Positions 1-64,000 of a stretch of DNA of 64,000 nt are shown here, piece by piece (within the stretch, counting starts at the first letter, position 1; each line of letters begins with the position of its first letter). The position numbers and the translations under genes are program-made. The notes under the pieces are model-generated. The model was not told the DNA's origin, searched no databases, and saw nothing but the letters and a program-made list of their open reading frames with translations. The DNA is taken from the NCBI RefSeq assembly GCF_028368935.1, contig NZ_JAQNDK010000001.1, positions 1,922,001-1,986,000 of the forward strand. The letters run 5' to 3'. Source of the DNA: Sorangium aterium (GTDB lineage: Bacteria; Myxococcota_A; Polyangia; Polyangiales; Polyangiaceae).

Positions 1-360
1 AAGAAGAAGCTCGACCAGCGCGGGGAGGAGTTCCGCCCGAGCCCCTCCGGCCAGGTGTACCCCGTCCACCTCGGCTTGGCGGACATGGCAAATCAGACCG
101 TCAGCGCCGAGACCATGGCACAGTGGTATTCCGAGATCTCGACGGCGCAGCCCAGCCGCGCGCTGCTCGAGCGGCTGGACCGCGTGATTACCCACCTCGA
201 CTGGCAGGTCGCCGAGCAGGAGCCCGATCCGTACGAGCGCGCCGAGTTCGGGAGTCGCGTCCGTGAATATGCGGGGCGCTCGCGGGTGGCCTTCCACACC
301 TGGCAGATGTTCAAGAAGTTCTGCGAGCTCCGCGACGCCCTCTCCCGGCGGGTGTCCTGA
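1..360 (+). CDS. C-terminal part of an unknown protein (cut by left edge)
   Basis: The frame is open from base 1 and stops with TGA at 358-360, so only the last 119 residues are visible and the true start lies outside the window. No family is recognised. The visible part is soluble and rich in charged and aromatic residues, probably helical (for example LLERLDRVITHLDW near residues 55-68), with no signal peptide, membrane segment or cysteine cluster. An internal GTG at 55 and an ATG at 88 are possible starts, but the sequence before them keeps coding character, so a longer gene is more likely. No function is proposed. Confidence 0.6.
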   Translation, partial: KKKLDQRGEEFRPSPSGQVYPVHLGLADMANQTVSAETMAQWYSEISTAQPSRALLERLDRVITHLDWQVAEQEPDPYERAEFGSRVREYAGRSRVAFHTWQMFKKFCELRDALSRRVS

Positions 361-520
361 CGGCTCGCCCCGCGACAGTGCAACGCGCACGCGACAGCGG
401 GTGTGACGAGCCCGCGAGGGGCGAGGCATCCAGGCGTGCTCCTCGAGCCCGTCCGAGGAGGGCGCGCGCGATGCAGCGCCGAAGTTCGGCCATCCGCGGC
501 CGGGCTTCGGGCGGGAAGCG

Positions 521-1363
521 CTAGAGAAGCCCGCGATGGGCCAGGGAGAGGAGGTCCATCGACGTCGCGACGACGATGTGGATGGCGCAGCCGCCCCAGA
601 TGGAGTCGCTCTTCAGGCTCACCGTGCCGAGGATGAACCCGGCGAGCACCGAGCCGAGCGCCTCGGGCAGCGGCTTGCCGAAATGGATCATCGCGTAAGG
701 CACCATCATGGCGAAGATCGAGGAGTAGCCGAGCGCGCGGCGGATCCCGTGCAGGAAGAAGCCGCGGTAGAAGAACTCGAGCGCCACGAACTGGGCCGCA
801 TAGAGCGCCTCCCACGCCCAGAGCCAGGGCCACAGGCCCTCGCCCGGCGCGAGCTTGTAATAGGGATACTTCGCCTGGAAGGCCGGCGAGAGCGACGCGG
901 CGAAGAGGAACGGGGCCATGACGGCGAAGAGGACGCCGTAGACGGGCAGGTGCCGCGCCGTCCCGCGGACGCGCAGGCCGAAGCTCCGGATCGGTGCCCG
1001 CAGCACGAGCTTCGCGACGACGAGGGTCGGTATCAGGTAACCGACGAGGCGGCCGAGCGCCCAGACGATCCGCTGGTGAAAGCGGCGATCCGGCGACGTG
1101 TTCAGCGCGTCGTGGAGCCTCGCCGCGGCGCCGTCGAGGCCCAGGGCGCGCAGGCCGTCGACCATCCAGCGCGTGTCGTTCTCGTTGCCAGCGAACCGGA
1201 CGAAGAGGAGCGCCCCGATCACGGTGAGGAACACGCACACCATCCGGCGGGTGACCTCGCCCGCGGGCGTGGTGGCCCGGTGGTGCGCCGCCTCGGCGTC
1301 GAGCCGGTCGCGCAGGTCGATGACGTACTCCTGCCAGATCCGGCGGAAAAAGCGTCCGATCAC
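521..1363 (-). CDS. CPBP-family intramembrane metalloprotease
   Basis: This is a 280-residue multi-pass membrane protein of the CPBP (CAAX protease and bacteriocin-processing, formerly Abi) family, which act as intramembrane zinc proteases. At least six hydrophobic segments are visible. The family motifs lie in the C-terminal half: LEFFYRGFF (motif 1, usually EExxxR; the first Glu is Leu here), PYAMIHFGKP (motif 2, histidine) and GCAIHIVVATSMD (motif 3, histidine). The missing first Glu makes catalytic activity uncertain. The start is GTG at 1363 with no strong Shine-Dalgarno. It lies 54 bases downstream of the OmpA-family gene on the same strand and could be read from that transcript. Substrate unknown. 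Confidence 0.8.
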   Translation of the reverse strand: MIGRFFRRIWQEYVIDLRDRLDAEAAHHRATTPAGEVTRRMVCVFLTVIGALLFVRFAGNENDTRWMVDGLRALGLDGAAARLHDALNTSPDRRFHQRIVWALGRLVGYLIPTLVVAKLVLRAPIRSFGLRVRGTARHLPVYGVLFAVMAPFLFAASLSPAFQAKYPYYKLAPGEGLWPWLWAWEALYAAQFVALEFFYRGFFLHGIRRALGYSSIFAMMVPYAMIHFGKPLPEALGSVLAGFILGTVSLKSDSIWGGCAIHIVVATSMDLLSLAHRGLL

Positions 1364-1417
1364 GCGCCGTGCTTAACACCGCCGGCGCCCCCCGCACAAC
1401 CGCGGGGGCAGGCGCCG

Positions 1418-2389
1418 CTATTGCTGGCCGGTGGGATTGACGATGATCTCGACGCGCCGGTTGTTGGCCCGGCCCTCGGCGCTCGTGTTGTCCGCCACGG
1501 GGCGATCCGGCCCGTGGCCCACGGTCGCGATCTTGTCCCCGGGCAGCCCCGCCGTGATGAGGTGGGCCTTCACGGCGTCGGCGCGCTCCTGCGAGAGCTT
1601 GCGGTTCGCCTGCGCGGAGCCGGTCGAGTCGGTGTGCCCCTCGATCCTGATGGGCGGCGACCCCTGGTCCTTCAGCGTGGCCGCGACCTGGCTGAGCTTC
1701 TCCTTGGCGATCGGCAGGAGATCGGACTTGCCCGAGGCGAAGAGCACCGCGCCGGAGAGCGTGATGACCACGCCGCGCTTCTCCTCCTTCACCGCGGCGA
1801 TCTCCTTGAGGCTCGCGAGCGCCGCGTTCGCGACGCGCTCGGCCTCCCGCCGCGCCGCCTCGGCCTCCTGGCGGCCCTTCTCGGCCGCGGTGCGCGCGCT
1901 CTCGGCCTGCTGCCGCGCGCTCTCGGCCTGCTGCTGCGCGGTCTCGGCCTGGGCGCGCGCGAACCGCTCCCGCTCGATCTGCTGCTGGCCGCTGTGCAGC
2001 GCGTCCCTCGCGCTGGCGAGCTGCTGCTGCGAGAGATCCTTGAAGGTGTCCTCGGCCGCGGCCTTGTCGCGCTGCGCTTGCAGCAGCGCCGCCGCCGCCT
2101 CGGCCTCCTGGGCCTTGCGGTCGGCGATGTACGCGAGATCGCGCGTCTGCGGGGCCTCGGGGTCGTCGCCGAACGCCCCCTCGGCGCGGGAGAGCGCCTG
2201 CTTCGCCGTGTCGAGCTGGGCGGGCGCGAGGCGCGAGGCGGCGCCTTCCGCCGCGCGCCTGTAGCTCGCGCGGGCGTCGACGAGCTCCTTCGGCGGGACG
2301 GCCGCGCCGCACCCGGACGCCGCGTAGAGCGCGGCGCACAGGGCGAGAGACCGGACAGGCCAGGACGGGTTCTTCACCAGAGAAGCCAT
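1418..2389 (-). CDS. OmpA-family peptidoglycan-binding lipoprotein
   Basis: The protein has 323 residues. An N-terminal signal with a lipobox ending ALYAASGC is followed by an Ala/Glu/Gln-rich region (about residues 60-190) that should form a long coiled coil, then an OmpA C-terminal domain (about 200-315). That domain shows GVVITLSGAVLFASGKSDLL, IRIEGHTDSTGS and NRKLSQERADAVKAHL, the usual peptidoglycan-binding core, so it should tether the outer membrane to the wall. The ATG at 2389 was chosen over upstream in-frame codons because an AGAGGTGA Shine-Dalgarno sits just ahead of it. It follows the DUF4398 lipoprotein by 17 bases, in the order common to DUF4398/OmpA pairs. Confidence 0.88.
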   Translation of the reverse strand: MASLVKNPSWPVRSLALCAALYAASGCGAAVPPKELVDARASYRRAAEGAASRLAPAQLDTAKQALSRAEGAFGDDPEAPQTRDLAYIADRKAQEAEAAAALLQAQRDKAAAEDTFKDLSQQQLASARDALHSGQQQIERERFARAQAETAQQQAESARQQAESARTAAEKGRQEAEAARREAERVANAALASLKEIAAVKEEKRGVVITLSGAVLFASGKSDLLPIAKEKLSQVAATLKDQGSPPIRIEGHTDSTGSAQANRKLSQERADAVKAHLITAGLPGDKIATVGHGPDRPVADNTSAEGRANNRRVEIIVNPTGQQ

Positions 2390-2406
2390 CGCAATCACCT
2401 CTCGCT

Positions 2407-2826
2407 TCACTTGACCCCCGTCTGCTTGAGTTTCTCGACCTGCTTCAGCGCCTCCTGCGCCTCGGCCTGCGTGGAGCGCACCTTCGCGAGCGCCAGCGCG
2501 AGCTCGGCGTCGGCCTCGGCGCGCTGGAGGAGGCGCGTGGCAGCCCCGTTGTCCTCGGCCTGCATCTGCTGCTTGGCCTGCTCGAGCTGCTCGCGCGCGA
2601 GCTTCAGGTGGAGGGTGGCCTGGGGGTCGGACCCGGCGCCCATCTCGTCGGCCGCGCGGATGGCGGCCTGGGACGAGGCGAGCTGGTCGTTCGGCGGAGG
2701 CACGGTGCCGCCGCACGCGGCGAGCGCAAGACCGAGCACTGCAGCGAGCACCGCGGCCGGGCTCGCGAGGCGGCGTAGGGGTGGCTTGTTGTTCGGGCTT
2801 CGGTTCACCCGGCCGTTGTACAACAC
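2407..2826 (-). CDS. DUF4398-type lipoprotein
   Basis: This 139-residue exported protein has a signal ending LGLALAACGG (lipobox cysteine) and one helical domain with HLKLAREQLEQAKQQMQ and an Ala/Glu-rich continuation, typical of DUF4398 proteins that precede OmpA-like genes. The exact role of the family is unknown; by context it is an envelope partner of the OmpA-family product. The start is GTG at 2826, with GGAG seven bases upstream; a second in-frame GTG at 2808 is possible. It is the first gene of a pair ending at 1418. Confidence 0.75.
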   Translation of the reverse strand: MLYNGRVNRSPNNKPPLRRLASPAAVLAAVLGLALAACGGTVPPPNDQLASSQAAIRAADEMGAGSDPQATLHLKLAREQLEQAKQQMQAEDNGAATRLLQRAEADAELALALAKVRSTQAEAQEALKQVEKLKQTGVK

Positions 2827-2910
2827 CCGAGGTCTCCGAGAAATCAGGAAACCCCTACTATTGCGAGCGATCTCGGCTGTCTGCCCCGGTCCGCCGCGCC
2901 AGGAGCGGCG

Positions 2911-4815
2911 CTACTCGACGCGCATCGAGCTCGCGCGGACGATGCGGATCCGCGCGTCACGCGCGTCGGGCTGGTTGACAGCGCGCGCGAACTCGGGCGC
3001 GGCCGGGGAGGCCACCTCGACGACGGACGCGGTGGAGCCGATGCGGATCGCGCCGATCTGCTGGCTCGACACGCCGCCGCGGCGGCACACGAGGGCGAGC
3101 AGGCGCCGGGGGTCGGCGCCGTGGCGCTCGCCCCAGTTGACCTGGAAAGGCACGAAGGGGAGGCGCGGGGGCTGCTCCCCGTTGCCTTGACGAACGGCGG
3201 GACGAGCGCGCGACGGGGCCTCGGACCAGGGCGGCGCAGACGGCCGGGCGCGCGACGGGGCCCCGGACCAGGGCGGCGCAGACGGCCGGGCGCGCGACGG
3301 GGCCCCGGACCAGGGCGGCGCAGACGGCCGGGCGCGCGACGGCGGCTCGGAGCGGGGCGGCGCGACGGCGGTGACGGGCTGCGGAGCGCAGGGGCCGGTG
3401 TGCTTCGCCCGCGCGAGGAGGGCCGCGACGAGCTCGGTCGCGTCCATGTCCGCGAGCAGGCGGGCAGCGAGCTCCCTGTGCCGCGCCTCGGGCGCGGGGC
3501 CGGACGCCTCGCGCGGGCCGCGCACGTTCGCGTCGACCACGGCCGCATCGACCGCGGCCGCGTCGCCCGCGACCGCATCGCCCGCAGTCGCGCCCTCCAG
3601 GCGCACCGCGGCGAGCTCGGCGGCGAGCCGCTCGTCGGCGGCGCGGAGCACGTCGTCCGGCGACGGCGCCGGCCGGAACGTGGCCTCGACGCGAGCGCGC
3701 CGGAGCAGCCGCAGCGCGTGCTCTCGCGCGAACGGCGCGACGAGCAGCACGCTCGTCCCCTTGCGGCCCGCCCGGCCGGTGCGGCCGCTCCGGTGCGTGA
3801 AGATCTCGGGATCGCCCGGGGGATCGGCGTGGATGACGCGCCCGACCTCGGGGACGTCGATGCCGCGCGCGGCCACGTCGGTCGCGACGAGGGTCGTGAT
3901 GGCGCCCGAGCGAAACGCGTCGAGCGTGCGCGTCCGCTCGCGCTGCTCGAGGTCGCCGCTCAGGGCGCGCGCGGGCAGGCCGAGCGCGGTGAGCTTGTCG
4001 GCGAGCTCGGCGGCGCCCTCGCGGGTGCGGACGAAGACGAGCGTGCGCTCGCCGGGCGCGAGCAGCAGCAGGTTCACGACCGCCGCGTCGCGCTCCGCCG
4101 GCAGCACGAGGTGGGCGACGTGGGCGATGTCGCCGTTCGCGGCGCCGGGGCGCGTGCCCTCGACGCTCACGGCGTCGCGCTGGAAGCGATCGGCGAGCGC
4201 GCGGACCTCGCGGGAAAAGGTGGCCGACACGAGGTGGGTCTGGCGAGCCTCGGGCATCTTGCCGACGATCGCCTCGAGGTCGTCGCGGAAGCCGAGGTCG
4301 AGCATCTGGTCCGCCTCGTCGAGCACGAGGGCGAGGACGCCGCGCGGGTCGAGGGTCCCGCGCTCCAGGTGATCGAGCAGGCGGCCGGGCGTCCCGGCGA
4401 TGACCAGGGGGTCGCGCCGCAGCGAGCGCGCCTCGTCGCCGAAGCTCGTGCCACCGGTGACGCACGCGACGCGCGCGCCGAGGGGCGAGAGAAGCCAGCT
4501 GAGCTCGCCGGCGATCTGCGCGGCGAGCTCGCGCGTCGGCGCGATGATCACCGCGGCCGGAGCCGCCGCGGTGCGGGGCGCGCCGTCGGGCGCGGCCGCG
4601 CGCTCGGCGAGGGCGCGCGCGAGGCGGGGGGCGAGCGCGAGGCCGATGGCCACGGTCTTTCCGGAGCCGGTCTGCGACGAGACACGAAGGTCCCGCCCGG
4701 CGAGCTCAGGGGCGAGGACGGCCTGTTGGACGGGGGTGAGTGAGGTGAAGCCGCGGCGGGCGAGGGCGCCCGCGAGCGGCGCGGGCAAGGCGTCGAGCGA
4801 TGAGGCTGGATTCAT
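2911..4815 (-). CDS. DEAD-box ATP-dependent RNA helicase with DbpA-type C-terminal domain
   Basis: The protein has 634 residues. The RecA-like helicase core covers about 10-400 and shows the Q motif (FTSLTPVQ), motif I SQTGSGKT, Ia PTRELA, II DEAD, III SAT, V ATDVAARGID and VI HRSGRTGRAGRKG. A low-complexity linker follows, containing a tandem 14-residue repeat (PSRARPSAPPWSGA type). The last roughly 75 residues (VNWGERHGADPRRLLALVCRRGG onward, read as a motif) resemble the DbpA RNA-binding domain, so a role in 23S rRNA/50S assembly is likely by family. The core also resembles other DEAD helicases, so dbpA is not assigned. ATG 4815 starts just before the Q motif region; longer in-frame extension to 5019 runs into the intergenic hairpin and is less likely. 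Confidence 0.9.
   Translation of the reverse strand: MNPASSLDALPAPLAGALARRGFTSLTPVQQAVLAPELAGRDLRVSSQTGSGKTVAIGLALAPRLARALAERAAAPDGAPRTAAAPAAVIIAPTRELAAQIAGELSWLLSPLGARVACVTGGTSFGDEARSLRRDPLVIAGTPGRLLDHLERGTLDPRGVLALVLDEADQMLDLGFRDDLEAIVGKMPEARQTHLVSATFSREVRALADRFQRDAVSVEGTRPGAANGDIAHVAHLVLPAERDAAVVNLLLLAPGERTLVFVRTREGAAELADKLTALGLPARALSGDLEQRERTRTLDAFRSGAITTLVATDVAARGIDVPEVGRVIHADPPGDPEIFTHRSGRTGRAGRKGTSVLLVAPFAREHALRLLRRARVEATFRPAPSPDDVLRAADERLAAELAAVRLEGATAGDAVAGDAAAVDAAVVDANVRGPREASGPAPEARHRELAARLLADMDATELVAALLARAKHTGPCAPQPVTAVAPPRSEPPSRARPSAPPWSGAPSRARPSAPPWSGAPSRARPSAPPWSEAPSRARPAVRQGNGEQPPRLPFVPFQVNWGERHGADPRRLLALVCRRGGVSSQQIGAIRIGSTASVVEVASPAAPEFARAVNQPDARDARIRIVRASSMRVE
3206..3347 (-). 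repeat. 42-bp tandem repeat inside the DEAD-box helicase linker
   Basis: Three 42-base units at 3206-3247, 3248-3289 and 3290-3331 are identical except for one base (gcctcgg versus gccccgg); a fourth partial unit follows. Each encodes 14 residues of an Arg/Pro/Ser/Trp linker between the helicase core and the DbpA-like domain. The length is a multiple of three, so copy number could change without breaking the frame. Confidence 0.9.
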
Positions 4816-4941
4816 GAAAGCCGCGCAACCTAGCAGAAGCTGGACGGTTGTCGCGGCCAATCGCTCATCGGGCATGGCGCGGCGCGGCTGCGCGGCGCTC
4901 CGGGGGTGGCGGAAATCCCCCACCCTGCCGGGATGATGGAA

Positions 4942-5014
4942 CCGCCAAGGCGCCATAAGACGCCATAAGACGCCGATATTATTATATTTTTGGCGTCCTT
5001 GGCGTCCTTGGCGG
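4942..5014. repeat. AT-centred inverted repeat made of CGCC-type short repeats
   Basis: The left arm (4942-4974) has CCGCCAAGG, then CGCCATAAGA twice, then CGCC. The right arm (4992-5014) reads GGCGTCCTTGGCGTCCTTGG and two more bases, so the arms can pair. Between them lies an unusual AT stretch (ATATTATTATATTTTT). It sits between the end of the GH9 gene and the start of the helicase gene, both on the minus strand, and could end GH9 transcription; the T-rich side on the minus strand is not a clean U-tract. Confidence 0.7.
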
Positions 5015-5061
5015 CTCAAAAGCCCCCACCTTCAGTCAACGTGCCCCCCCCGCGCTCCGGA

Positions 5062-7053
5062 TCACTGGGCGCTCGCCTTGGCCTTCTCGTCCAGCCAGGC
5101 CACCGTCCACGCGAGCGGGCTGTTCCAGTTGATGGTGATCTCGTTCGCCGACCACGCCTCGATGTGGTCGATGTAGCACTTCTGCGGGACGCACTTCGCG
5201 CGGCCCTCCGCCGCATCGAGCGCCTCTTTCGCCACCGGATCCTCCAGCCCGGAGTTCGGCCCACCAGAGACCGCGCCGGGCGGAGCGGACGGGAACGACG
5301 CGTCCAGCTGGTGCGCCCAGAAGCGATGATGCGGGTTCTCGAGCGGGTGCTCGCCGTAGCCGGAGACATAGGACTTGTCCATCGGGTTGCGGCCGAGGAG
5401 GTAATCCGCGCCCGACGCGACGCCGTCGAAGTACTTCTGCTCGCCGGTGAAGTCGTGGGCGAGCGCCAGGACCAGCATGTTGTTGAGCACGAAGGAGTTG
5501 GAGCCCCAGGGATACCCTTTCTCGTTCGCCTTGAAGGGCACCCGGTACCCCTCCGCCCCGAGGACCTCGAGGTACTTGTCGGCGATGGCGATCAGCTTGG
5601 TCCGGGCCGCCTCACGCTCCGCCGCGGCATGCTGGGCCTCGACCACCGCGAGCGAGATGGCGCCCAGCCCGTCGACCTGTCCCCACGTCATGGCGCTGAA
5701 GGTGCCGTCCGCGCCGGCGAGCTCCTCGCTGTAGGGCGACGCCGCGAGCTCGGCCTGGTACGCGGCGTCCTTCGTGGTGAGGAAGAGCTCGGCGGCCGCC
5801 CAGTAGAACTCGTCGCTCAGCTCGGCGTCTCCGTAGCCGCCGCCGCCCACGACCTTGCTCTCGTCCGGGACGACCTTCGGGTTCGCCTTCGCCGCGGTCC
5901 ACGCCCGCGTCGCGGCCTCGAGGCACTCGGCCGAGAACCCGGGATCGAGCTCGCGCCAGATGCGCGCGGCCTGGGCCGCGGTGGCGGCCAGGTTGAGCGT
6001 CGCCGCCGTGCTCACCGGGCGCAGGAAGCGCGGCTGCGGATCCTCGTGCGGCGGCATCGGCAGGCCGGTCCACTCCAGGTCGTGGATCTTGTGGTGCACC
6101 ATGCCCGCATTGGTCTGGCCCTCCGGCACCTGCATCGCGAGCATGAACTCGATCTCCCACCGGGCCTCGTCGAGGAGGTCGGGGATCTGGTTCGCGTTCT
6201 CGGGGATCTTCAGCTTGCCGTCGCCGAAGTCGTCCGCCGTCGACCCGAGCGCGACGAAGCGCTCGTACTGGTTCAGCAACGTCCAGGCGGAGATACCGCC
6301 GTTGACCACGTACTTGCCGTGATCGCCGGCGTCGTACCACCCGCCGGTGACGTCGAGCGTGTACGTGCAGCCGATATCCGCGCCGCACGGGGCCTCGTCC
6401 GGCAGGTGCCCCGCCGGGCGAGCGTGGGCGGCGCCGACGTACTGCTCCAGGATCTCGATGCCTGAACGGTTGTGATAGAAGTACGCGAGCGCGTCGTACT
6501 TCATCTGAGAGTAGATGGTCGGGCCCACGTCGAACGGGTGGCTCGACACCTCCCCGACACGGAGGGTGTACCCCTCGCCGGGGGTGGTGAAGCCGCTGAA
6601 GTCGATGGTGTGCACGTGCTCGCCGGAGCTCGCGTCGTCGCCCACCACCCGGGTCGCGCCGCTGGCGACCACCGTGCCGCCGGCGTCGACGAGCTCCCAC
6701 GCATGCGGCTTGTCGGCCGCGGCGACGACCGTGGCGACCTTGGCGGCGGCCGGCAGGTACCCGACCTGGTTGACGCGGATCAGCTCGGTGCCCGACGGCG
6801 GCACCGTCTCGACCGGCGCCTCGCCGCCCGCACCGCCCGCGCCGCCCGCACCGCCGGCACCACCCGCACCGCCGGCGCCACCCGCACCGCCCGCGCCGCC
6901 CGACGCCTCCGCACCGCCCGCGCCGTCTGAGGGGCTGTCGTCGCCGCAGCCAACAGCGGTGAGGCCGCCCGCGAGCGCCAGAAGAAGAGACCCTCCCAAC
7001 CAAAGCCAAGAACGCTCCCGACGAGCCGACTTCGCAGCCGAAAGACAAAGCAT
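5062..7053 (-). CDS. glycoside hydrolase family 9 endoglucanase, lipoprotein
   Basis: The protein has 663 residues. The signal ends GGLTAVGCGDD (lipobox), followed by a GGAGGAGG-type linker (about 45-75), an N-terminal Ig-like CelD domain beginning IRVNQVGYLP (about 85-170), and the GH9 (alpha/alpha)6 catalytic domain to the C-terminus. Catalytic signatures are present: WYDAGDHGKYV carries the aspartates that activate water, NPHHRFWAHQLD matches the active-site histidine signature, and IEAWSANEITINWNSPLAW carries the acid Glu. It should hydrolyse beta-1,4-glucan at the cell surface. ATG 7053 has GGAG upstream. No carbohydrate-binding module is visible. Neighbours are unrelated, so it appears to be a single gene. 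Confidence 0.93.
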   Translation of the reverse strand: MLCLSAAKSARRERSWLWLGGSLLLALAGGLTAVGCGDDSPSDGAGGAEASGGAGGAGGAGGAGGAGGAGGAGGAGGEAPVETVPPSGTELIRVNQVGYLPAAAKVATVVAAADKPHAWELVDAGGTVVASGATRVVGDDASSGEHVHTIDFSGFTTPGEGYTLRVGEVSSHPFDVGPTIYSQMKYDALAYFYHNRSGIEILEQYVGAAHARPAGHLPDEAPCGADIGCTYTLDVTGGWYDAGDHGKYVVNGGISAWTLLNQYERFVALGSTADDFGDGKLKIPENANQIPDLLDEARWEIEFMLAMQVPEGQTNAGMVHHKIHDLEWTGLPMPPHEDPQPRFLRPVSTAATLNLAATAAQAARIWRELDPGFSAECLEAATRAWTAAKANPKVVPDESKVVGGGGYGDAELSDEFYWAAAELFLTTKDAAYQAELAASPYSEELAGADGTFSAMTWGQVDGLGAISLAVVEAQHAAAEREAARTKLIAIADKYLEVLGAEGYRVPFKANEKGYPWGSNSFVLNNMLVLALAHDFTGEQKYFDGVASGADYLLGRNPMDKSYVSGYGEHPLENPHHRFWAHQLDASFPSAPPGAVSGGPNSGLEDPVAKEALDAAEGRAKCVPQKCYIDHIEAWSANEITINWNSPLAWTVAWLDEKAKASAQ

Positions 7054-7195
7054 GATGTGTATCTCCAGGTAAAGTTGAAGCCGCGCGACCAGACGCCGCG
7101 CACCGAATCTTACAACGCCGCCACCATCAAGGAAGTGGATGTCGGTGTCAAGCGCTATTGTGGGCTCCGGGCGCGGGAGCGGCGGCTCGCCGTCG

Positions 7196-8095
7196 TCAGT
7201 AGTGCCAGGGATAACGCGTGAAGTCCGGGCGGCGCTTCTCCAGGAAGGCGTCTCGGCCCTCCTTCGCCTCCTCCGTGCCGTAGGCGAGCCGCGTCGCCTC
7301 GCCGGCGAAGAGCTGCTGTCCGACGAGCCCCTCGTCAGGCAGGTTGAAGCCGTACTTCAGCATCCGCATCGCGGTCGGGCTCTTCGAGTTGATGATCGCG
7401 CCCCACCGCAGCGCCTCCTCCTCGAGCTCCGCGTGAGGGACGACGGCGTTGACCATGCCCATCGCCGCCGCCTGTTCCGCCGTGTAATCGAGCCCGAGAA
7501 AGAAGATCTCCCGCGCCTTCTTCTGCCCGACCTGCCGCGCGAGCAGCGCCGAGCCATACCCGCTGTCGAAGCTCGCGACGTCCGGGTCCGTCTGCTTGAA
7601 CATCGCGTGCTCGCGGCTCGCCAGCGTCATGTCGCAGACCACGTGGAGGCTGTGGCCGCCGCCCGCCGCCCAGCCGGGCACCACCGCGATGACGACCTTG
7701 GGCATGAACCGGATGAGCCGCTGCACCTCCAGGATGTGGAGCCGGCCGAGCCGCGCCGGGTCGGCCTGCCCCGCGCTCTCACCCTCGTATTTGTAACCGT
7801 CCTTCCCGCGGATGCGCTGATCGCCGCCGGAGCAGAACGCCCAGCCGCCGTCCTTCGGAGAGGGCCCGTTGCCGGTGATCAGCACACAACCCACGTCCGA
7901 GGTCGTACGCGCGTGCTCGAGCGCGGTGTACAGCTCATCGACGGTGCGGGGACGAAACGCGTTGCGGACCTCGGGACGGTTGAACGCGATGCGGACGGTG
8001 CCCTGGTCCACGGCGCGGTGGTAGGTGAGATCCTCGAACGAGAACCCATCGACCTCACGCCAGCGCGCCGGGTTGAAAATCGCAGAGACGGTCAT
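7196..8095 (-). CDS. menB: 1,4-dihydroxy-2-naphthoyl-CoA synthase
   Basis: This 299-residue crotonase-fold enzyme closes the second ring of naphthoate in menaquinone biosynthesis (o-succinylbenzoyl-CoA to DHNA-CoA). MenB features are visible: FNRPEVRNAFRPRTVDEL near the N-terminus, GWAFCSGGDQRIRGKDGY, PGWAAGGGHSLHVVCDMTLAS (oxyanion-hole region), QTDPDVASFDSGYGSALLAR, and the typical end RRPDFTRYPWHY. ATG 8095 was chosen because AAGGAG lies upstream; the frame extends further without support. No other men gene is in the window. It is divergent from the PAS-STAS gene. Confidence 0.93.
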   Translation of the reverse strand: MTVSAIFNPARWREVDGFSFEDLTYHRAVDQGTVRIAFNRPEVRNAFRPRTVDELYTALEHARTTSDVGCVLITGNGPSPKDGGWAFCSGGDQRIRGKDGYKYEGESAGQADPARLGRLHILEVQRLIRFMPKVVIAVVPGWAAGGGHSLHVVCDMTLASREHAMFKQTDPDVASFDSGYGSALLARQVGQKKAREIFFLGLDYTAEQAAAMGMVNAVVPHAELEEEALRWGAIINSKSPTAMRMLKYGFNLPDEGLVGQQLFAGEATRLAYGTEEAKEGRDAFLEKRRPDFTRYPWHY

Positions 8096-8450
8096 GGTCC
8101 ACTCCTTTGAGGCGCGGACCGTACTCGCCTCATCGTGGGCTGGCAACCTCGGCGACATGACAGTGGCGACCTCCGAGCGCGCGGTTCGCCAGGCCCGGGC
8201 GTCCCTTCTGGCGCGGCCGGCCCAGCACGCCCGCTAACGAGCCTCCCGATACCCTTGACACATAAGCCGTTCTCGTGGACAAGCAGGCTTCGACGCGCGG
8301 TGAGGTCGACGTCGCGCCGCCTGGGCATTGCGCGTGCGCGCTCTGGCCAGGCGGCGCGCGAGGCGCTCGCCGGCGTTCGGACAGGAGAATCGGTGATGGC
8401 GGGCGGCCTCGACGACGGGCGCGCATCTGCCTGCCCGCGAGGGGGATCAC
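8096..8450. other. divergent intergenic region between menB and the PAS-STAS gene
   Basis: This 355-base region must carry promoters for menB (leftward) and the PAS-STAS gene (rightward). A TTGACA hexamer occurs at 8255-8260, but no good -10 lies 16-18 bases further on. A purine-rich Shine-Dalgarno (GAGGGGGA) precedes 8451. No hairpin, repeat or small gene could be supported. Confidence 0.5.
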
Positions 8451-9629
8451 ATGGGCTTGAGCTATGAACGACTTTTCCAGGTCTCGTCAGGACTCCTGGC
8501 CACCGCGGACGCGCGCGGTTACTTCCATGATCTGAGCTCTGCGTGGGAGCAGACCCTCGGCTGGTCCCTCGACGAGCTCAGGGCCAGGCCCTACATCGAG
8601 CTCGTCCATCCCGACGACCGCGAGGCCACGCTCGCCGAGGCCGCCGCCCTCTTCCAGGGCCGTGCGAACGGCCGGTTCGACAATCGTTATGTGTGCAAGG
8701 ACGGCTCGTACCGGTGGCTCGGCTGGACCGCCCGAGTGGACATGGACGAAGCGCCCTCCGAACGCCTCATGGTCGCCACGGCGCTCGACCTGACGAGCGA
8801 CCGGGAGCGGACGGCGCAGCTCACGCAGGCGGCGGAGCTGACCACGGTCTACGAGAAGCTGTTCCGGGTGTCCGTGGGCCTGCTCGTGACCCTGGACGCA
8901 GAGGGGTACTTCCGGCACGCCAACCCGGCCTGGGAGCGCACCCTCGGCTGGTCCCCCTCGGACATGGTCTCGAAGCCGTTCATCGAGTTCGTCCATCCCG
9001 ACGACCGCGAGGCCACGCTCGCCGAGGCCGCCGCGCTCTTCCAGGGCCACACGACCATCAAGTTCGACAACCGGTACGCGTGCAAGGACGGCTCCTACAG
9101 GTGGCTCGCGTGGACCGCGCACCTGGACGCGGCCGAGGAGCCGTCGCGCCGCCTCGTCTACGGCACCGCCCACGACGTCACGCCCTACAGGGAGCTGCTC
9201 GACAAGCTCGAGCGGACGCTCGCGCGGCTCCGCGACACGATGCAGGCGATGTCGACGCCGCTCATCCCGATCACCGATCGCATCATGGTCATGCCCCTCG
9301 TGGGCCAGATGGACTCGGAGCGGATCGATCAGGTGATGTCGGCCGCGCTCGCTGGAGTCCAGTCCACCCAGGCTCAGGTGGTCATCCTCGACGTGACGGG
9401 GCTCAAGGAAATCGACACGCGGGTCGCCGCCGGGCTCGTCGACACCGCGAAGGCGCTGCAGCTGCTCGGCGCACGGACGATCCTGACCGGCATCCGGCCA
9501 GCGGTCGCGCAGACGCTCGTCGGGCTCTCGCTCGACCTGGCGGGCCTCGTGACGAAGAGCACCCTCCAGAGCGCCATCGCCTTTGCGCTGCAGAGCGACC
9601 AGGGCGCGCCACGGGCCCTCGCCCGATAA
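8451..9629 (+). CDS. PAS-PAS-STAS protein (RsbR-like stressosome co-antagonist)
   Basis: The protein has 392 residues. Two PAS/PAC sensor domains (about 1-129 and 130-258) are near copies of each other, each carrying VHPDDREATLAEAAALFQG and a C-KDGSYRWL segment. A STAS domain follows (about 270-385): VVILDVTGLKEIDTRVAAGL and RTILTGIRPAVAQTLVGL match RsbR/RsbS, including threonines at the positions phosphorylated by RsbT-type kinases. By family it should sit in a stressosome or similar switch controlling a partner such as an RsbT-like kinase or a cyclase; no such partner gene is adjacent. The start is supported by GAGGGGGA upstream. No cofactor-binding residue for the PAS domains can be assigned. 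Confidence 0.85.
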   Translation: MGLSYERLFQVSSGLLATADARGYFHDLSSAWEQTLGWSLDELRARPYIELVHPDDREATLAEAAALFQGRANGRFDNRYVCKDGSYRWLGWTARVDMDEAPSERLMVATALDLTSDRERTAQLTQAAELTTVYEKLFRVSVGLLVTLDAEGYFRHANPAWERTLGWSPSDMVSKPFIEFVHPDDREATLAEAAALFQGHTTIKFDNRYACKDGSYRWLAWTAHLDAAEEPSRRLVYGTAHDVTPYRELLDKLERTLARLRDTMQAMSTPLIPITDRIMVMPLVGQMDSERIDQVMSAALAGVQSTQAQVVILDVTGLKEIDTRVAAGLVDTAKALQLLGARTILTGIRPAVAQTLVGLSLDLAGLVTKSTLQSAIAFALQSDQGAPRALAR

Positions 9630-9749
9630 GAGCGTCGGAAACGTGCCGGCGCCAGGCGGCGGAGCAGCCGACCGCGCTGGGCGGATGCGCGCGCCGGGGC
9701 GGCTGGTGTATAAGGCCGCGTGGCGTGTGTTCGTGTCCGTGGAGGTCGC

Positions 9750-10850
9750 ATGTCGCTCGGCCGAGGTTCGGTCGCAGGAGCCTGCTGCGCAGCCATCGTG
9801 TTGCTCGCCGCCGTGTCGGCCTGCTCGACCAGGGTGCGGAGGTTCGGAGACGGCGACGCCGGAGGCGGCGGGAGCGCCTCGGCGTCGAGCGCCGGCGGCG
9901 GCTCGGCCGCGAGCACCGGCGAGGGCGGCTCGGCCGGGAGCGCCGATGGCGGCGCCTCGGCGTCGAGCGGCGGGGGCGGGTGCGAGCCCGGCCGCCAGGA
10001 GGCCTGTTACGAAGCGGCGCCGGCCACGTTGAACCGCGGACCCTGCCGCGCCGGCATGAAGATCTGCGACGACGAAGGGAACGGGTTCGGCCCGTGCGCC
10101 GGAGAGGTGCTGCCCGCCGCCGAGCGCTGCGACACCGCCGAGGACGAGGACTGCGACGGCGCGGTCAACGCGGGGTGCGTCTACGCCCGGTGCGCCGACG
10201 TCCCCCGCGGCCTGCCGAGCGGCGTGTACACCCTCGATCTGGACGGGGCCGGGAGAGATCCGGAGTTCCCCGTGGTGTGCGATCTGGAGACGGCCGGTGG
10301 AGGGTGGGCGCTCGTCTACAACAGCGTTGGTTCGGCGGAGGGAACGACGCTGGCGTTCTGGGACATCCCGTACGCCGAGCGGCTCGGGACCAAGGGCGAA
10401 CCGGCGCTCACGCGGAACTTCTACAGGGGCTCTCTCTACCTCGTCGGCCGGGAGTACCGCGATGAGATCGAGGACATCGAGGGCACCGTCGCGGAGGTCC
10501 TGCGCGCGACCGCCGAAGGCATCGACACGACGACCATGAAGTTCCTCCACCCCCTGCACCGCTCCGGGGACGCCGACGTCTTCTTCTCCCATTTCCTCTC
10601 GGGGTGGTCGTCGCCCGACCACGACGGTGACACGGCCCCGGACAATAACTGCGCGGTCGAATCCCTGAACGTCACGCAGCACTACGCGCAGTGCTGGGAC
10701 TACAACCTCGGCGCGGACGGGGACGCACCGTTCGACGACGGCGGCTGGGGTCCCCACCTCGGCACGCACGTCGCGGACCAGGTCGGCCTCGCGAACGACG
10801 ATACGCGGTATACCCGCGTGCGGCGAATCTCGCGCTGGACACGGTGGTGA
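9750..10850 (+). CDS. lipoprotein with MopE-type motif and fibrinogen-like C-terminal domain
   Basis: The product has 366 residues from ATG 9750. A signal peptide ends VLLAAVSAC (lipobox), followed by a Gly/Ser/Ala-rich linker (about 35-80). A Cys-rich stretch with CRAGMKICDDEGNGFG and AEDEDCDGAVNAGC resembles the putative metal-binding motif of MopE-like proteins. The remainder (CADVPRGLPSGVYTLD, VVCDLETAGGGWALVYN) resembles the start of a fibrinogen/collagen-tail-like domain, a recognition fold. The protein should be anchored outside the cytoplasmic membrane; ligand unknown. ATG 9750 was preferred to GTG 9720 because GGAGGT lies immediately upstream and the signal peptide is then of normal length. 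Confidence 0.7.
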   Translation: MSLGRGSVAGACCAAIVLLAAVSACSTRVRRFGDGDAGGGGSASASSAGGGSAASTGEGGSAGSADGGASASSGGGGCEPGRQEACYEAAPATLNRGPCRAGMKICDDEGNGFGPCAGEVLPAAERCDTAEDEDCDGAVNAGCVYARCADVPRGLPSGVYTLDLDGAGRDPEFPVVCDLETAGGGWALVYNSVGSAEGTTLAFWDIPYAERLGTKGEPALTRNFYRGSLYLVGREYRDEIEDIEGTVAEVLRATAEGIDTTTMKFLHPLHRSGDADVFFSHFLSGWSSPDHDGDTAPDNNCAVESLNVTQHYAQCWDYNLGADGDAPFDDGGWGPHLGTHVADQVGLANDDTRYTRVRRISRWTRW

Positions 10851-10861
10851 GCCGGGCATCA

Positions 10862-10899
10862 GGCGTACCTCCGCGCGTACCTCCGCGCGTACCTCCGCG
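10862..10899. repeat. 12-bp tandem repeat (three copies)
   Basis: GCGTACCTCCGC is repeated three times in tandem between the fibrinogen-like lipoprotein gene and the Cys-rich gene. It could be a binding site for a regulator of the following gene, or simply slippage; nothing else in the sequence decides. Confidence 0.7.
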
Positions 10900-10944
10900 G
10901 ATTTTGTGACAATTTCCGGGAGGCTCGGGTATGCTCGCCCGGCC

Positions 10945-11466
10945 ATGCGCTTCTATGCACTGACTTTGCTGACGCTCTTCGCGAGCCTCTGCCTGGCGAG
11001 CTGCTGGAACAGCGGCGCCTGCGTGGAGGGAGACGCGTGCGAGTGCTCCAATGGGGATGAGTGTTACCTCGGCTGCGACGGTGACAATTGCGACCAGCGC
11101 TGCTTCCAGATGGATCGCTGCGGCGCCGTCTGCGAGCACGGGTGCTCGTTCGAGTGCTTCGATGTCGACGAGTGCTCGGCCTCCTGCGGGGACGACTGCG
11201 ACCTCAACTGCCATAACACGGCGGCGTGCGGGGCCATCTGCGATCGCGACTGCCGGTACGAGTGCCACGACACGAGCCGGTGCGGCGTCGTCGTCGGCTC
11301 GCGCAGCGTCGTGACCTGCCGGAACGTGGCGACCTGCGAGGTCGAGTGCCGGGGCTCATGCGAGGTGTTCTGCGACAACGTGGGCGGCGAGTGCCGCGTC
11401 ACCTGCCCCGGCGGCGATGCTGCGGTCATGTGCCCGAACGGCTCGCGCTCGTGCGGCGGATGCTGA
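10945..11466 (+). CDS. Cys-rich repeat lipoprotein
   Basis: This 173-residue exported protein has a signal ending LFASLCLASC (lipobox). The mature part is dominated by cysteines in an 18-residue periodic pattern, C-x3-C-x3-C-x3-C-x5, seen in CGAVCEHGCSFECFDVDE, CSASCGDDCDLNCHNTAA and CGAICDRDCRYECHDTSR, with a less regular unit before and further Cys pairs after. No known family is recognised. The regular spacing suggests a disulfide-stapled solenoid or a metal-binding protein outside the cytoplasm; both are inference. The ATG at 10945 gives a normal signal peptide. The outer-membrane gene starts 15 bases after its stop, so the two are probably co-transcribed. Confidence 0.7.
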   Translation: MRFYALTLLTLFASLCLASCWNSGACVEGDACECSNGDECYLGCDGDNCDQRCFQMDRCGAVCEHGCSFECFDVDECSASCGDDCDLNCHNTAACGAICDRDCRYECHDTSRCGVVVGSRSVVTCRNVATCEVECRGSCEVFCDNVGGECRVTCPGGDAAVMCPNGSRSCGGC

Positions 11467-11480
11467 GGAGACCGAGACCG

Positions 11481-12131
11481 ATGCAGAGAGCGATGACATC
11501 GCAGCTTCGCGCGCCGCGCCTCCTGGCCGCCGCGCTCTCGTTCGTGGCGCTGACGATCGGGTGGACCGAGGTCGGCGAGGCGCAGATGACGATCAAGCGC
11601 CCCGGCGATCGGCCCGACTACAAGGTCGAGCTGGAGCCGCACCTCCTCCTCACGCCGTTCGAGCCGCTCGGCGGCCCCGGCGCCGGGAACGGCTTCGGCG
11701 CCGGGATTCGCGCCACCATTGAACTCGCGCCCGACGGCTTCATCAAGCGCCTCAACGACTCTGTCGGGATCGGCTTTGGCCTCGACGGCATCCACTACGG
11801 AGGGGACGGGGACTACCGCGGCGTCTGCACCCGCTTCGAGAACGGGCCCGCGGGCACGCGGATCTGCACCGAGGTCGACCGGCACGGGGCGCCCTCGGAC
11901 TACGTGTTCGGCTCGGTCGTGATGCAGTGGAACTTCTGGCTTCACCGGAAGTGGTCGGTCTTCGGCGAGCCGGGGCTGTCGCTGTACCTCGGCGACGTGG
12001 GCCGCGACGGGATCTTCGGGGTCTCACCGGCCCTGTTCGTCGGCGGGCGCTTCCACTTCACGGAGAACGTGACGCTCACGATGCGGCTCGGATACCCGGC
12101 GTTCTCGCTGGGCGTCTCGTTCCTCCTGTGA
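11481..12131 (+). CDS. exported protein, probable outer-membrane beta-barrel
   Basis: The product has 216 residues. A signal peptide (Ala/Leu-rich, cleavage near TEVGEAQ) is followed by alternating hydrophobic/aromatic strands, for example KVELEPHLLLTPF, VVMQWNFWLHRKWSVFGEPGLSLYLG and NVTLTMRLGYPAFSLGVSFLL, ending in a hydrophobic C-terminal strand typical of outer-membrane barrels. No specific family is recognised. It lies 15 bases after the Cys-rich lipoprotein gene; GAGGAGA of that junction overlaps the upstream stop and could act as its Shine-Dalgarno. A second ATG at 11493 is also possible. Confidence 0.65.
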   Translation: MQRAMTSQLRAPRLLAAALSFVALTIGWTEVGEAQMTIKRPGDRPDYKVELEPHLLLTPFEPLGGPGAGNGFGAGIRATIELAPDGFIKRLNDSVGIGFGLDGIHYGGDGDYRGVCTRFENGPAGTRICTEVDRHGAPSDYVFGSVVMQWNFWLHRKWSVFGEPGLSLYLGDVGRDGIFGVSPALFVGGRFHFTENVTLTMRLGYPAFSLGVSFLL

Positions 12132-12242
12132 ATTTCGCGCGCTCGCGGACGCCCGCGTCGTGCGCCCCCGCGCCCCTCCCGCTCGTGGAGCGCCCGCGCA
12201 CCGCTTCCCCGCGACGCCGGCCGACCTGATATCCTGCGCCGC

Positions 12243-14333
12243 ATGCCGGAGACGCCGCGATCCGAAGAGACGCTCGGCTCGGCCTTGATCGAGGACCTCA
12301 CGGTCCCGAGGCTCGGCGCGCCGGCCGCGCAGCCCATGGAGGAGCTCTCGAGCTCGGCGCTCACCGAGGACATCGAGGCGATCGAGGCGGCGGCGGCCGG
12401 GGGCGCGGGCGGCGACCCGCTGATCGGGAGCCTGATCTCGGGGCGCTACCGCGTCCACGAGCTCATCGGCGAGGGCGGGATGGGCGCCGTCTACCGGGGC
12501 GAGCAGGTGCACCTCCGCAAGCAGGTCGCGATCAAGCTGCTCCGGCCCCTCGCCCGGCGGATGCCGGAGCTCGTGGTGCGGTTCGAGCGCGAGGCCGTCG
12601 CGGGAGCGCACATCCGGCACCCGAACGTCGTCGCCGCGATCGACTTCGGTCAGCTGGACGACGCGTCGTTCTTCCTCGTCCTCGAGTACGTCGAGGGGAC
12701 GCCGCTCAAGGAGGCGATCGCGGGGGGACGGCTCCCGCCCGCGCGGGCGCTCCGCATCGCGCGCCAGATCGCGTCGGCGCTCGCGGCGACGCACGAGAAG
12801 GGCATCGTCCACCGGGACGTGAAGCCCCAGAACGTGCTGCTCGACGCGCACGATCAGGTCAGGCTCATCGATTTCGGGCTCGCGAAGGTGAACGTCGATC
12901 TCCTGTCCAGCCAGAGCCGCAAGACGGCGGCGCCGACCCCCGCCCTGACGAGCGCCGGCGAGGTCTTCGGCACGCTCGCGTACCTCGCGCCGGAGGCGCT
13001 GCGCGGGATGGACGCGGTGGACGCGCGCGCGGATCTGTATGCGCTCGGGCTCATGCTCTACGAGATGCTCACCGGACAGCACCCGTTCGGCACGAAGAAC
13101 GTGGTGGAGCGGCTCAAGCAGCAGGGGCCGGAAGGTCCGCCGGCCCTCCGCGCGCGCGCTCCGGATCTGGAGGTGCCCTACGAGGTCGAGCAGGCCGTGA
13201 TGCGGCTCATGGAGCAGGATCCGTCGTTCCGTTTCCAGACGGCGGCCGACGCCATCGCGGCGCTCGATGAGGGGCTCGCGGCGATCACGCGCGCCGCGGC
13301 GCCGGCAGGGGGCGGGATCGCCGCGGCTGGCCAGGCCCCATCGGGCGGGGCCATCGCGGCGAGCGGGGCCGCCGCGGGAGCCACCACCGCGGCGGGCCCG
13401 GGCGCCGCGGCTGGCCCGAGCATCGCGGCGGGTCCGAGCATCGCGGCGGGCCCGAGCACCGCGCCGGGCCAGGCCACGGCGGGCGGGGCCGCCGAGCAGG
13501 CTGCGAACGCGGCGCCCAGGGCTCAGGCGCCGTCTGCCTGGCCGGGGCCCCGGGCGACCTTGCTCGCGCGCGCGCACCGCCGGCCCACGGCCTCGCCGGG
13601 CTGGGTGCCCCTCGCGGCGGCGCTCTCGGCGCTGGCGGCGCTCGCGATCGGCGTCGCGCTCTGGCTCGTCGTCCGGCGGCCCGCAACGACCACGGAGACG
13701 CCCGCGCTCGCCTCCCATCTCCCGCCGGCGCTGGCAGCGCCGCCCCCTCCCGCCTCGGCGAGCGCGGCGCCCGAGGACGACGCCCGCGGCGCCCCGAGCC
13801 CGCGCGCGCAGCTCAGCCGGGCTGTGGCGACCAGGAACTGGGTGCTCGGGGCGCGGGCGCTGCTGGCCCTCGCGGAGGCCGATCCGGAGCTCGCCCTGAG
13901 CAGGGGCCTGCGCGAAGAGGTGCTCTCCACCGTGGCGGGCATCGGGTTCGAGGAGGACAACCCGGCGGCGGACGAGGTCTTCGACCTGCTCACGAACCGG
14001 CTCGGCAGCGGCGGGCTGGACGTGCTGCTCGACCTCGTGCGCGCGCGCGGAGGCACCAAGGCGGCCCGGCGCGCCAGCGAGATCCTGGCCCGGCCCGACG
14101 TGATGGCGCGCGCGACCCCCGCGCTCCGCGTCCTCTTCGCGTTCCGCAGGGCCAGCTGCGGCGGCAAGCGGGCGCTCTTCGGCCGCGCCGCGGCCGAGGG
14201 GGACGAGCGCATGCTCTTCGAGCTCCAGGTGCTGCACGGCGCGCGGTGCAGGCGGAACGATCCGTGCTGCTTCCGCGACGACAAGGCGATCGCCGACGCG
14301 ATTCAGCAGCTGAAGACGCGCCTCGGGACGTGA
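12243..14333 (+). CDS. membrane-anchored Hanks-type Ser/Thr protein kinase
   Basis: The protein has 696 residues. The kinase domain covers about 66-335 with GEGGMGAVYRG (P-loop), VAIKLL (ATP lysine), IVHRDVKPQNVLL (catalytic loop), LIDFGLAK (DFG) and an APE-type motif (YLAPEAL); all key residues are intact. A long Ala/Gly/Pro-rich linker with short repeats (IAAGPS units, 13340-13470) leads to one membrane segment near residues 450-480 (PLAAALSALAALAIGVALWLVV). The 220-residue C-terminal domain beyond it contains a Cys-rich end (CRRNDPCCF) and is probably periplasmic. This is a receptor-type kinase; neither signal nor substrate can be named. It is convergent with the 14385 gene. Confidence 0.9.
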   Translation: MPETPRSEETLGSALIEDLTVPRLGAPAAQPMEELSSSALTEDIEAIEAAAAGGAGGDPLIGSLISGRYRVHELIGEGGMGAVYRGEQVHLRKQVAIKLLRPLARRMPELVVRFEREAVAGAHIRHPNVVAAIDFGQLDDASFFLVLEYVEGTPLKEAIAGGRLPPARALRIARQIASALAATHEKGIVHRDVKPQNVLLDAHDQVRLIDFGLAKVNVDLLSSQSRKTAAPTPALTSAGEVFGTLAYLAPEALRGMDAVDARADLYALGLMLYEMLTGQHPFGTKNVVERLKQQGPEGPPALRARAPDLEVPYEVEQAVMRLMEQDPSFRFQTAADAIAALDEGLAAITRAAAPAGGGIAAAGQAPSGGAIAASGAAAGATTAAGPGAAAGPSIAAGPSIAAGPSTAPGQATAGGAAEQAANAAPRAQAPSAWPGPRATLLARAHRRPTASPGWVPLAAALSALAALAIGVALWLVVRRPATTTETPALASHLPPALAAPPPPASASAAPEDDARGAPSPRAQLSRAVATRNWVLGARALLALAEADPELALSRGLREEVLSTVAGIGFEEDNPAADEVFDLLTNRLGSGGLDVLLDLVRARGGTKAARRASEILARPDVMARATPALRVLFAFRRASCGGKRALFGRAAAEGDERMLFELQVLHGARCRRNDPCCFRDDKAIADAIQQLKTRLGT

Positions 14334-14384
14334 CCGGCGCGCGGCGCGCCTCCTCTCCGCCGGGCCCCGCCGCGGAGGCGCCGC

Positions 14385-15308
14385 TCAGAGCAGGCCGCAG
14401 CCGTTGTAGAGCGGCAGGAGATCGCTGTCGCGCACCTCGCTCCGGATCGTCTCGGAGTAGCTCTGGACGCTCGGCCCCAGCAGCGGGCCCAGGACCGCCC
14501 CGAGCAGCGGGAGCGGGTAGCAGGTCTGGTCGCCAGCGGCGTTCTTCACGCAGGTCAGATCGCAGAGCCCCAGGAAGGCGATACCGCACGTCGGCACGTG
14601 GCCACAGAGCCGCTCCAGCGAGAGCAGGCTGAGATCGAGCGGGCAGCTCAGCGAGAGCGATGAGAGCTCCCCGGTGAGATCGGGATCGATGCAGGCATAC
14701 CCGGCGATGGTCGAGGAAAGGAACGCGTTGCCGTACATCGTGGCGTCGTGGACGACGAACTCCGAGTAGGGCTCCTCGTCCACAGGGCCATCAAGGGCCG
14801 CGTGGTTGCCCTGCAGCAAGATATCCACATGCTCGCCGGTGCCGTTCAGGTGCTGAAAGATGCACGAGGAGACCCAGCGCTGCTCCGAGGGGGTGAGAGC
14901 ACGCGTCGTCCACGCCGGCGCGAACCCGAAGGAGCCGTAGAACTTGCGGCCGTCCGGACCATACACGACCTGTTCAGAGGACAGCGCGCAGCGCACGGTA
15001 TAGTCGAGCACGCTCCTCCCACCGGAGGTGCCGAGCAGCGGCGTCGGAACCACGAAGTTCTTGGCGCCGACGAGCGCAGCCCGGCCGAGCGCTTGGAGCG
15101 CAGTGCGGTTCGCCGGCGCCCAGAAGTCGCTGGGGAGCAGGCCGTTACACCCGATGGGCACCGCAGTGCGCCGTATTGGCAGCTCCGCCGTCTCGACGGG
15201 GTCGGTGTCCGATGGAGCGTCGGGGTCTGTGTCCGACGGGGCGACGCATCCCGCCGTGAACAAACCGGCGCCAAGCAGACCAGCCGCAATGAAACGGATC
15301 GATGACAT
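14385..15308 (-). CDS. exported lipoprotein of a family duplicated at 59537 (unknown function)
   Basis: This 307-residue protein has a signal ending GLFTAGCVAPS (lipobox), then repeats of Ser-Asp-Thr-Asp-Pro, then a Cys-containing domain. That domain shares an ordered set of motifs with the protein at 59537-60454: YTVRCAL, GFAPAW, LTPSEQRWVSSCIFQHLN, a run like VDILLQGN, and YGNAFLSSTIAGYACIDPDL. No described family is recognised. ATG 15308 is preceded by GGAGGAGAG. It follows the large kinase gene (stop at 15513) on the same strand after 204 bases that include an AT-richer stretch, so it may have its own promoter. The same gene types meet at both loci, so a function linked to the kinases is inferred. 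Confidence 0.75.
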   Translation of the reverse strand: MSSIRFIAAGLLGAGLFTAGCVAPSDTDPDAPSDTDPVETAELPIRRTAVPIGCNGLLPSDFWAPANRTALQALGRAALVGAKNFVVPTPLLGTSGGRSVLDYTVRCALSSEQVVYGPDGRKFYGSFGFAPAWTTRALTPSEQRWVSSCIFQHLNGTGEHVDILLQGNHAALDGPVDEEPYSEFVVHDATMYGNAFLSSTIAGYACIDPDLTGELSSLSLSCPLDLSLLSLERLCGHVPTCGIAFLGLCDLTCVKNAAGDQTCYPLPLLGAVLGPLLGPSVQSYSETIRSEVRDSDLLPLYNGCGLL

Positions 15309-15512
15309 TCAGCTCTCCTCCGAGAAAGGCGCGCTGCCACGCACGGGCCCGGGCTCCGACACCGACCAGTGATCTCGCTCTTCCTTAAATTAACAGTCTT
15401 TCATTTCCCAGGATGCATTGCAATACCGAAAACTAGCACACGGAGGTTTGTTGCCCCTATACGGACTCGCCGGAATATCGAACGGAACGCGCCTTATCGA
15501 GTCAGGATCAAG

Positions 15513-18500
15513 TCACTGCGATACAGCTGGACGAACGTCCGGCGTCCGCGATGTCTCCTCGAGGTTGCGCTCCAGCTCGACGAAGCGGGACAGCCACAGG
15601 GGGCTGTCCCCGCGGTGCTCCCGCGCGCTCGCGAGCGCCTCCTCCGCCTCACGCGCGTGTCCGCGACGGAGCGCCATGCGAGCACGCCAGTAAAGGAACA
15701 TCAGCGTCTGCTCGGCGATCGACTGGTCTTTCGCCCGCTGGATCGCCTCGCTCCACGCGAGAGAGGACGGAGGTTCCGGCCGGAGCCCGACCTCGGAGAG
15801 CACGAGCTCGAGCAAGCCGTACTCCGTGAGATCGCCCGGCTCGAGAGCGCAGGATCGCTGGATCCACAGCACCAGCTGGCTCGCCTGCTCGTACTCGTCG
15901 AGCGCGAGGTGGATCTGCGCGAGCAGCATCGCCGTCTGGGGCATCGGGCGCTCGGAGGCCTGCTCTTCCAGCCATCGGGCGCGCCGCACGAGCGCGAGCG
16001 CCTCGCGCTGCCTGTCGCTCCAGTGCAGCAGCACGGCGACGTTGTACGAGGCCATCTTCTCCAGCCACGGATTGCCGATCTCGCGCGCGAGATCGACGGC
16101 GCGGCGCAGGTCGCCGACCGCGCCCGGCAGCGACCACCGCCAGGCCCACAGCGCGATGCGGTTGATGTACGCCCCGCAGAGGTGAAATCGATCGCCGGCC
16201 GCCGTGACCAGGGCGATCAGGTCGTCGGAGGCGCGCTCGGCGTCCTCGCGGCGGCCTGCGCTCGCGAGCTGGAACGACAGCATGATCAACGCAGGGACAC
16301 GCGCGTCGTAGTCTCCCGACGCCGCGGCGCGATCGGCGCACGCGGTGAGCTCCGCGATGGCCTCCTCGGTCCTCCCCCGCCGCCACGAGGTGCGGGCCTC
16401 GGCGACCCGGAGGCGCAGCGCGAGCTCGGGCGAGCCCTGCGCGTGCGCGTGCGCGTCGACGAGCGGCCGCGCCTCCTCCACCCGGCGCGCCGACGCCTCG
16501 AACTCGAAGGCCCAGTCGAGCACGGTAGCGTCCTCGAGCAGGAGGCTCGCCCTCGCCTGCGCGTCGCCGAGCGCCTCGGCCAGCGCGAGCGCGTCGCCGA
16601 AATCGCTCCGCGCCTCCCGGACGCGGCACATGCGGTACCGGCTCCTGCCGCGGCCCGCGAGCGCGCGCGCGCGCCGGGGCGCGTCGCCTTGCTCGGCGAT
16701 CTGGAGCGCGGCGTCGTAGCGCCGGTCGGCCTCGACGGCGTCGTGCCGCGCGGACGCGAGATCGCCGAGCGCGAGGTAGGCGTCGGCCGCCTCGGCGCGC
16801 TCGCCGCACACGGCCGCGTGGCGCGCGAGCGCGCGGAGGCCGCCGGTCGAGCCGGCCGCCACCTGCGCCCGCCAGTACGCGAGGGCGCTCCGGTGGATCG
16901 CGGCCCGGTGCGCCGGGTCGAGCATCTCGTAGACCGCCTCCTGGAGGACCGCGTTCTGGAACGCGTGCCGGTCGTCCACGCCGCCGCCGCGGCCCTCGCC
17001 GTCGCGCAGCAGGATCCGCCGCTCGACCAGGGCCGCGAGCCCGAAGCCCGCGTCGACCATCGCTCCGGCGCCGCCCGCGCGCTCCAGGCCGTCCAGCACC
17101 GCCTCGAGCTCGGCGCGATCGAACGACATGCCGAGCGCCGAGCAGACCCGGGCGCACGTCGCGAGCTCCGGCGGCAGATCGTCGAGCCGCTGCGCCGCGA
17201 GCCATTGCCACGCCGGCGCCGGCGGCAGCGCCTCGACCTCCGCGGTCGCCACGTACGAGCCGCCGCCGGCGCGCCGGCGCACGACGCCCGCGCGCTTGAG
17301 CGAGCGGACGAGCTGCCGCAGGCAATCCGGGTTGCCCCCCGCCCAGTCGGCCAGCCGGCGGAGGATCTCCGCCGGCGGGTACTCGGCCGGCAAGAGCAGG
17401 CGCGAGGCGAGATCCATCGCCGCCTCCTCCGCGAGGGGCGCGAGCGTCACGCGGGTGTGGCGCTGGTTGCGCTGACCCCAGCTGGGACGGGCCTGCTCGA
17501 AGCGAGGGCGCGCGGTCACGACCACCCAGAGGGGGGTGCCCTCGCCGTCGAGCGTGGCGTACTCGAGCGCGTCGAGCAGGACGTCGTCCGCCTGGTCGGC
17601 GTCGTCGAGGATCACGGCGAGGGGGCCGCGGCGCGCCCCGCGGCGGAGCGCCTCGGCGAGCGCCAGCATCAGGCCGTTGCGGGCCTCCCCGGCCAGGCGC
17701 CCGCCGCGGGGCCCGGCCCAGCCGAGCGCCGCGGCGACGGCCTCCCACGTCGCGCCGCCGAGCGTCTCACCGAGCCGCTCCACGCAGAACTGCCGCGGAT
17801 CTCCGGGGCTCTCCCGCGGCGCGTCGAGCGCGACGCAGAGGAGCGCGCGCACGGCCTGCGCGGCGCCGCCGTGGATGGGGTGGAGCGCGCGCACGGCCAC
17901 CACGCGCACGTCCGGGACCGGCACGCCGGCGATGCTGGCCGCCTCGGCCGCGAGGCGCGTCTTGCCGAGACCGGCGTCGCCGATGAGCGTGAACAGGCCG
18001 GGGCACGTCCCGTCGAAGGCGTCGGTCGCGCTGGCCGCGAGCGCCGAGAGCACGTCGTCGCGGCCGAGCAGCGCCGGCTCGCGCAGGCTCTCCGGGTCGC
18101 CTGGCGGCGTGGGGGCGAGCTCGTCGTCGGGTAGCGCGCGCTCGAACTCCTCGGTCATCGCGAGGCCGCCCCAGGGCTCGGCCGGCAACCACGCCTCGGG
18201 GCGCTCGACCGGCGCGCCGTAGGCGGCGTGCAGCCCGCCGGCGATCCTGCGCAGGCGCACGCTGGCGAGGTGCAGCGCCACGCGCGCGCCGCCGCTCAGC
18301 GCGAGATCGCGCGCCGCGGCCAGCGCGGCGCGGGCTGGATCGTCGACGTCCCTCGCGGAGAACACGGCGAGGCAGCGCTGCCCGCGCTGCCGCGCGACGA
18401 ACCCTCGGCGGCCGCCGATCGCCGCGATCACCGGCCCGGCGCCGCCCTCCGCGAAGAGCAGCGCGACCGGCTGCAGCCCCTCGGCGACGGCCGCCGCGGC

Positions 18501-19493
18501 GCCGTCGCCCTGCCGCTGCGATCGCGGCGCGGACGGAGGCGGGATCGAGTCGGCGCGAGGCCGCGCGCGCAGGGCGTGCAGGGTGCGCCGGAGCGCGGCG
18601 GCGCTGTCCGGGCGGCGGCTCGGGTCCTTGGCGAGGCAGGCGAGCGTCAGCGCCTCAAGCCCCTCGGGGACGTCCACGAGATCGCTCGGGCGCGGCGGGC
18701 GCAGCGCCAGGTGGCCGTGCTCGACGGCGGTCTCGCCCCCGACGAACGGCGGGCGCAGGGTGAGCAGCTCGAACAGGATCACGCCGAACGCGTAGATGTC
18801 CGCGCGCGCGTCGCTCCGCGAGGCGTCGCCCCGGAGCAGCTCCGGAGCCATGTACTCCGGCGTCCCCACGATGTCGCCGGCGCGCGTCGCGCCTGCCGGC
18901 GCGTCCGGCGGCTCGCCGCCTTCGGCGGGCCTCGCCAGGCCGAAATCGAGCAGCACCGCGCGGTCGCTCGAGCCGAGCAGGAAGAGGTTCTCCGGCTTGA
19001 GATCGCGGTGGATGACGCCGCGCGCGTGCGCCGCCTCGATCACGGCGAGGATCGCGTCCGCGCGCCCGGCGGCGCGGTCCGGATCGGGCGGCGCGCGCAG
19101 CACCGCCAGCTCCTCGGCGAGGGTCTGGCCGAAGAGCCGCTCCATCACGAGATAGGGCTGCCCCCCGGGGAGCTCGCCGCAACCGACCAGCTGCGGGGCG
19201 TGCGGCACGCCGACGCGCTCGAGCAGCGCGGCCTCCCGCCGGAACCGCTCGCGCAGGTTCCACGCCGCGTGCCTCCCCACCTTGATGGCGACCGGCGCTC
19301 CATCGCAGTCCTGCTGCGCGGCCCATACGTCGGAGAAGCCGCCATGACCGAGCGGACCGAGCAGCGAGAAGCCCTCGATCGCGGGCGCCGCGCGCTCCAC
19401 GGTGTCACGCTCACCGGGCGGCGGAACAAAGCCATCTCTGACACACGGAGCGCCAGCGGCGAGCCGCCCGTGACATACGGAGCAACGGTGCAT
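15513..19493 (-). CDS. zinc-ribbon/Ser-Thr kinase/cyclase-like/ATPase/TPR signalling protein
   Basis: The protein has 1326 residues and no membrane segment. An N-terminal cysteine motif (C4, C7, C17) precedes a complete kinase domain (about 40-310; GHGGFSDVW, VAIKV, VIHRDLKPEN, LLDFGLAR, MAPELL). Next comes a degenerate class III cyclase-like region (about 350-470) lacking the metal-binding aspartates, then an AAA/STAND-type ATPase (Walker A GDAGLGKTR near 503; Walker B AVILDDADQAD), and TPR-like helices to the C-terminus. The order kinase-ATPase-TPR resembles PknK. A paralogue lies at 55521-59528; shared details include LEDATVLDW/LDEATALDW and RVEEAR. It is divergent from the small kinase at 19606, with 112 bases between. 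Confidence 0.9.
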   Translation of the reverse strand: MHRCSVCHGRLAAGAPCVRDGFVPPPGERDTVERAAPAIEGFSLLGPLGHGGFSDVWAAQQDCDGAPVAIKVGRHAAWNLRERFRREAALLERVGVPHAPQLVGCGELPGGQPYLVMERLFGQTLAEELAVLRAPPDPDRAAGRADAILAVIEAAHARGVIHRDLKPENLFLLGSSDRAVLLDFGLARPAEGGEPPDAPAGATRAGDIVGTPEYMAPELLRGDASRSDARADIYAFGVILFELLTLRPPFVGGETAVEHGHLALRPPRPSDLVDVPEGLEALTLACLAKDPSRRPDSAAALRRTLHALRARPRADSIPPPSAPRSQRQGDGAAAAVAEGLQPVALLFAEGGAGPVIAAIGGRRGFVARQRGQRCLAVFSARDVDDPARAALAAARDLALSGGARVALHLASVRLRRIAGGLHAAYGAPVERPEAWLPAEPWGGLAMTEEFERALPDDELAPTPPGDPESLREPALLGRDDVLSALAASATDAFDGTCPGLFTLIGDAGLGKTRLAAEAASIAGVPVPDVRVVAVRALHPIHGGAAQAVRALLCVALDAPRESPGDPRQFCVERLGETLGGATWEAVAAALGWAGPRGGRLAGEARNGLMLALAEALRRGARRGPLAVILDDADQADDVLLDALEYATLDGEGTPLWVVVTARPRFEQARPSWGQRNQRHTRVTLAPLAEEAAMDLASRLLLPAEYPPAEILRRLADWAGGNPDCLRQLVRSLKRAGVVRRRAGGGSYVATAEVEALPPAPAWQWLAAQRLDDLPPELATCARVCSALGMSFDRAELEAVLDGLERAGGAGAMVDAGFGLAALVERRILLRDGEGRGGGVDDRHAFQNAVLQEAVYEMLDPAHRAAIHRSALAYWRAQVAAGSTGGLRALARHAAVCGERAEAADAYLALGDLASARHDAVEADRRYDAALQIAEQGDAPRRARALAGRGRSRYRMCRVREARSDFGDALALAEALGDAQARASLLLEDATVLDWAFEFEASARRVEEARPLVDAHAHAQGSPELALRLRVAEARTSWRRGRTEEAIAELTACADRAAASGDYDARVPALIMLSFQLASAGRREDAERASDDLIALVTAAGDRFHLCGAYINRIALWAWRWSLPGAVGDLRRAVDLAREIGNPWLEKMASYNVAVLLHWSDRQREALALVRRARWLEEQASERPMPQTAMLLAQIHLALDEYEQASQLVLWIQRSCALEPGDLTEYGLLELVLSEVGLRPEPPSSLAWSEAIQRAKDQSIAEQTLMFLYWRARMALRRGHAREAEEALASAREHRGDSPLWLSRFVELERNLEETSRTPDVRPAVSQ

Positions 19494-19605
19494 GATTCGG
19501 CTCGTCTGCCGGCAACCGGGGTCGCGGTCGACACCGGCTTACGCGTACTGTAATGCGCGGGCTCAGCAGTTGTCATTGAGGAAGTAAGCGGCTGTCGCAT
19601 ATCCC

Positions 19606-21159
19606 ATGAAGAACCCTGGCCAGAACGATGAGCTGCTTCCCGCCGCGCCGCCGGCCGACGCCCCCGCGACGGGCGAACCCCCGTTGGTCACGTCGCGGAC
19701 ATGGAAACAACACACGCCCGACACACGCGATCGCGAGGACGCCGGCCCGGGCGCCCCGCGCGCCGCGACGCTGCGGGCAGGCGAGTACCTCCTCGACGGC
19801 GTCATCGCCGAGGGGGGGTTCGGCGTCGTCCACCGCGCGGTGCACGCGGCGAGCAAGGCGCCGGCGGCGGTCAAGATCATGCACGCCGACCTGATCTCGC
19901 GCGCCGACGTGGTGCTCCGCTTCCAGCGCGAGGTGGACGCGATCGGGCGGATCCGGCACCCGAACGTCGTGGAGATCCTCGACGTCGGGCGGCTCGACGA
20001 CGGGCGGCCCTACTTCGCGATGGAGCTCCTCCAGGGCAGGAGCCTCGAGCAGCACCTGTTCGCCCGCGGGCGGCTCTCGGCGGACGAGGCGCTCGCGATC
20101 CTCGATCCGCTCTGCGGCGCCCTCGCCGCGGTCCACGCGCTCGGGATCATCCACCGCGACGTGAAGCCCTCGAACGTGATCCTGTGCGAGCGCGGCGGGG
20201 AGCTCAGGGTCGTGCTGCTCGACTTCGGCATCGCGAAGCTGCTCGGCGCGACGGATCTCTCGCTCACGTCGTCACGGCACGTCGTGGGGACGCCGGCGTT
20301 CATGTCGCCCGAGCAGCTCCTCAACCGGCCTGTCGACATGCGGACCGACGTCTATGCGCTCGGCGCGCTGCTCTACACGATGATCGCGGGATCCATGCCG
20401 TTCCTGGCGACCACGTATCCGGTGCTGCGCCACCTGCACCTGCACCAGGCGCCGCCCCGCCCGAGCCTGCACGCGCCGGTCGACCCGGCGTTCGACGATA
20501 TCGTCGTGCGGGCCATGAGCAAGGATCCCGCGGGGCGCCACCCGGACGTCGCCGCGTTCCTTGGCGACGTCCGGGCCGCGACGGCGCGGATCGCGCGGAC
20601 CGGCGCGGTGGAGGCGGGGCACATCCGGCGCCTCGCCATCGGGCTGCTCGTCGAGGTCCTCGCCGAGAGCCGCGCGCTCGAGGCCCCCACCGACGCTTTC
20701 CTGGCCGATTTCGAGGCGGTGGTCCCGGACGCCGTGGCCGCGCTCGCGCCCTCGGGGTTCTCGCCGCTCGCGATCACGAGCACCAGCGTGCTGCTCGCCG
20801 CGCCCTTTCGGCGCGACGAGCGCGGCACCGACGAGGCGCGCCACCGCGCGATCGCGGCCGCCATCGCGCTGCACACGCGGCTCGCCGGGCCGGGCCAGCG
20901 CGATCCCAGGATCAGCGTCCGCTTCTGCCTCCACGCCGGCGACGCGGTGCTCACCGAGGACGGCGTCCTGGTGGGCGGGAACCTCCTCGAGCTCTCCTCG
21001 TGCCTCCCGGAGACGGCGGAGCCGGGCGTGTACGCGTCGCCGGCCATGCTCGATGGCGTCGCGTTCCTGTCACACCGGGTCCCGGGCGCCGCCGGCGCCA
21101 CGATCCCGATGCGCCGCGTGTTCGTGCGGTCGCCTGGCCGCGCCGCGGCGCCCGCCTAG
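19606..21159 (+). CDS. Ser/Thr protein kinase with degenerate cyclase-like C-terminal domain
   Basis: The protein has 517 residues. A disordered N-terminus leads to a kinase domain (about 62-330): AEGGFGVVHRA, AAVKIM, IIHRDVKPSNVIL, LLDFGIAK, GTPAFMSPEQLL; all catalytic residues are present. The remaining 180 residues resemble the C-terminal half of class III cyclases (ISVRFCLHAGDAVL, then LVGGNLLELSSCLPETAEPG and VYASPAML) without the catalytic metal aspartates, so a sensing or partner-binding role is inferred. No membrane segment. The kinase at 60639-62045 has the same architecture. Its stop TAG is followed by AGCGGGG. The gene is divergent from the large kinase at 15513-19493, and the shared 112-base spacer suggests joint control. 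Confidence 0.88.
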   Translation: MKNPGQNDELLPAAPPADAPATGEPPLVTSRTWKQHTPDTRDREDAGPGAPRAATLRAGEYLLDGVIAEGGFGVVHRAVHAASKAPAAVKIMHADLISRADVVLRFQREVDAIGRIRHPNVVEILDVGRLDDGRPYFAMELLQGRSLEQHLFARGRLSADEALAILDPLCGALAAVHALGIIHRDVKPSNVILCERGGELRVVLLDFGIAKLLGATDLSLTSSRHVVGTPAFMSPEQLLNRPVDMRTDVYALGALLYTMIAGSMPFLATTYPVLRHLHLHQAPPRPSLHAPVDPAFDDIVVRAMSKDPAGRHPDVAAFLGDVRAATARIARTGAVEAGHIRRLAIGLLVEVLAESRALEAPTDAFLADFEAVVPDAVAALAPSGFSPLAITSTSVLLAAPFRRDERGTDEARHRAIAAAIALHTRLAGPGQRDPRISVRFCLHAGDAVLTEDGVLVGGNLLELSSCLPETAEPGVYASPAMLDGVAFLSHRVPGAAGATIPMRRVFVRSPGRAAAPA

Positions 21160-21191
21160 AGCGGGGCCGCGAGCGCCGGGCGCAGGGTAGG

Positions 21192-22259
21192 TCAGCGGGC
21201 GGGCTTGACGAACTTGAGGGTCATGCGGTCGCTCTCGCCGATCGCGGCGTAACGCGCCCGGTCCTTGTCACCGAGCCGGAAGTTCGGCGGCAGGGTCCAG
21301 ACCCCTTCCGGGTAGTCTTTCGTGTCCTTCGGATTCGCGTTGACCTCGGACTTGCCGCCGAGCTTGAAGCCCGCCGACTCGATCTTCTGGATCACCCACG
21401 CTTCCGGGAGGTATCCCTGCTTCGCGCTCTCATCGGGGTTGGCGTCGGGCTTGGCGCGGTGCGCCTCGATACCGAGGACGCCGCCGGGCTTGAGCGCCTT
21501 GAACGCCTCGGCGACGTAGGCGTCGAACTTGCCGTTCCGGTGCCAGTTGTGGGCCTCGCGAATGGCGATGACGAGGTCGGCCTTGCCCTCGATCCCGAGC
21601 TTCGGGCTGTCGCGATCGATCACGATGACATCGACCTTGCCGAACAGATCGGGTGACTTCTCGAGCAGGCGCTTCACGCGCTTTCCATAGAGCGTGTTGC
21701 GCGAGTCCTCGGGGCCGTTCGGATCGAACGACGTGATGAGGAGCTTGCCCTTCTTCGCGAGCACCGGCGCGAGCAGCTCGGTGTACCAGCCCTCGCCGGC
21801 CCCGAGCTCGATGACCGTGCTCGTCTGCTTGAGGCCGAAGAACTCCAGGGTCTCGACCGGATGCCGGGCGGCGTCGCGCTCGGCGTTGCCCGGGGTGCGG
21901 TGCTTCCCCTTGAGCGCCGCCCGCAGCGCGGCGCCCGCGCTCGGGTAATTGGCCGCGATGAGCGCCTTGACCTCGGCCTTGAGCGCGTCGTCGAACCGCG
22001 CCGCCTCCTTGTCGGCCTTGGCCTCCATCGCCTTCGTATCCTCGGCGAGCTTGGCGAGCTCCGCCTGCTTCTTCTCGGCTTCCGGGTCCGCCTTGGGCGG
22101 CGCCGCCGCCTCGGGCTGCGCGGCCGGCGCGGCGACCGGCGGCGCCGGCGCGGGGGCCGGCGGCGGGGGCGGGGCGCTCTCGACGGGCGGCGGGCTCCCC
22201 GCACAGGCGGCGAGCGCGCCAGCGAGGACGAACAGCAAGGTCCTTGAAGTGATGTGCAT
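21192..22259 (-). CDS. exported class I SAM methyltransferase-fold lipoprotein
   Basis: The protein has 355 residues. A lipoprotein signal (LFVLAGALAACAGS) is followed by a Pro/Ala linker, a charged Lys/Glu/Ala helix (about 60-110), then a Rossmann methyltransferase domain: VIELGAGEGWYTELLAP (SAM-binding motif I), DVIVIDRDSP, and EAFKALKPGGVLGIEAHRA (post-motif region). It resembles the predicted methyltransferases of the COG4798 type, many of which carry signal peptides. Export is odd for a SAM enzyme because SAM is cytosolic; it may bind another ligand. ATG 22259 is the codon that gives the lipobox; upstream in-frame codons lie in the cysS promoter side. Divergent from cysS. Confidence 0.8.
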   Translation of the reverse strand: MHITSRTLLFVLAGALAACAGSPPPVESAPPPPPAPAPAPPVAAPAAQPEAAAPPKADPEAEKKQAELAKLAEDTKAMEAKADKEAARFDDALKAEVKALIAANYPSAGAALRAALKGKHRTPGNAERDAARHPVETLEFFGLKQTSTVIELGAGEGWYTELLAPVLAKKGKLLITSFDPNGPEDSRNTLYGKRVKRLLEKSPDLFGKVDVIVIDRDSPKLGIEGKADLVIAIREAHNWHRNGKFDAYVAEAFKALKPGGVLGIEAHRAKPDANPDESAKQGYLPEAWVIQKIESAGFKLGGKSEVNANPKDTKDYPEGVWTLPPNFRLGDKDRARYAAIGESDRMTLKFVKPAR

Positions 22260-22416
22260 GCGCGGTTGCGTAGACCGGGCGGCAAGACGTGGCAAGAGGG
22301 CGGAAGACACCGCGAAACCACAGGGAAAACCGGCGAGGTTCCGCGTTGACCGGGCGGCGGAGCCAGGGTAGCGTACGCGGTCCCGGGGGGTGCTCGCACA
22401 CTCACGCAGGTGGCCG

Positions 22417-23955
22417 ATGCCGCTCAAGGTCCATAACACGCTCACGAGGAAGAAGGAGCCTTTCGTCTCCGCCCGACCGAAGGTCGTGCGCATCTACACG
22501 TGCGGTCTCACGGTCTACGCTCCGATGCACATCGGGCATGCGCGCACCTACTGCTTCTGGGATGTCTTCCGCCGCTACCTCGAGTACCGCGGCTATCATG
22601 TGCTGAGCATCATCAACTACACGGACATCGACGATCGCATCATGCAGCGCGCGAGCGAGCGCGAGGGCGCCGTCGACGTCGCCGAGCGGAACATCGCGGC
22701 GTTCCGGCGCGACTGCCGCAAGCTCCACATCAAGGACTACGCCGTCTACACGCGCGCCACCGACTTCGTCGACGAGCAGGTCGACATGGCGAAGCGCCTG
22801 ATCGAGAAGGGCCACGCCTACACGGTGAACGGCGAGGTCTTCTACGAGGTCGGCACGTGGGCGTCCTACGGTGAGCTCTCGGGGCGCAAGGTCGACGAGC
22901 AGGAGGTCGGGGCGAGCGGCCGCGTCGAGGAGGACTTCGCTCGGAAGAGGCACCCGGCAGACTTCAGCCTCTGGAAGCCGACCGGCGCGGGCCAGCCGAG
23001 CTGGGGCACCGGCGAGGAGGGGTGGCCGACCGGGCGCCCCGGCTGGCACATCGAGTGCTCGGCGATGAGCACGGCGCTCCTGGGCGACCATTTCGACGTC
23101 CACGGGGGCGGCATCGACAACATGTTCCCTCATCACGAGAACGAGATCGCGCAGAGCGAGCCGCTCTGCGGGCGGCCCTGGGTGCGCTACTGGCTGCACC
23201 CGGAGCACCTCGATCTCAAGGACGTGAAGATGTCGAAGAGCCTCGGGAACGTCATCTCCATCGAGGAGCTCCTGTCGAGGCACGGGCACGACGAGGCGCG
23301 CTGGTTCTTCGTGACGCAGCATTACCGTTGCAAGCTCCCGTTCGGCTGGGAGCTGCTCCAGCAATCCGCTTCGGGCTATGCGCGCATCAAGAAGCTCGCG
23401 ACGGTCCTCGCCGAAAAGCTGAGCGGCGCGACGGAGGCTCCCCTCGCCCCGGGCGCGTACGCGTCGCAGCGACCCGAGGAAGAGCGGTTCCCGAGGATGC
23501 GCCACCACTACGTTCACGGACAGTTCGGGGAGCACACCGAGCGGTTCATCGCGCGCTTCATCGAGGCGATGGACGACGATCTGAACACGCCGAACGCCGT
23601 GGCTGCATTTTTCGATTACGTGAGCGCGCTCTATTCGGCGGGGATCGAGCGGTGTGAGGACCGCCCCTCGATGCTCGCGGTCTACCGGGCCATCGTGCGT
23701 CACCTCGCGGTGTTCGGGGTGGAGATCGCCGAGCCGGCGCTCTATCCGGAGCTCGTCCCGGACTACGCGCTCCCCCCTGCCGAGGGCGCGGCTGGGCGCG
23801 GCGGCGACGCCGCGATCGACCGGCTGATCGCGATGCGCCAGGCGGCCCGGAAGGCGAAGGACTTCGCCAAGGCGGACGCCATCCGCAACCTGTTGACCGA
23901 GGCAGGGGTCGTGCTCGAAGACACCCCCCGCGGCCCCCGCTGGTCTTCCTCCTGA
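22417..23955 (+). CDS. cysS: cysteinyl-tRNA synthetase
   Basis: This 512-residue class I aminoacyl-tRNA synthetase charges tRNA-Cys. Landmarks are the zinc ligand region IYTCGLTVYAPMHIGHARTY (with the HIGH motif), the second zinc segment GRPGWHIECSAM, FDVHGGGIDNMFPHHENEIAQSE, and KMSKSLGN. The C-terminal helical bundle (DALR-type) ends with KDFAKADAIRNLLTEAGVVLEDTPRGPRW, a usual CysRS end. The ATG at 22417 (Met-Pro-Leu-Lys) is taken as the start, with AGGTGG just before it; an upstream GTG at 22390 is less likely. The stop at 23953-23955 directly abuts a long inverted repeat. Confidence 0.95.
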   Translation: MPLKVHNTLTRKKEPFVSARPKVVRIYTCGLTVYAPMHIGHARTYCFWDVFRRYLEYRGYHVLSIINYTDIDDRIMQRASEREGAVDVAERNIAAFRRDCRKLHIKDYAVYTRATDFVDEQVDMAKRLIEKGHAYTVNGEVFYEVGTWASYGELSGRKVDEQEVGASGRVEEDFARKRHPADFSLWKPTGAGQPSWGTGEEGWPTGRPGWHIECSAMSTALLGDHFDVHGGGIDNMFPHHENEIAQSEPLCGRPWVRYWLHPEHLDLKDVKMSKSLGNVISIEELLSRHGHDEARWFFVTQHYRCKLPFGWELLQQSASGYARIKKLATVLAEKLSGATEAPLAPGAYASQRPEEERFPRMRHHYVHGQFGEHTERFIARFIEAMDDDLNTPNAVAAFFDYVSALYSAGIERCEDRPSMLAVYRAIVRHLAVFGVEIAEPALYPELVPDYALPPAEGAAGRGGDAAIDRLIAMRQAARKAKDFAKADAIRNLLTEAGVVLEDTPRGPRWSSS

Positions 23956-24072
23956 GGAGCTCTCCCGCTTCGGATACGGGCCCATTTCGACGTTTTCGGT
24001 GCTCGGCGTACCAAAGTACGCCTCCGCGCCGAAAACGCCGATCTGGGCCCGTCTCCTGTGCGGGAGAGCTCC
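23956..24072. repeat. long imperfect hairpin repeat, family copy A
   Basis: The two ends are perfect inverted repeats (GGAGCTCTCCCGC at 23956-23968 and its complement at 24060-24072). The interior continues to pair (ACGGGCCCA...TGGGCCCGT, CGTTTTCGG...CCGAAAACG) up to an apex GGCGTAC-CAAA-GTACGCC. The inner part is the same as in copies B (44007) and C (47081), while the arms differ. It begins on the base after the cysS stop, so it could end that transcript. It is not preceded or followed by a transposase gene; a non-autonomous element is one reading. Confidence 0.85.
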
Positions 24073-24605
24073 GCTAACGGGTGTATCAGAGGTCGGAGAA
24101 AGAGCGGAGAGGATCGCGCGGCGGAAACTTGCCGGGGGCAGGTGCCGCGCGGTGAAGGTGGATGCGGCGGCGCGGCATATAGAAGCGGCGCAATGGATGA
24201 CCGCTCGACGGCGGAGCTGCGGTCGGGACGAAGTGTGACGGGCGCGCGGCTGCGAGGAGGAACCTTGTTGTCCCTCTCTGCCGCTCGCCACGGGCGCACC
24301 ATTTCGACGCGTCGGAAGCGTGCTTGTTTGACCTCGAGCACCCGCCTGGGATCGCAAAATGGGTGTGCCAGATGTGCCAGTGTCGGGGTTCAACGACATG
24401 GCCAGGCCCGCTGGGATCGACGCAACGGGGCGAAAAGCTCGATCTTGGGCTGGGCATATCAATTGCCAATCGGGTCCTCCGCACCAGCGCCCAAACCCGA
24501 ACAGCCCGGTCGGGTCTGACAGACGCCTGTTCGCGTCGCCGACCGCAGCTCGAGCTGCGGCCGGGCGGCGCTCGTGCAGTCAACTCTTACCCAACGAGAA
24601 CGCAG
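24073..24605. other. gene-free stretch before the LamG lipoprotein gene
   Basis: The 533 bases between hairpin copy A and the ATG at 24606 hold no convincing gene. An in-frame extension of the lipoprotein upstream to 24324 exists but contains no signal peptide and would bury the real one, so it is not used. The stretch should include the promoter of that gene; no clear -35/-10 or sigma-54 pair could be read. Confidence 0.5.
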
Positions 24606-27218
24606 ATGCGGAACCTCTCCTTCGGCTTCGCCCATCCTCTCTCAATCAAAACCAGCTCGGCCGCGGTCCTCGCCCTGCTCGCCTCGGGCGCCGCCGCGTG
24701 CGGAAGCTATGGCGTCGATGAAGGCTCACTCGGCGATGCAGAACTAGCCCTCGAAGCGACAGTCGGCGCGTCGAGCGTCGTCAGCGGCACCAGCAGCGGC
24801 GTCGGCACCGGCGTCGGCAGCAGCTCGGTCGCCACCTCCACCACCGGCGTCGGCGGCGGCGGCTCCGGCGGCTCGGGCAGCAGCGTGGTCGCCAGCTCCA
24901 GCAGCGTCGGCTCCGGCAGCACCTCGTCCATCGCCGGCGTCGGCGGCGGCGACCCCGCCACCACCAGCGTCGGCGTCGGCGGCGGCGCCGGCGTCGGCGG
25001 CGGCGACCCCGGCGATCCGCCCCCGGTGGGGCCGCCGGCCGTCGGCTTCTGGCAGCTCGACGACTGCAACGCCGCGACGACGGCGCTGTTCGACTCGTCG
25101 GGCAACGGCAACACGGCCACCCGCTCGGCCAACGCGGCGTGCGCTCAAGGGATCAGCGGCCTCGGCGTCGAATTCAACAAGGAAAACGACAAGATCCTTG
25201 TCGACGACGACGCCAGCTTCACGTTCGGACAGAACCTCGCGGTCGCCGCGTGGGTCAAGCCGACAGCGGTGTCGGGGTCGACGCCGCGGACCATCGTGCA
25301 GGAGAAGGGCGGCGGAGAGACGAGCTTCTCGCTCGACATCCGGAACAGCCAGGCGCGGTTCACCGTGACCTTGACCAACGGGCGGACGGTCACCTCCCGC
25401 GCCCCCATCCAGGCCGGCGTGTGGACCCACGTCGCGGGCACCTACGACGGCAGGTTCGTTCGGCTCTTCCTGAACGGCGAGCAGGTCGGCCAGGTGAGCG
25501 CGGCGGGCACGCTCCACGACATCGACGCGCCCATCCGTATCGGCAACAACGTGCAGAAGGAGCGCTTCACGGGCGTGCTCGACGAGGTCTGGCTCTCCGC
25601 CTCGCCGACGACCGCCTTCGAGATCGCCCAGCTCTCCTGCCTCAGGCGCCCCGCGACGCTCGTCGTCACGCCGGCGAGCAGCGGCGTGGTCGCCCCGAAC
25701 ACGCCGGTGCCGTACCAGATCGCCGTCACCAACAACGATGTCGGCTCGTGCACCGCCGGCGACTACTTCCTCCAGATCTCCAGCCCCTCGGCGGGGATCG
25801 ACGTCTCCGCGGATAACCAGTTCTTCCCGGGCGTCCTGCCCGGGACCACGGCGACGTTCCCCGTGACCGTCACCGGCACCGAGGACGCGGAGCCCGGCGC
25901 CCACGAGATCCCCTTCTCCGTTGTCGACTTCAGCTCGCCCCAGTTCTTCGTCGCCTCGGGGGCCCTCAACTTCGAGCTGGCCGAGCCGACGGGGTGCTTC
26001 GTCCGGACGAGCCGAGAGATCTTCGTGAAGGACCTCAGCGTGGTCGAGGATCCCCTCCGCACGACGTTCAACGGGCCGCCGAGCGATCCGCGCACGGGCG
26101 CATGGACGTTCGCGCGCCTGATGGAGGACATGGCGCCCACGCCCGCCGACGCGCCGGCGATGGTCGAGGAGCTCTTCAGCACCTGGCTGACCGATCAGGC
26201 CGTGAACGGCTTCACCGTGCCGGCGCGCCCGGCGATTCAGCAGGTCGTGCTCGACGGGTGGCCGAGGAGCCCGGACGGGTCGCTCGACCTGCAGCAGGCG
26301 CCGCTCTTGCTGCTCGGCATCGTCAACAGGATCGACGTGCGCAACCTCGCCGAAGGCAACGCCGGCGAAGGGAGGTTCGTGTTCGGCGTCGTCAGCCAGG
26401 GCTTCCCGCAGCAGTTCACCGTGATCCTGGAGTACAAGCTCCCCGCGTCGACCGAGGCCGACGTGCTCGACTGGGCCAACGACTGGCACGCCCTCGGCAG
26501 CCTGCCCTTCCCGTCCGAAGCGTACAACGCGGCGCTCCAGGACATCACCACGCGGTTCGCAGGCCGGAACGCCGCGCCCGGCAAGCCGAACGGGAGCTCG
26601 CTCGGGCAGCTCCGCACGAACGAGATCGCGCTCGCGGGGCCGTGGGAGCTGCGCGAGTTCGTCCTCTCGCCCCAGACGGGCTTCCTGCGGCCGGAGACCG
26701 TCAAGCTGACGCCGGATCTCGGGTTCGACGGATCGCCCACGCTCGCTGCCTTCGTGAACCAGAACGAGGCCTCGATCATCGCGGAGCAGCACACGGTGCC
26801 CGACACGTTCCAGGGGAGCCCGTTCCTCGGCGGATCGTCGTTCAACAACCTCACGGCCTGGACCGCTCCTGGCATCCTCAACAACGAGGCACGGCACAAG
26901 TTCTCGCTCAACACGTGCAACGGGTGCCACGGCGCTGCGGAGACAGGGACGGGGTTCCTGCACGTGAACCCGAGGTCGCCCGGGAACGAGGCGTCGCTGT
27001 CGGGCTTCATGACGGGGATCACCGTCCCTGATCCGGTGACCGGCGAGCCGCGCACCTTGAACGATCTGAGGCGCCGGAACCAGGATCTGACGGCGCTGGT
27101 CTGCGAGCCTGCCCCGGCCTTCGCGGCGCTCAGGGCCGCGCCGAGCGGCGGCGCGTCGGCCAGCGCGGCCACGAGCCGCTCGGCGTTCATCCGCCGCGGC
27201 ATCGGGCGCGTGCACTGA
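24606..27218 (+). CDS. LamG-domain lipoprotein with C-terminal CxxCH haem-type motif
   Basis: The protein has 870 residues. The signal ends LALLASGAAAC (Cys 32), followed by a Ser/Gly/Val linker of imperfect SSVGSGS/GVGGG repeats (about 50-145), a LamG/concanavalin-like domain (about 150-330; VGFWQLDDCN, FNKENDKILVDDDASFTF, AWVKPTAV, GTYDGRFVRLFLNGEQVG), a beta-sandwich resembling NEW3-type domains (about 345-455), and a large C-terminal domain. The last carries NTCNGCHGAAETGTGFLHVNPR (motif), a CxxCH site that in c-type cytochromes binds haem. The protein is probably surface-located; ligand and redox role are unknown. Convergent with the N-acetyltransferase. Confidence 0.78.
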   Translation: MRNLSFGFAHPLSIKTSSAAVLALLASGAAACGSYGVDEGSLGDAELALEATVGASSVVSGTSSGVGTGVGSSSVATSTTGVGGGGSGGSGSSVVASSSSVGSGSTSSIAGVGGGDPATTSVGVGGGAGVGGGDPGDPPPVGPPAVGFWQLDDCNAATTALFDSSGNGNTATRSANAACAQGISGLGVEFNKENDKILVDDDASFTFGQNLAVAAWVKPTAVSGSTPRTIVQEKGGGETSFSLDIRNSQARFTVTLTNGRTVTSRAPIQAGVWTHVAGTYDGRFVRLFLNGEQVGQVSAAGTLHDIDAPIRIGNNVQKERFTGVLDEVWLSASPTTAFEIAQLSCLRRPATLVVTPASSGVVAPNTPVPYQIAVTNNDVGSCTAGDYFLQISSPSAGIDVSADNQFFPGVLPGTTATFPVTVTGTEDAEPGAHEIPFSVVDFSSPQFFVASGALNFELAEPTGCFVRTSREIFVKDLSVVEDPLRTTFNGPPSDPRTGAWTFARLMEDMAPTPADAPAMVEELFSTWLTDQAVNGFTVPARPAIQQVVLDGWPRSPDGSLDLQQAPLLLLGIVNRIDVRNLAEGNAGEGRFVFGVVSQGFPQQFTVILEYKLPASTEADVLDWANDWHALGSLPFPSEAYNAALQDITTRFAGRNAAPGKPNGSSLGQLRTNEIALAGPWELREFVLSPQTGFLRPETVKLTPDLGFDGSPTLAAFVNQNEASIIAEQHTVPDTFQGSPFLGGSSFNNLTAWTAPGILNNEARHKFSLNTCNGCHGAAETGTGFLHVNPRSPGNEASLSGFMTGITVPDPVTGEPRTLNDLRRRNQDLTALVCEPAPAFAALRAAPSGGASASAATSRSAFIRRGIGRVH

Positions 27219-27244
27219 TCCGGAAGCGCCCCGGCGCGAGGGGC

Positions 27245-27274
27245 GGCGGGCGCGGCCGGCGAGCCGCGCCCGCC
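27245..27274. terminator. GC-rich hairpin between convergent genes
   Basis: A perfect 12-bp stem (GGCGGGCGCGGC at 27245-27256, complement at 27263-27274) with a 6-base loop lies between the convergent stops at 27218 and 27315. There is no U-tract on either strand, as is common in high-GC genomes, so termination is inferred from structure and position. Confidence 0.6.
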
Positions 27275-27314
27275 CGGCCTCCCGGGCAGGCCCCGAGGAG
27301 GACGCGCCGTCGCT

Positions 27315-28130
27315 TCAGCGGTCGAGGCCCGCGCAGGAGAGCCGCGTCCCGGCCGGGAGCTCCAGCCCGAAGCGCTCTCTCAAGACGTCGACGAGCGCGT
27401 CGTCGCGCACCAGGACGCGCTCGACGCCGTCCCTCCTCCAGATACCCAGCTCACGGTTGCGCAGCGTCACCCGGCCCTCCGGCGACGGGAGCGCCGCGAT
27501 GAGGTTGTTCACGAACAGCGAGCTCGGGTGCGTGGACGTGTAATGGTTCGCCACCTCGTAGTCGATCGGGAGGTTCTCCTCGAGCGTGAACGCATAGATG
27601 TCCTGACACGCCTCACCCGCACTGGAGACGAGCACCCATGACGCGCCCTCCCGGCGCAAGCCGATCACGTCGAGCACCCGCGCGCGGCCCTCGCCCTCGA
27701 CGAGCGGGAGCGGCTGTAGGAGCCCCGGACCGCCGAAGCCGACATCCGCGATGAACGGCCCCTCGGGCAGCTCGACCAGCGACAGCATGTGAGATCGAGG
27801 GCCCGTGTCGCTGCGCTGGAACCGCACCCGCGCGATGAGCGTCGTGAGCTTGAATCCGAGCCGGCGCAGCACCGCGGCGAACAGCGTGTTGTGCTCGAAG
27901 CAATAGCCGCCGCGGCGCGCCCCGACGAGCTTCGCCTGGACGCTGGCCAGGTCGAGGCGGATCGGTCGGCCGAGCAGGACGTCGAGGTTCTCGAAAGGGA
28001 TGGAGTAGACGTGCGCCGCGTGGAGCGCGTCGAGGACCTCACGCGTGGGGGCGAGCGCGCCGCGATGGCCGATGCGTGCGAGGTAGGCGTCGAGGTCGAG
28101 CGAGGCGCTGTCCTGTGTCGAAGGTTGCAT
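27315..28130 (-). CDS. arylamine N-acetyltransferase
   Basis: This 271-residue enzyme of the NAT family transfers acetyl (or another acyl group) from CoA to arylamines or related amines. The Cys-His-Asp triad is visible: RRGGYCFEHN (catalytic Cys, about 72), RSHMLSLV (His, about 110) and FIADVGFGG (Asp, about 125). An N-terminal helix region with AYLARIGHRG and PFENLDVLLGRPI is also typical. The length matches the family. ATG 28130 starts just ahead of the first conserved helix; no strong Shine-Dalgarno is seen. Physiological substrate unknown; in actinobacteria some NATs release polyketide-type amides, but no such cluster is visible here. Divergent from the 2008-residue kinase. Confidence 0.92.
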   Translation of the reverse strand: MQPSTQDSASLDLDAYLARIGHRGALAPTREVLDALHAAHVYSIPFENLDVLLGRPIRLDLASVQAKLVGARRGGYCFEHNTLFAAVLRRLGFKLTTLIARVRFQRSDTGPRSHMLSLVELPEGPFIADVGFGGPGLLQPLPLVEGEGRARVLDVIGLRREGASWVLVSSAGEACQDIYAFTLEENLPIDYEVANHYTSTHPSSLFVNNLIAALPSPEGRVTLRNRELGIWRRDGVERVLVRDDALVDVLRERFGLELPAGTRLSCAGLDR

Positions 28131-28382
28131 TGGATCGGTGCAGCGAGGATACGCGGCCCCTCGCTTGACCGTCAACGCGCCGGTCAGCACATTGACGGCG
28201 GTGGAGCAGGACCATCGAACCCGTGCAGGCTGCGCTGGGCCGCCCCGTGGCTTCGCTGCGGAGAGCGCTCGATGGCTCTCTGCGCAGGGTCGGTCCGTGG
28301 AGCGCCGGGATGATCACAGCCCCGAGCGGCGGCGGACTGGGCAGCACGCCCGGCGCGGCCTGGTCGCCGCCGGTCGAACGAC

Positions 28383-31300
28383 ATGCCCGCGCCCGACCGC
28401 TATACCGTGACGGAGATCCTCCGCGAGGGGACCAGGTTCGTCGTCCATCGCGGCCTCCGGAACGAGGACGGTTGTCCGGTCGTGCTCAAGATCCCCCGGG
28501 CAGAGCCCCTCGACGGCCGGGACGCGGCGCGGCTGCGCCACGAGCTCACGATCGGGCGGAGGCTCAACGGTCGATCCGCGATCAGGCCCTATGAGCTCAC
28601 CACGTACCGGAACCGGCCGGCGCTCGTCCTGGAGGACTTCAGGGGTCGCTCGCTCGATCGGGAGCTCGGGGCGCCGATGGAGCTCGAACGTTTCTTGACG
28701 ATCGCCCGCAGCATTTCGATGGCCCTCGCGGACATCCACGCAAAGGGGGTCGTCCACAAGGACATCAAGCCGCAGAACATCCTCGTCGATTCCAGGTCAG
28801 GCGAGGTGAAGATCGCTAACTTCGATCTCGCTTCCCTCCTCCCGGAGGACCAGGCCGACGCGCGGATTCCGAGCGTCATCGAGGGGACCCTCGCCTACAT
28901 GTCGCCCGAGCAGACAGGGCGCATGGGCCGCGCGGTCGATCACCGCACCGATCTCTACGCGCTCGGCGTCACGCTCTACGAGATGCTCACCGGCGTCCTG
29001 CCCTTCTCGGCCAGCGACGCCCTGGAGTGGGTCCACCGCCACACCGCTGTCCTCCCCCGGCCTCCCTCGGAGCTCGTCCCGGGTCTCCCGTCGCCCGTGT
29101 CCGATCTCGTCATGAAGCTCCTGGCCAAGGCCCCCGAGGATCGGTACCAGAGCGCGCGCGGCCTCACGCTCGATCTCGAGCGATGTCTCGAGGGGCTCAC
29201 GACGCGCGCGCGCATCGACCCATTCCCGCTGGGAGAGCACGATTTCTCTGGTCTCTTCCAGATCCCGAAGAAGCTCTACGGCCGCGAGCGCGAGCTCCGC
29301 GCCCTCGTCGCCGCCTTCGAGCGCGTGGCGCGGCTCGGAGCCCCCGAGTTTCTCCTCATCTCCGGCGACGCCGGCGTCGGCAAGACGTCGCTGGTACAGG
29401 AGCTCTACCGGAAGGCGGTCCGGGAACGGGGCCTCTTCGCCGCGGGCAAATTCGACCAGCAACGCCGACACGTGCCCTACGCCACGATCGTCCAGGCGCT
29501 CCGCGAGCTCGTCCGCGAGCTCCTGAGCGGAAGCGAGCCTGTCGTGGACGCGTGGCGGAGGCGGCTCTCCGCGGCCCTCGGCAAGAACGCGCAGCTCATC
29601 ATCGATGTCCTCCCGGAGGTGGAGCTCATCCTCGGCGAGCAGCCGCCCGTCCCCGAGCTGCCGCTGACCGAGACAGAGAACCGGTTCGCGATGGTGTTCC
29701 GGCACTTCGTCGGCGCCTTCTGCCGCGAGGAGCGCCCACTCTGCCTCTTCCTCGACGACCTCCAGTGGGCAGACCCGGCGAGCCTCGCGCTCCTCGAGCA
29801 GCTCGTCACCCACCCCGAGACGCAGCGCCTGCTCGCCATCGGCGCCTACCGTGCTGACGAGGTGACCCCGCTCCACCCGCTGACGCGCATGCTCGAGCGC
29901 GCGCGCGGCGCCGGCACCAGGCTCCTCAAGGTCGAGCTCTCTCGGCTGTCCGAGGGGGATGTGCGGCGGCTCGTCGCCGATACGGTCCATACGAGCGGAA
30001 AGCACGCCGCCCCGCTCGCGCGCCTCGTCCATGAGAAGACCGCCGGCAATCCGTTCTTCGCCACCCAGTTCTTGACCATGCTCCACAAAGAGGGCCTGCT
30101 CGATGTCGATCTGCGCGCAGGCGCCTTCAGGTGGGATATCGACGCGATCCGCGGCAAGGGCCTCGCCGAGAACGTGGTCGATCTCATGATCGCGAAGATC
30201 AAGCGCCTCTCCCCGCCCGCCCAGAAGGCGCTCACGCTGGCCGCCTGCGTAGGGAATACCGTCGATGCCGGCACCCTCGCCGTCATCCGCGATCGGTCCG
30301 AGGACGCCATTCACGAGGACCACCGGGAGCTCGTGCGCGAGGGGCTGCTCCTCAGGTCCGGCGACACGTACCGGTTCCTCCACGACCGTGTCCAGCAGGC
30401 GGCTCACGCGCTCATTCCGGAGGCGGAGCTGGGGGCGGTGCACCTCTGCATCGGGCGGCTGCTCGCCGCCCACGCGCCTCCCGACGCGGCCGAGGCGCGC
30501 GTCTTCGAGATCGCCGGCCACCTCAACCTGGGCGCCGCCCTCGTGACCGACCGGCACGAGAAGGACCGGATCGCCAGGCTCAACCTGGTGGCGGGACGGC
30601 GAGCCAAGGCCTCTGCAGCCTACGCAGCCGCGGCCAGCTACCTCGCGGCGGGCATCGCGCTGCTCGGGGACGACGCCTGGGACAAGGAGCGCGCGCTCGC
30701 GCTCGACCTCCACTGCGAGAGCGCGCGCTGCGCGTTCCTGATCGGCGACTTCACCGCCTCAGAACGGCTCGTCGACGTGCTCATGCAGCGCGCCCGGAGC
30801 CGGATCGAGCTCTCGGAGGTCCACGACATCGAGATCGTCCTCCACACGACCCGGGGCGATTTCGAGCGAGCAGCGCGGAGCGCCCTCTCCTGTGTGCGCC
30901 GCTTCGACGTCGACATCCCGCTCCACCCGACGCGCGACGCGGTGGAGCGCGCGGCGCGCGAGGTCTGGAGCGAGGTGTGCGACCGCCGCATCGAGCAGCT
31001 CGCCAGCCTGCCGCGCACGGTCGATCCGGACATGCTGGCCGTGATGACCACCCTGTCGACCGCCCTCCCGTCAGCCTATTTCTCGGATCCGCACCTCTAC
31101 AGCCTCATCGCGTGCCGCATCGTCCAGCTCAGCCTCCGCGCGGGCAACTCGGACGCTTCTCCGCCTGGATACGTCGCGTTCGGCGGAACCATCGGCCGCG
31201 TCCTCGGCTTTTACAGGGAGAGCTACCGCTTCGGCGAGCTCGCCCGCGCGCTGCTGGAGACCAGCGGCCGGGCCGGGAACCGGGCGCAGATCCTCCATAT

Positions 31301-34300
31301 GATCAGCACCTTCATCGACCCCTGGATCCGCCCCTGGCAGGACGTGGTCGGCCTCTTCTACAAGGCATTTGACGAGGCCGTCGAGACCGGCGCGCTGCTC
31401 TACGCGTCGTATTGCTCGTTTCAGGGCGTGACGCTGCGCCTCGCCGCGGGCGATCCGCTGGCGGACGTCGCCGCCGAGGCCGAGCGCCACATGGACGTCG
31501 CGCGCCGGGCCCGGTACGACGTCGTCCACGAGTCCTTGGCCGTCGTGCATCGGTTCGTGGAGCGCTTGCGCGGGCGCGATCCGGGCTGGGCGAGCGAGCG
31601 CGCCGATGACATCGAGGGACCGCCGCGCGGGGCGGCCGAGCGGATCACGCGCTTCCACGGGCGCCTCTACGCCGCCCAAGCGGCGCTCCTGTTCGGTCGC
31701 CATGGCGAAGCCGTGGCCGCGTCGCGCGCGGCGGGCGAGCTGCTGGGTACCATGACAGACCAGTTCCACGTCAGCACGCAAGCCTACGTCGCCGCGCTCG
31801 CGCTCTCGTGTCATGCCCGCGCCCTGCCAGAGGAGCAGCGAAGAGAGCTCCTCCCCGCCCTGAGGGCGCACGAGGCGGATCTCCGCCGCTGGGCCGAGGT
31901 CCAGCCCGCGAACCAGGCGGACCGCCACGCGCTCGTGTCGGCCGAGATCGCGCGCATCGTGGGCGACGAGCTCTCCGCGATGCGCCTCTACGAGCAGGCC
32001 ATCCGGGCCGCGCGCGCGAGCGGCTTCGTCCATGGCGAGGCGCTGGGCCAGGAGCTCGCCGCCGCCTTCTACCGCGATCGCGGCTTCGACCTGATCGCCG
32101 ATGCCTACCTCCGCGCGGCCCGCTGCAGCTACGCCCGCTGGGGCGCGGACGGGAAGGTGAAGCAGCTCGACAGCCTCTTTCCGCACCTCGCGGCGCGCCC
32201 GCTCGCCGCGACGAGCACGGTCACGATGCCGGCCGAGGAGCTCGATCGGCTGGCGATCGTGAGGGCGTCTCAGAGCCTCTCGGGCGAGATCCTGATACCG
32301 CGGCTCGAAGAAGCGCTGCTCAGGGTCGTCCTTGCGCACGCGGGCGCGCAGAAGGGCTACCTGCTGGAGGCTCGCCGCGGCGCCGCGTGGATCCGGGCGA
32401 GGGCGAGGATCGAGGGAGGAAAGCCGTTCGTGGAGTCGCTCGCCGGCGAGGCGCGCGCGCCCGCGTCCTCGGCCGCGCTGCCGCTGTCGATCGTCAATTA
32501 CGTCGTCCGGACGGGCGAGCCGGTTCTCCTCGACGACGCGGCGGAGACGCGGTTCTCGGCGGACGAGTACATCGCGCTGGCCCGGCCGAGATCGGTCCTG
32601 TGCATGCCGATCGCGCGGCGCCCCGGGGTCGACGCGATCCTCTACCTGGAGAACGCCGCGATGCGCGGCGCGTTCACCCAGGACACGCTCGCGGTGCTCG
32701 AGCTCCTCTCGTCGCAGGCCGCCATCTCGCTCCAGAACGCGTCGCTCTACGCAGCGCTGCAGAAGAGCGAGGAGATGCTCCAGTGCATCATCGATAGCTC
32801 ACCGGCCGCCATCTACGTCAAGGACCTGGAAGGCCGCCTGCTCCTGGTCAACCGGCGGTACGAGCAGTTTGTTCGTCTGTCGAGATCGCAGGTGATCGGC
32901 AAGAGAGATCACGAGCTCTTCCCGCCGGAGATGGCGGACGCGTTCGCCGCGTACGACCGCAAGGTGATCGAGGCGGACAGCCCGCTCGACCTGGAAGAGG
33001 TCATGCTCGTGGACGACGAGCCGCGCACGTACCTGTCCCTCAAGTTCACCCTGCACGACGCCGCCGGAGCGGTCTATGCCGTCTGCGGCATCTCGACGGA
33101 CATCACCGAGCGCAAGCGGGCGGAGATGGCCGAGCGCTTCCTGGCGGAGGCGAGCAGGCGGCTCGCGGCCGATCTCGGCTACGAGGCGACGCTGGACGCG
33201 ATCGCGGAGGTCGCGGTGCCCGAGCTCGCCGAGGGCGCCGCGCTCTACGTGCTCGACGACGCGGGCGCGCTCCAGCCGGCGGCCGTCGCGGCGGACTCCC
33301 AGGCCAAGGCCGCCCGCCTGCGCGAGCTCGCCGCGCCCGCCGGCGACCCCGCGGCGCCCCCGTGCGCGCCCGGGGATCCCCACCGTGTCCTCGGCGTGGA
33401 TCGTGCCGAGCTCTGCCGCGTGAGCGACGGCCTGATGCGGCGCTGGGCCGCGGGCGCGGCGCGCCCCGAGGCGCTCTTCGAGCTCGCGCCCGCGGCGTAC
33501 ATGAACGCGCCGCTCGTGACGCGCGGCCGCTGTCTCGGCGTGCTCTCGCTGATGCGGACCGCAGCGACGCCGCGTTATACCGGGGCCGACGCGCCGCTCG
33601 TCGAGGAGCTCGCGCGCAGGGGCGCGATGGCGCTCGACAACGCGCGTCTTTACCGCGAGGCGCAGCAGGCCGTCCAGATCCGCGAGGAGTTCCTCGCCGT
33701 CGCGTCCCACGAGCTTCGCACGCCGCTCACGCCGCTCAGGCTGAAGCTCTCGCTGATGCAGAAGAAGCTCGCGACCGAGATCGTGAACCCCTCGCTCGAG
33801 CGCATGGTCGCGGTGAGCCTCGGGCAGGTCGAGCGGATCGAGCGGCTCATCGAGAGCCTCCTCGACGTGAACCAGATTGCACGCCATGAGCTCGACCTCG
33901 ATCTCGCGGAGGTCGACCTCTCCGCGCTGACCCGCGACGTCGTGAGCGAGCTCCGCGAGCCCTTGTCGCGGGCGGGCTGCCGGATCGAGATCGCGGCGGG
34001 GCGCCCGGTGCTGGGCCGCTTCGACCGGGTCCGCGTCGCGCGGGTCCTGAGGAGCCTGCTCGACAACGCGATCAAGTTCGGAAGGGGCGGGACCATCGAG
34101 GTGACCGTCGCCGAGCGCGGCGACACGGCGCGGATCGTCGTGCGCGATCACGGACCCGGCATCGCGCCGGAGGCCATGGAGCGCATCTTCGAGCGGTTCG
34201 AGCGGGCGGTCTCGTCGAGGTCCTACGGCGGGCTCGGACTCGGGCTGTACATCGCGAACGAGATCGTCCGGGCGCACGGGGGCACGATCCAGGTGTCGAG

Positions 34301-34409
34301 CGAGAAGGGCAAGGGCGCCTGCTTCACCGTGGATCTGCCGCGGAACGGCGCCACGCCATCTGCCTCGGGAGGCCCACGCCCACGGACGAGCGGAGGTGTC
34401 GCGTCCTAG
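28383..34409 (+). CDS. Ser/Thr kinase-ATPase-GAF-PAS-histidine kinase hybrid
   Basis: The protein has 2008 residues and is soluble. Order: kinase-like domain (1-270), AAA/STAND ATPase (about 295-560; GDAGVGKTSLVQEL, LFLDDLQWAD), helical TPR-like region (about 690-1260), GAF (about 1280-1450), PAS (about 1462-1580), GAF (about 1590-1755), and a histidine kinase (HisKA near 1773 with SHELRTPL; ATPase with LLDNAIKF, VRDHGPGIAPEAM, YGGLGLGLYIAN). This is the trifunctional kinase/ATPase/histidine-kinase family. In the kinase-like domain HRD is HKD, and the DFG motif reads NFD (KIANFDLAS), so phosphotransfer there is doubtful. No receiver gene is adjacent, so the phosphate acceptor is unknown. Confidence 0.92.
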   Translation: MPAPDRYTVTEILREGTRFVVHRGLRNEDGCPVVLKIPRAEPLDGRDAARLRHELTIGRRLNGRSAIRPYELTTYRNRPALVLEDFRGRSLDRELGAPMELERFLTIARSISMALADIHAKGVVHKDIKPQNILVDSRSGEVKIANFDLASLLPEDQADARIPSVIEGTLAYMSPEQTGRMGRAVDHRTDLYALGVTLYEMLTGVLPFSASDALEWVHRHTAVLPRPPSELVPGLPSPVSDLVMKLLAKAPEDRYQSARGLTLDLERCLEGLTTRARIDPFPLGEHDFSGLFQIPKKLYGRERELRALVAAFERVARLGAPEFLLISGDAGVGKTSLVQELYRKAVRERGLFAAGKFDQQRRHVPYATIVQALRELVRELLSGSEPVVDAWRRRLSAALGKNAQLIIDVLPEVELILGEQPPVPELPLTETENRFAMVFRHFVGAFCREERPLCLFLDDLQWADPASLALLEQLVTHPETQRLLAIGAYRADEVTPLHPLTRMLERARGAGTRLLKVELSRLSEGDVRRLVADTVHTSGKHAAPLARLVHEKTAGNPFFATQFLTMLHKEGLLDVDLRAGAFRWDIDAIRGKGLAENVVDLMIAKIKRLSPPAQKALTLAACVGNTVDAGTLAVIRDRSEDAIHEDHRELVREGLLLRSGDTYRFLHDRVQQAAHALIPEAELGAVHLCIGRLLAAHAPPDAAEARVFEIAGHLNLGAALVTDRHEKDRIARLNLVAGRRAKASAAYAAAASYLAAGIALLGDDAWDKERALALDLHCESARCAFLIGDFTASERLVDVLMQRARSRIELSEVHDIEIVLHTTRGDFERAARSALSCVRRFDVDIPLHPTRDAVERAAREVWSEVCDRRIEQLASLPRTVDPDMLAVMTTLSTALPSAYFSDPHLYSLIACRIVQLSLRAGNSDASPPGYVAFGGTIGRVLGFYRESYRFGELARALLETSGRAGNRAQILHMISTFIDPWIRPWQDVVGLFYKAFDEAVETGALLYASYCSFQGVTLRLAAGDPLADVAAEAERHMDVARRARYDVVHESLAVVHRFVERLRGRDPGWASERADDIEGPPRGAAERITRFHGRLYAAQAALLFGRHGEAVAASRAAGELLGTMTDQFHVSTQAYVAALALSCHARALPEEQRRELLPALRAHEADLRRWAEVQPANQADRHALVSAEIARIVGDELSAMRLYEQAIRAARASGFVHGEALGQELAAAFYRDRGFDLIADAYLRAARCSYARWGADGKVKQLDSLFPHLAARPLAATSTVTMPAEELDRLAIVRASQSLSGEILIPRLEEALLRVVLAHAGAQKGYLLEARRGAAWIRARARIEGGKPFVESLAGEARAPASSAALPLSIVNYVVRTGEPVLLDDAAETRFSADEYIALARPRSVLCMPIARRPGVDAILYLENAAMRGAFTQDTLAVLELLSSQAAISLQNASLYAALQKSEEMLQCIIDSSPAAIYVKDLEGRLLLVNRRYEQFVRLSRSQVIGKRDHELFPPEMADAFAAYDRKVIEADSPLDLEEVMLVDDEPRTYLSLKFTLHDAAGAVYAVCGISTDITERKRAEMAERFLAEASRRLAADLGYEATLDAIAEVAVPELAEGAALYVLDDAGALQPAAVAADSQAKAARLRELAAPAGDPAAPPCAPGDPHRVLGVDRAELCRVSDGLMRRWAAGAARPEALFELAPAAYMNAPLVTRGRCLGVLSLMRTAATPRYTGADAPLVEELARRGAMALDNARLYREAQQAVQIREEFLAVASHELRTPLTPLRLKLSLMQKKLATEIVNPSLERMVAVSLGQVERIERLIESLLDVNQIARHELDLDLAEVDLSALTRDVVSELREPLSRAGCRIEIAAGRPVLGRFDRVRVARVLRSLLDNAIKFGRGGTIEVTVAERGDTARIVVRDHGPGIAPEAMERIFERFERAVSSRSYGGLGLGLYIANEIVRAHGGTIQVSSEKGKGACFTVDLPRNGATPSASGGPRPRTSGGVAS

Positions 34410-34431
34410 CGAGACAGCGCGCCAGGACGCC

Positions 34432-34561
34432 TATAGCGGGGTGCAGATTCGTGCGCTACGGGCTCATCCGCGTCGTTCGGCTCGCTGCGGCGTACTTTCG
34501 TACGCCTCACTCGCCTGCCTAGCGGCTGAGCCCGTAGCGCACGAATCTGCACCCCGCTATA
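34432..34561. repeat. long hairpin repeat, divergent family copy D, between convergent genes
   Basis: Perfect 35-bp inverted arms (34432-34466 and 34527-34561; outer ends TATAGCGGGGTGCAG and complement) enclose 60 bases with an inner hairpin GGCGTAC-TTTC-GTACGCC. The arms differ from copies A-C, but ACGGGC-CA, the CG-TTCGG run and the apex are shared in order. It lies between the convergent kinase hybrid (stop 34409) and pilT-like gene (stop 34627), so it could terminate both. Confidence 0.85.
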
Positions 34562-34626
34562 GAGGACGGCAACGAGCGAGTCCCTCTCCCCTCCTCCTCC
34601 TGGCGTCTCCGCGGCTCGATTCTGCG

Positions 34627-35697
34627 TCACGGCCCCTGCGGGTCGGGGAAGAGCTTCTGGAAGCTGTCCTTGTCGATCGCCTTCTCCAGCGCCGCCTGGA
34701 CCGAGATGGTGTCCTTCTTGACGAGCCGCTCCAGCGCCATGTCCATCGTCTGCATGCCGGCGGAGCGGCCTGCCTGCATCAGGTTCGTGATCTGGAACGT
34801 CTTGCCCTCGCGGATCATCGAGGACAGCGCGCTCGATCCGACGAGGATCTCGTGCGCGGCGACGCGGCCCGTGCCGTCCTTCGTGCGGAGCAGCTGCTGG
34901 GCGATGATCGCGGCGAGGCTCTCGGCGAGCATGCCGCGGACCTGGAGCTGCTCGTCGGCGGGAAACGCGTTGATGATGCGGTCGATCGTCGCGGCGGCGC
35001 TGTTCGTGTGGACGGTGCCGAAGACGAGGACACCGAAGCTCGCGAGCTGCAAGGCGAGCTTCATGGTCTCGTTGGTCCGGAGCTCGCCGATCAGGATCAC
35101 GTCGGCGTCCTCGCGCCCGGCGCTGCGGATCGCGCTCGCGAAGCTGCCCGCGTCGGGGCCGACCTCGCGATGCGTGATGTGGGCCTTGATGGGGCTGTGC
35201 ACGAACTCGACCGGATCCTCGATCGTGAGGACATGGCAGGCGCGCGAGCGGTTGATGTGATCGATCATCGCCGCGAGCGTCGTGGACTTGCCGGAGCCGG
35301 TCGGCCCCGTGATCAAGATGAGCCCGCTCGTCCGCTCGGACAGCCGGCGGATGATCTCGGGGCAGCCGAGATCGTCGAGCGAGAGGATCTTGCTCGGGAT
35401 GGTGCGGAAGACGGCCGCGAGCCCGGTGGTCTTGTAGAAGTAGTTCGCGCGAAAGCGGGCCTTGTCCGCGTAGGAATAGGCGAAGTCGAGATCGAGCTCG
35501 TCGACGATCCGCCGCGTCTCCTCGGGGGTCGTGATCTCGAAGAGGAGCGCCTCCATCTCGGCGGCGTCGAGGGGCGTGTCGCGCAGGGCGAGGAGCTCGC
35601 CGCGGGCGCGCACGAGCGGCGGATAGCCGATGCCGAGGTGCAGGTCGCTGCCCTTCCTGGAGAGCAGCTCGTCGAAGAGGCGGTCGATCCGGGCCAC
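34627..35697 (-). CDS. PilT-family type IV pilus retraction ATPase
   Basis: The protein has 356 residues. The N-terminal domain holds GSDLHLGIGYPPLVRARGEL; the ATPase core holds Walker A GPTGSGKSTT (near 133), the Asp box region HVLTIEDPVEFVH, Walker B DVILIGELRTNET and the His box FGTVHTNSAAATIDRIINAF, and the C-terminal part has MIREGKTFQI. These mark PilT-type hexameric ATPases that drive pilus retraction for twitching/S-motility. The usual REDPDVILVGEMRD is changed to REDADVILIGELRT. GTG 35697 starts one base after the TAA of the upstream paralogue, with AGGGAG as Shine-Dalgarno, so the pair is translationally coupled. No pilin gene is nearby, so the symbol pilT is not assigned. Confidence 0.88.
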   Translation of the reverse strand: MARIDRLFDELLSRKGSDLHLGIGYPPLVRARGELLALRDTPLDAAEMEALLFEITTPEETRRIVDELDLDFAYSYADKARFRANYFYKTTGLAAVFRTIPSKILSLDDLGCPEIIRRLSERTSGLILITGPTGSGKSTTLAAMIDHINRSRACHVLTIEDPVEFVHSPIKAHITHREVGPDAGSFASAIRSAGREDADVILIGELRTNETMKLALQLASFGVLVFGTVHTNSAAATIDRIINAFPADEQLQVRGMLAESLAAIIAQQLLRTKDGTGRVAAHEILVGSSALSSMIREGKTFQITNLMQAGRSAGMQTMDMALERLVKKDTISVQAALEKAIDKDSFQKLFPDPQGP

Positions 35698-35698
35698 G

Positions 35699-37546
35699 TT
35701 ACGCTCCCTTCTTCCCGAAGAGCGCGCCCGCGCGCTCGAAGAGGCCCTTGCCCGCCTCGATGGGCGCGGACCTCGACGCGTCGGGCGGCGGGGCGGGCGG
35801 CCTCCTGTCCGGCGTGAGCATGGGCTGCCGCCTCCCGGCGAGGACGGCCTCGAGCTCCTCGGGGGCCTCCGCCACCTTGAGCGCGGCCTCGAGCGTGGTC
35901 TTGCCGGCGCGGACGAGCTCGGCCAGCGAGTCGTCCAGGCGGATGATCCCGAGGCCCTTCCCCCGCTGCTGGAGGCTCGGTATCTGGAACGTCTTGGAGT
36001 CGCGGATGAGGTTCCAGAGCGGGACGGAGCCGGGCAGGACCTCGGCGGCGGCGACCATGCGCTTGCCGCCCTCGCTCGGCAGGAGCCGCTGGCTGACGAT
36101 GAGCCGGAGGCCGCCCGCGAGGGTGACGCGCACCTGCTGCTGATCGCCGGGCGGGAAGAGGTCTATCAGCCGATCGATGGTCTTCGCCGCGCTCGGGGTG
36201 TTCATGGTGCCGAGGACGAGGTGGCCAGTCTCGCTCGCGGCCAGCGCCATGCGGACCGTCGCCGTGTCCCTGAGCTCGCCGACGACGATGACGTCGGGAT
36301 CCTCGCGCAGCGAGGCCTTGAGGGCGTTCTCGAAGGAGCGGGTGTGCGTGCCGACCTCGCGCTGGCTGATCATCGCCTTGCCGCGCGCGTGGACGAACTC
36401 GACGGGATCCTCGACCGTGATGATGTGATGGCTGGTCTCGCGGTTCAGGATATCGATGATCGCGGTGAGCGTCGTGGTCTTGCCGTGGCCCGTCGGCCCG
36501 GTGATCACGATGAGGCCCTGGTGGTGGCGGGTGGCGAGCCCGATGGCGTCGGGCAGGCCGAGCGACGCGAGGGTCGGGATGCTGCGCGCTATCAGCCGGA
36601 ACGAGCCCTTGTACCCCTGCCGGTGGCGCGAGATGTTCACCCGGAAGCGGCCGAGCGCGCCGAGCTCGAGGGCGAAGTCGCACGAGCCCTCTGCGTCGAG
36701 CACCGGCGAGAGGCGCGCCGGGACGCGCGGCAAGAGGAGGGACTCGACGGCCGCCGGGTCGAGCGGCTCGCCGTGGGGCATGAGCTCGCCCGCCACCCGC
36801 AGGAGCGGCGGGCGGCCGGCGACGAGGTGGAGATCGCTCGCGCCCTGATCGCGCGCCATGGCGAGCAGCCCATCGAGGGCGGTCGACGGCACCTCGGCGG
36901 AGGAGGGCCGAGCGCGCCCGCCCGCCGCGACCGCGCGCGCGGCTGCGCGGGGCTCCGGGGACGGTGATGACGGGCGGGCGGCCGGCGCGGCGCGCTCGGC
37001 GGCCGGCGCATCGTCGGCGCGCGCCTCGAAGCGGGCCACCGAGGGCCGGCTGACGCGAGGCTCTGCAGGCGGCGGCGGGGAGCGGAGGTCGAGCGCGACC
37101 TCCGAGGAGCTCGTGCGCTTCGCGTCCGCCTCGCGCGGCGGAGGGCGCTGCCCCTCCTCGGGCGCGAGGTGCTCCCGCATGGAGAACTGCTGCGAGGGGC
37201 GGGCGGGAGGCGCGGCGGCGGCCGCGGTCCCCGACGCGGCGGACGACTGCATCCGCGTCATGCGGGCGTGCACGAGGTCCCCCTGGCGCGCGGCCACGAC
37301 GGAGATGGCGCCGATGCCCTCGATGCGGATGTGCCACTGCGACGGCTTCGCGCCGAGGGCCTCGACGTGGCGGCCGCCGCCGAGCGCGCTGAGGAGCATG
37401 AGGATGTCCTCCGTGGAGAGGGCGCCGGGATCGACGGCCTGGAAGGCGCCCGAGACCTTGACGCTGGGCATGCGCCCGGTCGCCACGGCGAACTCCGTCA
37501 CCTCGGGGCGGTTCAGTTGCGAGAGCCAGGATCGAAGGGCGTTCAT
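35699..37546 (-). CDS. second PilT-like ATPase with long N-terminal extension
   Basis: The protein has 615 residues, much longer than ordinary PilT. The first 100 residues form a separate folded region, then a Pro/Ala/Arg-rich linker (about 105-235), then a PilT core: ASDLHLVAGRPPLLRVAGEL, Walker A GPTGHGKTTT (near 350), HHIITVEDPVEFVHARGKA, REDPDVIVVGELRD (Walker B). The His box is altered: LGTMNTPSAAKTIDRL, with Asn where PilT has His. The C-terminal tail ends in FERAGALFGKKGA. ATG 37546 was chosen because upstream extension has no support. It forms an operon with the following ATPase (1 base apart), so hetero-assembly or a modulatory role is inferred. Confidence 0.85.
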   Translation of the reverse strand: MNALRSWLSQLNRPEVTEFAVATGRMPSVKVSGAFQAVDPGALSTEDILMLLSALGGGRHVEALGAKPSQWHIRIEGIGAISVVAARQGDLVHARMTRMQSSAASGTAAAAAPPARPSQQFSMREHLAPEEGQRPPPREADAKRTSSSEVALDLRSPPPPAEPRVSRPSVARFEARADDAPAAERAAPAARPSSPSPEPRAAARAVAAGGRARPSSAEVPSTALDGLLAMARDQGASDLHLVAGRPPLLRVAGELMPHGEPLDPAAVESLLLPRVPARLSPVLDAEGSCDFALELGALGRFRVNISRHRQGYKGSFRLIARSIPTLASLGLPDAIGLATRHHQGLIVITGPTGHGKTTTLTAIIDILNRETSHHIITVEDPVEFVHARGKAMISQREVGTHTRSFENALKASLREDPDVIVVGELRDTATVRMALAASETGHLVLGTMNTPSAAKTIDRLIDLFPPGDQQQVRVTLAGGLRLIVSQRLLPSEGGKRMVAAAEVLPGSVPLWNLIRDSKTFQIPSLQQRGKGLGIIRLDDSLAELVRAGKTTLEAALKVAEAPEELEAVLAGRRQPMLTPDRRPPAPPPDASRSAPIEAGKGLFERAGALFGKKGA

Positions 37547-37752
37547 CGTCGTCGCTCGTCTCCGCAAGCCGACTCTATCAACGATGAGGCGCCGCGTTTC
37601 AAAATGTCGTGCGACGGCGGCGACATTCGGCGGCGGCGACCCGCGCCGCGCGGGCCCGCGCCGACTCCCTCCCACCGCCACCGCTCGCGGCGACCGCGCC
37701 GGTCCTCCTCGGAGCGGTGCGACCCGGCTCACGCCCGCGGCGCGACGCCGAG

Positions 37753-38268
37753 CTACTGGATCGCGAGCTTGAGCCTGGCGCCCTTCACGAAGTGGCTCGG
37801 CGTCTTGCCCTTCTCGCCGGGAGGCGCCTGCTGCTCCGAGTCGATGGTGAGCTGCATGTTGCCGGTCGACTCGATCTTCTTCATGGTCACCCTGGCGATC
37901 TCGACCCATTTCGAGGATCTCGGTCCGCCGGGGTCCTCGACCTTGCGGAAGAGCACCGCCTTGGTCCCCGCGACGACCGGCTTCTCGGTCGTGGAGACGA
38001 GCGGCAGCAGGGTCGCGACCTTCCCCGTGCGCGAGACCAGCCTGCCGTAGACCTCGACGGAGTAGCTCTCCCACTCGCCCGCGCTGGAGGCCGAGGCGGG
38101 CTCTGCCGTAGGCGCGCTCTCCGCGCCGGCAGCCGCCGGCGCAGCCTGCCGCGGCGTGGCGGGGTGCTCTGCCGAGGCCGCGGTCGGCGTGGCGGAGAGG
38201 AGCGCGGCCGCGCCCGCGGCGACGAGCGATCGCGAGCACCTGGAGAGCCAATCACCAACCGTCTTCAT
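37753..38268 (-). CDS. exported protein of unknown function upstream of the PilT pair
   Basis: The product has 171 residues. A signal peptide (Ala-rich, cleavage near PTAASAEH) is followed by a Pro/Ala linker and a compact domain with EWESYSVEVYGRLVSRTGKVATLLPL, KWVEIARVTMKKI and HFVKGARLKLAIQ (read as motifs). It is not recognised as a known family; beta-rich and periplasmic by appearance. ATG 38268 is supported by AAGGAG upstream. It lies 206 bases upstream of the PilT-like gene on the same strand, so it may belong to the same unit, but that is not decided by the sequence. Confidence 0.65.
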   Translation of the reverse strand: MKTVGDWLSRCSRSLVAAGAAALLSATPTAASAEHPATPRQAAPAAAGAESAPTAEPASASSAGEWESYSVEVYGRLVSRTGKVATLLPLVSTTEKPVVAGTKAVLFRKVEDPGGPRSSKWVEIARVTMKKIESTGNMQLTIDSEQQAPPGEKGKTPSHFVKGARLKLAIQ

Positions 38269-39245
38269 GCACCACGCTCCTTCGCTACTTCGAAGCGATC
38301 CCACGACCCGCGCGAACTACGCAGGTTCGCAAACACCGCAGTTACAAAACTTCTCATCGTGACGCAGACTGGCACCCTCCGCAACTCATTTCTCGATCTC
38401 GACGGGGTTTGCGATCATGAACCATCGGCCACACGCTCATCTACATTCACATTCACATTCACATCCACATCCGTCATCATCGCGGGTGTCCCCGGCGCGG
38501 CCCGCATCAACGGCGCCCAGCCGCGGCTGCTCCCGCGCGCCGCGCAGCTTCACCTTCATCGTCCATCGTCGGCGGCTCATCGGCTTCGTCCGTGTCGTCA
38601 GCTTCTCGCCGCCCTGGGCGTCTGGCGCGCCTCGCTCAGATTCCGGTGCTGGCCGCCTCGGCGAGAGGCCGACCGGGCTCCGGCTGCGCGGCGCACACAG
38701 GCGTGCGGCGCGGCTCGCCTGAGCTCACCTGGTCATCTGGCTTGCCTGTCGTTTTGGCTCGCCCGTCGTTCCGGCTGCCTGGTTGCCCGGCCTGACCGCC
38801 TGCCTGGGCTCTCCGGCTCGCCTCGCTGGTTCTCCGACAGGTCCATCAGCGCGCTTCGCGAGGCGCGCTCTCGAAGAGCGAAACACCCACGCGAGCGACA
38901 GGCTGGCTCGGTCCAAGCCCGCCGTGCCTCATTCTCACCTGTCCGACCAAACCAGCTGCGCACAGCAGCGCGACCTCTCCCTCTCCAACCTCGCTCCGGG
39001 AACCTTCCCGGTGCCTTCCAACACCGCCGACCCGAAAATCGATGTCGGAGTAAGAGTCGCGTTTCAACCAAGATATCATGTCTTCGTCAAAGCAGAGCAG
39101 AAATTTTCGGACGCAATCGATTCTGGTGCGCCCCCGTGCGCGTATGTGTGACGCGCGCCGGCGCAGGGCGCACGCCCGAGCGTCCATGTGTGCCGGCGCC
39201 GGCGGGCCCTGCGGCTGGTAGGATGGCCGTGGAGGAACAGAGCCC
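38269..39245. other. 977-base gene-free stretch
   Basis: No gene could be supported. The region holds a hexamer run, ACATTC three times then ACATCC twice (38443-38472), and C/T-rich, repetitive-looking text near 38740-38860 with many gcctg/ggctc steps and lower GC in places (38280-38480 and 39040-39125). It could be decayed coding sequence or regulatory DNA for the divergent genes. A GGAGGAA Shine-Dalgarno precedes the methyltransferase ATG at 39246. Confidence 0.5.
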
Positions 39246-39989
39246 ATGCCCACGGTCGCCGCTCACTACGACACGCTCCTCGCCGAGCACTATTCGAGGA
39301 TGTTCGGAGATTACGACGCCAAGGTCGCCGAGCAGCGGGCGCTGTTCGAGCGGCTCGGCCTGCGCTCCGAAGGCCCGTCCGGGGGCTCACCCGAGGCCAT
39401 CGACCTCGGGTGCGGCTCCGGCTTTCAGTCCATCGCGCTGGCGCAGCTCGGGTTCAGGGTGACGGCCGTGGACACCTCGGACAGGCTCCTCGCCGAGCTC
39501 GACGCGCGCCGCGGGCCGCTCGCCGTCGAGATCGTGAGAGGGGATCTCCTGGACGCGCTGGAGCGCTCGGGGCCCCCCTGCGCGCTCGCCGTGTGCATGG
39601 GCGACACGCTCCCCCACCTCGGCAGCAAGTCGGACGTGGAGCGGATGTTCGCCGGCTGCGCCCGGCGACTCGCGCCCGGCGGCCATCTCGTGCTCACGTT
39701 CCGCGACCTCACCCGCGAGCTCGAAGGGGTCGACCGGTTCATCCCAGTACACGACTCGGCAGATGTGATCATGACATGTTTCCTCGAGTACGAACCCGAG
39801 ACCGTCAAGGTGCACGATCTCGTTCACACCCGCAGCCGAGACGACGGCCGGTGGACGCTGTCAGCGAGCTTTTATCGCAAGCTGCGCCTCTCCCCCGATT
39901 GGGTCTGCGACAGGCTCGACGCGGCAGGACTCCGCGTCATCCATCGCGAGATCACGCGCGGCCTCGTCACCCTCGCCGCGCGCTCCTGA
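39246..39989 (+). CDS. class I SAM-dependent methyltransferase (small-molecule type)
   Basis: The protein has 247 residues. The SAM-binding core shows AIDLGCGSGFQSIALAQLG (motif I), VTAVDTSDRLLAEL (acidic ribose-binding end) and RRLAPGGHLVLTFRD (post-motif III). It starts AAHYDTLLAEHYSRMFGDYD, typical of stand-alone methyltransferases near COG2226/UbiE-like enzymes. Substrate unknown. GGAGGAA lies upstream of ATG 39246. It is not close to a biosynthetic cluster, so its role cannot be read from neighbours. The stop is followed by a short palindrome ACCTCC-TGT-GGAGGT (40026-40040) before the next gene. Confidence 0.83.
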   Translation: MPTVAAHYDTLLAEHYSRMFGDYDAKVAEQRALFERLGLRSEGPSGGSPEAIDLGCGSGFQSIALAQLGFRVTAVDTSDRLLAELDARRGPLAVEIVRGDLLDALERSGPPCALAVCMGDTLPHLGSKSDVERMFAGCARRLAPGGHLVLTFRDLTRELEGVDRFIPVHDSADVIMTCFLEYEPETVKVHDLVHTRSRDDGRWTLSASFYRKLRLSPDWVCDRLDAAGLRVIHREITRGLVTLAARS

Positions 39990-40089
39990 GCTGAGGTGGG
40001 CCGGGATACGAACACCCATTCAAATACCTCCTGTGGAGGTTGATGATGCGGCCGACGCGGCGCTAACTTGATATGGGAGGATCAGACCC

Positions 40090-40326
40090 ATGTCCGAGAG
40101 AGCGAGTCAGACAGGCACGAACGACGCGGGGCAAGCTGCGGTCGTCAACCGGCCGTCGCGGGATGAGGTCCAGGACCTGCGGCGAGAACGAGACGAGGCG
40201 CGCGAGCTCCTGGCCACGCTGGTCGTGGCGCTCAAGCGCGCGACGTTCCGGCACGGCACCTACATCGACGGGCTCGGCGCCGCGATGGTCGCCGTGGATC
40301 GGTGGTCCAAGCCACGAGGCCGATGA
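40090..40326 (+). CDS. small protein of unknown function
   Basis: This 78-residue protein is charged at the N-terminal half (SRDEVQDLRRERDEARELL, likely a coiled coil) and then has VVALKRATFRHGTYIDGLGAAMVAVDRW. A good GGAGGA Shine-Dalgarno lies 8 bases ahead of ATG 40090, and the frame is clean, so it is a likely real gene. No family is recognised; no signal peptide or membrane segment. Confidence 0.55.
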   Translation: MSERASQTGTNDAGQAAVVNRPSRDEVQDLRRERDEARELLATLVVALKRATFRHGTYIDGLGAAMVAVDRWSKPRGR

Positions 40327-40551
40327 CCGGAGGGCCGGCACCGGGCTGCGGTGACGCCCGGAGTCGCGAGCCAAAGCCCCGAGAGACCTGGTGAGCGCGC
40401 CGCCTTGGCCGCTCGAACGACCTCGCCGCTCGTGGACGCAGCGCACGCAGCGCGCGGCGGGCGCGGCGGGCGCGGCGGGCGCGGTGGTCCCACGAGCGCC
40501 GGCCCCGCCTGCCGGCTAGGCGCGAGGGCCGGAACGGAGTAGGTTCCCGGC
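40327..40551. promoter_or_regulatory. ilvD upstream region
   Basis: The 225 bases before ilvD contain three copies of a GGCGGGCGC-type 9-mer (about 40455-40483) between short pairing arms CTCGTGG and CCACGAG (about 40431-40497). It should contain the ilvD promoter, but no leader peptide rich in branched-chain amino acids was found, so attenuation is not proposed. Confidence 0.35.
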
Positions 40552-42468
40552 ATGGCCGGATACCGCAGTCGTACATCCACCCAGGGGCGCAACATGGCAG
40601 GGGCGCGCGCGTTGTGGCGCGCCACCGGCATGAAGGACGCGGACTTCGAGAAGCCGATCGTCGCCATCGCCAACAGCTTCACGCAGTTCGTTCCGGGGCA
40701 CGTCCACCTCCACGACGTCGGGCAGCGGGCGAAGAAGGTCATCGACGCCGCGGGCGGGTGGGGCGTCGAGTTCAACACCATCGCCATCGACGACGGCATC
40801 GCGATGGGCCACGCCGGCATGCTGTACTCGCTGCCGAGCCGGGAGCTCATCGCCGACAGCGTCGAGTACATGGTGAACGCGCACTGCGCCGACGCGCTGC
40901 TGTGCATCTCGAACTGCGACAAGATCACGCCCGGCATGCTCCTCGCCGCCATGCGGCTCAACATCCCGACCGTCTTCGTGTCGGGCGGCCCCATGGAGGC
41001 GGGCAAGCTCGTCGGGACGCACGACCGCGACGGCAAGCCCCTCATCCGGAAGCTCGACCTCATCGATCCGATGATCGCCGCGAGCGACGACAAGGTGACC
41101 GACGCGGATCTCGCCGCGATGGAGCGGTCCGCGTGCCCGACCTGCGGCTCGTGCTCCGGCATGTTCACGGCCAACAGCATGAACTGCCTCAACGAGGCGC
41201 TCGGCCTCGCGCTGCCCGGCAACGGCACGCTGCTCGCGACGCACGCGGCGCGCTGGGAGCTCTTCGAGGCGGCGGCGAAGCGCGTCGTCGCGCTCGCGCA
41301 GCGGCACTACGTCGACGGCGACGCCTCGGTGCTGCCGCGGAGCATCGCGACGTTCGAGGCGTTCGAGAACGCGATGGCGCTCGACATCGCGATGGGCGGC
41401 TCGACGAACACGGTGCTCCACATCCTGGCGGTCGCCCGCGAGGCGCAGGTGGACTTCAAGATGGCGGACATCGACCGGATGTCGCGCAAGGTGCCCAACA
41501 TCTGCAAGGTCGCGCCGTCGTCGCATCACCACGTCGAGGACGTGCACCGCGCGGGCGGCGTGCTGACGATCCTCGGCGAGCTCGATCGCGCTGGGCTCAT
41601 CCACCGGCAGGTGGGCACGGTCCACACGGGCACGCTGGGCGAGGCCATCGACGAGAACGACATCCGCCGCCCCACGGCGACGGCCGCCGCGAAGAAGCGC
41701 TCGCTCGCCGCGCCGGGCGGCGTGCCGACCACGGTCGCGTTCTCGCAAGACAAGTACTTCGCCGACACCGACGATGACGCCCAGAAGGGCTGCATCCGCG
41801 ACGTCGATCACGCGTACAGCCGCGAGGGCGGGCTCGCCGTGCTCTACGGCAACATCGCGGTGGACGGCTGCATCGTGAAGACCGCCGGCGTCGATCCCGA
41901 GATCTGGAAGTTCGAGGGGCCCGCGCGGGTGTTCCACTCGCAGGAGGCGGCGTGCGACGCGATCTGGGACAACCAGATCCGCTCGGGCGACGTGGTCGTG
42001 ATCGTCTACGAGGGGCCGAAGGGCGGCCCCGGCATGCAGGAGATGCTCTATCCGACGTCGTTCCTGAAGGGGAAGGGGCTCGGGAAGGCGTGCGCCCTCA
42101 TCACCGACGGCCGGTTCAGCGGCGGGACGTCGGGCCTGAGCATCGGGCACGTCTCGCCGGAAGCGGCCGAGGGCGGGACCATCGGGCTCATCGAGGAGGG
42201 CGACCGCATCCGGATCGACATCCCCGCCCGGACGATCGATGTCCTCGTCAGCGAGGCGGAGCTCGATCGCCGCCGCGGCGCCGCCGAGGCGCGCGGCGCC
42301 GATGCGTTCAGGCCGAACCGCGATCGGAAGGTCTCCCCTGCCCTGCGGGCTTACGCGCTGATGGCCACGAGCGCCGCCAACGGCGCTGTCCGCGACGTCG
42401 GCCAGATCGAGCCGGGCCGGCGCGCCGGGGACGGCGCGGCCGCGAGCGGCTCCGGGCAGCGCAAGTAA
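40552..42468 (+). CDS. ilvD: dihydroxy-acid dehydratase
   Basis: This 638-residue enzyme of branched-chain amino acid (and pantothenate precursor) synthesis dehydrates 2,3-dihydroxy-isovalerate or -methylvalerate. Family marks: [39 protein letters not shown] (Fe-S ligand Cys), [20 protein letters not shown] (further cluster cysteines), [20 protein letters not shown] near the C-terminus. All expected motifs are intact. It is slightly long because of a C-terminal tail ([20 protein letters not shown]). The ATG at 40552 has only a distant GGAG. No other ilv gene is adjacent. Confidence 0.96.
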
Positions 42469-42570
42469 CGGAGCTCCAGGCGCCGTCCAGCCGCCGTGCC
42501 GCGCTGGCGAGGCGCGAACGGGGCCACAGCGCACGCAGCGCGGCGTTCGCCGTCGGTGGAACGGTGGCCG

Positions 42571-42599
42571 CCGCGCCGGCCACCCGGAGGCCGGCGCGG
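42571..42599. terminator. hairpin downstream of ilvD
   Basis: A perfect 11-bp stem (CCGCGCCGGCC at 42571-42581 and complement at 42589-42599) with a 7-base loop lies about 100 bases after the ilvD stop and 57 bases before the next gene. No U-tract. Termination is inferred. Confidence 0.55.
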
Positions 42600-42655
42600 G
42601 TCGGGCGCTGCAACGCTCCGGGCCGGTCCGGCATCAACAGCGACGGGGGTGCGCC

Positions 42656-44008
42656 GTGTCGCGTATGATGCCGTACATGAGAACATTGGCGCTCATCGTG
42701 GCCACCTCTCTCGTCTCGGGTTGCAGCCCGAAGGTGCGTGATTTCCCTGGTGACCACGACGTCGGGAGCGGTGGAAGCGGGGCCGGTGGCAGCAGCGGTG
42801 CCACCACCAGCAGCAGTGACACCGCCAGCAGCAGTGACGCCACCAGCAGCGGCGCGAGCAGCAGCAGCGGCGGCGGGACAGACAGCTGCGTCGACCCGGC
42901 GGAGGACTGCCCGCCAGCGCAGGGCGCCTGCATGGAAGCGGTGTGCAGCGAGGGTGAGTGTGCGGAGCGGCCGAGGCCGGCGCGGACCCCCTGCGGGGCA
43001 GACGGCAGCGCGCAGTGCGACGGAACCGGGGACTGCGTGACGTGCGCGGGCGGCATGGCGTGCGAGTGCGGGGAGCCCGGTTGCCCGAACACGTGCGGAT
43101 CGATGGACGTGATGGTCATGCCTCCGAGCTGCGCGGGGGGCGGGCCGGGCGCCGGGGACAGCTGCGGGCCGGGCGACGCGAGCTGCTGCGGCAACAGGAT
43201 GGTCCCCTGTGGCACTTTCCTGAGGGGCTACGACGGGACGCCGAGCACGGACGACTCGTTCCCCGCGGCCATCAGCGACTTCCGCCTGGACAAGTACGAG
43301 ATCACGGTGGGGCGATTCCGAGCGTTCGTGGATGCCGGGCAGGGCGTCCAGGAGAGCCCGCCGGCCATCGGCGCTGGCCGGCACCCCCACGTCAACGGCA
43401 GCGGGTGGGTCGCGGGGTGGAACACGCGGCTCGCGCCGAACACCGCGGCGTTGAAGGCGGCGCTGCAGTGCAATGGCGATCGCCTCTGGACGTGGACCGA
43501 CGCCCCCGGGGCGAACGAGGAGCTGCCGATCAATTGCATCACCTGGTTCGAGGCGTTCGCGTTCTGCGCGTGGGACGGCGGCCGCCTGCCCTCGGAGGCG
43601 GAGTGGAACTATGCGGCTGCGGGAGGCGACGAGCATCGACCTTACCCCTGGGGCTCCGAGATCGACGGCGATCGCGCGTCCTACAGCTGCACCGGGGATG
43701 GGAGCGCCGCGGGGGCTTGCGCGCTGAGCGACATCCTGCCGGTCGGGTCGAAGCCGCGGGGCGACGGGCGATGGGGGCACTCGGATCTGGCCGGCAATCT
43801 GTGGGAGTGGACGATGGACTGGTGGCGGGATGCGCCCCCCACGCCGTGCATCGACTGCGTGCATCGCGTGGACGGCGATCGCGACGCGACGCGGGTCACC
43901 CGCGGCGGGAGCTACCGCGCGCCGGCGGCCGACGTGCGCGCAGGCAACCGCGACTTCAGCTATCCCATCGACCGCGTAAACAACATCGGCGCCCGCTGCG
44001 CCCGCTAG
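42656..44008 (+). CDS. FGE/SUMF1-domain lipoprotein
   Basis: The product has 450 residues from GTG 42656. A signal ending ATSLVSGC (lipobox) is followed by a Ser/Gly/Thr linker (about 35-75), a Cys-rich region (about 80-175) and a formylglycine-generating-enzyme-type domain (about 185-448): FRLDKYEITVGRFRAFVDAG, ITWFEAFAFCAWDGGRLPSEAEWNYAAAG (read as motif), LAGNLWEWTMDWW, TRGGSYRAP and the GARCAR end. This fold includes FGE, EgtB-like and PvdO proteins; as an extracytoplasmic lipoprotein it is unlikely to modify sulfatases, and its substrate is unknown. ATGs at 42665, 42668 and 42677 are alternatives; GGGGGTG precedes the GTG. Its TAG stop overlaps the first arm of hairpin copy B. Confidence 0.8.
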   Translation: MSRMMPYMRTLALIVATSLVSGCSPKVRDFPGDHDVGSGGSGAGGSSGATTSSSDTASSSDATSSGASSSSGGGTDSCVDPAEDCPPAQGACMEAVCSEGECAERPRPARTPCGADGSAQCDGTGDCVTCAGGMACECGEPGCPNTCGSMDVMVMPPSCAGGGPGAGDSCGPGDASCCGNRMVPCGTFLRGYDGTPSTDDSFPAAISDFRLDKYEITVGRFRAFVDAGQGVQESPPAIGAGRHPHVNGSGWVAGWNTRLAPNTAALKAALQCNGDRLWTWTDAPGANEELPINCITWFEAFAFCAWDGGRLPSEAEWNYAAAGGDEHRPYPWGSEIDGDRASYSCTGDGSAAGACALSDILPVGSKPRGDGRWGHSDLAGNLWEWTMDWWRDAPPTPCIDCVHRVDGDRDATRVTRGGSYRAPAADVRAGNRDFSYPIDRVNNIGARCAR

Positions 44009-44133
44009 AGCGGCGGTCACCCGCTTCGGATACGGGCCCATCTCGACGTTTTCGGTGCTCAGCGCACTGGAGTGCGCTTGCGCGCCGAAAACGCCGATCT
44101 GGGCCCGTCTCCTGTGCGGGAGACCGTCGCTCT
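44007..44133. repeat. long hairpin repeat, family copy B
   Basis: The arms AGAGCGGCGGTC-ACCCGC (44007-44024) and its near complement (44116-44133) enclose the common core (ACGGGCCCA, CGTTTTCGG) with apex AGCGCACT-GG-AGTGCGCT. The first AG belongs to the TAG stop of the FGE-like gene. Copy C at 47081 is nearly its reverse complement. It could end transcription of the FGE-like gene. Confidence 0.85.
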
Positions 44134-44203
44134 GCTCGGCACGTGGCAGAGGGGGGCGGAGCGAGACCGTCGCTCTGCTCGGCACGTGGCAGAGGGGGGC
44201 GGA
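44120..44203. repeat. 43-bp direct repeat flanking hairpin copy B
   Basis: Two tandem copies (44120-44162 and 44163-44203) of a segment beginning GAGACCGTCGCTCTGCTCGG and ending GGGGGGCGGA. The complement of the same segment precedes hairpin copy C (from 47055), so it belongs to the repeat unit. The second copy may be a partial duplication of the element end. Confidence 0.8.
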
Positions 44204-44229
44204 AACGGCTGTGGATCGGACATCACGGG

Positions 44230-44289
44230 ACGGCGCTGGACGCAGCGGGACGGCGCTGGACGCAGCGGGACGGCGCTGGACGCAGCGGG
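44230..44289. repeat. 20-bp tandem repeat (three copies)
   Basis: ACGGCGCTGGACGCAGCGGG occurs three times without change (44230-44249, 44250-44269, 44270-44289), 40 bases ahead of the oxidase ATG. It may be slippage or a cluster of operator-like sites; the sequence does not decide. Confidence 0.85.
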
Positions 44290-44329
44290 ACGTCCACGTG
44301 ACCGGATTCGACGCCGGGCGTGGTGTGCG

Positions 44330-45340
44330 ATGTCGACGGTGAGACGCGGCGTGCTAAAGCGCGCGATCGTGGCGTCATCGAGGGGCCAGGCTCAGGCGCA
44401 GCGGATCACCGTCGTGGGCGCAGGGGTGATCGGGTTGGCCACGGCGGTCGTCCTCCAGCGCGACGGCCACCGGGTGCAGGTGATCGCAGCGGCGCGCGGC
44501 GAGCGCACGACGTCCGCGGTCGCGGCCGCGCTGTGGCACCCTTTCCTGGCGAACCCGCCCGAGCGCGTCAACGCGTGGTCCTCGAGGAGCCTCGATGAAC
44601 TCACGCGCATCGCAAACGAACACCCGGAGGCGGGTGTGGATCTCCTGACCGCGCGCGAGGCGGCGGACGACACGCGCCTGCCATGGTGGGCTCCGAGCGT
44701 CCCGGACCTCGCGCTCGAGCCTGGACCCCACCCGCTGGGCGCGCCGTACAGCCTGCGATTCACGGCGCCGCGCATCGAGCCATCGTTGCACCTGCCCTGG
44801 CTGGAGGCGCAGCTCGACTGTCCAGTGCGCACCGAGCACGTGCGATCTCTGGCCGAGGTCGAGGGCGACTGCGTCGTGAATTGCACCGGGCTCGGGGCGC
44901 GCGCGCTCACCGGCGACAGCGAGCTCATCGGCGTCTATGGCCAGGTAGCGATCGTCGAACCAGGCGAGATCTACCCAGATGTCGCACTGGGTGATGAAAG
45001 GGACGAATCGGCGCTCGTCTATGTCATCCCAAGGCGTCGCGAGATCGTGATTGGCGGTTGTTTCATCCCGTCGCCCGATGATCGCCCGTTGACGCCTGAT
45101 CCCGAGCTCGCTGACGCAATGCTCCAGCGGGTGCGCGCGGCCGGGCTCAGGCCGGGCCGCTTGCTCGGTTCACGTGCCGGGCTGCGCCCTTATCGGAGCA
45201 CCGTGCGGCTCGAGCGTGAAGGCCGCGTGATCCACAACTACGGCCACGGCGGTTCGGGATACACGCTGGCATGGGGTTGTGCCCACGAGGTGAGCGCCAT
45301 GCTGCGGGACGGCAACGCCTCGACATACGGCCATGTCTAG
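44330..45340 (+). CDS. FAD-dependent D-amino-acid-oxidase-like protein
   Basis: The product has 336 residues. The FAD-binding start is ITVVGAGVIGLATAVVLQRDG (motif); SAVAAALWHPFLA fits the next FAD contact; the C-terminus has RVIHNYGHGGSGYTLAWGCA, the signature of D-amino-acid oxidases (oxidative deamination of D-amino acids giving imino acid and hydrogen peroxide). VNCTGLGARALTGDSEL and an Arg in GLRPYRSTVRLE, a likely carboxylate ligand, also fit. No peroxisomal context applies in bacteria; it is cytosolic. Glycine-oxidase-type activity is an alternative. ATG 44330 is used; GTG 44339 is also possible. No clear Shine-Dalgarno. Confidence 0.85.
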   Translation: MSTVRRGVLKRAIVASSRGQAQAQRITVVGAGVIGLATAVVLQRDGHRVQVIAAARGERTTSAVAAALWHPFLANPPERVNAWSSRSLDELTRIANEHPEAGVDLLTAREAADDTRLPWWAPSVPDLALEPGPHPLGAPYSLRFTAPRIEPSLHLPWLEAQLDCPVRTEHVRSLAEVEGDCVVNCTGLGARALTGDSELIGVYGQVAIVEPGEIYPDVALGDERDESALVYVIPRRREIVIGGCFIPSPDDRPLTPDPELADAMLQRVRAAGLRPGRLLGSRAGLRPYRSTVRLEREGRVIHNYGHGGSGYTLAWGCAHEVSAMLRDGNASTYGHV

Positions 45341-45915
45341 TGGAATGTGCCGAGCGCACTGTTCTGACGCGCGCCGTGATGTCAGCGTCAGAACGGCACC
45401 TCCGGGCCTGTTCCTCGGACAAAGGCAGCGGCGCCAACGCCAGCTCACGCACGCCGCCGCAAACCAACGCAGGCTGACGCAGGCGGACGACGTCATCGCA
45501 AACCGACGCAACGGTTGCGTCGGTCGCAACGGTCGCAACGCTCGTAACGGCCGCAACCGTCACAAACCGAAACAAACGACGCTGCTTCTGGAATCCAGCC
45601 AACCAGAAAGCCCAACGCGACGCTCCGAAAGTCCCGTTGTGCTCCTGTTGCTAGGCTGCTAGATTGGATTCGTGCTCGTCTGCGAGCGTCTCCCGCCTTC
45701 TCTCGCAGTGGAACCGCCCGTGGCGCTCCCCTGTTCGTCCGAGGGAATGGCCGTGGACGGCCTCGCTCTGGAGGTCGCTAACCCCTGACGACCTCTCGGT
45801 GCCATCCGTGGAACGGTCCCGAGTGGTCGAACGTTCGTTTGCGCTTGATCCGGCGTACACCGTCCGCTGTCACCAACGTGAAGACCCGAAGCTTCCCCCG
45901 GGAGTTTTGAGCGCC
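45341..45915. other. 575-base gene-free stretch with GCAAC-rich repeats
   Basis: Between the oxidase and desaturase genes, 45490-45570 shows repeated GCAACGGT/GCAACGCT words in both phases (CGCAACGGTTGCG, TCGCAACGG, CGCAACGCTCG). The rest has no gene that could be supported. The desaturase start at 45916 is preceded by GGGAG at a long spacing, and promoter signals were not clear. Extending the desaturase upstream to 45664 adds no known domain. Confidence 0.5.
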
Positions 45916-47025
45916 ATGAACAACGACGAGAACCGACTCAGTCGTCCATCGGGGCGGCCAGCCGTCTGGAGTTTCACGAGGAACAACGACGAGAAGTGCC
46001 CGAGCCGCCCCTCGGGAAGGCCGTCGGGGAGACCCTCGGGAAGGCCGTCGGGGCGGCCCTCGGGAAGGCCGTCGGGGAGACCTTCCGGGCGGCCGGCCCT
46101 CTGGAGCGTCCTGCCGCTCGACAGCGGCTTGCTGCAGACCCGGACGATCGAGTGGCCGACGGTGGCGCTCTTCGCGGGGTCGTACGCCCTCTGGGCGACG
46201 GCCGTCTACGCGGGCGTCGCGGGCTGGGTGTCGACCGTGCCGGCCGTGCTCGCAGCGGCCGTCGCCGCGTATGCCGCCTTCACGCCGATGCACGAGGCCG
46301 CGCATCGGTCGCTGGCGCGCTCCGCGCTGCTGAACGGCATGATCGGGCGGCTGTCCGGGCTGCTGCTCGTGGCGCCGTTCCTGGCGGTGCGTCACTTCCA
46401 CCTCGAGCATCACAAACACACGAACGAGGCTGATCGGGATCCCGACTACTGGAGTGGGCGCGGCCCGTGGTACGTGCTGCCGCTCCGCTGGGCAACACAG
46501 GATCTCCACTACTACTATCTATTTTTGCGCTCCTACCGCGCGCAGAAGCGCGCGGAGCGGATCGAGACGGTCGCGTCGCTCGCGGCCATGCTCGCCCTCG
46601 TGGCCCTGGCCTTCGGGCTCGGTTACGGCGAGCTCGCGCTCCTCTACTGGATCTTGCCGGCGCGGCTGGCGATCTTCTTCCTCGCGTTCGCCTTCGACTA
46701 CCTGCCTCACTACCCCCACGAGATCACGGCGGCGCAGGACCGGTACAGCGCGACGCGCGCGGTCGACAGCGCGCTGTTCAACGTGCTGCTCTTCGGGCAG
46801 ACGTATCACCTGATCCATCACCTCTACCCGGCCGTGCCGTTCTTCCGCTACCGGACCGTGTGGAAGCACCAGCGCGAGGAGCTCATGAAGCTCCGCTCGG
46901 AGAGCCTCCCCCCGCCGCGGGCGCCATTGCCCCTGATCACGGCGGGCAGCCTCGCCGCGCCGCGGGCGCCCACGATCCAGACGGCCCACCCCCCGCAGGC
47001 CGCCGCCGAGCTCGACGCCATCTGA
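45916..47025 (+). CDS. membrane fatty-acid desaturase/hydroxylase-family protein with PSGR repeats
   Basis: The protein has 369 residues. Residues 30-60 are a run of Pro-Ser-Gly-Arg repeats, encoded by 12-base units (46009-46100). Then come membrane segments and the three histidine boxes of the desaturase/carotenoid-hydroxylase superfamily: TPMHEAAHRSLA, HFHLEHHKHTNEADRDPDYW and TYHLIHHLYPAVPFFRYR. These bind a di-iron centre, so it should insert a double bond or hydroxyl with oxygen; the acceptor is unknown. Box spacing resembles bacterial beta-carotene hydroxylase-like and fatty-acid desaturases. The repeats are unusual for the family. ATG 45916 is preceded by GGGAG at about 11 bases. Confidence 0.85.
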   Translation: MNNDENRLSRPSGRPAVWSFTRNNDEKCPSRPSGRPSGRPSGRPSGRPSGRPSGRPSGRPALWSVLPLDSGLLQTRTIEWPTVALFAGSYALWATAVYAGVAGWVSTVPAVLAAAVAAYAAFTPMHEAAHRSLARSALLNGMIGRLSGLLLVAPFLAVRHFHLEHHKHTNEADRDPDYWSGRGPWYVLPLRWATQDLHYYYLFLRSYRAQKRAERIETVASLAAMLALVALAFGLGYGELALLYWILPARLAIFFLAFAFDYLPHYPHEITAAQDRYSATRAVDSALFNVLLFGQTYHLIHHLYPAVPFFRYRTVWKHQREELMKLRSESLPPPRAPLPLITAGSLAAPRAPTIQTAHPPQAAAELDAI

Positions 47026-47080
47026 TCCGCGCCGCGCCCCGCTCGACGGCGGTATCCGCCCCCCTCTGCACATGCCGAAC

Positions 47081-47207
47081 AGAGCGGCGGTCACCCGCAC
47101 AGGAGACGGGCCCAGATCGGTGTTTTCGGCGCGCAAGCGCACTCCGGTGCGCTGAGCACCGAAAACGCCGAGGTGGGCCCGTCTCCTGTGCGGGTGACCG
47201 TCGCTCT
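47081..47207. repeat. long hairpin repeat, family copy C
   Basis: The most regular copy: arms AGAGCGGCGGTCACCCGC (47081-47098) and complement (47190-47207), core ACAGGAGACGGGCCCA and complement, apex GCGCACT-CC-GGTGCGC. It is oriented opposite to copy B; a further flank (from 47055) matches the complement of the direct repeat at 44120. It sits between convergent genes (stops 47025 and 47206), and its right end overlaps the TAG stop of the HExxH gene. Confidence 0.85.
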
Positions 47208-48864
47208 AGAGGCGCGCGCGGCGGCGGGCACGAAGCGCTCGCGGCGGCAGCAGGACCTCCCGGAAGAGCAGGGCCTCCGTCACGGCGCGGCGGTCCAGCG
47301 CGACGCGGGACGCGTCGAGGCGCGACCCGAACGCGCCGGGCCGTCGCTCGCTCGTGCCGAGCGCCGGGATCGCGGCGCGCGCCTTGATGAGGATCGACAG
47401 CGACTGCGCGGGCGCATGATGCGCCGCCAGGACCGCGCCCGCGAGGAGCGCCCGGGCGTCGAGGACGGCGGGGACCCGGCCGGCGAGCAGCGCGTCGCGC
47501 GCGCGCGAGGCCTCCTGCCGCTCGTGCGGGCCATAGTCGAGCCCGCTGATGTCCTGCAGACCGAAGCCGGACAGGGCGGTGAGCGGGCCGGCATAGAGGC
47601 GCTCCACGATCCACGCGGCCATGCTGGCGAAGGGCGAGAGCGGGAACGGGCGCAACTCCCCCCTCACGGGCAAGAGCAGGTCGTCGAGGCTCACCTCGGC
47701 GTGGCGGCGCGCCCACGCCTCCCGCAGGGCGCGCGCGTCCTCGTTGAGCCCGCCCCGCTCGAGGACCATGCACCCGATAAGCACGCGCAGGTGGGGCGGA
47801 GGGTGCTCGTCATAACGCGCGCCGGTCACGTCCGTCTGGACGGCGATCGACGCGTACGGCTCGTCCTCCTGGAAGAACAGCTCGCTCATCGTGAGCACGT
47901 AGGCGGGGCCGAACATGAGCGTGCCAAAGACGTCACAGAAGATCTCCTCGAACCACACGCCGAACACCCGCCTGAGCTCGGGAGCCCTGATTCGATCGCC
48001 TTCCAGCGCAGGCGGGCGCGCCCGCTCGCCCCCCAGGCCGAGCTCGCGGCGCAGCGCCGGCTCGAGGCCGTCGACCGAGGCCAGGAAATCGTGCCCTATC
48101 TCGTGCGCGAGCGCCGGCCAGCGCAGCGGGGTCGAGAAGAAGTCGACAGGGAGGAAGATGGGCGCGATCGACGTCGGGATGAAGCCCGTCCAGATCGCGA
48201 GATCGAAATCCGTGAGCTGCGTGGCCGGCGCTCCGCTCCGGAGCGGCAACCCCTCCGCCCGCGCGAACGCGATCACGGGGGCGTAGCAGGCGTCGGCGAG
48301 GGCGTCCGCGTCGCCGAGCTCGGGCAGGAGCGATGGGTCGCGGCGCTGCCGCACGAGCACCGCGATCTCGCCGACGACGAGCTCGATGCGGTCCGCCGCG
48401 GCCTCCGCCTCGCGCGCCGTGAGGCCCGCGTCGACGGCAGCGCGCAGGGACCCGATCTCGTGCGGGACGGCCCCGAGGAGCACGTCCGTGAAGCGCCGGT
48501 TCGCCCGTTCATGGCGCACCATCTCGCCGAGCGCCGCGGCGCTCTGCTCGAGCTCGCCGAGCCGCAGGAGCACCCCGCGCAGCCGGTCGGCGTCGGGCGC
48601 GCGCGGGGCGCCGAACGGCATCCCCGCCCACGGCGCAGCGCTCGGCGGCGCGACATCGACGAGCCCCGCATCGCTCCCCCGCGCGGCGTCGACGGGCGCC
48701 GTATCGCCCCGCGGGGCGTCCGCGTCGCCGGGCCGCGCGGCGGCACGCGCAGCGCGCTCGGCGCGCCTGGCTCGCACGCTCCCAACCATGCTCGCGAGCT
48801 TGACGATCGCCCAGATCACTCCGATGAGGGCGCCGACGTATTTCTCGAGGTCGATGTCACGCAT
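47206..48864 (-). CDS. putative HExxH metalloprotease-like protein
   Basis: The protein has 552 residues. After MRDIDLEKYVGALIGVIWAI (a hydrophobic N-terminal helix) and an Ala/Arg/Asp-rich linker, a helical region leads to PALAHEIGHDFLASVDG (about 250), an HExxH zinc motif, and VWFEEIFCDVFGTLMFG, whose Glu/Asp could be the third ligand. No described peptidase family is recognised. It ends the unit NfeD-NfeD-FloA-small ORF, all minus strand, so it may act with the flotillin scaffold; inferred from gene order only. ATG 48864 was chosen because upstream sequence belongs to another frame. Its TAG stop lies in hairpin copy C. Confidence 0.65.
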   Translation of the reverse strand: MRDIDLEKYVGALIGVIWAIVKLASMVGSVRARRAERAARAAARPGDADAPRGDTAPVDAARGSDAGLVDVAPPSAAPWAGMPFGAPRAPDADRLRGVLLRLGELEQSAAALGEMVRHERANRRFTDVLLGAVPHEIGSLRAAVDAGLTAREAEAAADRIELVVGEIAVLVRQRRDPSLLPELGDADALADACYAPVIAFARAEGLPLRSGAPATQLTDFDLAIWTGFIPTSIAPIFLPVDFFSTPLRWPALAHEIGHDFLASVDGLEPALRRELGLGGERARPPALEGDRIRAPELRRVFGVWFEEIFCDVFGTLMFGPAYVLTMSELFFQEDEPYASIAVQTDVTGARYDEHPPPHLRVLIGCMVLERGGLNEDARALREAWARRHAEVSLDDLLLPVRGELRPFPLSPFASMAAWIVERLYAGPLTALSGFGLQDISGLDYGPHERQEASRARDALLAGRVPAVLDARALLAGAVLAAHHAPAQSLSILIKARAAIPALGTSERRPGAFGSRLDASRVALDRRAVTEALLFREVLLPPRALRARRRARL

Positions 48865-49043
48865 GGCGCCCGTCCAGCGTCGTCGGGGCGCGGCTCGCGG
48901 GCCGCGCGGCTCTCCGGCCGCGGAGAGCGCGGCGACAACGCCCGGGGCGGGCCCAGCACCTCGGCGAGGACGAAGCGCCGCACGAGCGCGTCGCGGCGGC
49001 CGAGCCACGCGAGGAGCGGGCTCGGCGGGTCGCGCGGCGGCAC
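48816..49043 (-). CDS. possible small protein between FloA and the HExxH gene
   Basis: A 75-residue frame starts at GTG 49043, one base after the FloA stop, with GTGAGG before it, and overlaps the next gene start by 49 bases. The start, PLLAWLGRRDALVRRFVLAEVLG, looks like real protein; the second half is low-complexity. No family is recognised. Coding is plausible from position, but not proved. Confidence 0.4.
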   Translation of the reverse strand: MPPRDPPSPLLAWLGRRDALVRRFVLAEVLGPPRALSPRSPRPESRAAREPRPDDAGRAPCVTSTSRNTSAPSSE

Positions 49044-49044
49044 C

Positions 49045-50037
49045 TCACGACTCCCCGACGGGATCGGGCTTGCCCCCCGTGGTGCCGGCGATGCCCTGGC
49101 GCATCTCGGTGTCGGCGATGACGTTGCGCATGTTGTAGTAGTCCATGACGCCGAGCTTGCCCGTGCGGAGCGCCTCCGCGACGGCGAGCGGGATCATCGA
49201 CTCCGCCTCGACGAGCTTCGCCCGCATCTCCTGCGTCCTGGCCTTCATCTCCTGCTCCTGCGCGACCGCCAGCGCGCGGCGCGACTCCGCCCTGGCCTGC
49301 GCCACCTGCTTGTCCGCCTCGGCCTGCTCCGTCTGGAGCTTCGCGCCGATGTTGGAGCCGACGTCGACGTCGGCGATGTCGATGGAGAGGATCTCGAACG
49401 CCGTGCCCGCGTCGAGGCCCTTCTTGAGCACGTTCTTCGAGATGGTATCGGGGTTCTCGAGGACGTGCTTGTAGTCGTCGGCCGAGCCGATGGTCGAGAC
49501 GACGCCCTCGCCGACGCGGGCCAGCACCGTCTGCTCGCCCGCGCCGCCGACGAGGCGATCGATGTTGGCGCGCACGGTCACGCGCGCGATCGCGAGCAGC
49601 TGGATACCGTCCTTGGCCACGGCCGAGACCTTCGGGGTCTCGATGACGCGCGGGTTCACCGACATCGCCACCGCCTCGAGCACGTTGCGGCCGGCGAGAT
49701 CGATGGCGGCCGCGCGCGAGAAATCGAGCTCCATCCCCGCCTTGCCCGCCGAGATGAGCGCGTTGACGACCGCCTCCACCCGGCCGCGGGCCAGGTAGTG
49801 GGCCTCGAGCATGTCGACGGACACCTCCTCGAGACCCGCCTTCACGGCGCTGATCCGCGCGTTGACGATCTGATCGGGCGGCACCCGGCGCAGGCGCATC
49901 GCGATGAGCGTGAGCATCGAGACCCCGGCGCCCGACGCCTGCGCGGCGATCCACAGCCGGAGCGGCACCATGTACAACGTCGCGACGATGGCGACGAGCA
50001 CGAGCCCGCCGATCACGATGACCGAGATGATCTCCAT
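49045..50037 (-). CDS. floA: flotillin-like protein FloA
   Basis: The protein has 330 residues, the usual FloA length. A single N-terminal hairpin membrane segment ([20 protein letters not shown]) is followed by a band-7-like domain ([45 protein letters not shown]) and an Ala/Glu/Gln coiled-coil tail, ending [18 protein letters not shown]. FloA (YqfA) oligomerises in membrane microdomains and organises protein complexes. A GGAGAGGG Shine-Dalgarno precedes ATG 50037. It follows the short NfeD gene by 50 bases, the classical NfeD-flotillin pair. Confidence 0.93.
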
Positions 50038-50087
50038 ATCCCTCTCCACCCGTCCCTGTCCGTGAAGGGCCGCCTCTCGCGCGCTCT

Positions 50088-50561
50088 CTAGGGCTTGCGC
50101 GGCTCGACGACGACCCGGTTCCCCTCCACGCTCGCGACCCGCACAGGCGTGCCGGCCTCCACGTAGAGGCCGTCGGTCACGACATCGACCGCGCGATCCT
50201 CGATCTCGACCGTGCCGGCGGGGCGGAGCGGCGTGAGCGCCCTGCCCTCCTTGCCGGCAAGCGCGGCGAGCCGCGCGTCCGGGCCACGCCCGCTCCGCTG
50301 GGTCTCGAGCAGCACCATCTTGCGGCCCACAGGCGTCCTCGGGACAGCCCAGAACAGGAGCCCCGCCACGCAGACGCCGGCGCCCAGGGCGAGCAGGCCG
50401 TAGCCGATCCCGAGCGACGCCCATGCGAGCGCGACCGCGCCGAGCACGGCGGCGCCGCCGAGGACGCCGACGAGGCCGACGCCGGGGATGACCAGCACCT
50501 CGATGGCGAGCAGCACGAGCCCCGCCACGAGCAGCGCGACGACGAGCAGCGCCGGCGTCAC
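50088..50561 (-). CDS. short NfeD-like membrane protein
   Basis: The product has 157 residues with two to three membrane segments ([58 protein letters not shown]) and a C-terminal OB-fold domain ([39 protein letters not shown]), the NfeD soluble domain. It lacks the protease domain. It should assist the adjacent flotillin; NfeD proteins are genetic partners of flotillins. GTG 50561 overlaps the stop of the upstream long NfeD gene (GTGA), so the genes are translationally coupled. Confidence 0.85.
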
Positions 50562-52084
50562 GCTCCGCGCTCCTCGTCCGCGCCGCGCGCGATCGCCCTC
50601 ACGACGACCCGGCCCCCCTCCGCGCGGATCACGCGCACGCGGGCGCCGGCCTCGACGTAGCCGAGCTCCGAGAGCGCCTCCACGCGGCGGCCGTCGAGCG
50701 CGACCTTGCCCGACGGGCGCAGATCGGTCGCGGCCGTGCCGAGCCGGTCCACGAGCGACGCGGGCGCCGCGGAGACCTCGGGAGGCCCTCCGACGGCGAC
50801 GCCGCGGATCGCCGCGTCCAGGACGAGCCGCCGCCCGAAGCGCGTCCTCGGCGCGATGCGGGCGGCGGCCACGGCGAGCGCCGCCGTCGCCGCGAGCGAG
50901 CCGCACACCGAGGCGAGGGCGCGCGGCAGCCAGCCGGCGTGCCAGGCGACGTCGACCGGCACGCGCTCGAGATCGAGGAGCGAAAGGAGGAGGGCGCTCG
51001 CCACGCACGCGGCGCCCGCAACCCCAGGGACGATGTGCCCCGGGACCAAGATCTCCACCGCGATGAGGATCGCGCCGACGGCGAACAGCGCGAGCTCCTC
51101 CCAGCCGGCGAGCTTCACGACGTGGTGCCCGAAGAAGAACAGCGCGAGGCACGAGAGACCGACGGCGAGCGAGACGCCGTGGCCCGGCGCGTAGAGCTCG
51201 AGGAGGATGCCGAGCATCCCGAGGGTCATGAGGACCCCGGAGAGCGTGGGATCCGAGAGGAAGCGCGCGAGCTGCTCGGCGAAGCTGGGGCGCGGGCGGG
51301 TGATCTCCGCGGGCTGGGCGCGGCCCAGGGCGCCGAAGAGGTCTGCCTCGCTGCCAGCCTGCACCTCGGCGACGCCCCACGCGAGCGCCTGCGCGCCGTC
51401 CAGCGTGAGCAGCTTCCCCTTCTCATCGAGGCCGGGGACCTCCACGTCGGCGTCGACCATGGCCTCGGCGATGTCGCCGCGCCGCCCCTTCGCCTCCGCG
51501 GTCGCGCGCATCTCCTTCCGCATGTAGGACACGACCTTCTCGGCGACAGGCTTCATCTCGCCTCCCTCGCCGATCTGCACGGGCGTCGCCGCGCCGAGGG
51601 TGGCGCCGGGGGCGACCGCGATGACATCGCAGGCGAGCGAGATGAGCGCTCCGGCCGAGATGGCGCGCGGGTTGACCCAGCACACCGTGCGGGCGCGCGC
51701 CCGGAGCAGCGCGTCCCGGATGGCGAGCGCGGCGTCGATGCGGCCGCCGAGCGTGCTGATGTCGAGCACGAGGAGGTCGCCCTCCCCCTGGGCGGCGACG
51801 ACGCGCTCCAGGAAGGGCGAGAGGCCGAGATCGATCGTCCCGGAGATCGCGACCACGGTGACCTTCCCCGCGCCGGGGATCGGCGGCAGCGGTCGCGGGC
51901 CCGGTGGCGCGGGGGTCCCCGCCGCGGCCGCGCCGCCCGGGCCCCCCGCGGGCGTCGCAGTCTCGCCGCGGGCGGGAAGGCACAGCGCCATCGTCGCGAG
52001 GAGCGCGAGGAGCGGGGTCGCGAGCCGCGCCCACCTCGCGGCCTGTTCCAGCAGGCGCCACAAACCAGTCAAGCCCCGCTCCAT
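50558..52084 (-). CDS. long NfeD family membrane-bound serine protease
   Basis: The product has 508 residues. A signal/membrane start ([19 protein letters not shown]) is followed by an S49/ClpP-like protease domain (about 60-260): [39 protein letters not shown], and [20 protein letters not shown] with the catalytic Ser, plus a later Lys region ([10 protein letters not shown]). Several membrane segments follow, then an OB-fold ([20 protein letters not shown]). This is the long NfeD (NfeD1b-like) form paired with flotillins; it cleaves membrane-associated substrates. ATG 52084 is used; an upstream ATG 52147 would add 21 residues, with no strong Shine-Dalgarno for either. Confidence 0.88.
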
Positions 52085-52188
52085 GCTATGGCGGCTCGGC
52101 TCGCGCCGCGCGCCATGCTCCCTGAGGTTCACGCCGAAGAACGGCATGGTGAGGGTAGCGCATGGCGGCGCTCCACGATACCCCCTGC

Positions 52189-53091
52189 TCAGGCGGCTCC
52201 GCCGCTGCCAGCCATGAACCTCGCCACCGCGTCCGCGAACTCGGCTGGTCGCTCCACGATCCAGTCGTGGTTTCCCTTCGAGGAGACGACAAGGGTCGAG
52301 TCGGGGATCAAGCGTTGGATGGCGAGGGCCGAGCCGATCGGCACCGTGAGATCGCGCGCGCCCCAGGCGAGCAGCGTCCTCACGCGCACGCGCGCCGCAT
52401 GGCCGCTCAGATCCGCGGTCGCGGCGATCCGCAGGAGGCTCAGCGCGCTCCGCGTGTGGAAGAGCAGGTTGTGGAGGAGAGCAGGCGTCCCCCGCGCGAT
52501 GAAGCGAGGCGCCAGCGCCGCCTCGGCCGCGCGCGCGAGGACGAGCGAAAGGACCGAGCGCGGCGGGTTGAATCCGATGGAATCGACGAGCACGACCCCG
52601 GAGAGCCGCTCGGGGTACAGCGCCGCGACGACCAGCGCCACGGCGCCAGACAGCGAGTGGCCGATCAGCGTGACGCGCTCGAGGCGCAAAGCCCGCAAGG
52701 CCTCGGCGACGCAGCGCGCATACCGCTCCAGGGTCCACGGCGCGCGGAGCGGCGAGGCGCGGCCCGAGCCGGGCAGCTCCACGACGAGCACCCGCGCGTG
52801 GCGCGCCATCGCCTCGACCGCGGGCCGGTAAGTCGCGCCGTCGATCAGCATGCTGGGCAGAAGCACCGCGGGCTTGCCGGTGCCCGTCTCGGTCACATAA
52901 AGGATCTCGTCTCCGACCCAGATCTCACGCCCACGGCCTTCCGCCCGAGCAGCCCGCCGCGCCGCAGGGCGCGCGGAGATGGGCAGGATCTTCTCTCCTC
53001 GACCCGACCGCGGGACATACGAGCCGGCGACGAGGAGCGAGCGTCCGGCGCAGGATCCCGTCGTTCCGCTTCGTCGAACGCGCTTTCCCAT
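52189..53091 (-). CDS. alpha/beta hydrolase
   Basis: The product has 300 residues. The fold starts at REIWVGDEILYVTETGTGKP, with VLVVELPGSGRASPL, the nucleophile elbow LIGHSLSGAVALV (Ser), an acid near LAWGARDLTVPIG (Asp) and SKGNHDWIVERPAEF (His). The triad is complete, so esterase, lipase or related activity is likely; substrate unknown. The first about 55 residues are basic and low-complexity, so the start is uncertain; ATG 53091 is used, with no good Shine-Dalgarno, and the enzyme core may begin further in. It is divergent from the TPR gene at 53333. Not clearly part of the NfeD-FloA unit (104 bases). Confidence 0.8.
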   Translation of the reverse strand: MGKRVRRSGTTGSCAGRSLLVAGSYVPRSGRGEKILPISARPAARRAARAEGRGREIWVGDEILYVTETGTGKPAVLLPSMLIDGATYRPAVEAMARHARVLVVELPGSGRASPLRAPWTLERYARCVAEALRALRLERVTLIGHSLSGAVALVVAALYPERLSGVVLVDSIGFNPPRSVLSLVLARAAEAALAPRFIARGTPALLHNLLFHTRSALSLLRIAATADLSGHAARVRVRTLLAWGARDLTVPIGSALAIQRLIPDSTLVVSSKGNHDWIVERPAEFADAVARFMAGSGGAA

Positions 53092-53332
53092 GATCGGCGA
53101 GCCGTTGCCGGACGCGTGCCAGCGCGGGCTGGTTCGCCGCGAATTCGCCGCGGGGATCGCGTGAAAACCTGGAAGGCCGTTGAGCCTGTCGCGCGCCGCG
53201 CTAAGCTCCTCGACACAGGCTTCGACATAGCAATCTCCAGGCTGATTGGGGGCCAGCAGGCATGTCGCCGCGGGCCGAGAGCCGGACGGCGCCTGCTCGG
53301 ATAACCAGCTCTTCTGGAATGACAGAGGCGAT

Positions 53333-55432
53333 ATGTTGAGGTTCCGCTCCACGTCCGGAGATCGGAAGACGCCCGAGCTCAGCGTCTCGGCGCTCTCCGT
53401 ATCCGCTGCGATGTCCGTCCTCTCCCAGGGTGCATGGGGGACGGACGCGCCGCCCGCTGCGGAGGTCCAGTGGGCCTACGCGCTCGTCGCTGCGCTCGGG
53501 TATCTGCCGGCCGCGATCGAGATCGCCGCAGCCACGCTGCGGCGGACAGGGATGTCGGCCGAGGTGTATTTGCGGAAGAACGCAGCGCAGCTGGATCCGG
53601 GGGGACCCGAGGGGGAGATCGTGGGTGCGGTGCTCGGCGACGCGCTGGAGTCGCTCGGCGAGGAGGCGCGCCGGGTGGTGCATGCGCTCGCCGTGCTGCC
53701 TCCGACGGGCGTCCCGCTGGAGGTGGTCGCCGCCGCGGCGGGGAAGCCGGCGCCCTCCGCTGCGCGGCCGCTCCAGCTGCTCGTGCATGGGCGGGTGGTG
53801 TCGCTCGAGCAGGGCTCGCAGACCTTCACGATGACGCCCCCCGTGCGCGCCGCGGCCCGCGAGGACGCGGCGGCCGACGCGAGGCGCTGGGATGCGCTCC
53901 ACCGGAGCTCGGCGGACGCGATGCAGGCGCTGCTCTTCTGGACGGCCGCGGTCGAGGGGCGGCCGGAGGCGGCGTCACGCCGGCGCGTCGCCTGCGAGCT
54001 CTTCGCGGCCCTCGACCTCGCGCCGTTCCGGGACGGCGAGCGCGGCGCCGAGGTGCTGGCACGAGCGCTCGTCGATGCCTGCACGGTGGTGGACCTCGGG
54101 CTGCCGGCCGAGCTCCAGCAGCGCTTGCTCGACGAGGCGGCGCGGCTCTCGGGCGACGCGCTCCCCGAGCTGCGCGAGCGCGCGCTCGCGGCGCTCGAGA
54201 GCGCGCGCCGCTCCGAGCTCGCGAGCAAGCGGCGCGGCACCTTCGGGACGCTCCGCGCGACGCCGGCCGCTCGCGAGCGCGGCCGCCCGGGTCACCGCGA
54301 CGTCCTCCGCAAGGCGGTGCGCGCGAACGTGCAGCGCGCGGCGGCGCGGAGCTCGCCGCCGGCCGACGACGAGGTCTTCCGCAGCGCAAAGGAGCTGCTC
54401 GCGCGCGGCAACCGGCGCCTCGGCGAGGGCGCGCTCGAGGCCGCCGTGGCGGACTACAGCGAAGCGCTCGCCGCGTTCGAGGCGGCCACGCACGGGCGCG
54501 GCCAGGCGACGGCGCTCCTGCTCCGCGGCGACGTGCGCCGGCGGCAGGGGGACCTCGCGGCCGCCGCGCGCGATCACGAGCGGGCGCTGTCGCTGTTCAA
54601 GGCGGCGTCCGACAGGGCCGGAGAGGCGATGGGGTTGCTCGCGCGCGGCAACCTCCGGCTCGACCAGGACGAGCTGGCGGGGGCGGCGAGCGACTACGCG
54701 TGCGCGCTCACGCTCCTCAGGGCTTGCCGCGATCGCCTGGGCGAGGCCAACGTGCTGAAGGCGCAGGGCGATCTGTGCTTCAGGGAGGGGGACCTCGCGG
54801 GCGCCGCGCGCGACTACGACCGCGCGCTCTACATCCTCGAGGGCGTGGAGGAGCGCGTCCTCAGCCAGCTCCGCTCGCCCCCGCCGAGCAGCCGCGATGA
54901 GCGTCGCGGTCCGAGCTCCCACGCCCGCGCCGCGCGCGAGGTGCTCGCTCAACCCGATCTCCTCCGGGCGCTCGGGTGCGAGCAGACCCATGCGCGCACG
55001 TGGCAGGCGCGCGGCGACCTGCGCCTGCGAGAGCGGCAGACGGCGCTCGCAGCGCGCGACTATGGCAATGCGATCCTCCTGTACCGGGACAGCGGAGATC
55101 GCCGCGGCGAGGCCGCCGTGCTCAAGGCGCGCGGCGACCTGCGCCGCCAGAGGGGTGCGCTCCCGGGCGCGCAGCGCGACTACGAGGATGCGCTGCGGCT
55201 CTTCGAGGAGCTCGGGGACAGCGCGGGCCAGGCCGCGGTGCTCCACGCGCGCGCCGATCTGCGCTGCGAGCGGGGCGACACCGCGGGGGCGGCGCTCGAT
55301 TATACGAGGGCGCTCGCCCTGTTCGACGCGACGGGCGATCCCGCTGCGCATCCGGGCGCAAAGGGCGCCGTCACGGGCGTCTCCCACCGCGATGCCCCAC
55401 CGCGCCGCGCAGCGGCGGCTGTCCCGCGGTGA
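53333..55432 (+). CDS. TPR protein with NB-ARC-type helical/winged-helix remnant
   Basis: The protein has 699 residues. Residues about 45-190 (ALVAALGYLPAAIEIAAATLRR, then EEARRVVHALAVLPPTGVPLEVVAAAAG) resemble the helical and winged-helix parts that follow the nucleotide-binding domain of NB-ARC/STAND ATPases, but the P-loop domain itself is absent. After a linker, about eight 40-residue TPR units follow (LARGN, LLRGDVRRRQGDLAAAARDHERAL, LKAQGDLCFREGDLAGAARDY types). It probably scaffolds partners. ATG 53333 is preceded by GAGG at good spacing; an upstream frame continues to 53246 without a domain. It is either truncated by decay or an adapted non-ATPase. Divergent from the hydrolase. Confidence 0.7.
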   Translation: MLRFRSTSGDRKTPELSVSALSVSAAMSVLSQGAWGTDAPPAAEVQWAYALVAALGYLPAAIEIAAATLRRTGMSAEVYLRKNAAQLDPGGPEGEIVGAVLGDALESLGEEARRVVHALAVLPPTGVPLEVVAAAAGKPAPSAARPLQLLVHGRVVSLEQGSQTFTMTPPVRAAAREDAAADARRWDALHRSSADAMQALLFWTAAVEGRPEAASRRRVACELFAALDLAPFRDGERGAEVLARALVDACTVVDLGLPAELQQRLLDEAARLSGDALPELRERALAALESARRSELASKRRGTFGTLRATPAARERGRPGHRDVLRKAVRANVQRAAARSSPPADDEVFRSAKELLARGNRRLGEGALEAAVADYSEALAAFEAATHGRGQATALLLRGDVRRRQGDLAAAARDHERALSLFKAASDRAGEAMGLLARGNLRLDQDELAGAASDYACALTLLRACRDRLGEANVLKAQGDLCFREGDLAGAARDYDRALYILEGVEERVLSQLRSPPPSSRDERRGPSSHARAAREVLAQPDLLRALGCEQTHARTWQARGDLRLRERQTALAARDYGNAILLYRDSGDRRGEAAVLKARGDLRRQRGALPGAQRDYEDALRLFEELGDSAGQAAVLHARADLRCERGDTAGAALDYTRALALFDATGDPAAHPGAKGAVTGVSHRDAPPRRAAAAVPR

Positions 55433-55451
55433 GGACGGGGCTGCGCGGGGA

Positions 55452-55492
55452 CTGAGCTTTACGCTCAGCGGTGGGCTCGTGGATTACGAGCC
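55452..55492. terminator. double small hairpin between convergent genes
   Basis: Two hairpins lie between the convergent stops at 55432 and 55521: CTGAGC (55452-55457) with GCTCAG (55463-55468), and GGCTCGT (55474-55480) with ACGAGCC (55486-55492). No U-tract. Termination is inferred from position. Confidence 0.45.
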
Positions 55493-55520
55493 GGCGTGAG
55501 CGGCTCGCCGAGCATCCGGG

Positions 55521-58500
55521 CTAGCGGCCTCGCTGCCGCTCGAGCCGCTCCTTCATCATGTTGGGGATACTCCCTGCTGCCTCGACCGCCCTCTCGAGCG
55601 CCGAGCTCGCCTCCGCGTGACGGCCTCGCCGAGACAGTGCGCGCGCCCGCGCCTCGATGACCTCGATTCGCTCCTGCCCCGCGGAGAATCGGGCCGACCG
55701 CTCCTCGAGCTCGTCCCACTCCTCGGCGCTCGCCTCCCGCGTCGCCAGGTCGATCATCGACCACTGCACCTCTTCCGCGGGGGCCATCGCCGTGTCCTCG
55801 CGCCCCGCCGCGACGGCCTTCGCCTGCTGAGCCCGGATCGCCTCGATGATCTCGCGCGCCCTGCTCTCCTCGCCGCGGTAGAGGAGCAGCCTCGCCAGGA
55901 GAAGACACACCACCGGCCGCGCCTCCTCCCCGCGCTGCTGGCGCTCCAGCGCCACGGTCCGCTCCACGTGAGGCATGGCCGCGTCCAGGGCGCCCATCAG
56001 GTAAAGGGACTCGCCCAGGTTGAACTCGCTCACGAGCTCCAGCATCCCGAGGCCCAGCTGGCGCGAGATGGTGAGCAGACGGCACATGTCGACGATCATC
56101 CCCGCGCTGTCCCCCTGACAGGCTCTGAGCAGCGCCCGGCCGTTGATCGCCGGCCCGAGGTGCAGGAGATCGCCGCGCTCCTCGCACATGCGGATCGCCC
56201 GATCCAGCGCCGCGCCTGCCTCGTCCAGCTTTCCCAGCCCCGGATAGATGCCGCCCAGGAGGAGCAGCGACACCACGAGCGTCTCGTAGCCCTCGTCGCC
56301 AAGCCCCTCTGCCTGCGCCGCCGCGCGCTCGAACTGCTGAACCGACTCCTCGTCCCGGCTCTCACGCTTCAGCGAGCGCGCCACCGCCATCGAGAGCCGC
56401 GCCGCCAGCGCGGGCGGCAGATCGCCGCGCGCGAGCGCCCTCGCCTCCTCCACGCGCTGCTTCGATCGGCCGTAGTCGTCCATCCAGTCGAGCGCCGTGG
56501 CCTCGTCGAGCAGGATCTCGATCTGCTCGATCACGTCGCCCTCCAGAGTCGCCATCGCGCGCGCGCGATCGAGATCGCCGAGCGCGTCGTGGTAGCGGCC
56601 CAGCCGGTAGCGCATCAGCCCCCGGCCCCGGTACGCCGTCCTCCGCCGCCCCCCAGGCGCCTCGACAGGCTGCGCGAGCGCCCGGCTGTAGTAGAGCTCC
56701 GCCTCCACGTAGGCGTGCCGCGTCCGCGCCCGCTCGGCGAGCTCCAGGTAGGCGTCCTCCGCGACCGTCGCGAGCCCCGCCTCCGCCGCGTGGTGCGCGA
56801 TCCTGAGCCGCCGCTGCTCCCGGCCCTCGTGAACCGCCTCGCGGTGGTGCTCGTACGCGGCCAGGTGGATCCGCCGCCGCTCGGCCTCGGCGACGTCCTG
56901 CGCGACCGCCTCCCGCACCAGCGCGTGGCGGAAGCGCAGCCGGTCCTTCCGATCGCCGACCAGCACGCCCACCTTCAGCAACCGCTCGGTCCCGACGCGC
57001 GCATCGAGCGGGAAGGCCGCGCCGTCGCCGCGGAGATCCAGCTGGCGCAGCACGCCCGCGATCTCGTCGATCGACACCTCTGCGCCAAGCAGCGAGACGA
57101 GCCGCGCGTGCGCCCCGAGCGCGGGGCCGAGCGCCGCGATCTCCGCCTGCGCCAGCGGATCGAGCGACGGCAGCACGGGGAGGCGCTCGAGCTCGTCGGT
57201 CGCCAGGTACCACGCGTCGCCCCGCAGGTGCCGGCGCAGGATCCCCTCGCGCTTGAGCCCGTGCACGAGCTCCACGAGCAAGAGCGGCACCCGCTGCGAG
57301 CGCTCGAGCAGGCGATCGATCGCCGGCTCCGGCACGTCCCGCGCGGGCAGGAGCAGCCGCCGGCACAGCGCCCGCGCGCTCTCGTCGTCCAGCGGCTCGA
57401 GCCGCAGGGCCTCGTGTCGCGCGGCGCGCTCGCCCCACGAGGGGTGCGCCTCGGCGAACGCCGGGCGCCCCATCGCGCAGACCCACAGCGGCGTGGCCTC
57501 GTCCGCGAGCGCCGCGTACTCGAGCGCAGCGAGCGTCGCGTCGTGGGCGAAGTGCGCGTCGTCGAGGAGGACGATCACGGGCGACGCGGTCGCGCACTGG
57601 CGCAGGCACTCGCCCGCCGCCCGCACGCGCGCCGAGCGAAGCGCGCCGGGCGCGGCCCGGAGCGCCTCGAGCTCGGGGAAGATGTCGACGCCCGTCTGCT
57701 CGTCCACCCATCCGAGCGCCATCGCCAGCCCCAAGCGGAGCTCCTCGCCGAGCACGGCGCCGAGCGACTCCGGGAGCGCTCCGCGGACGCCGCTCTCCGG
57801 GGGCTGCTCCGGCACGCAGAGCGCCTTGCGCACGAGCTCGTGGAGCGTCGCGTCCGACGCGCCGCTCGTGGGCTCCTGCCCGCGCAGCTCGATGATCCGG
57901 GCGTGCGGCTGCCGCTCCCGGAGCTGCTTGCCGAGCTCGACGAAGAGGCGGCTCTTTCCGTGGCCGGGCCCGCCCGTCACCGAGACGACCGTGGGCTTCT
58001 TCATGCAGAGCGCCTCCTCGGCGCTCTGCATGAGCTGCTCGAGGAGGTCGCGACGGCCGACGAACCCGCCGGGGCGCGTCGCGTCCCGCGACTGGTCCTC
58101 GATGCCCGGCGGGAGCCCGTCGCCCGCCGCGGCGTGCGACGGCTCGGGGAGCGCGGCCGACGCCTCGGGCGTGAGGAAAGGCCCCAGCGGCCCGGCGGCG
58201 GACGGCCACCGCTCGAGGCGCGAGAAGAGCGGGCTCAGGAACCGCCGCGTCCCGTCCGGGCGCGCCTGGATCGACACAGGCGCGAGATCGATGAGGACCC
58301 GCGTGCACAGCCCGCGTCGCAGGAGCTCGTCGGCCGCCCGCTGCGCGCGCCGCGCGGGGCTCGCCGTCCCCTCCTGGCCGAAGACACCCACGTAACGAGC
58401 GCCGGAGGCGTGCGCGAGCTCACCGCCGAGCGCCAGGAGCCTGCGCTGCACCGCGATGCGATCGGCCGCGCTCTCGAAGAACAGGAGCCCCGTCACGCGG

Positions 58501-59528
58501 CGCTCGATGCCGGCCGCGGAGCGGGACCCCTCACGCGCGCTCGCTGCGACCTCGTCCCGGAGCGCGCGCTCCAGCGCCACGCGGAGCTCGCTCGCGCTCG
58601 CGAACCGCTCGCTCCGTTCCTTGGCCAGGCAGCGGTGCACCACCTCCTCGACGGCCTGCGGCACGGCCGCGCTGGCCGACAGGCGCGGCGGTCTGCGGCT
58701 CCGATGGTCCTCCAGCACCGCCGCGCGCGGCCCCCAGAACGGGGGCCGGCCCGCGAAGAGCTCGTACAGGATGACGCCCATCGCGTAGATGTCGGCGCGC
58801 GCGTCGAGATCGGGCCACCCGGCCGACTGCTCCGGCGCCATGTACTCGGCCGTCCCCACGGCGAGGTCCTCGTCCTGCCCATCGTAGCGCCACCCCACGA
58901 CGCGGGCGATGCCGAGGTCGATGAGGGTCGCCTTCGCCTCATCGACGAGGATGTTCTCGGGCTTGAGGTCGCAGTGCACGTAGCCGCGCGCGTGCACGGC
59001 CTCGAGGGTCGCGAGCGTCGCGAGCCCGAGCCGGGCGGCCTCCTCGAGCTGCGGCGTGGGGCGCGCCGCGAGGCGGGAGGCAAGCGTGGGCGCGGCGATG
59101 TGCTCGATCACCACGTACGGCGAGCCGTCGTCCAGCGCCCCCCACGCGTGCACGGCCGGCACGTGGGGGGCGCCGATGGCCGAGAGCGCCTCGACCTCAC
59201 CCCGGAGGCGCTGGGCGGCGTCGCGGCGGTCGGCGCGCGCGAGCTTGATGGCCACCCGCGCGCCGCCGCCCTCCGGCTCGGCCTCGAAGACGAGGCCGAA
59301 GCCCCCCTGCCCCAGCGTCCTGCGGGTCCAGTAGCCAGGGAAACGAGGCAAGGCAACGGGGACGACCTCCGTGATCTCCGGAGGAATCGACGATTGGCCA
59401 GACGGGGGCCTAGCGGACTGCGCGCACTCGGGGCACGCGCCCTGATTCCGCCGCCCACAGGCCGGACAGCGCCCCGCTTCCCGGGCCGCGCGTTCCGGCG
59501 CCTCGTCTCGCAGCGCTTCCGAGCGCAT
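55521..59528 (-). CDS. zinc-ribbon/Ser-Thr kinase/cyclase-like/ATPase/TPR protein (paralogue of 15513-19493)
   Basis: The protein has 1335 residues. A complete four-Cys zinc ribbon (C21, C24, C32, C35) precedes a kinase domain (about 65-345; GQGGFGLVFEA, VAIKLA). The catalytic loop is YVHCDLKPENIL (HCD, not HRD) and the DFG motif is DLG (IDLGIAR); the catalytic Asp, Lys and metal Asp remain. A degenerate cyclase-like stretch (VTGLLFFESAADR, ARYVGVFGQEG) follows, then an ATPase (TGGPGHGKSRLF near 518; IVLLDDAHFAHD) and TPR-like helices. ATG 59528 lies 8 bases after the stop of the exported-protein gene, and AGGAG overlaps that stop, indicating translational coupling. Confidence 0.9.
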   Translation of the reverse strand: MRSEALRDEAPERAAREAGRCPACGRRNQGACPECAQSARPPSGQSSIPPEITEVVPVALPRFPGYWTRRTLGQGGFGLVFEAEPEGGGARVAIKLARADRRDAAQRLRGEVEALSAIGAPHVPAVHAWGALDDGSPYVVIEHIAAPTLASRLAARPTPQLEEAARLGLATLATLEAVHARGYVHCDLKPENILVDEAKATLIDLGIARVVGWRYDGQDEDLAVGTAEYMAPEQSAGWPDLDARADIYAMGVILYELFAGRPPFWGPRAAVLEDHRSRRPPRLSASAAVPQAVEEVVHRCLAKERSERFASASELRVALERALRDEVAASAREGSRSAAGIERRVTGLLFFESAADRIAVQRRLLALGGELAHASGARYVGVFGQEGTASPARRAQRAADELLRRGLCTRVLIDLAPVSIQARPDGTRRFLSPLFSRLERWPSAAGPLGPFLTPEASAALPEPSHAAAGDGLPPGIEDQSRDATRPGGFVGRRDLLEQLMQSAEEALCMKKPTVVSVTGGPGHGKSRLFVELGKQLRERQPHARIIELRGQEPTSGASDATLHELVRKALCVPEQPPESGVRGALPESLGAVLGEELRLGLAMALGWVDEQTGVDIFPELEALRAAPGALRSARVRAAGECLRQCATASPVIVLLDDAHFAHDATLAALEYAALADEATPLWVCAMGRPAFAEAHPSWGERAARHEALRLEPLDDESARALCRRLLLPARDVPEPAIDRLLERSQRVPLLLVELVHGLKREGILRRHLRGDAWYLATDELERLPVLPSLDPLAQAEIAALGPALGAHARLVSLLGAEVSIDEIAGVLRQLDLRGDGAAFPLDARVGTERLLKVGVLVGDRKDRLRFRHALVREAVAQDVAEAERRRIHLAAYEHHREAVHEGREQRRLRIAHHAAEAGLATVAEDAYLELAERARTRHAYVEAELYYSRALAQPVEAPGGRRRTAYRGRGLMRYRLGRYHDALGDLDRARAMATLEGDVIEQIEILLDEATALDWMDDYGRSKQRVEEARALARGDLPPALAARLSMAVARSLKRESRDEESVQQFERAAAQAEGLGDEGYETLVVSLLLLGGIYPGLGKLDEAGAALDRAIRMCEERGDLLHLGPAINGRALLRACQGDSAGMIVDMCRLLTISRQLGLGMLELVSEFNLGESLYLMGALDAAMPHVERTVALERQQRGEEARPVVCLLLARLLLYRGEESRAREIIEAIRAQQAKAVAAGREDTAMAPAEEVQWSMIDLATREASAEEWDELEERSARFSAGQERIEVIEARARALSRRGRHAEASSALERAVEAAGSIPNMMKERLERQRGR

Positions 59529-59536
59529 TCACGCTC

Positions 59537-60454
59537 CTATGGGGCGGCCGTCAAGAATGTGGTCACCACCTGATCCGTGCGGACATAAGGGCTGACAACA
59601 TAATTCGTGACACACCCCCTGAAGTAGCCGCCGTTGGTGTCTATCCCGTTGCACAGCTGATTGCACGAGCCCCAGATCACCATGGAGCCGCACTGTTGCC
59701 AAGTGACCTCCCCGGTCGTCGGGTTCGTCTCGACGTGGCCGGCCGCGCAGTCGCGCTGCAACTGGCGCGCACGAGCGTAGCCCACCGAATCGTAGCAGGC
59801 CCCCAGGTAGGGTGTCGAAGCGAACACGTTCCCCCAAAAGGCGCCCTCTCTCACCGGATAAGCCGCGCGCTCCGCCGGACTCGACGACATCTCGTTGTTG
59901 CGCAGGGAGATGCTCACGGTAACGCCGTACCAGTTTACCCGTGCGGCGAGGCACGCCGAGATCTGATGCTGGACATAGGTATCGTTGCTGATGCCGCCGC
60001 TCGCCCACCAGTGCGCGTAGCCGAGGTCGCCGCGGTACACCTCCGGGTGGGCAACGCCGCTGCTGTCGGTCCATGAGAACGAGAACGTCTGGTCGGGGCG
60101 CAGCGAACAGCTCACGATGTAGCGCAGGAGCTCCCTCGACACGGCGCCGGTCGTTCCCGGATCCTTGATGGCCGTCAGCGCGTTCGGGAGCAGCGCGTTC
60201 GGGAGCAGCGCGTTCGGGAGCAGCGCGTTCGGGAGCAGCGCGTTCGGGAGCAGCGCGTTCGGGAGCAGCGCGTTCGGGAGCAGCGCGTTCGAGAGGAAGC
60301 CGTTCGTGGAAATGAGCTCGCCCTCGGCCTCCCCGACGAGCTCTTCTTCGCCGACGAGCCCCTCCGCCTGCTCGTCGAGCTCGGCACCGATGCAGGCAGC
60401 GGTAAGCAGAGGTAATGCCAAGACCGCAACACCTCGTGAACAGCAAAGAACCAT
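59537..60454 (-). CDS. exported NALLP-repeat lipoprotein (paralogue of 14385-15308)
   Basis: The product has 305 residues from ATG 60454 (GGGGGA upstream); an ATG at 60472 adds MKRGTI. The signal ends ALPLLTAACIG (lipobox). An acidic stretch (AEGLVGEEELVGEAEGEL) and seven Asn-Ala-Leu-Leu-Pro repeats lead to a Cys-containing domain that follows the order of the 14385 protein: YIVSCSL, GDLGYAHWWASG, ISNDTYVQHQISACLAARVN, YGVTVSISLRNNEM, YPVREGAFWGNVFAST, YLGACYDSVG. Function unknown; it should be outside the cytoplasmic membrane. It is coupled to the large kinase downstream and divergent from the kinase at 60639. Confidence 0.75.
   Translation of the reverse strand: MVLCCSRGVAVLALPLLTAACIGAELDEQAEGLVGEEELVGEAEGELISTNGFLSNALLPNALLPNALLPNALLPNALLPNALLPNALLPNALTAIKDPGTTGAVSRELLRYIVSCSLRPDQTFSFSWTDSSGVAHPEVYRGDLGYAHWWASGGISNDTYVQHQISACLAARVNWYGVTVSISLRNNEMSSSPAERAAYPVREGAFWGNVFASTPYLGACYDSVGYARARQLQRDCAAGHVETNPTTGEVTWQQCGSMVIWGSCNQLCNGIDTNGGYFRGCVTNYVVSPYVRTDQVVTTFLTAAP
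60181..60285 (-). repeat. 15-bp tandem repeat (seven copies) encoding Asn-Ala-Leu-Leu-Pro
   Basis: Seven identical units of CGTTCGGGAGCAGCG run without a break, with a degenerate eighth unit at 60286. They code for the five-residue repeat of the lipoprotein at 59537-60454. Perfect DNA identity, not just protein identity, points to recent expansion by slippage or selection for copy number. Confidence 0.95.
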
Positions 60455-60638
60455 GATGGTCCCCCTTTTCATCGCCGCGTTTTGGCGTTTAAGGTCGAGT
60501 AGCCGCAAAGTTTAAGTTACCATTTCGAAATGCTTCTGCATAGCGCTTTAGTAAAGGATGCGTTCGATCCGGAGCGCGCGCTGGCAGCGGCACTGTAACG
60601 CACCGCGACGCATCACGACGCACGGCGCGGAGGGGCAG

Positions 60639-62045
60639 ATGAGCGACGAAGAGGACGAGACCAGGCCGTTTTCGGATTTCGAGAGGTCGGCCGCGCGCGG
60701 CGAGTTCCCGCCGGGGACCCTGGCGGGCGAGTACATCCTCGAAGGATTCATCGCGCGTGGCGGCTGCGGCGTGGTCTACGGGGCGAGGCACGTCCGATCG
60801 GGCAGACCCGCCGCGGTCAAGGTACTGAGCGAGGCGGTAGCCCACTCTCGCCGGGTAGTCGATCGGTTCGCACGCGAGATCGATGTGCTGCGGTCGATAT
60901 CCCACCCCAACATCGTGGAAATCTACGGAGTTGGTGAGCTGAACAACTATCAGCCGTTCTATGTCATGGAGCGCCTCGAGGGCCAGACGCTCGACGCGTT
61001 GATCCGGTCCGAGACGCGGCTCACGCAGCGCGAGACGCTGGAGTTGATGGAGCCTGTGTGCGCGGCGCTAGCAGCCGCGCACACAGCTGGCATCGTTCAC
61101 AGGGATGTGAAAGCGAGCAACATCTTCATCTGCTCGGGCCCGCCACGTACCGTGAAGCTGCTCGATTTCGGAATCGCGAAGATGATGGCGCCCGAGGAGG
61201 GGTCGACATGGCTCACCACGGCCGGACGTATGCCCGGGACGCCATCCATCATGGCCCCAGAGCAGATCCTCGGCGGTCCCATCGATGCGCGGGTGGACGT
61301 CTATGCGCTTGGCGTCCTCCTTCATCGCATGCTGGTGGGCCGGTTGCCGTTCCACACGCACGACATGGATGAGATGGTGCGGAAGCACTTGGAGGAGCAG
61401 CCGCTGCCCCCGAGCCTGCGGGTCCCGCTGCCCATCGAGCTCGACGCGGTGGTGCTGCGGTGCATGGAGAAGCGGCGGGAGCGACGCTTTGGCTCGGTCG
61501 AGGAGCTGATGCGCGCGCTCAGGGACGCCATCGGCGGGCCCGCGTCGGGCATGCCGAGCGGGCCCGACCCGACGCACCCTGCGGTGGCGGTCTACCTGGA
61601 GGTCCGGACCCGCGGCGACGCCGGCGAGCTCGACGACGCGTTGACCTTCGATATCGGTCGGGTGCTCGATATCGCCGAGTCACAGCTCTCGCGCGCCGGG
61701 TTCATCCTGGCGTCGATCACGGGCAACGAGGTGCTCGGCGTTCGTCTCCTCCCGGCAAACGCGGCAGAGGCGCTGCGGGAACGGCGCGCTGCGATCGAGC
61801 TCGCGACCGCCGTGCACCGCGCGCTGGCCCAGCGACCGGAGGCGGACCCGCGGCTGCACGTCAACGTGTGCGTGCACGCGGACGACGTGCAGGCGCGCCT
61901 CTCGATGCAGCCCGAGATCACCGGGGGCGCGCTCATGTGCGCGGGGCACTGGGCTCCGGCCGACGACGTGCAGGGGGTGTTCGCGACGCCGAGCGCGAAC
62001 GCGGGCCTGCTGGACGACGAGCCGACCCCCACGCGCCGCGCGTAG
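60639..62045 (+). CDS. Ser/Thr protein kinase with degenerate cyclase-like C-terminal domain (paralogue of 19606-21159)
   Basis: The protein has 468 residues. The kinase domain covers about 28-300: ARGGCGVVYGA, AAVKVL, IVHRDVKASNIFI, LLDFGIAK, GTPSIMAPEQIL; catalytic residues are present. The C-terminal 160 residues mirror the tail of the 19606 protein (HPAVAVYLEVRTRG, LHVNVCVHADDVQARL, GGALMCAGHWAPADDVQGVFA), a cyclase-like fold without catalytic aspartates. No membrane segment. GGAGGGG precedes ATG 60639; an upstream frame to 60558 is rejected. It is divergent from the coupled lipoprotein/kinase pair, with about 180 bases between. Confidence 0.88.
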   Translation: MSDEEDETRPFSDFERSAARGEFPPGTLAGEYILEGFIARGGCGVVYGARHVRSGRPAAVKVLSEAVAHSRRVVDRFAREIDVLRSISHPNIVEIYGVGELNNYQPFYVMERLEGQTLDALIRSETRLTQRETLELMEPVCAALAAAHTAGIVHRDVKASNIFICSGPPRTVKLLDFGIAKMMAPEEGSTWLTTAGRMPGTPSIMAPEQILGGPIDARVDVYALGVLLHRMLVGRLPFHTHDMDEMVRKHLEEQPLPPSLRVPLPIELDAVVLRCMEKRRERRFGSVEELMRALRDAIGGPASGMPSGPDPTHPAVAVYLEVRTRGDAGELDDALTFDIGRVLDIAESQLSRAGFILASITGNEVLGVRLLPANAAEALRERRAAIELATAVHRALAQRPEADPRLHVNVCVHADDVQARLSMQPEITGGALMCAGHWAPADDVQGVFATPSANAGLLDDEPTPTRRA

Positions 62046-62086
62046 CCACGAGCCGCAACGAAAGAGAGCGCGCCGCGGGGCGGCGC

Positions 62087-62938
62087 TCACCGGCAGGGCC
62101 GGCCGTACAGGGCCGCGGCGCCGCGCGCGTCGTGCTTCGTCAGATCGAGGTCGCCCCAGTTCGTGCCGTTGCACCACGGATAGTGCATCACCGAGCCCGC
62201 GTCGTACGGCGTCAGGGCGCGCCAGCCGTCGTCCTCGAAGCAGGCGCCCGCCTCGGGCCGCGTGTGCTCGTGCCGGAAGCCGAGCGCGTGGCCGAGCTCG
62301 TGCCGCAGGACGCCCGTGAGCGTCCAGAGATCCAGCGGGCCGAGGGCGGCCGAGTCGATGAGGAGATTGCGCGCGCGGCGCGAGCTGTCGGGGAAGAACG
62401 CGCGCGCGTAGTACGGCTGCCCCTCGACCGGGTTCACGTCGAAGACGACCCTCCTGTTGCGCGCATCGCACGCGGCGTCCTGGTCCGCGCGGTGAATGAA
62501 GCGGACGTCCGCCACCTCCTCCCACGCCGCCGCGGCGCTCTCCACCGCGGAGACCACCGCGCCATGGTCGTCACCGAACGCCTCGCTCACGCAGTAGGTG
62601 AGGTTCCGCTTCTCCCTGTCGCTCCACCTCACGTCCCTTCCATGGCTCTGGTCGACGATGAGCGCTCCGCGCTGGACGTGGCGCGCATAGAACCGCTCGA
62701 GCCCGTCGAGGCCCTCGATGGGCGTGTCGCCATCGACGATGTAGATACCGCTCTCCGGCTCACGGTAGGTGCGCGCCTCGAACTCGTCGAAGCTCACCTC
62801 CGTATCGCCGACCCGCTCGGAGATCTCCTCTCCTGCGGGCGCGCCAGCGGCGCACCCGACCGACGCGAGCGACAAGACAAGGAGACCAAGGGTGCCATGA
62901 GTGAGACCACGAGACTCCGCAAACAGGTGACTCATCAT
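62087..62938 (-). CDS. metzincin-type zinc metalloprotease, lipoprotein
   Basis: The product has 283 residues. A signal ending LVLSLASVGC (lipobox) precedes a propeptide-like region and a catalytic domain with LRHELGHALGFRHEHTRP (HExxHxxGxxH zinc site) and SVMHYPWCN (Met-turn). These define a metzincin (matrixin/astacin-like), which would degrade protein outside the cytoplasmic membrane. The third ligand and the downstream Met are both present, so it should be active. GAGAGGAG precedes ATG 62938; a second ATG follows at once. Convergent with the kinase at 60639-62045, with 41 bases between, where an imperfect GC hairpin overlaps its stop. Confidence 0.88.
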   Translation of the reverse strand: MMSHLFAESRGLTHGTLGLLVLSLASVGCAAGAPAGEEISERVGDTEVSFDEFEARTYREPESGIYIVDGDTPIEGLDGLERFYARHVQRGALIVDQSHGRDVRWSDREKRNLTYCVSEAFGDDHGAVVSAVESAAAAWEEVADVRFIHRADQDAACDARNRRVVFDVNPVEGQPYYARAFFPDSSRRARNLLIDSAALGPLDLWTLTGVLRHELGHALGFRHEHTRPEAGACFEDDGWRALTPYDAGSVMHYPWCNGTNWGDLDLTKHDARGAAALYGRPCR

Positions 62939-63420
62939 ACAAGCTCCTCTCGTTCATGCCTCTCCCTCTCGGGTGAGGCGAGGGCGCGCAGCGCCGCAGC
63001 GAGCTCCGCCAGACGGCGCCACGGGACTCTCACGGCGGGTCGGGCCGACTCGACGGCTGGTACTGACGCGGATGGCGTCCGGTTTCGGTGTCCGATATTG
63101 GCAAGCGACGTGCCGCATGCGCGATGGCGCGACTTTGCGGTCCACAGGCCGAGCGCGGAGCGATGGAGTCCACACCTGCGGAGCGGGTGCTTGCGCACCT
63201 GTGCAAGGACTTGCGTATCGAGATCGAAGCAGCGCGCGCCGCCGGGCCCGGATCGAGGGGGTGGATCGAGAGGTCCTTCGTCCCGCCGTCGCGCCGGTCG
63301 GATCGCGCGAGCAGCGTCGAGCACCGTGATCGTGCGCCGCGCGCTGCCGGGGTGGCGTACGGCGCGGCGGCCTGCGCGTTTCGCTGGACGAGCGGCCGCG
63401 GCTCGCCAATCCTTGAGCGC
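62939..63420. other. 482-base intergenic stretch
   Basis: This stretch lies between the divergent metzincin and PARG-like genes. It holds the metzincin promoter side (Shine-Dalgarno at 62939-62948) and no gene that can be supported. No inverted repeat of the hairpin family was found here. Confidence 0.5.
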
Positions 63421-64000
63421 ATGAAGCTGACCAGCATCGCCGCAGAGACCGTGCAGATCGCGAGTCGGGGCGAATACACCGCGCCCTCGGGCGCGACGGT
63501 TCGCATCCGCGACCGCGTGCTCGCCGCGGTGAAGGGGACCGTGCTTTACCGGCCCGGATCACTCGACGCCTGGGAGCCGAAGGAGCGCCTCGATCGCCCG
63601 ACAGCGATCCAGGTCACCGGCGAGACCACGGGGGCGGCGGGGCGGCGGCTCATCGAGCAGGAGGGCGAGGCCCGCGTCATGGCCCTCAACTTCGCTTCCG
63701 CCAAGAACCCCGGGGGCGGGTTCCTGCGCGGGGCCAAGGCCCAGGAGGAGGACCTCGCCAGGTGCTCGGCGCTGTACGCGTCCCTGGTCGAGCAGCGCGA
63801 CTATTACGACCAGAACCGCGCGTGCGGGAGCTTTCTCTATACCGACCACATCATCTACTCGCCGGACGTGCCGTTCTTCCGCGACGAGCAGCACGCCCTC
63901 CTGGACCGGCCGTTCGCGCTGTCGATCATCACGGCGCCGGCGCCGAACGCCGGCGAGGCGTTCCAGCGCGACGACGCCGCGGACCAGGAGATCCGCGCCG
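63421..64000 (+). CDS. microbial PARG-like (TIGR02452, macrodomain-type) protein, cut by right edge
   Basis: The frame starts at ATG 63421 and is open to the end; 193 residues are visible. The poly(ADP-ribose) glycohydrolase signature is clear: NFASAKNPGGGFLRGAKAQE followed by EDLAR, that is, the GGG loop and the QEE catalytic glutamates. Bacterial members remove ADP-ribose groups or handle ADP-ribose derivatives; the exact substrate is unknown. FLYTDHIIYSPDVPFFRDE and SIITAPAPNAG continue the family pattern. No strong Shine-Dalgarno is seen. The missing C-terminus should hold the last third of the domain. Confidence 0.88.
   Translation, partial: MKLTSIAAETVQIASRGEYTAPSGATVRIRDRVLAAVKGTVLYRPGSLDAWEPKERLDRPTAIQVTGETTGAAGRRLIEQEGEARVMALNFASAKNPGGGFLRGAKAQEEDLARCSALYASLVEQRDYYDQNRACGSFLYTDHIIYSPDVPFFRDEQHALLDRPFALSIITAPAPNAGEAFQRDDAADQEIRA

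Follow-up and report, generated by a model that had tools for sequence, protein, structure and literature searches.

Recurrent linkage of two kinase genes and a lipoprotein gene in Sorangium aterium: a candidate two-kinase module with an envelope partner

Two sets of three genes in the genome of Sorangium aterium raise the question of whether an exported lipoprotein and two kinases can form one signalling module, and in which direction a signal would pass between them. Both sets are located in the 64,000-nucleotide stretch of DNA analysed here (the window), and each encodes a lipoprotein (LP), a large kinase (LK), and a small kinase (SK) (Table 1).

Composition of the two trios

All six reading frames are open, and the LP gene lies on different sides of the LK gene in the two trios, as a preliminary description of the window had it. 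LP2 is located upstream of LK2 with a gap of 8 nt, and 204 nt separate LK1 from LP1. The ATG at 60472 is probably the start of LP2, with 60508 marking the end of a TTG-initiated frame. Pairwise alignment gives 34% identity between LK1 and LK2 over nearly the full length (462 bits), 38% between SK1 and SK2 across 427 residues including the tail, and 28% between LP1 and LP2 across 130 residues, with E=3e-8 for that single comparison.

Table 1. Features of the two trios, in coordinates of the window
Feature	Position	Strand	Description
LP1, exported lipoprotein	14385..15308	-	Lipobox TAGC; Cys-rich core of an unnamed family; without NxLxx repeat array
LK1, 1326 aa	15513..19493	-	Zn ribbon, Hanks-type kinase, cyclase-like region, AAA_16 ATPase, and TPR-like region
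SK1, 517 aa	19606..21159	+	Hanks-type kinase, small, ending in a class III cyclase-like tail; transcribed divergently from LK1 across a gap of 112 nt
LK2, 1335 aa	55521..59528	-	Domain plan as LK1; HCD/DLG replace HRD/DFG, catalytic Lys/Asp/Asn/Asp retained
LK2 cyclase-like region, between kinase and ATPase	58074..58526	-	Weaker evidence, from profile comparison
LP2, exported lipoprotein	59537..60472	-	Lipobox TAAC; NALLP pentapeptide array; Cys-rich core shared with LP1
SK2, small kinase with cyclase-fold tail	60639..62045	+	Open frame from 60558; family alignment favours the 60639 start
SK2 tail	61530..62042	+	Class III nucleotide-cyclase fold (predicted structure)

The two trios have their domains in common, in agreement with what had been proposed: Pfam Pkinase and AAA_16 match both LKs, the zinc ribbon is recognisable by alignment, and the cyclase-like tail of SK by predicted structure. 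The Pkinase scores are 117.8 bits for LK1, 119.8 for LK2, 138.3 for SK1, and 151.8 for SK2, at a cut-off of 31.7. The catalytic Lys, Asp, and Asn and the metal Asp are invariant in all eight aligned SKs and in 8/8 aligned LKs, in which the Walker A Gly/Lys are invariant as well. Pfam TPR matches are above the cut-off in LK2 only, those of LK1 lying below it. No recognised DNA-binding domain scores above the Pfam cut-off in LK, and a Pfam scan of nine window proteins found no FHA, CSD, or phosphatase domain.

The predicted structure of the SK2 tail (pLDDT 91.7) has a class III cyclase fold. Its best Foldseek match has an E of 2.4e-6, and its structural alignment reaches a Z of 13.3 with an rmsd of 3.6 over 148 residues, the 50 rows listed being all cyclases. 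A sequence-profile search with the SK tail found no PDB chain at E≤10. Tail positions 24 and 66 are presumably the metal-aspartate sites, judging from a visual comparison with the cyclase motif. The first is Asp or Glu in 25 of 27 aligned tails, and the second is a residue other than Asp in at least 26 of 27; of the pair of aspartates expected in class III cyclases, the SK tail thus presumably lacks the second. The corresponding middle region of LK resembles the SK tail weakly in profile comparison (hhalign probability 54%, P=1.3e-4). It has no Pfam match among 30 members, and a weak cyclase match, at E=0.45 only, in a PDB profile search.

The LPs carry a signal peptide followed by a lipobox cysteine. 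A loose lipobox expression, which sometimes picks an earlier Cys, matches 12 of the 14 aligned LPs of the genome, four further LPs lying outside this set. LP1 and LP2 have no match in NCBIfam or Pfam, and the LP core has none among PDB sequences at E≤10. Across 76 LPs, Pfam at E≤0.01 returns only GLTT (4), Lamprin (2), and Adipokin_hormo (1), which we take as short-repeat or chance matches. A model of the mature part of LP2 (pLDDT 86.4) has no Foldseek match in the PDB at E≤0.001. A likeness to MfpA in VIA-align, with a best Z of 3.0, was too weak to use. Neither fused domains nor neighbours led to a function: of ten long LPs scanned with Pfam, nine were blank and one contained Big_7, GLTT, and others, and 14 kinase-free LP loci had no common neighbour by eye.

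Linkage and descent in the genome and its relatives

The preliminary description had counted the trio twice. Both copies are real, and the count was too low, as the 13.47-Mb genome contains eight trios. A profile of the SK tail alone, which is the cleaner test for SK because four kinases besides the eight reach SK2 residues 411-436, recovers eight genes, each with LP within 4.7 kb and an LK match within 2.7 kb (59 of 370 candidates scored). The ATPase/TPR part of LK matches ten places of the genome at E<1e-27, and the next match is at only 6e-17. With the SK set recovered by its tail and the LK matches dropping sharply after ten, the paired proteins are members of families rather than random kinases. 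The genome encodes at least 76 kinases at E≤1e-40 (150 of 398 candidates scored). LP lies within 7 kb of 3 of the 68 other kinases listed, versus all eight SKs (p=9e-9); co-occurrence of the families is far above kinase abundance here, and it holds across genera.

LP1 and LP2 match 18 places in the genome, 14 of which were aligned; a kinase frame lies within 1.6 kb of 15 and within 5 kb of 16. A kinase is located within 6 kb of LP in 56 of 76 named loci, a set that favours typical LPs because it was collected through a single peptide motif and limited to the 80 best among 108 relatives. A lipoprotein usually found without either kinase, considered beforehand as an argument against a module, is thus seen neither in this genome nor in the named set. 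The other 20 named loci have no kinase within that distance, 11 having flanks of at least 6 kb in both directions and nine being cut short, and the LP family is not strictly kinase-bound.

Distant members of the phylum come closer to that situation: among LP loci drawn across the phylum, a kinase adjoins LP in 4/9 and none does in 5/9. In these draws, own genome included, the SK tail occurs in at least 2 and LP in at least 8 of 282 genomes. Both figures are lower bounds, as 12 and 9 candidates, respectively, were scored per genome, and the LP draw recovers 9 of the 18 LPs of the own genome. The named loci overlap with the genome-derived ones (L052/L124, L067/L128, L068/L130, L109/L163, and L114/L164), and the sets are not independent. 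Locus counts depend on thresholds, because reading frames were taken from stop to stop and scored with profiles built here (LK >200 bits, LP >25, SK tail >15). A single open frame of 1729 aa at C2:630745-634998 was rejected as an LK-LP fusion, since the stretch between the domains reads by eye like an out-of-frame continuation; we treat it as a frame change, whether from sequencing or real.

Nine other genomes, five of one genus, provided 40 SK-centred loci. Among the 29 with at least 7 kb on either side, LK is present in 28 and LP in 25; the four loci that lack a recognisable LP and the one that lacks an LK-type gene speak against a single module. Within the 40 loci, LP and LK share a strand wherever both occur (27/27), and SK is opposite LK in 29/32. 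A point against is that LP and LK lie on different strands in L065 and L107. The gene order is SK-LP-LK or SK-LK-LP, and on a quick LK tree it switched at least three times with the linkage kept throughout. Changes of order without loss of linkage argue for selection on the linkage, and the preservation of the trio in relatives despite shuffling suggests an uncharacterised signalling device.

The three families have correlated histories. Mantel tests on the distances of 45 modules, 11 of them hand-picked among the 76 named loci, give correlations of 0.79 for SK-LK, 0.78 for LP-LK, and 0.67 for SK-LP, each at the permutation floor. Among seven modules of the own genome, the eighth (L032/L038) being left out as it is split between two sequence pieces, SK-LK (0.77) and LP-LK (0.54) hold, and SK-LP is weak (0.15, p=0.24).

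A possible two-kinase switch and its alternatives

The data demonstrate that the trio is specifically and repeatedly linked, that its families have descended in a correlated manner, and that its domain composition is conserved. We propose, with a probability of about 0.45, that the trio is one functional module inherited as a unit, in which a cytosolic two-kinase switch has LP as its dedicated envelope output or client. LK, a STAND-type ATPase/TPR protein with a Hanks-type kinase, would be the sensor arm and SK its partner kinase. Known class III cyclases act as dimers, and LK and SK may meet through their cyclase-like domains to build the switch. LP, the only exported product, which usually adjoins LK on the same strand, would be the envelope protein of the module, and the kinases would set its amount, modification, or export. 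A broader reading is tentative: an undescribed class of tripartite modules in Myxococcota, in which retired cyclase domains join two kinases and an exported protein of new fold, might run in parallel by vertical inheritance, forming up to eight insulated circuits per Sorangium cell.

That LP feeds, or is controlled by, the predicted switch, as suggested in the preliminary description, is plausible, and the two directions can be weighed. As an envelope sensor, LP would pass its ligand state to the kinases via an unlinked inner-membrane protein or peptide fragments. The export of LP and the suitability of the LK ATPase and TPR domains for ligand sensing fit this doubtful but credible alternative. 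Surface sensors are often less conserved, and the LP core is less conserved than the ATPase/TPR part of LK in 108/108 module pairs, although these were picked at LK identity 0.55-0.93, a choice that favours LK. Against it, no membrane transducer recurs in the clustering of neighbouring genes (ORFs of at least 130 aa, named by eye), and a hydropathy scan of eight LKs and eight SKs found no convincing membrane anchor. In this crude test, 19-residue windows exceed 1.6 in five of the LKs and four of the SKs, reaching up to 2.25, and the alignments place them within the kinase, tail, ATPase, or TPR regions. The scan therefore does not support direct coupling across the membrane, and LP is likelier as output or client of the switch than as a direct receptor.

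Three further explanations are improbable. The trio could serve in phage defence or biological conflict, with the kinase pair being released to arrest growth. The PADLOC profile PDLC04041, labelled PD-T4-6, matches SK2 over residues 31-477 (415.6 bits) and SK1 over residues 54-470 (330.8 bits); that label, however, covers many kinase clusters of which this is one, and the profile scores for LK too, at lower values (169 and 166 bits). A two-kinase module termed KKP protects against phages (PMC11341870), and conflict systems that combine kinase, cyclase, and STAND components have been described in multicellular bacteria (PMC7159879). The orthologous groups of the trio recur genus-wide, in contrast to the patchy distribution of defence genes, PADLOC returns nothing for LP, and no toxin, nuclease, or phosphatase family recurs among the neighbours, as named by eye. 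Slightly less probable still is linkage by descent only, with an ancestral neighbourhood duplicated en bloc and the proteins working separately. In its favour, the copies form paralogous sets whose trees are correlated. Against it, linkage survives the changes of order and is found in the divergent phylum members L107, L112, and L122, and in L106 and L169 with weaker tail matches. The least probable is a precursor or export checkpoint, in which cytosolic kinases and chaperones would bind LP before its export and report secretion stress. The TPR repeats of LK agree with it, as does a J-domain gene that adjoins LP at L089, L102, L111, and L118, four distant loci; no Sorangium trio contributed to this family, whose clustered members all came from these four loci.

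Known systems and neighbouring genes

No published description of the trio was recognised among titles and abstract openings of the open-access PMC literature. The TOMM system kinase/cyclase fusion protein (TIGR03903) resembles LK in having an N-terminal kinase followed by a cyclase-like/ATPase-type region, but LK1 (164.6 bits) and LK2 (153.4 bits, split into two stretches of which 481-951 matches best) score far under its curated cut-off of 705.75. We know of no LP or SK partners in the description of that family. PD-T4-6, a clustering label in PADLOC, includes one profile that spans SK nearly full length; the PD-T4-6 system of E. coli is a single gene that protects against phage, and it lacks both LK and LP. 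The ATPase and TPR sensing architecture of LK is shared by STAND regulators, among them MalT and PknK-type kinases. LK differs from these by an additional zinc ribbon and cyclase-like region and by its linkage with SK and LP. The prophage kinase-kinase-phosphatase (KKP) module (PMC11341870) likewise comprises three linked genes with two Ser/Thr kinases of divergent C-terminal domains, predicted to form a heterodimer. Its third gene, however, encodes a phosphatase instead of a lipoprotein, its kinase tails are FHA and CSD instead of the cyclase fold of SK, and it is mostly prophage-borne, whereas orthologous groups of the trio recur within one genus.

To our knowledge, few eukaryotic-like kinases of Sorangium have an assigned circuit, and fixed partners turn this diffuse kinome into testable pairs. 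Their reported numbers are 508 in strain So0157-2 and 317 in So ce56 (PMC3696898). The eight paralogous sets predict cognate groups of two kinases and an envelope protein, and allow tests of insulation versus cross-talk. Should the kinases indeed pair in this way, an enzyme fold would have been co-opted as a connector in the cyclase-like tails. With the LP family, structural and functional studies gain a new target.

A fourth conserved component of the Sorangium trios was rejected, as none of the 22 neighbour clusters listed, built from filtered ORFs, is common to most trios. A histidine-kinase-like family is present in 23 loci, and a sigma-factor-like family in six (L037, L045, L067, L070, L071, and L072), at a distance of some kilobases from the trio. 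Two other neighbour families occur at five loci each, and the smaller groups resemble synteny.

Recurrence of the trio in the Sorangium aterium genome

The window contains two gene trios, each composed of an exported lipoprotein (LP), a large kinase of about 1330 residues with zinc-ribbon, cyclase-like, ATPase and TPR regions (LK), and a small kinase with a cyclase-fold tail (SK). The paired proteins are alike, as the preliminary description proposed: LK1 and LK2 are 34% identical in an alignment of near full length, SK1 and SK2 38% identical with the tail included, and LP1 and LP2 28% identical over part of the cysteine-rich core. Both trios are organized as described previously; their number, given as two, is higher, since the genome (13,472,481 bases in seven contigs with C numbers; the window is C1:1922001-1986000) contains eight SKs accompanied by an LP and an LK.

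Genes of the two trios, their neighbors in the window, and J-domain genes beside LPs in other loci
Feature	Sequence	Position	Strand	Description
LP1 (trio 1)	window	14385-15308	-	open reading frame
LK1 (trio 1)	window	15513-19493	-	open reading frame
SK1 (trio 1)	window	19606-21159	+	open reading frame
LK2 (trio 2)	window	55521-59528	-	open reading frame
LP2 (trio 2)	window	59537-60472	-	open reading frame
SK2 (trio 2)	window	60639-62045	+	open reading frame
Ser/Thr kinase	window	12243-14333	+	696 residues, convergent with LP1
TPR-rich gene	window	53246-55432	+	immediately downstream of LK2
Metalloprotease-like gene	window	62087-62938	-	adjoins SK2
J-domain (DnaJ) gene	L089	3388-4068		beside LP
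J-domain (DnaJ) gene	L102	8319-8972		beside LP
J-domain (DnaJ) gene	L111	3144-3797		beside LP
J-domain (DnaJ) gene	L118	1525-2187		beside LP

A search with whole SK2, in which 150 of 398 candidates were scored, yielded 76 kinases at E ≤ 1e-40. The best eight matches extend to residue 467 or beyond, deep in the tail, and four others to residues 411–436. The tail-only profile (59 of 370 candidates scored) identified the same eight genes and none besides at E ≤ 1e-5. An LP match is 50–4612 bases from each of the eight SKs, and an LK ATPase/TPR match is at 1572–2629 bases. An LP lies within 7 kb of three of the 68 remaining kinases (3/68 versus 8/8, Fisher p = 8.8e-9) and of a random 1.4-kb place in 2.1% of trials. 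The co-occurrence is far above that expected from kinase abundance.

LP1 and LP2 each retrieved 15 LP matches, together 18 places. At 15 of these a kinase frame lies no more than 1.6 kb away, and at 16 no more than 5 kb; for the LPs at C1:2012260 and C1:1275104, the 20 kb examined contain no such frame. The majority of LPs outside the trios adjoin other kinases of about 1100–1600 residues. The ATPase/TPR part of LK2 has nine long matches and one split match (C6:290163-292241), all with E < 1e-27, the next being 6e-17. Two LKs lack an SK. That at C5:569224 is accompanied by an LP and is missing the N-terminal zinc ribbon. That at C6:334738 (C6:334657-338772; 8657-12772 in the excised locus L172) has the ribbon, and no LP or SK lies in the 20 kb examined; a lipoprotein-like frame of a different type converges on it.

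The additional Ser/Thr kinase of the window contains, as judged by eye, a hydrophobic segment C-terminal of its kinase domain. The metalloprotease-like protein has Peptidase_M10 and Astacin matches and is probably exported. The TPR-rich gene has homologues near the modules of loci L054 and L055, and is a possible extra partner in the LK2 module group.

Domain composition of the trio proteins

Each building block (kinase, cyclase fold, STAND-like protein) is of a known kind; our searches of the open-access literature brought up no account that we recognized as describing a fixed LP–LK–SK trio or the LP family. Kinase catalytic residues are invariant in eight aligned LKs, together with the Walker A glycine and lysine, and in eight aligned SKs. 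Of 45 module LKs, 41 carry an N-terminal CxxC...C ribbon, as detected by regular expression; where an LP locus lacks an SK, 7 of 12 strongly scoring LKs and none of 23 weakly scoring big kinases have it. The predicted SK tail has a class III cyclase fold (pLDDT 91.7). With positions assigned by eye in 27 tails, the presumed first metal site is Asp or Glu in 25, and the presumed second metal Asp is absent from at least 26, where Asn, Thr, Ala, Ser or Gly stands in its place. To judge from weak profile similarity, the LK middle region is probably a cyclase domain that has diverged further. A hydropathy scan revealed no convincing membrane segment in LK or SK.

The LP begins with a predicted signal peptide with a lipobox, frequently followed by a pentapeptide array (NALLP, NALNP, NGLGT, NRLAV) and then by the cysteine-rich core, which has eight invariant columns among 76 sequences. 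The LP model has a pLDDT of 86.4, with block means of at least 90 from residue 61 onward. Its comparison with PDB structures gave no clear match, and no Pfam family fits the core of the 76 LPs. The N-x-L-x-x arrays of LP2 and other LPs differ in letters and length at a constant period of five residues; they resemble pentapeptide repeats, and the only Pfam match is GLTT, in 4 of 76. The LP at 9004-10737 of locus L043 bears a C-terminal array similar by eye to FG-GAP/VCBS-type repeats, without a Pfam match.

Conservation and co-descent among relatives

Of 59 relatives, the own genome among them, nine yielded SKs with the tail profile: the six genus genomes of that draw without exception (8, 7, 4, 5, 8 and 8 copies) and three others of the source's family. 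The SK-centered set of 40 loci combines all 39 outside the own genome with one from a separate phylum tail-profile search. LK and LP are both present in 27, LK only in five, LP with another or cut kinase in four, a kinase fragment only in two, and neither in one; the remaining locus is a short contig with a tail fragment alone. Where at least 7 kb flank the SK on both sides, LK accompanies it in 28 of 29 loci (the exception is L157) and LP in 25 (not in L135, L137, L148 and L162), which extends the proposed co-occurrence across genomes.

The LP also occurs without kinases. Of 76 loci found by an LP motif in the best 80 of 108 relatives, an LK-type gene lies within 6 kb in 38; a further 18 have another kinase that close, and 20 have no kinase at this distance. 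Of these 20, 11 extend at least 6 kb to either side of the LP. An SK lies within 6 kb in 25 of the 76. A kinase adjoins the LP in four of nine phylum-draw loci (own genome excluded); two of the nine are apparently contigs that already belong to the 76-locus set. Divergent phylum members have the trio with a clear (L107, L112, L122) or weak (L106, 31 bits; L169, 16 bits) SK tail match; tails in L089, L102 and L111 are similar by eye, with unconvincing scores. A contig labelled as a Klebsiella pneumoniae MAG (L109) bears a myxobacterial-type LP; since a genome of the same phylum includes an equally long contig (L163; 40,363 bases), the label of L109 is probably wrong.

LP and LK share a strand in all 27 SK-centered loci with both genes; outside this set, they differ in strand in L065 (Minicystis) and L107 (MAG). 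The SK is opposite to LK in 29 of 32. The middle gene is LP in 14 and LK in 13 of the 27 complete loci. Distance matrices of 45 modules, including 11 hand-chosen from the 76 loci, correlate at 0.79 for SK-LK, 0.78 for LP-LK and 0.67 for SK-LP (permutation floor 0.0005). In seven own-genome modules, the eighth being left out, the values are 0.77 (p = 0.003), 0.54 (p = 0.02) and 0.15 (p = 0.24), respectively. In all 108 pairs compared, which were picked by LK identity, the LP core has a lower identity than LK. Gene order changed at least three times on a quick LK tree (shuffled mean about 15), three times on the SK tree and four on the LP tree; the tree program flags long branches among divergent rows. 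In the LK tree, LK1 clusters with LKs from four other genus genomes (L142, L144, L146, L153), and the LK2 module (L031) with modules of three (L123, L125, L131). The trios are hence old, maintained in parallel, and reordered with their linkage intact. Reordering without break-up argues for selection on linkage.

Possible link between lipoprotein and kinases

We demonstrate the linkage, correlated descent and domain make-up of the trio, and infer that LK and SK pair via their cyclase-like domains, with LK as the sensor and LP as a co-expressed output or client. Should the kinases be cytosolic and the LP exported, they would have to be connected by transcription, by way of LP before its export, or by an unlinked membrane protein. 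Of these routes, the first two need the fewest extra parts. J-domain genes beside LP in four distant loci fit pre-export handling of LP.

A sigma-factor-like gene, recognized by eye, lies some kilobases from the LP in six loci (L037, L045, L067, L070, L071, L072). One gene family without a name adjoins LK-type genes in five loci (L070, 15450-16334; L071, L086, L087, L090), in several of them between two convergent big kinases.
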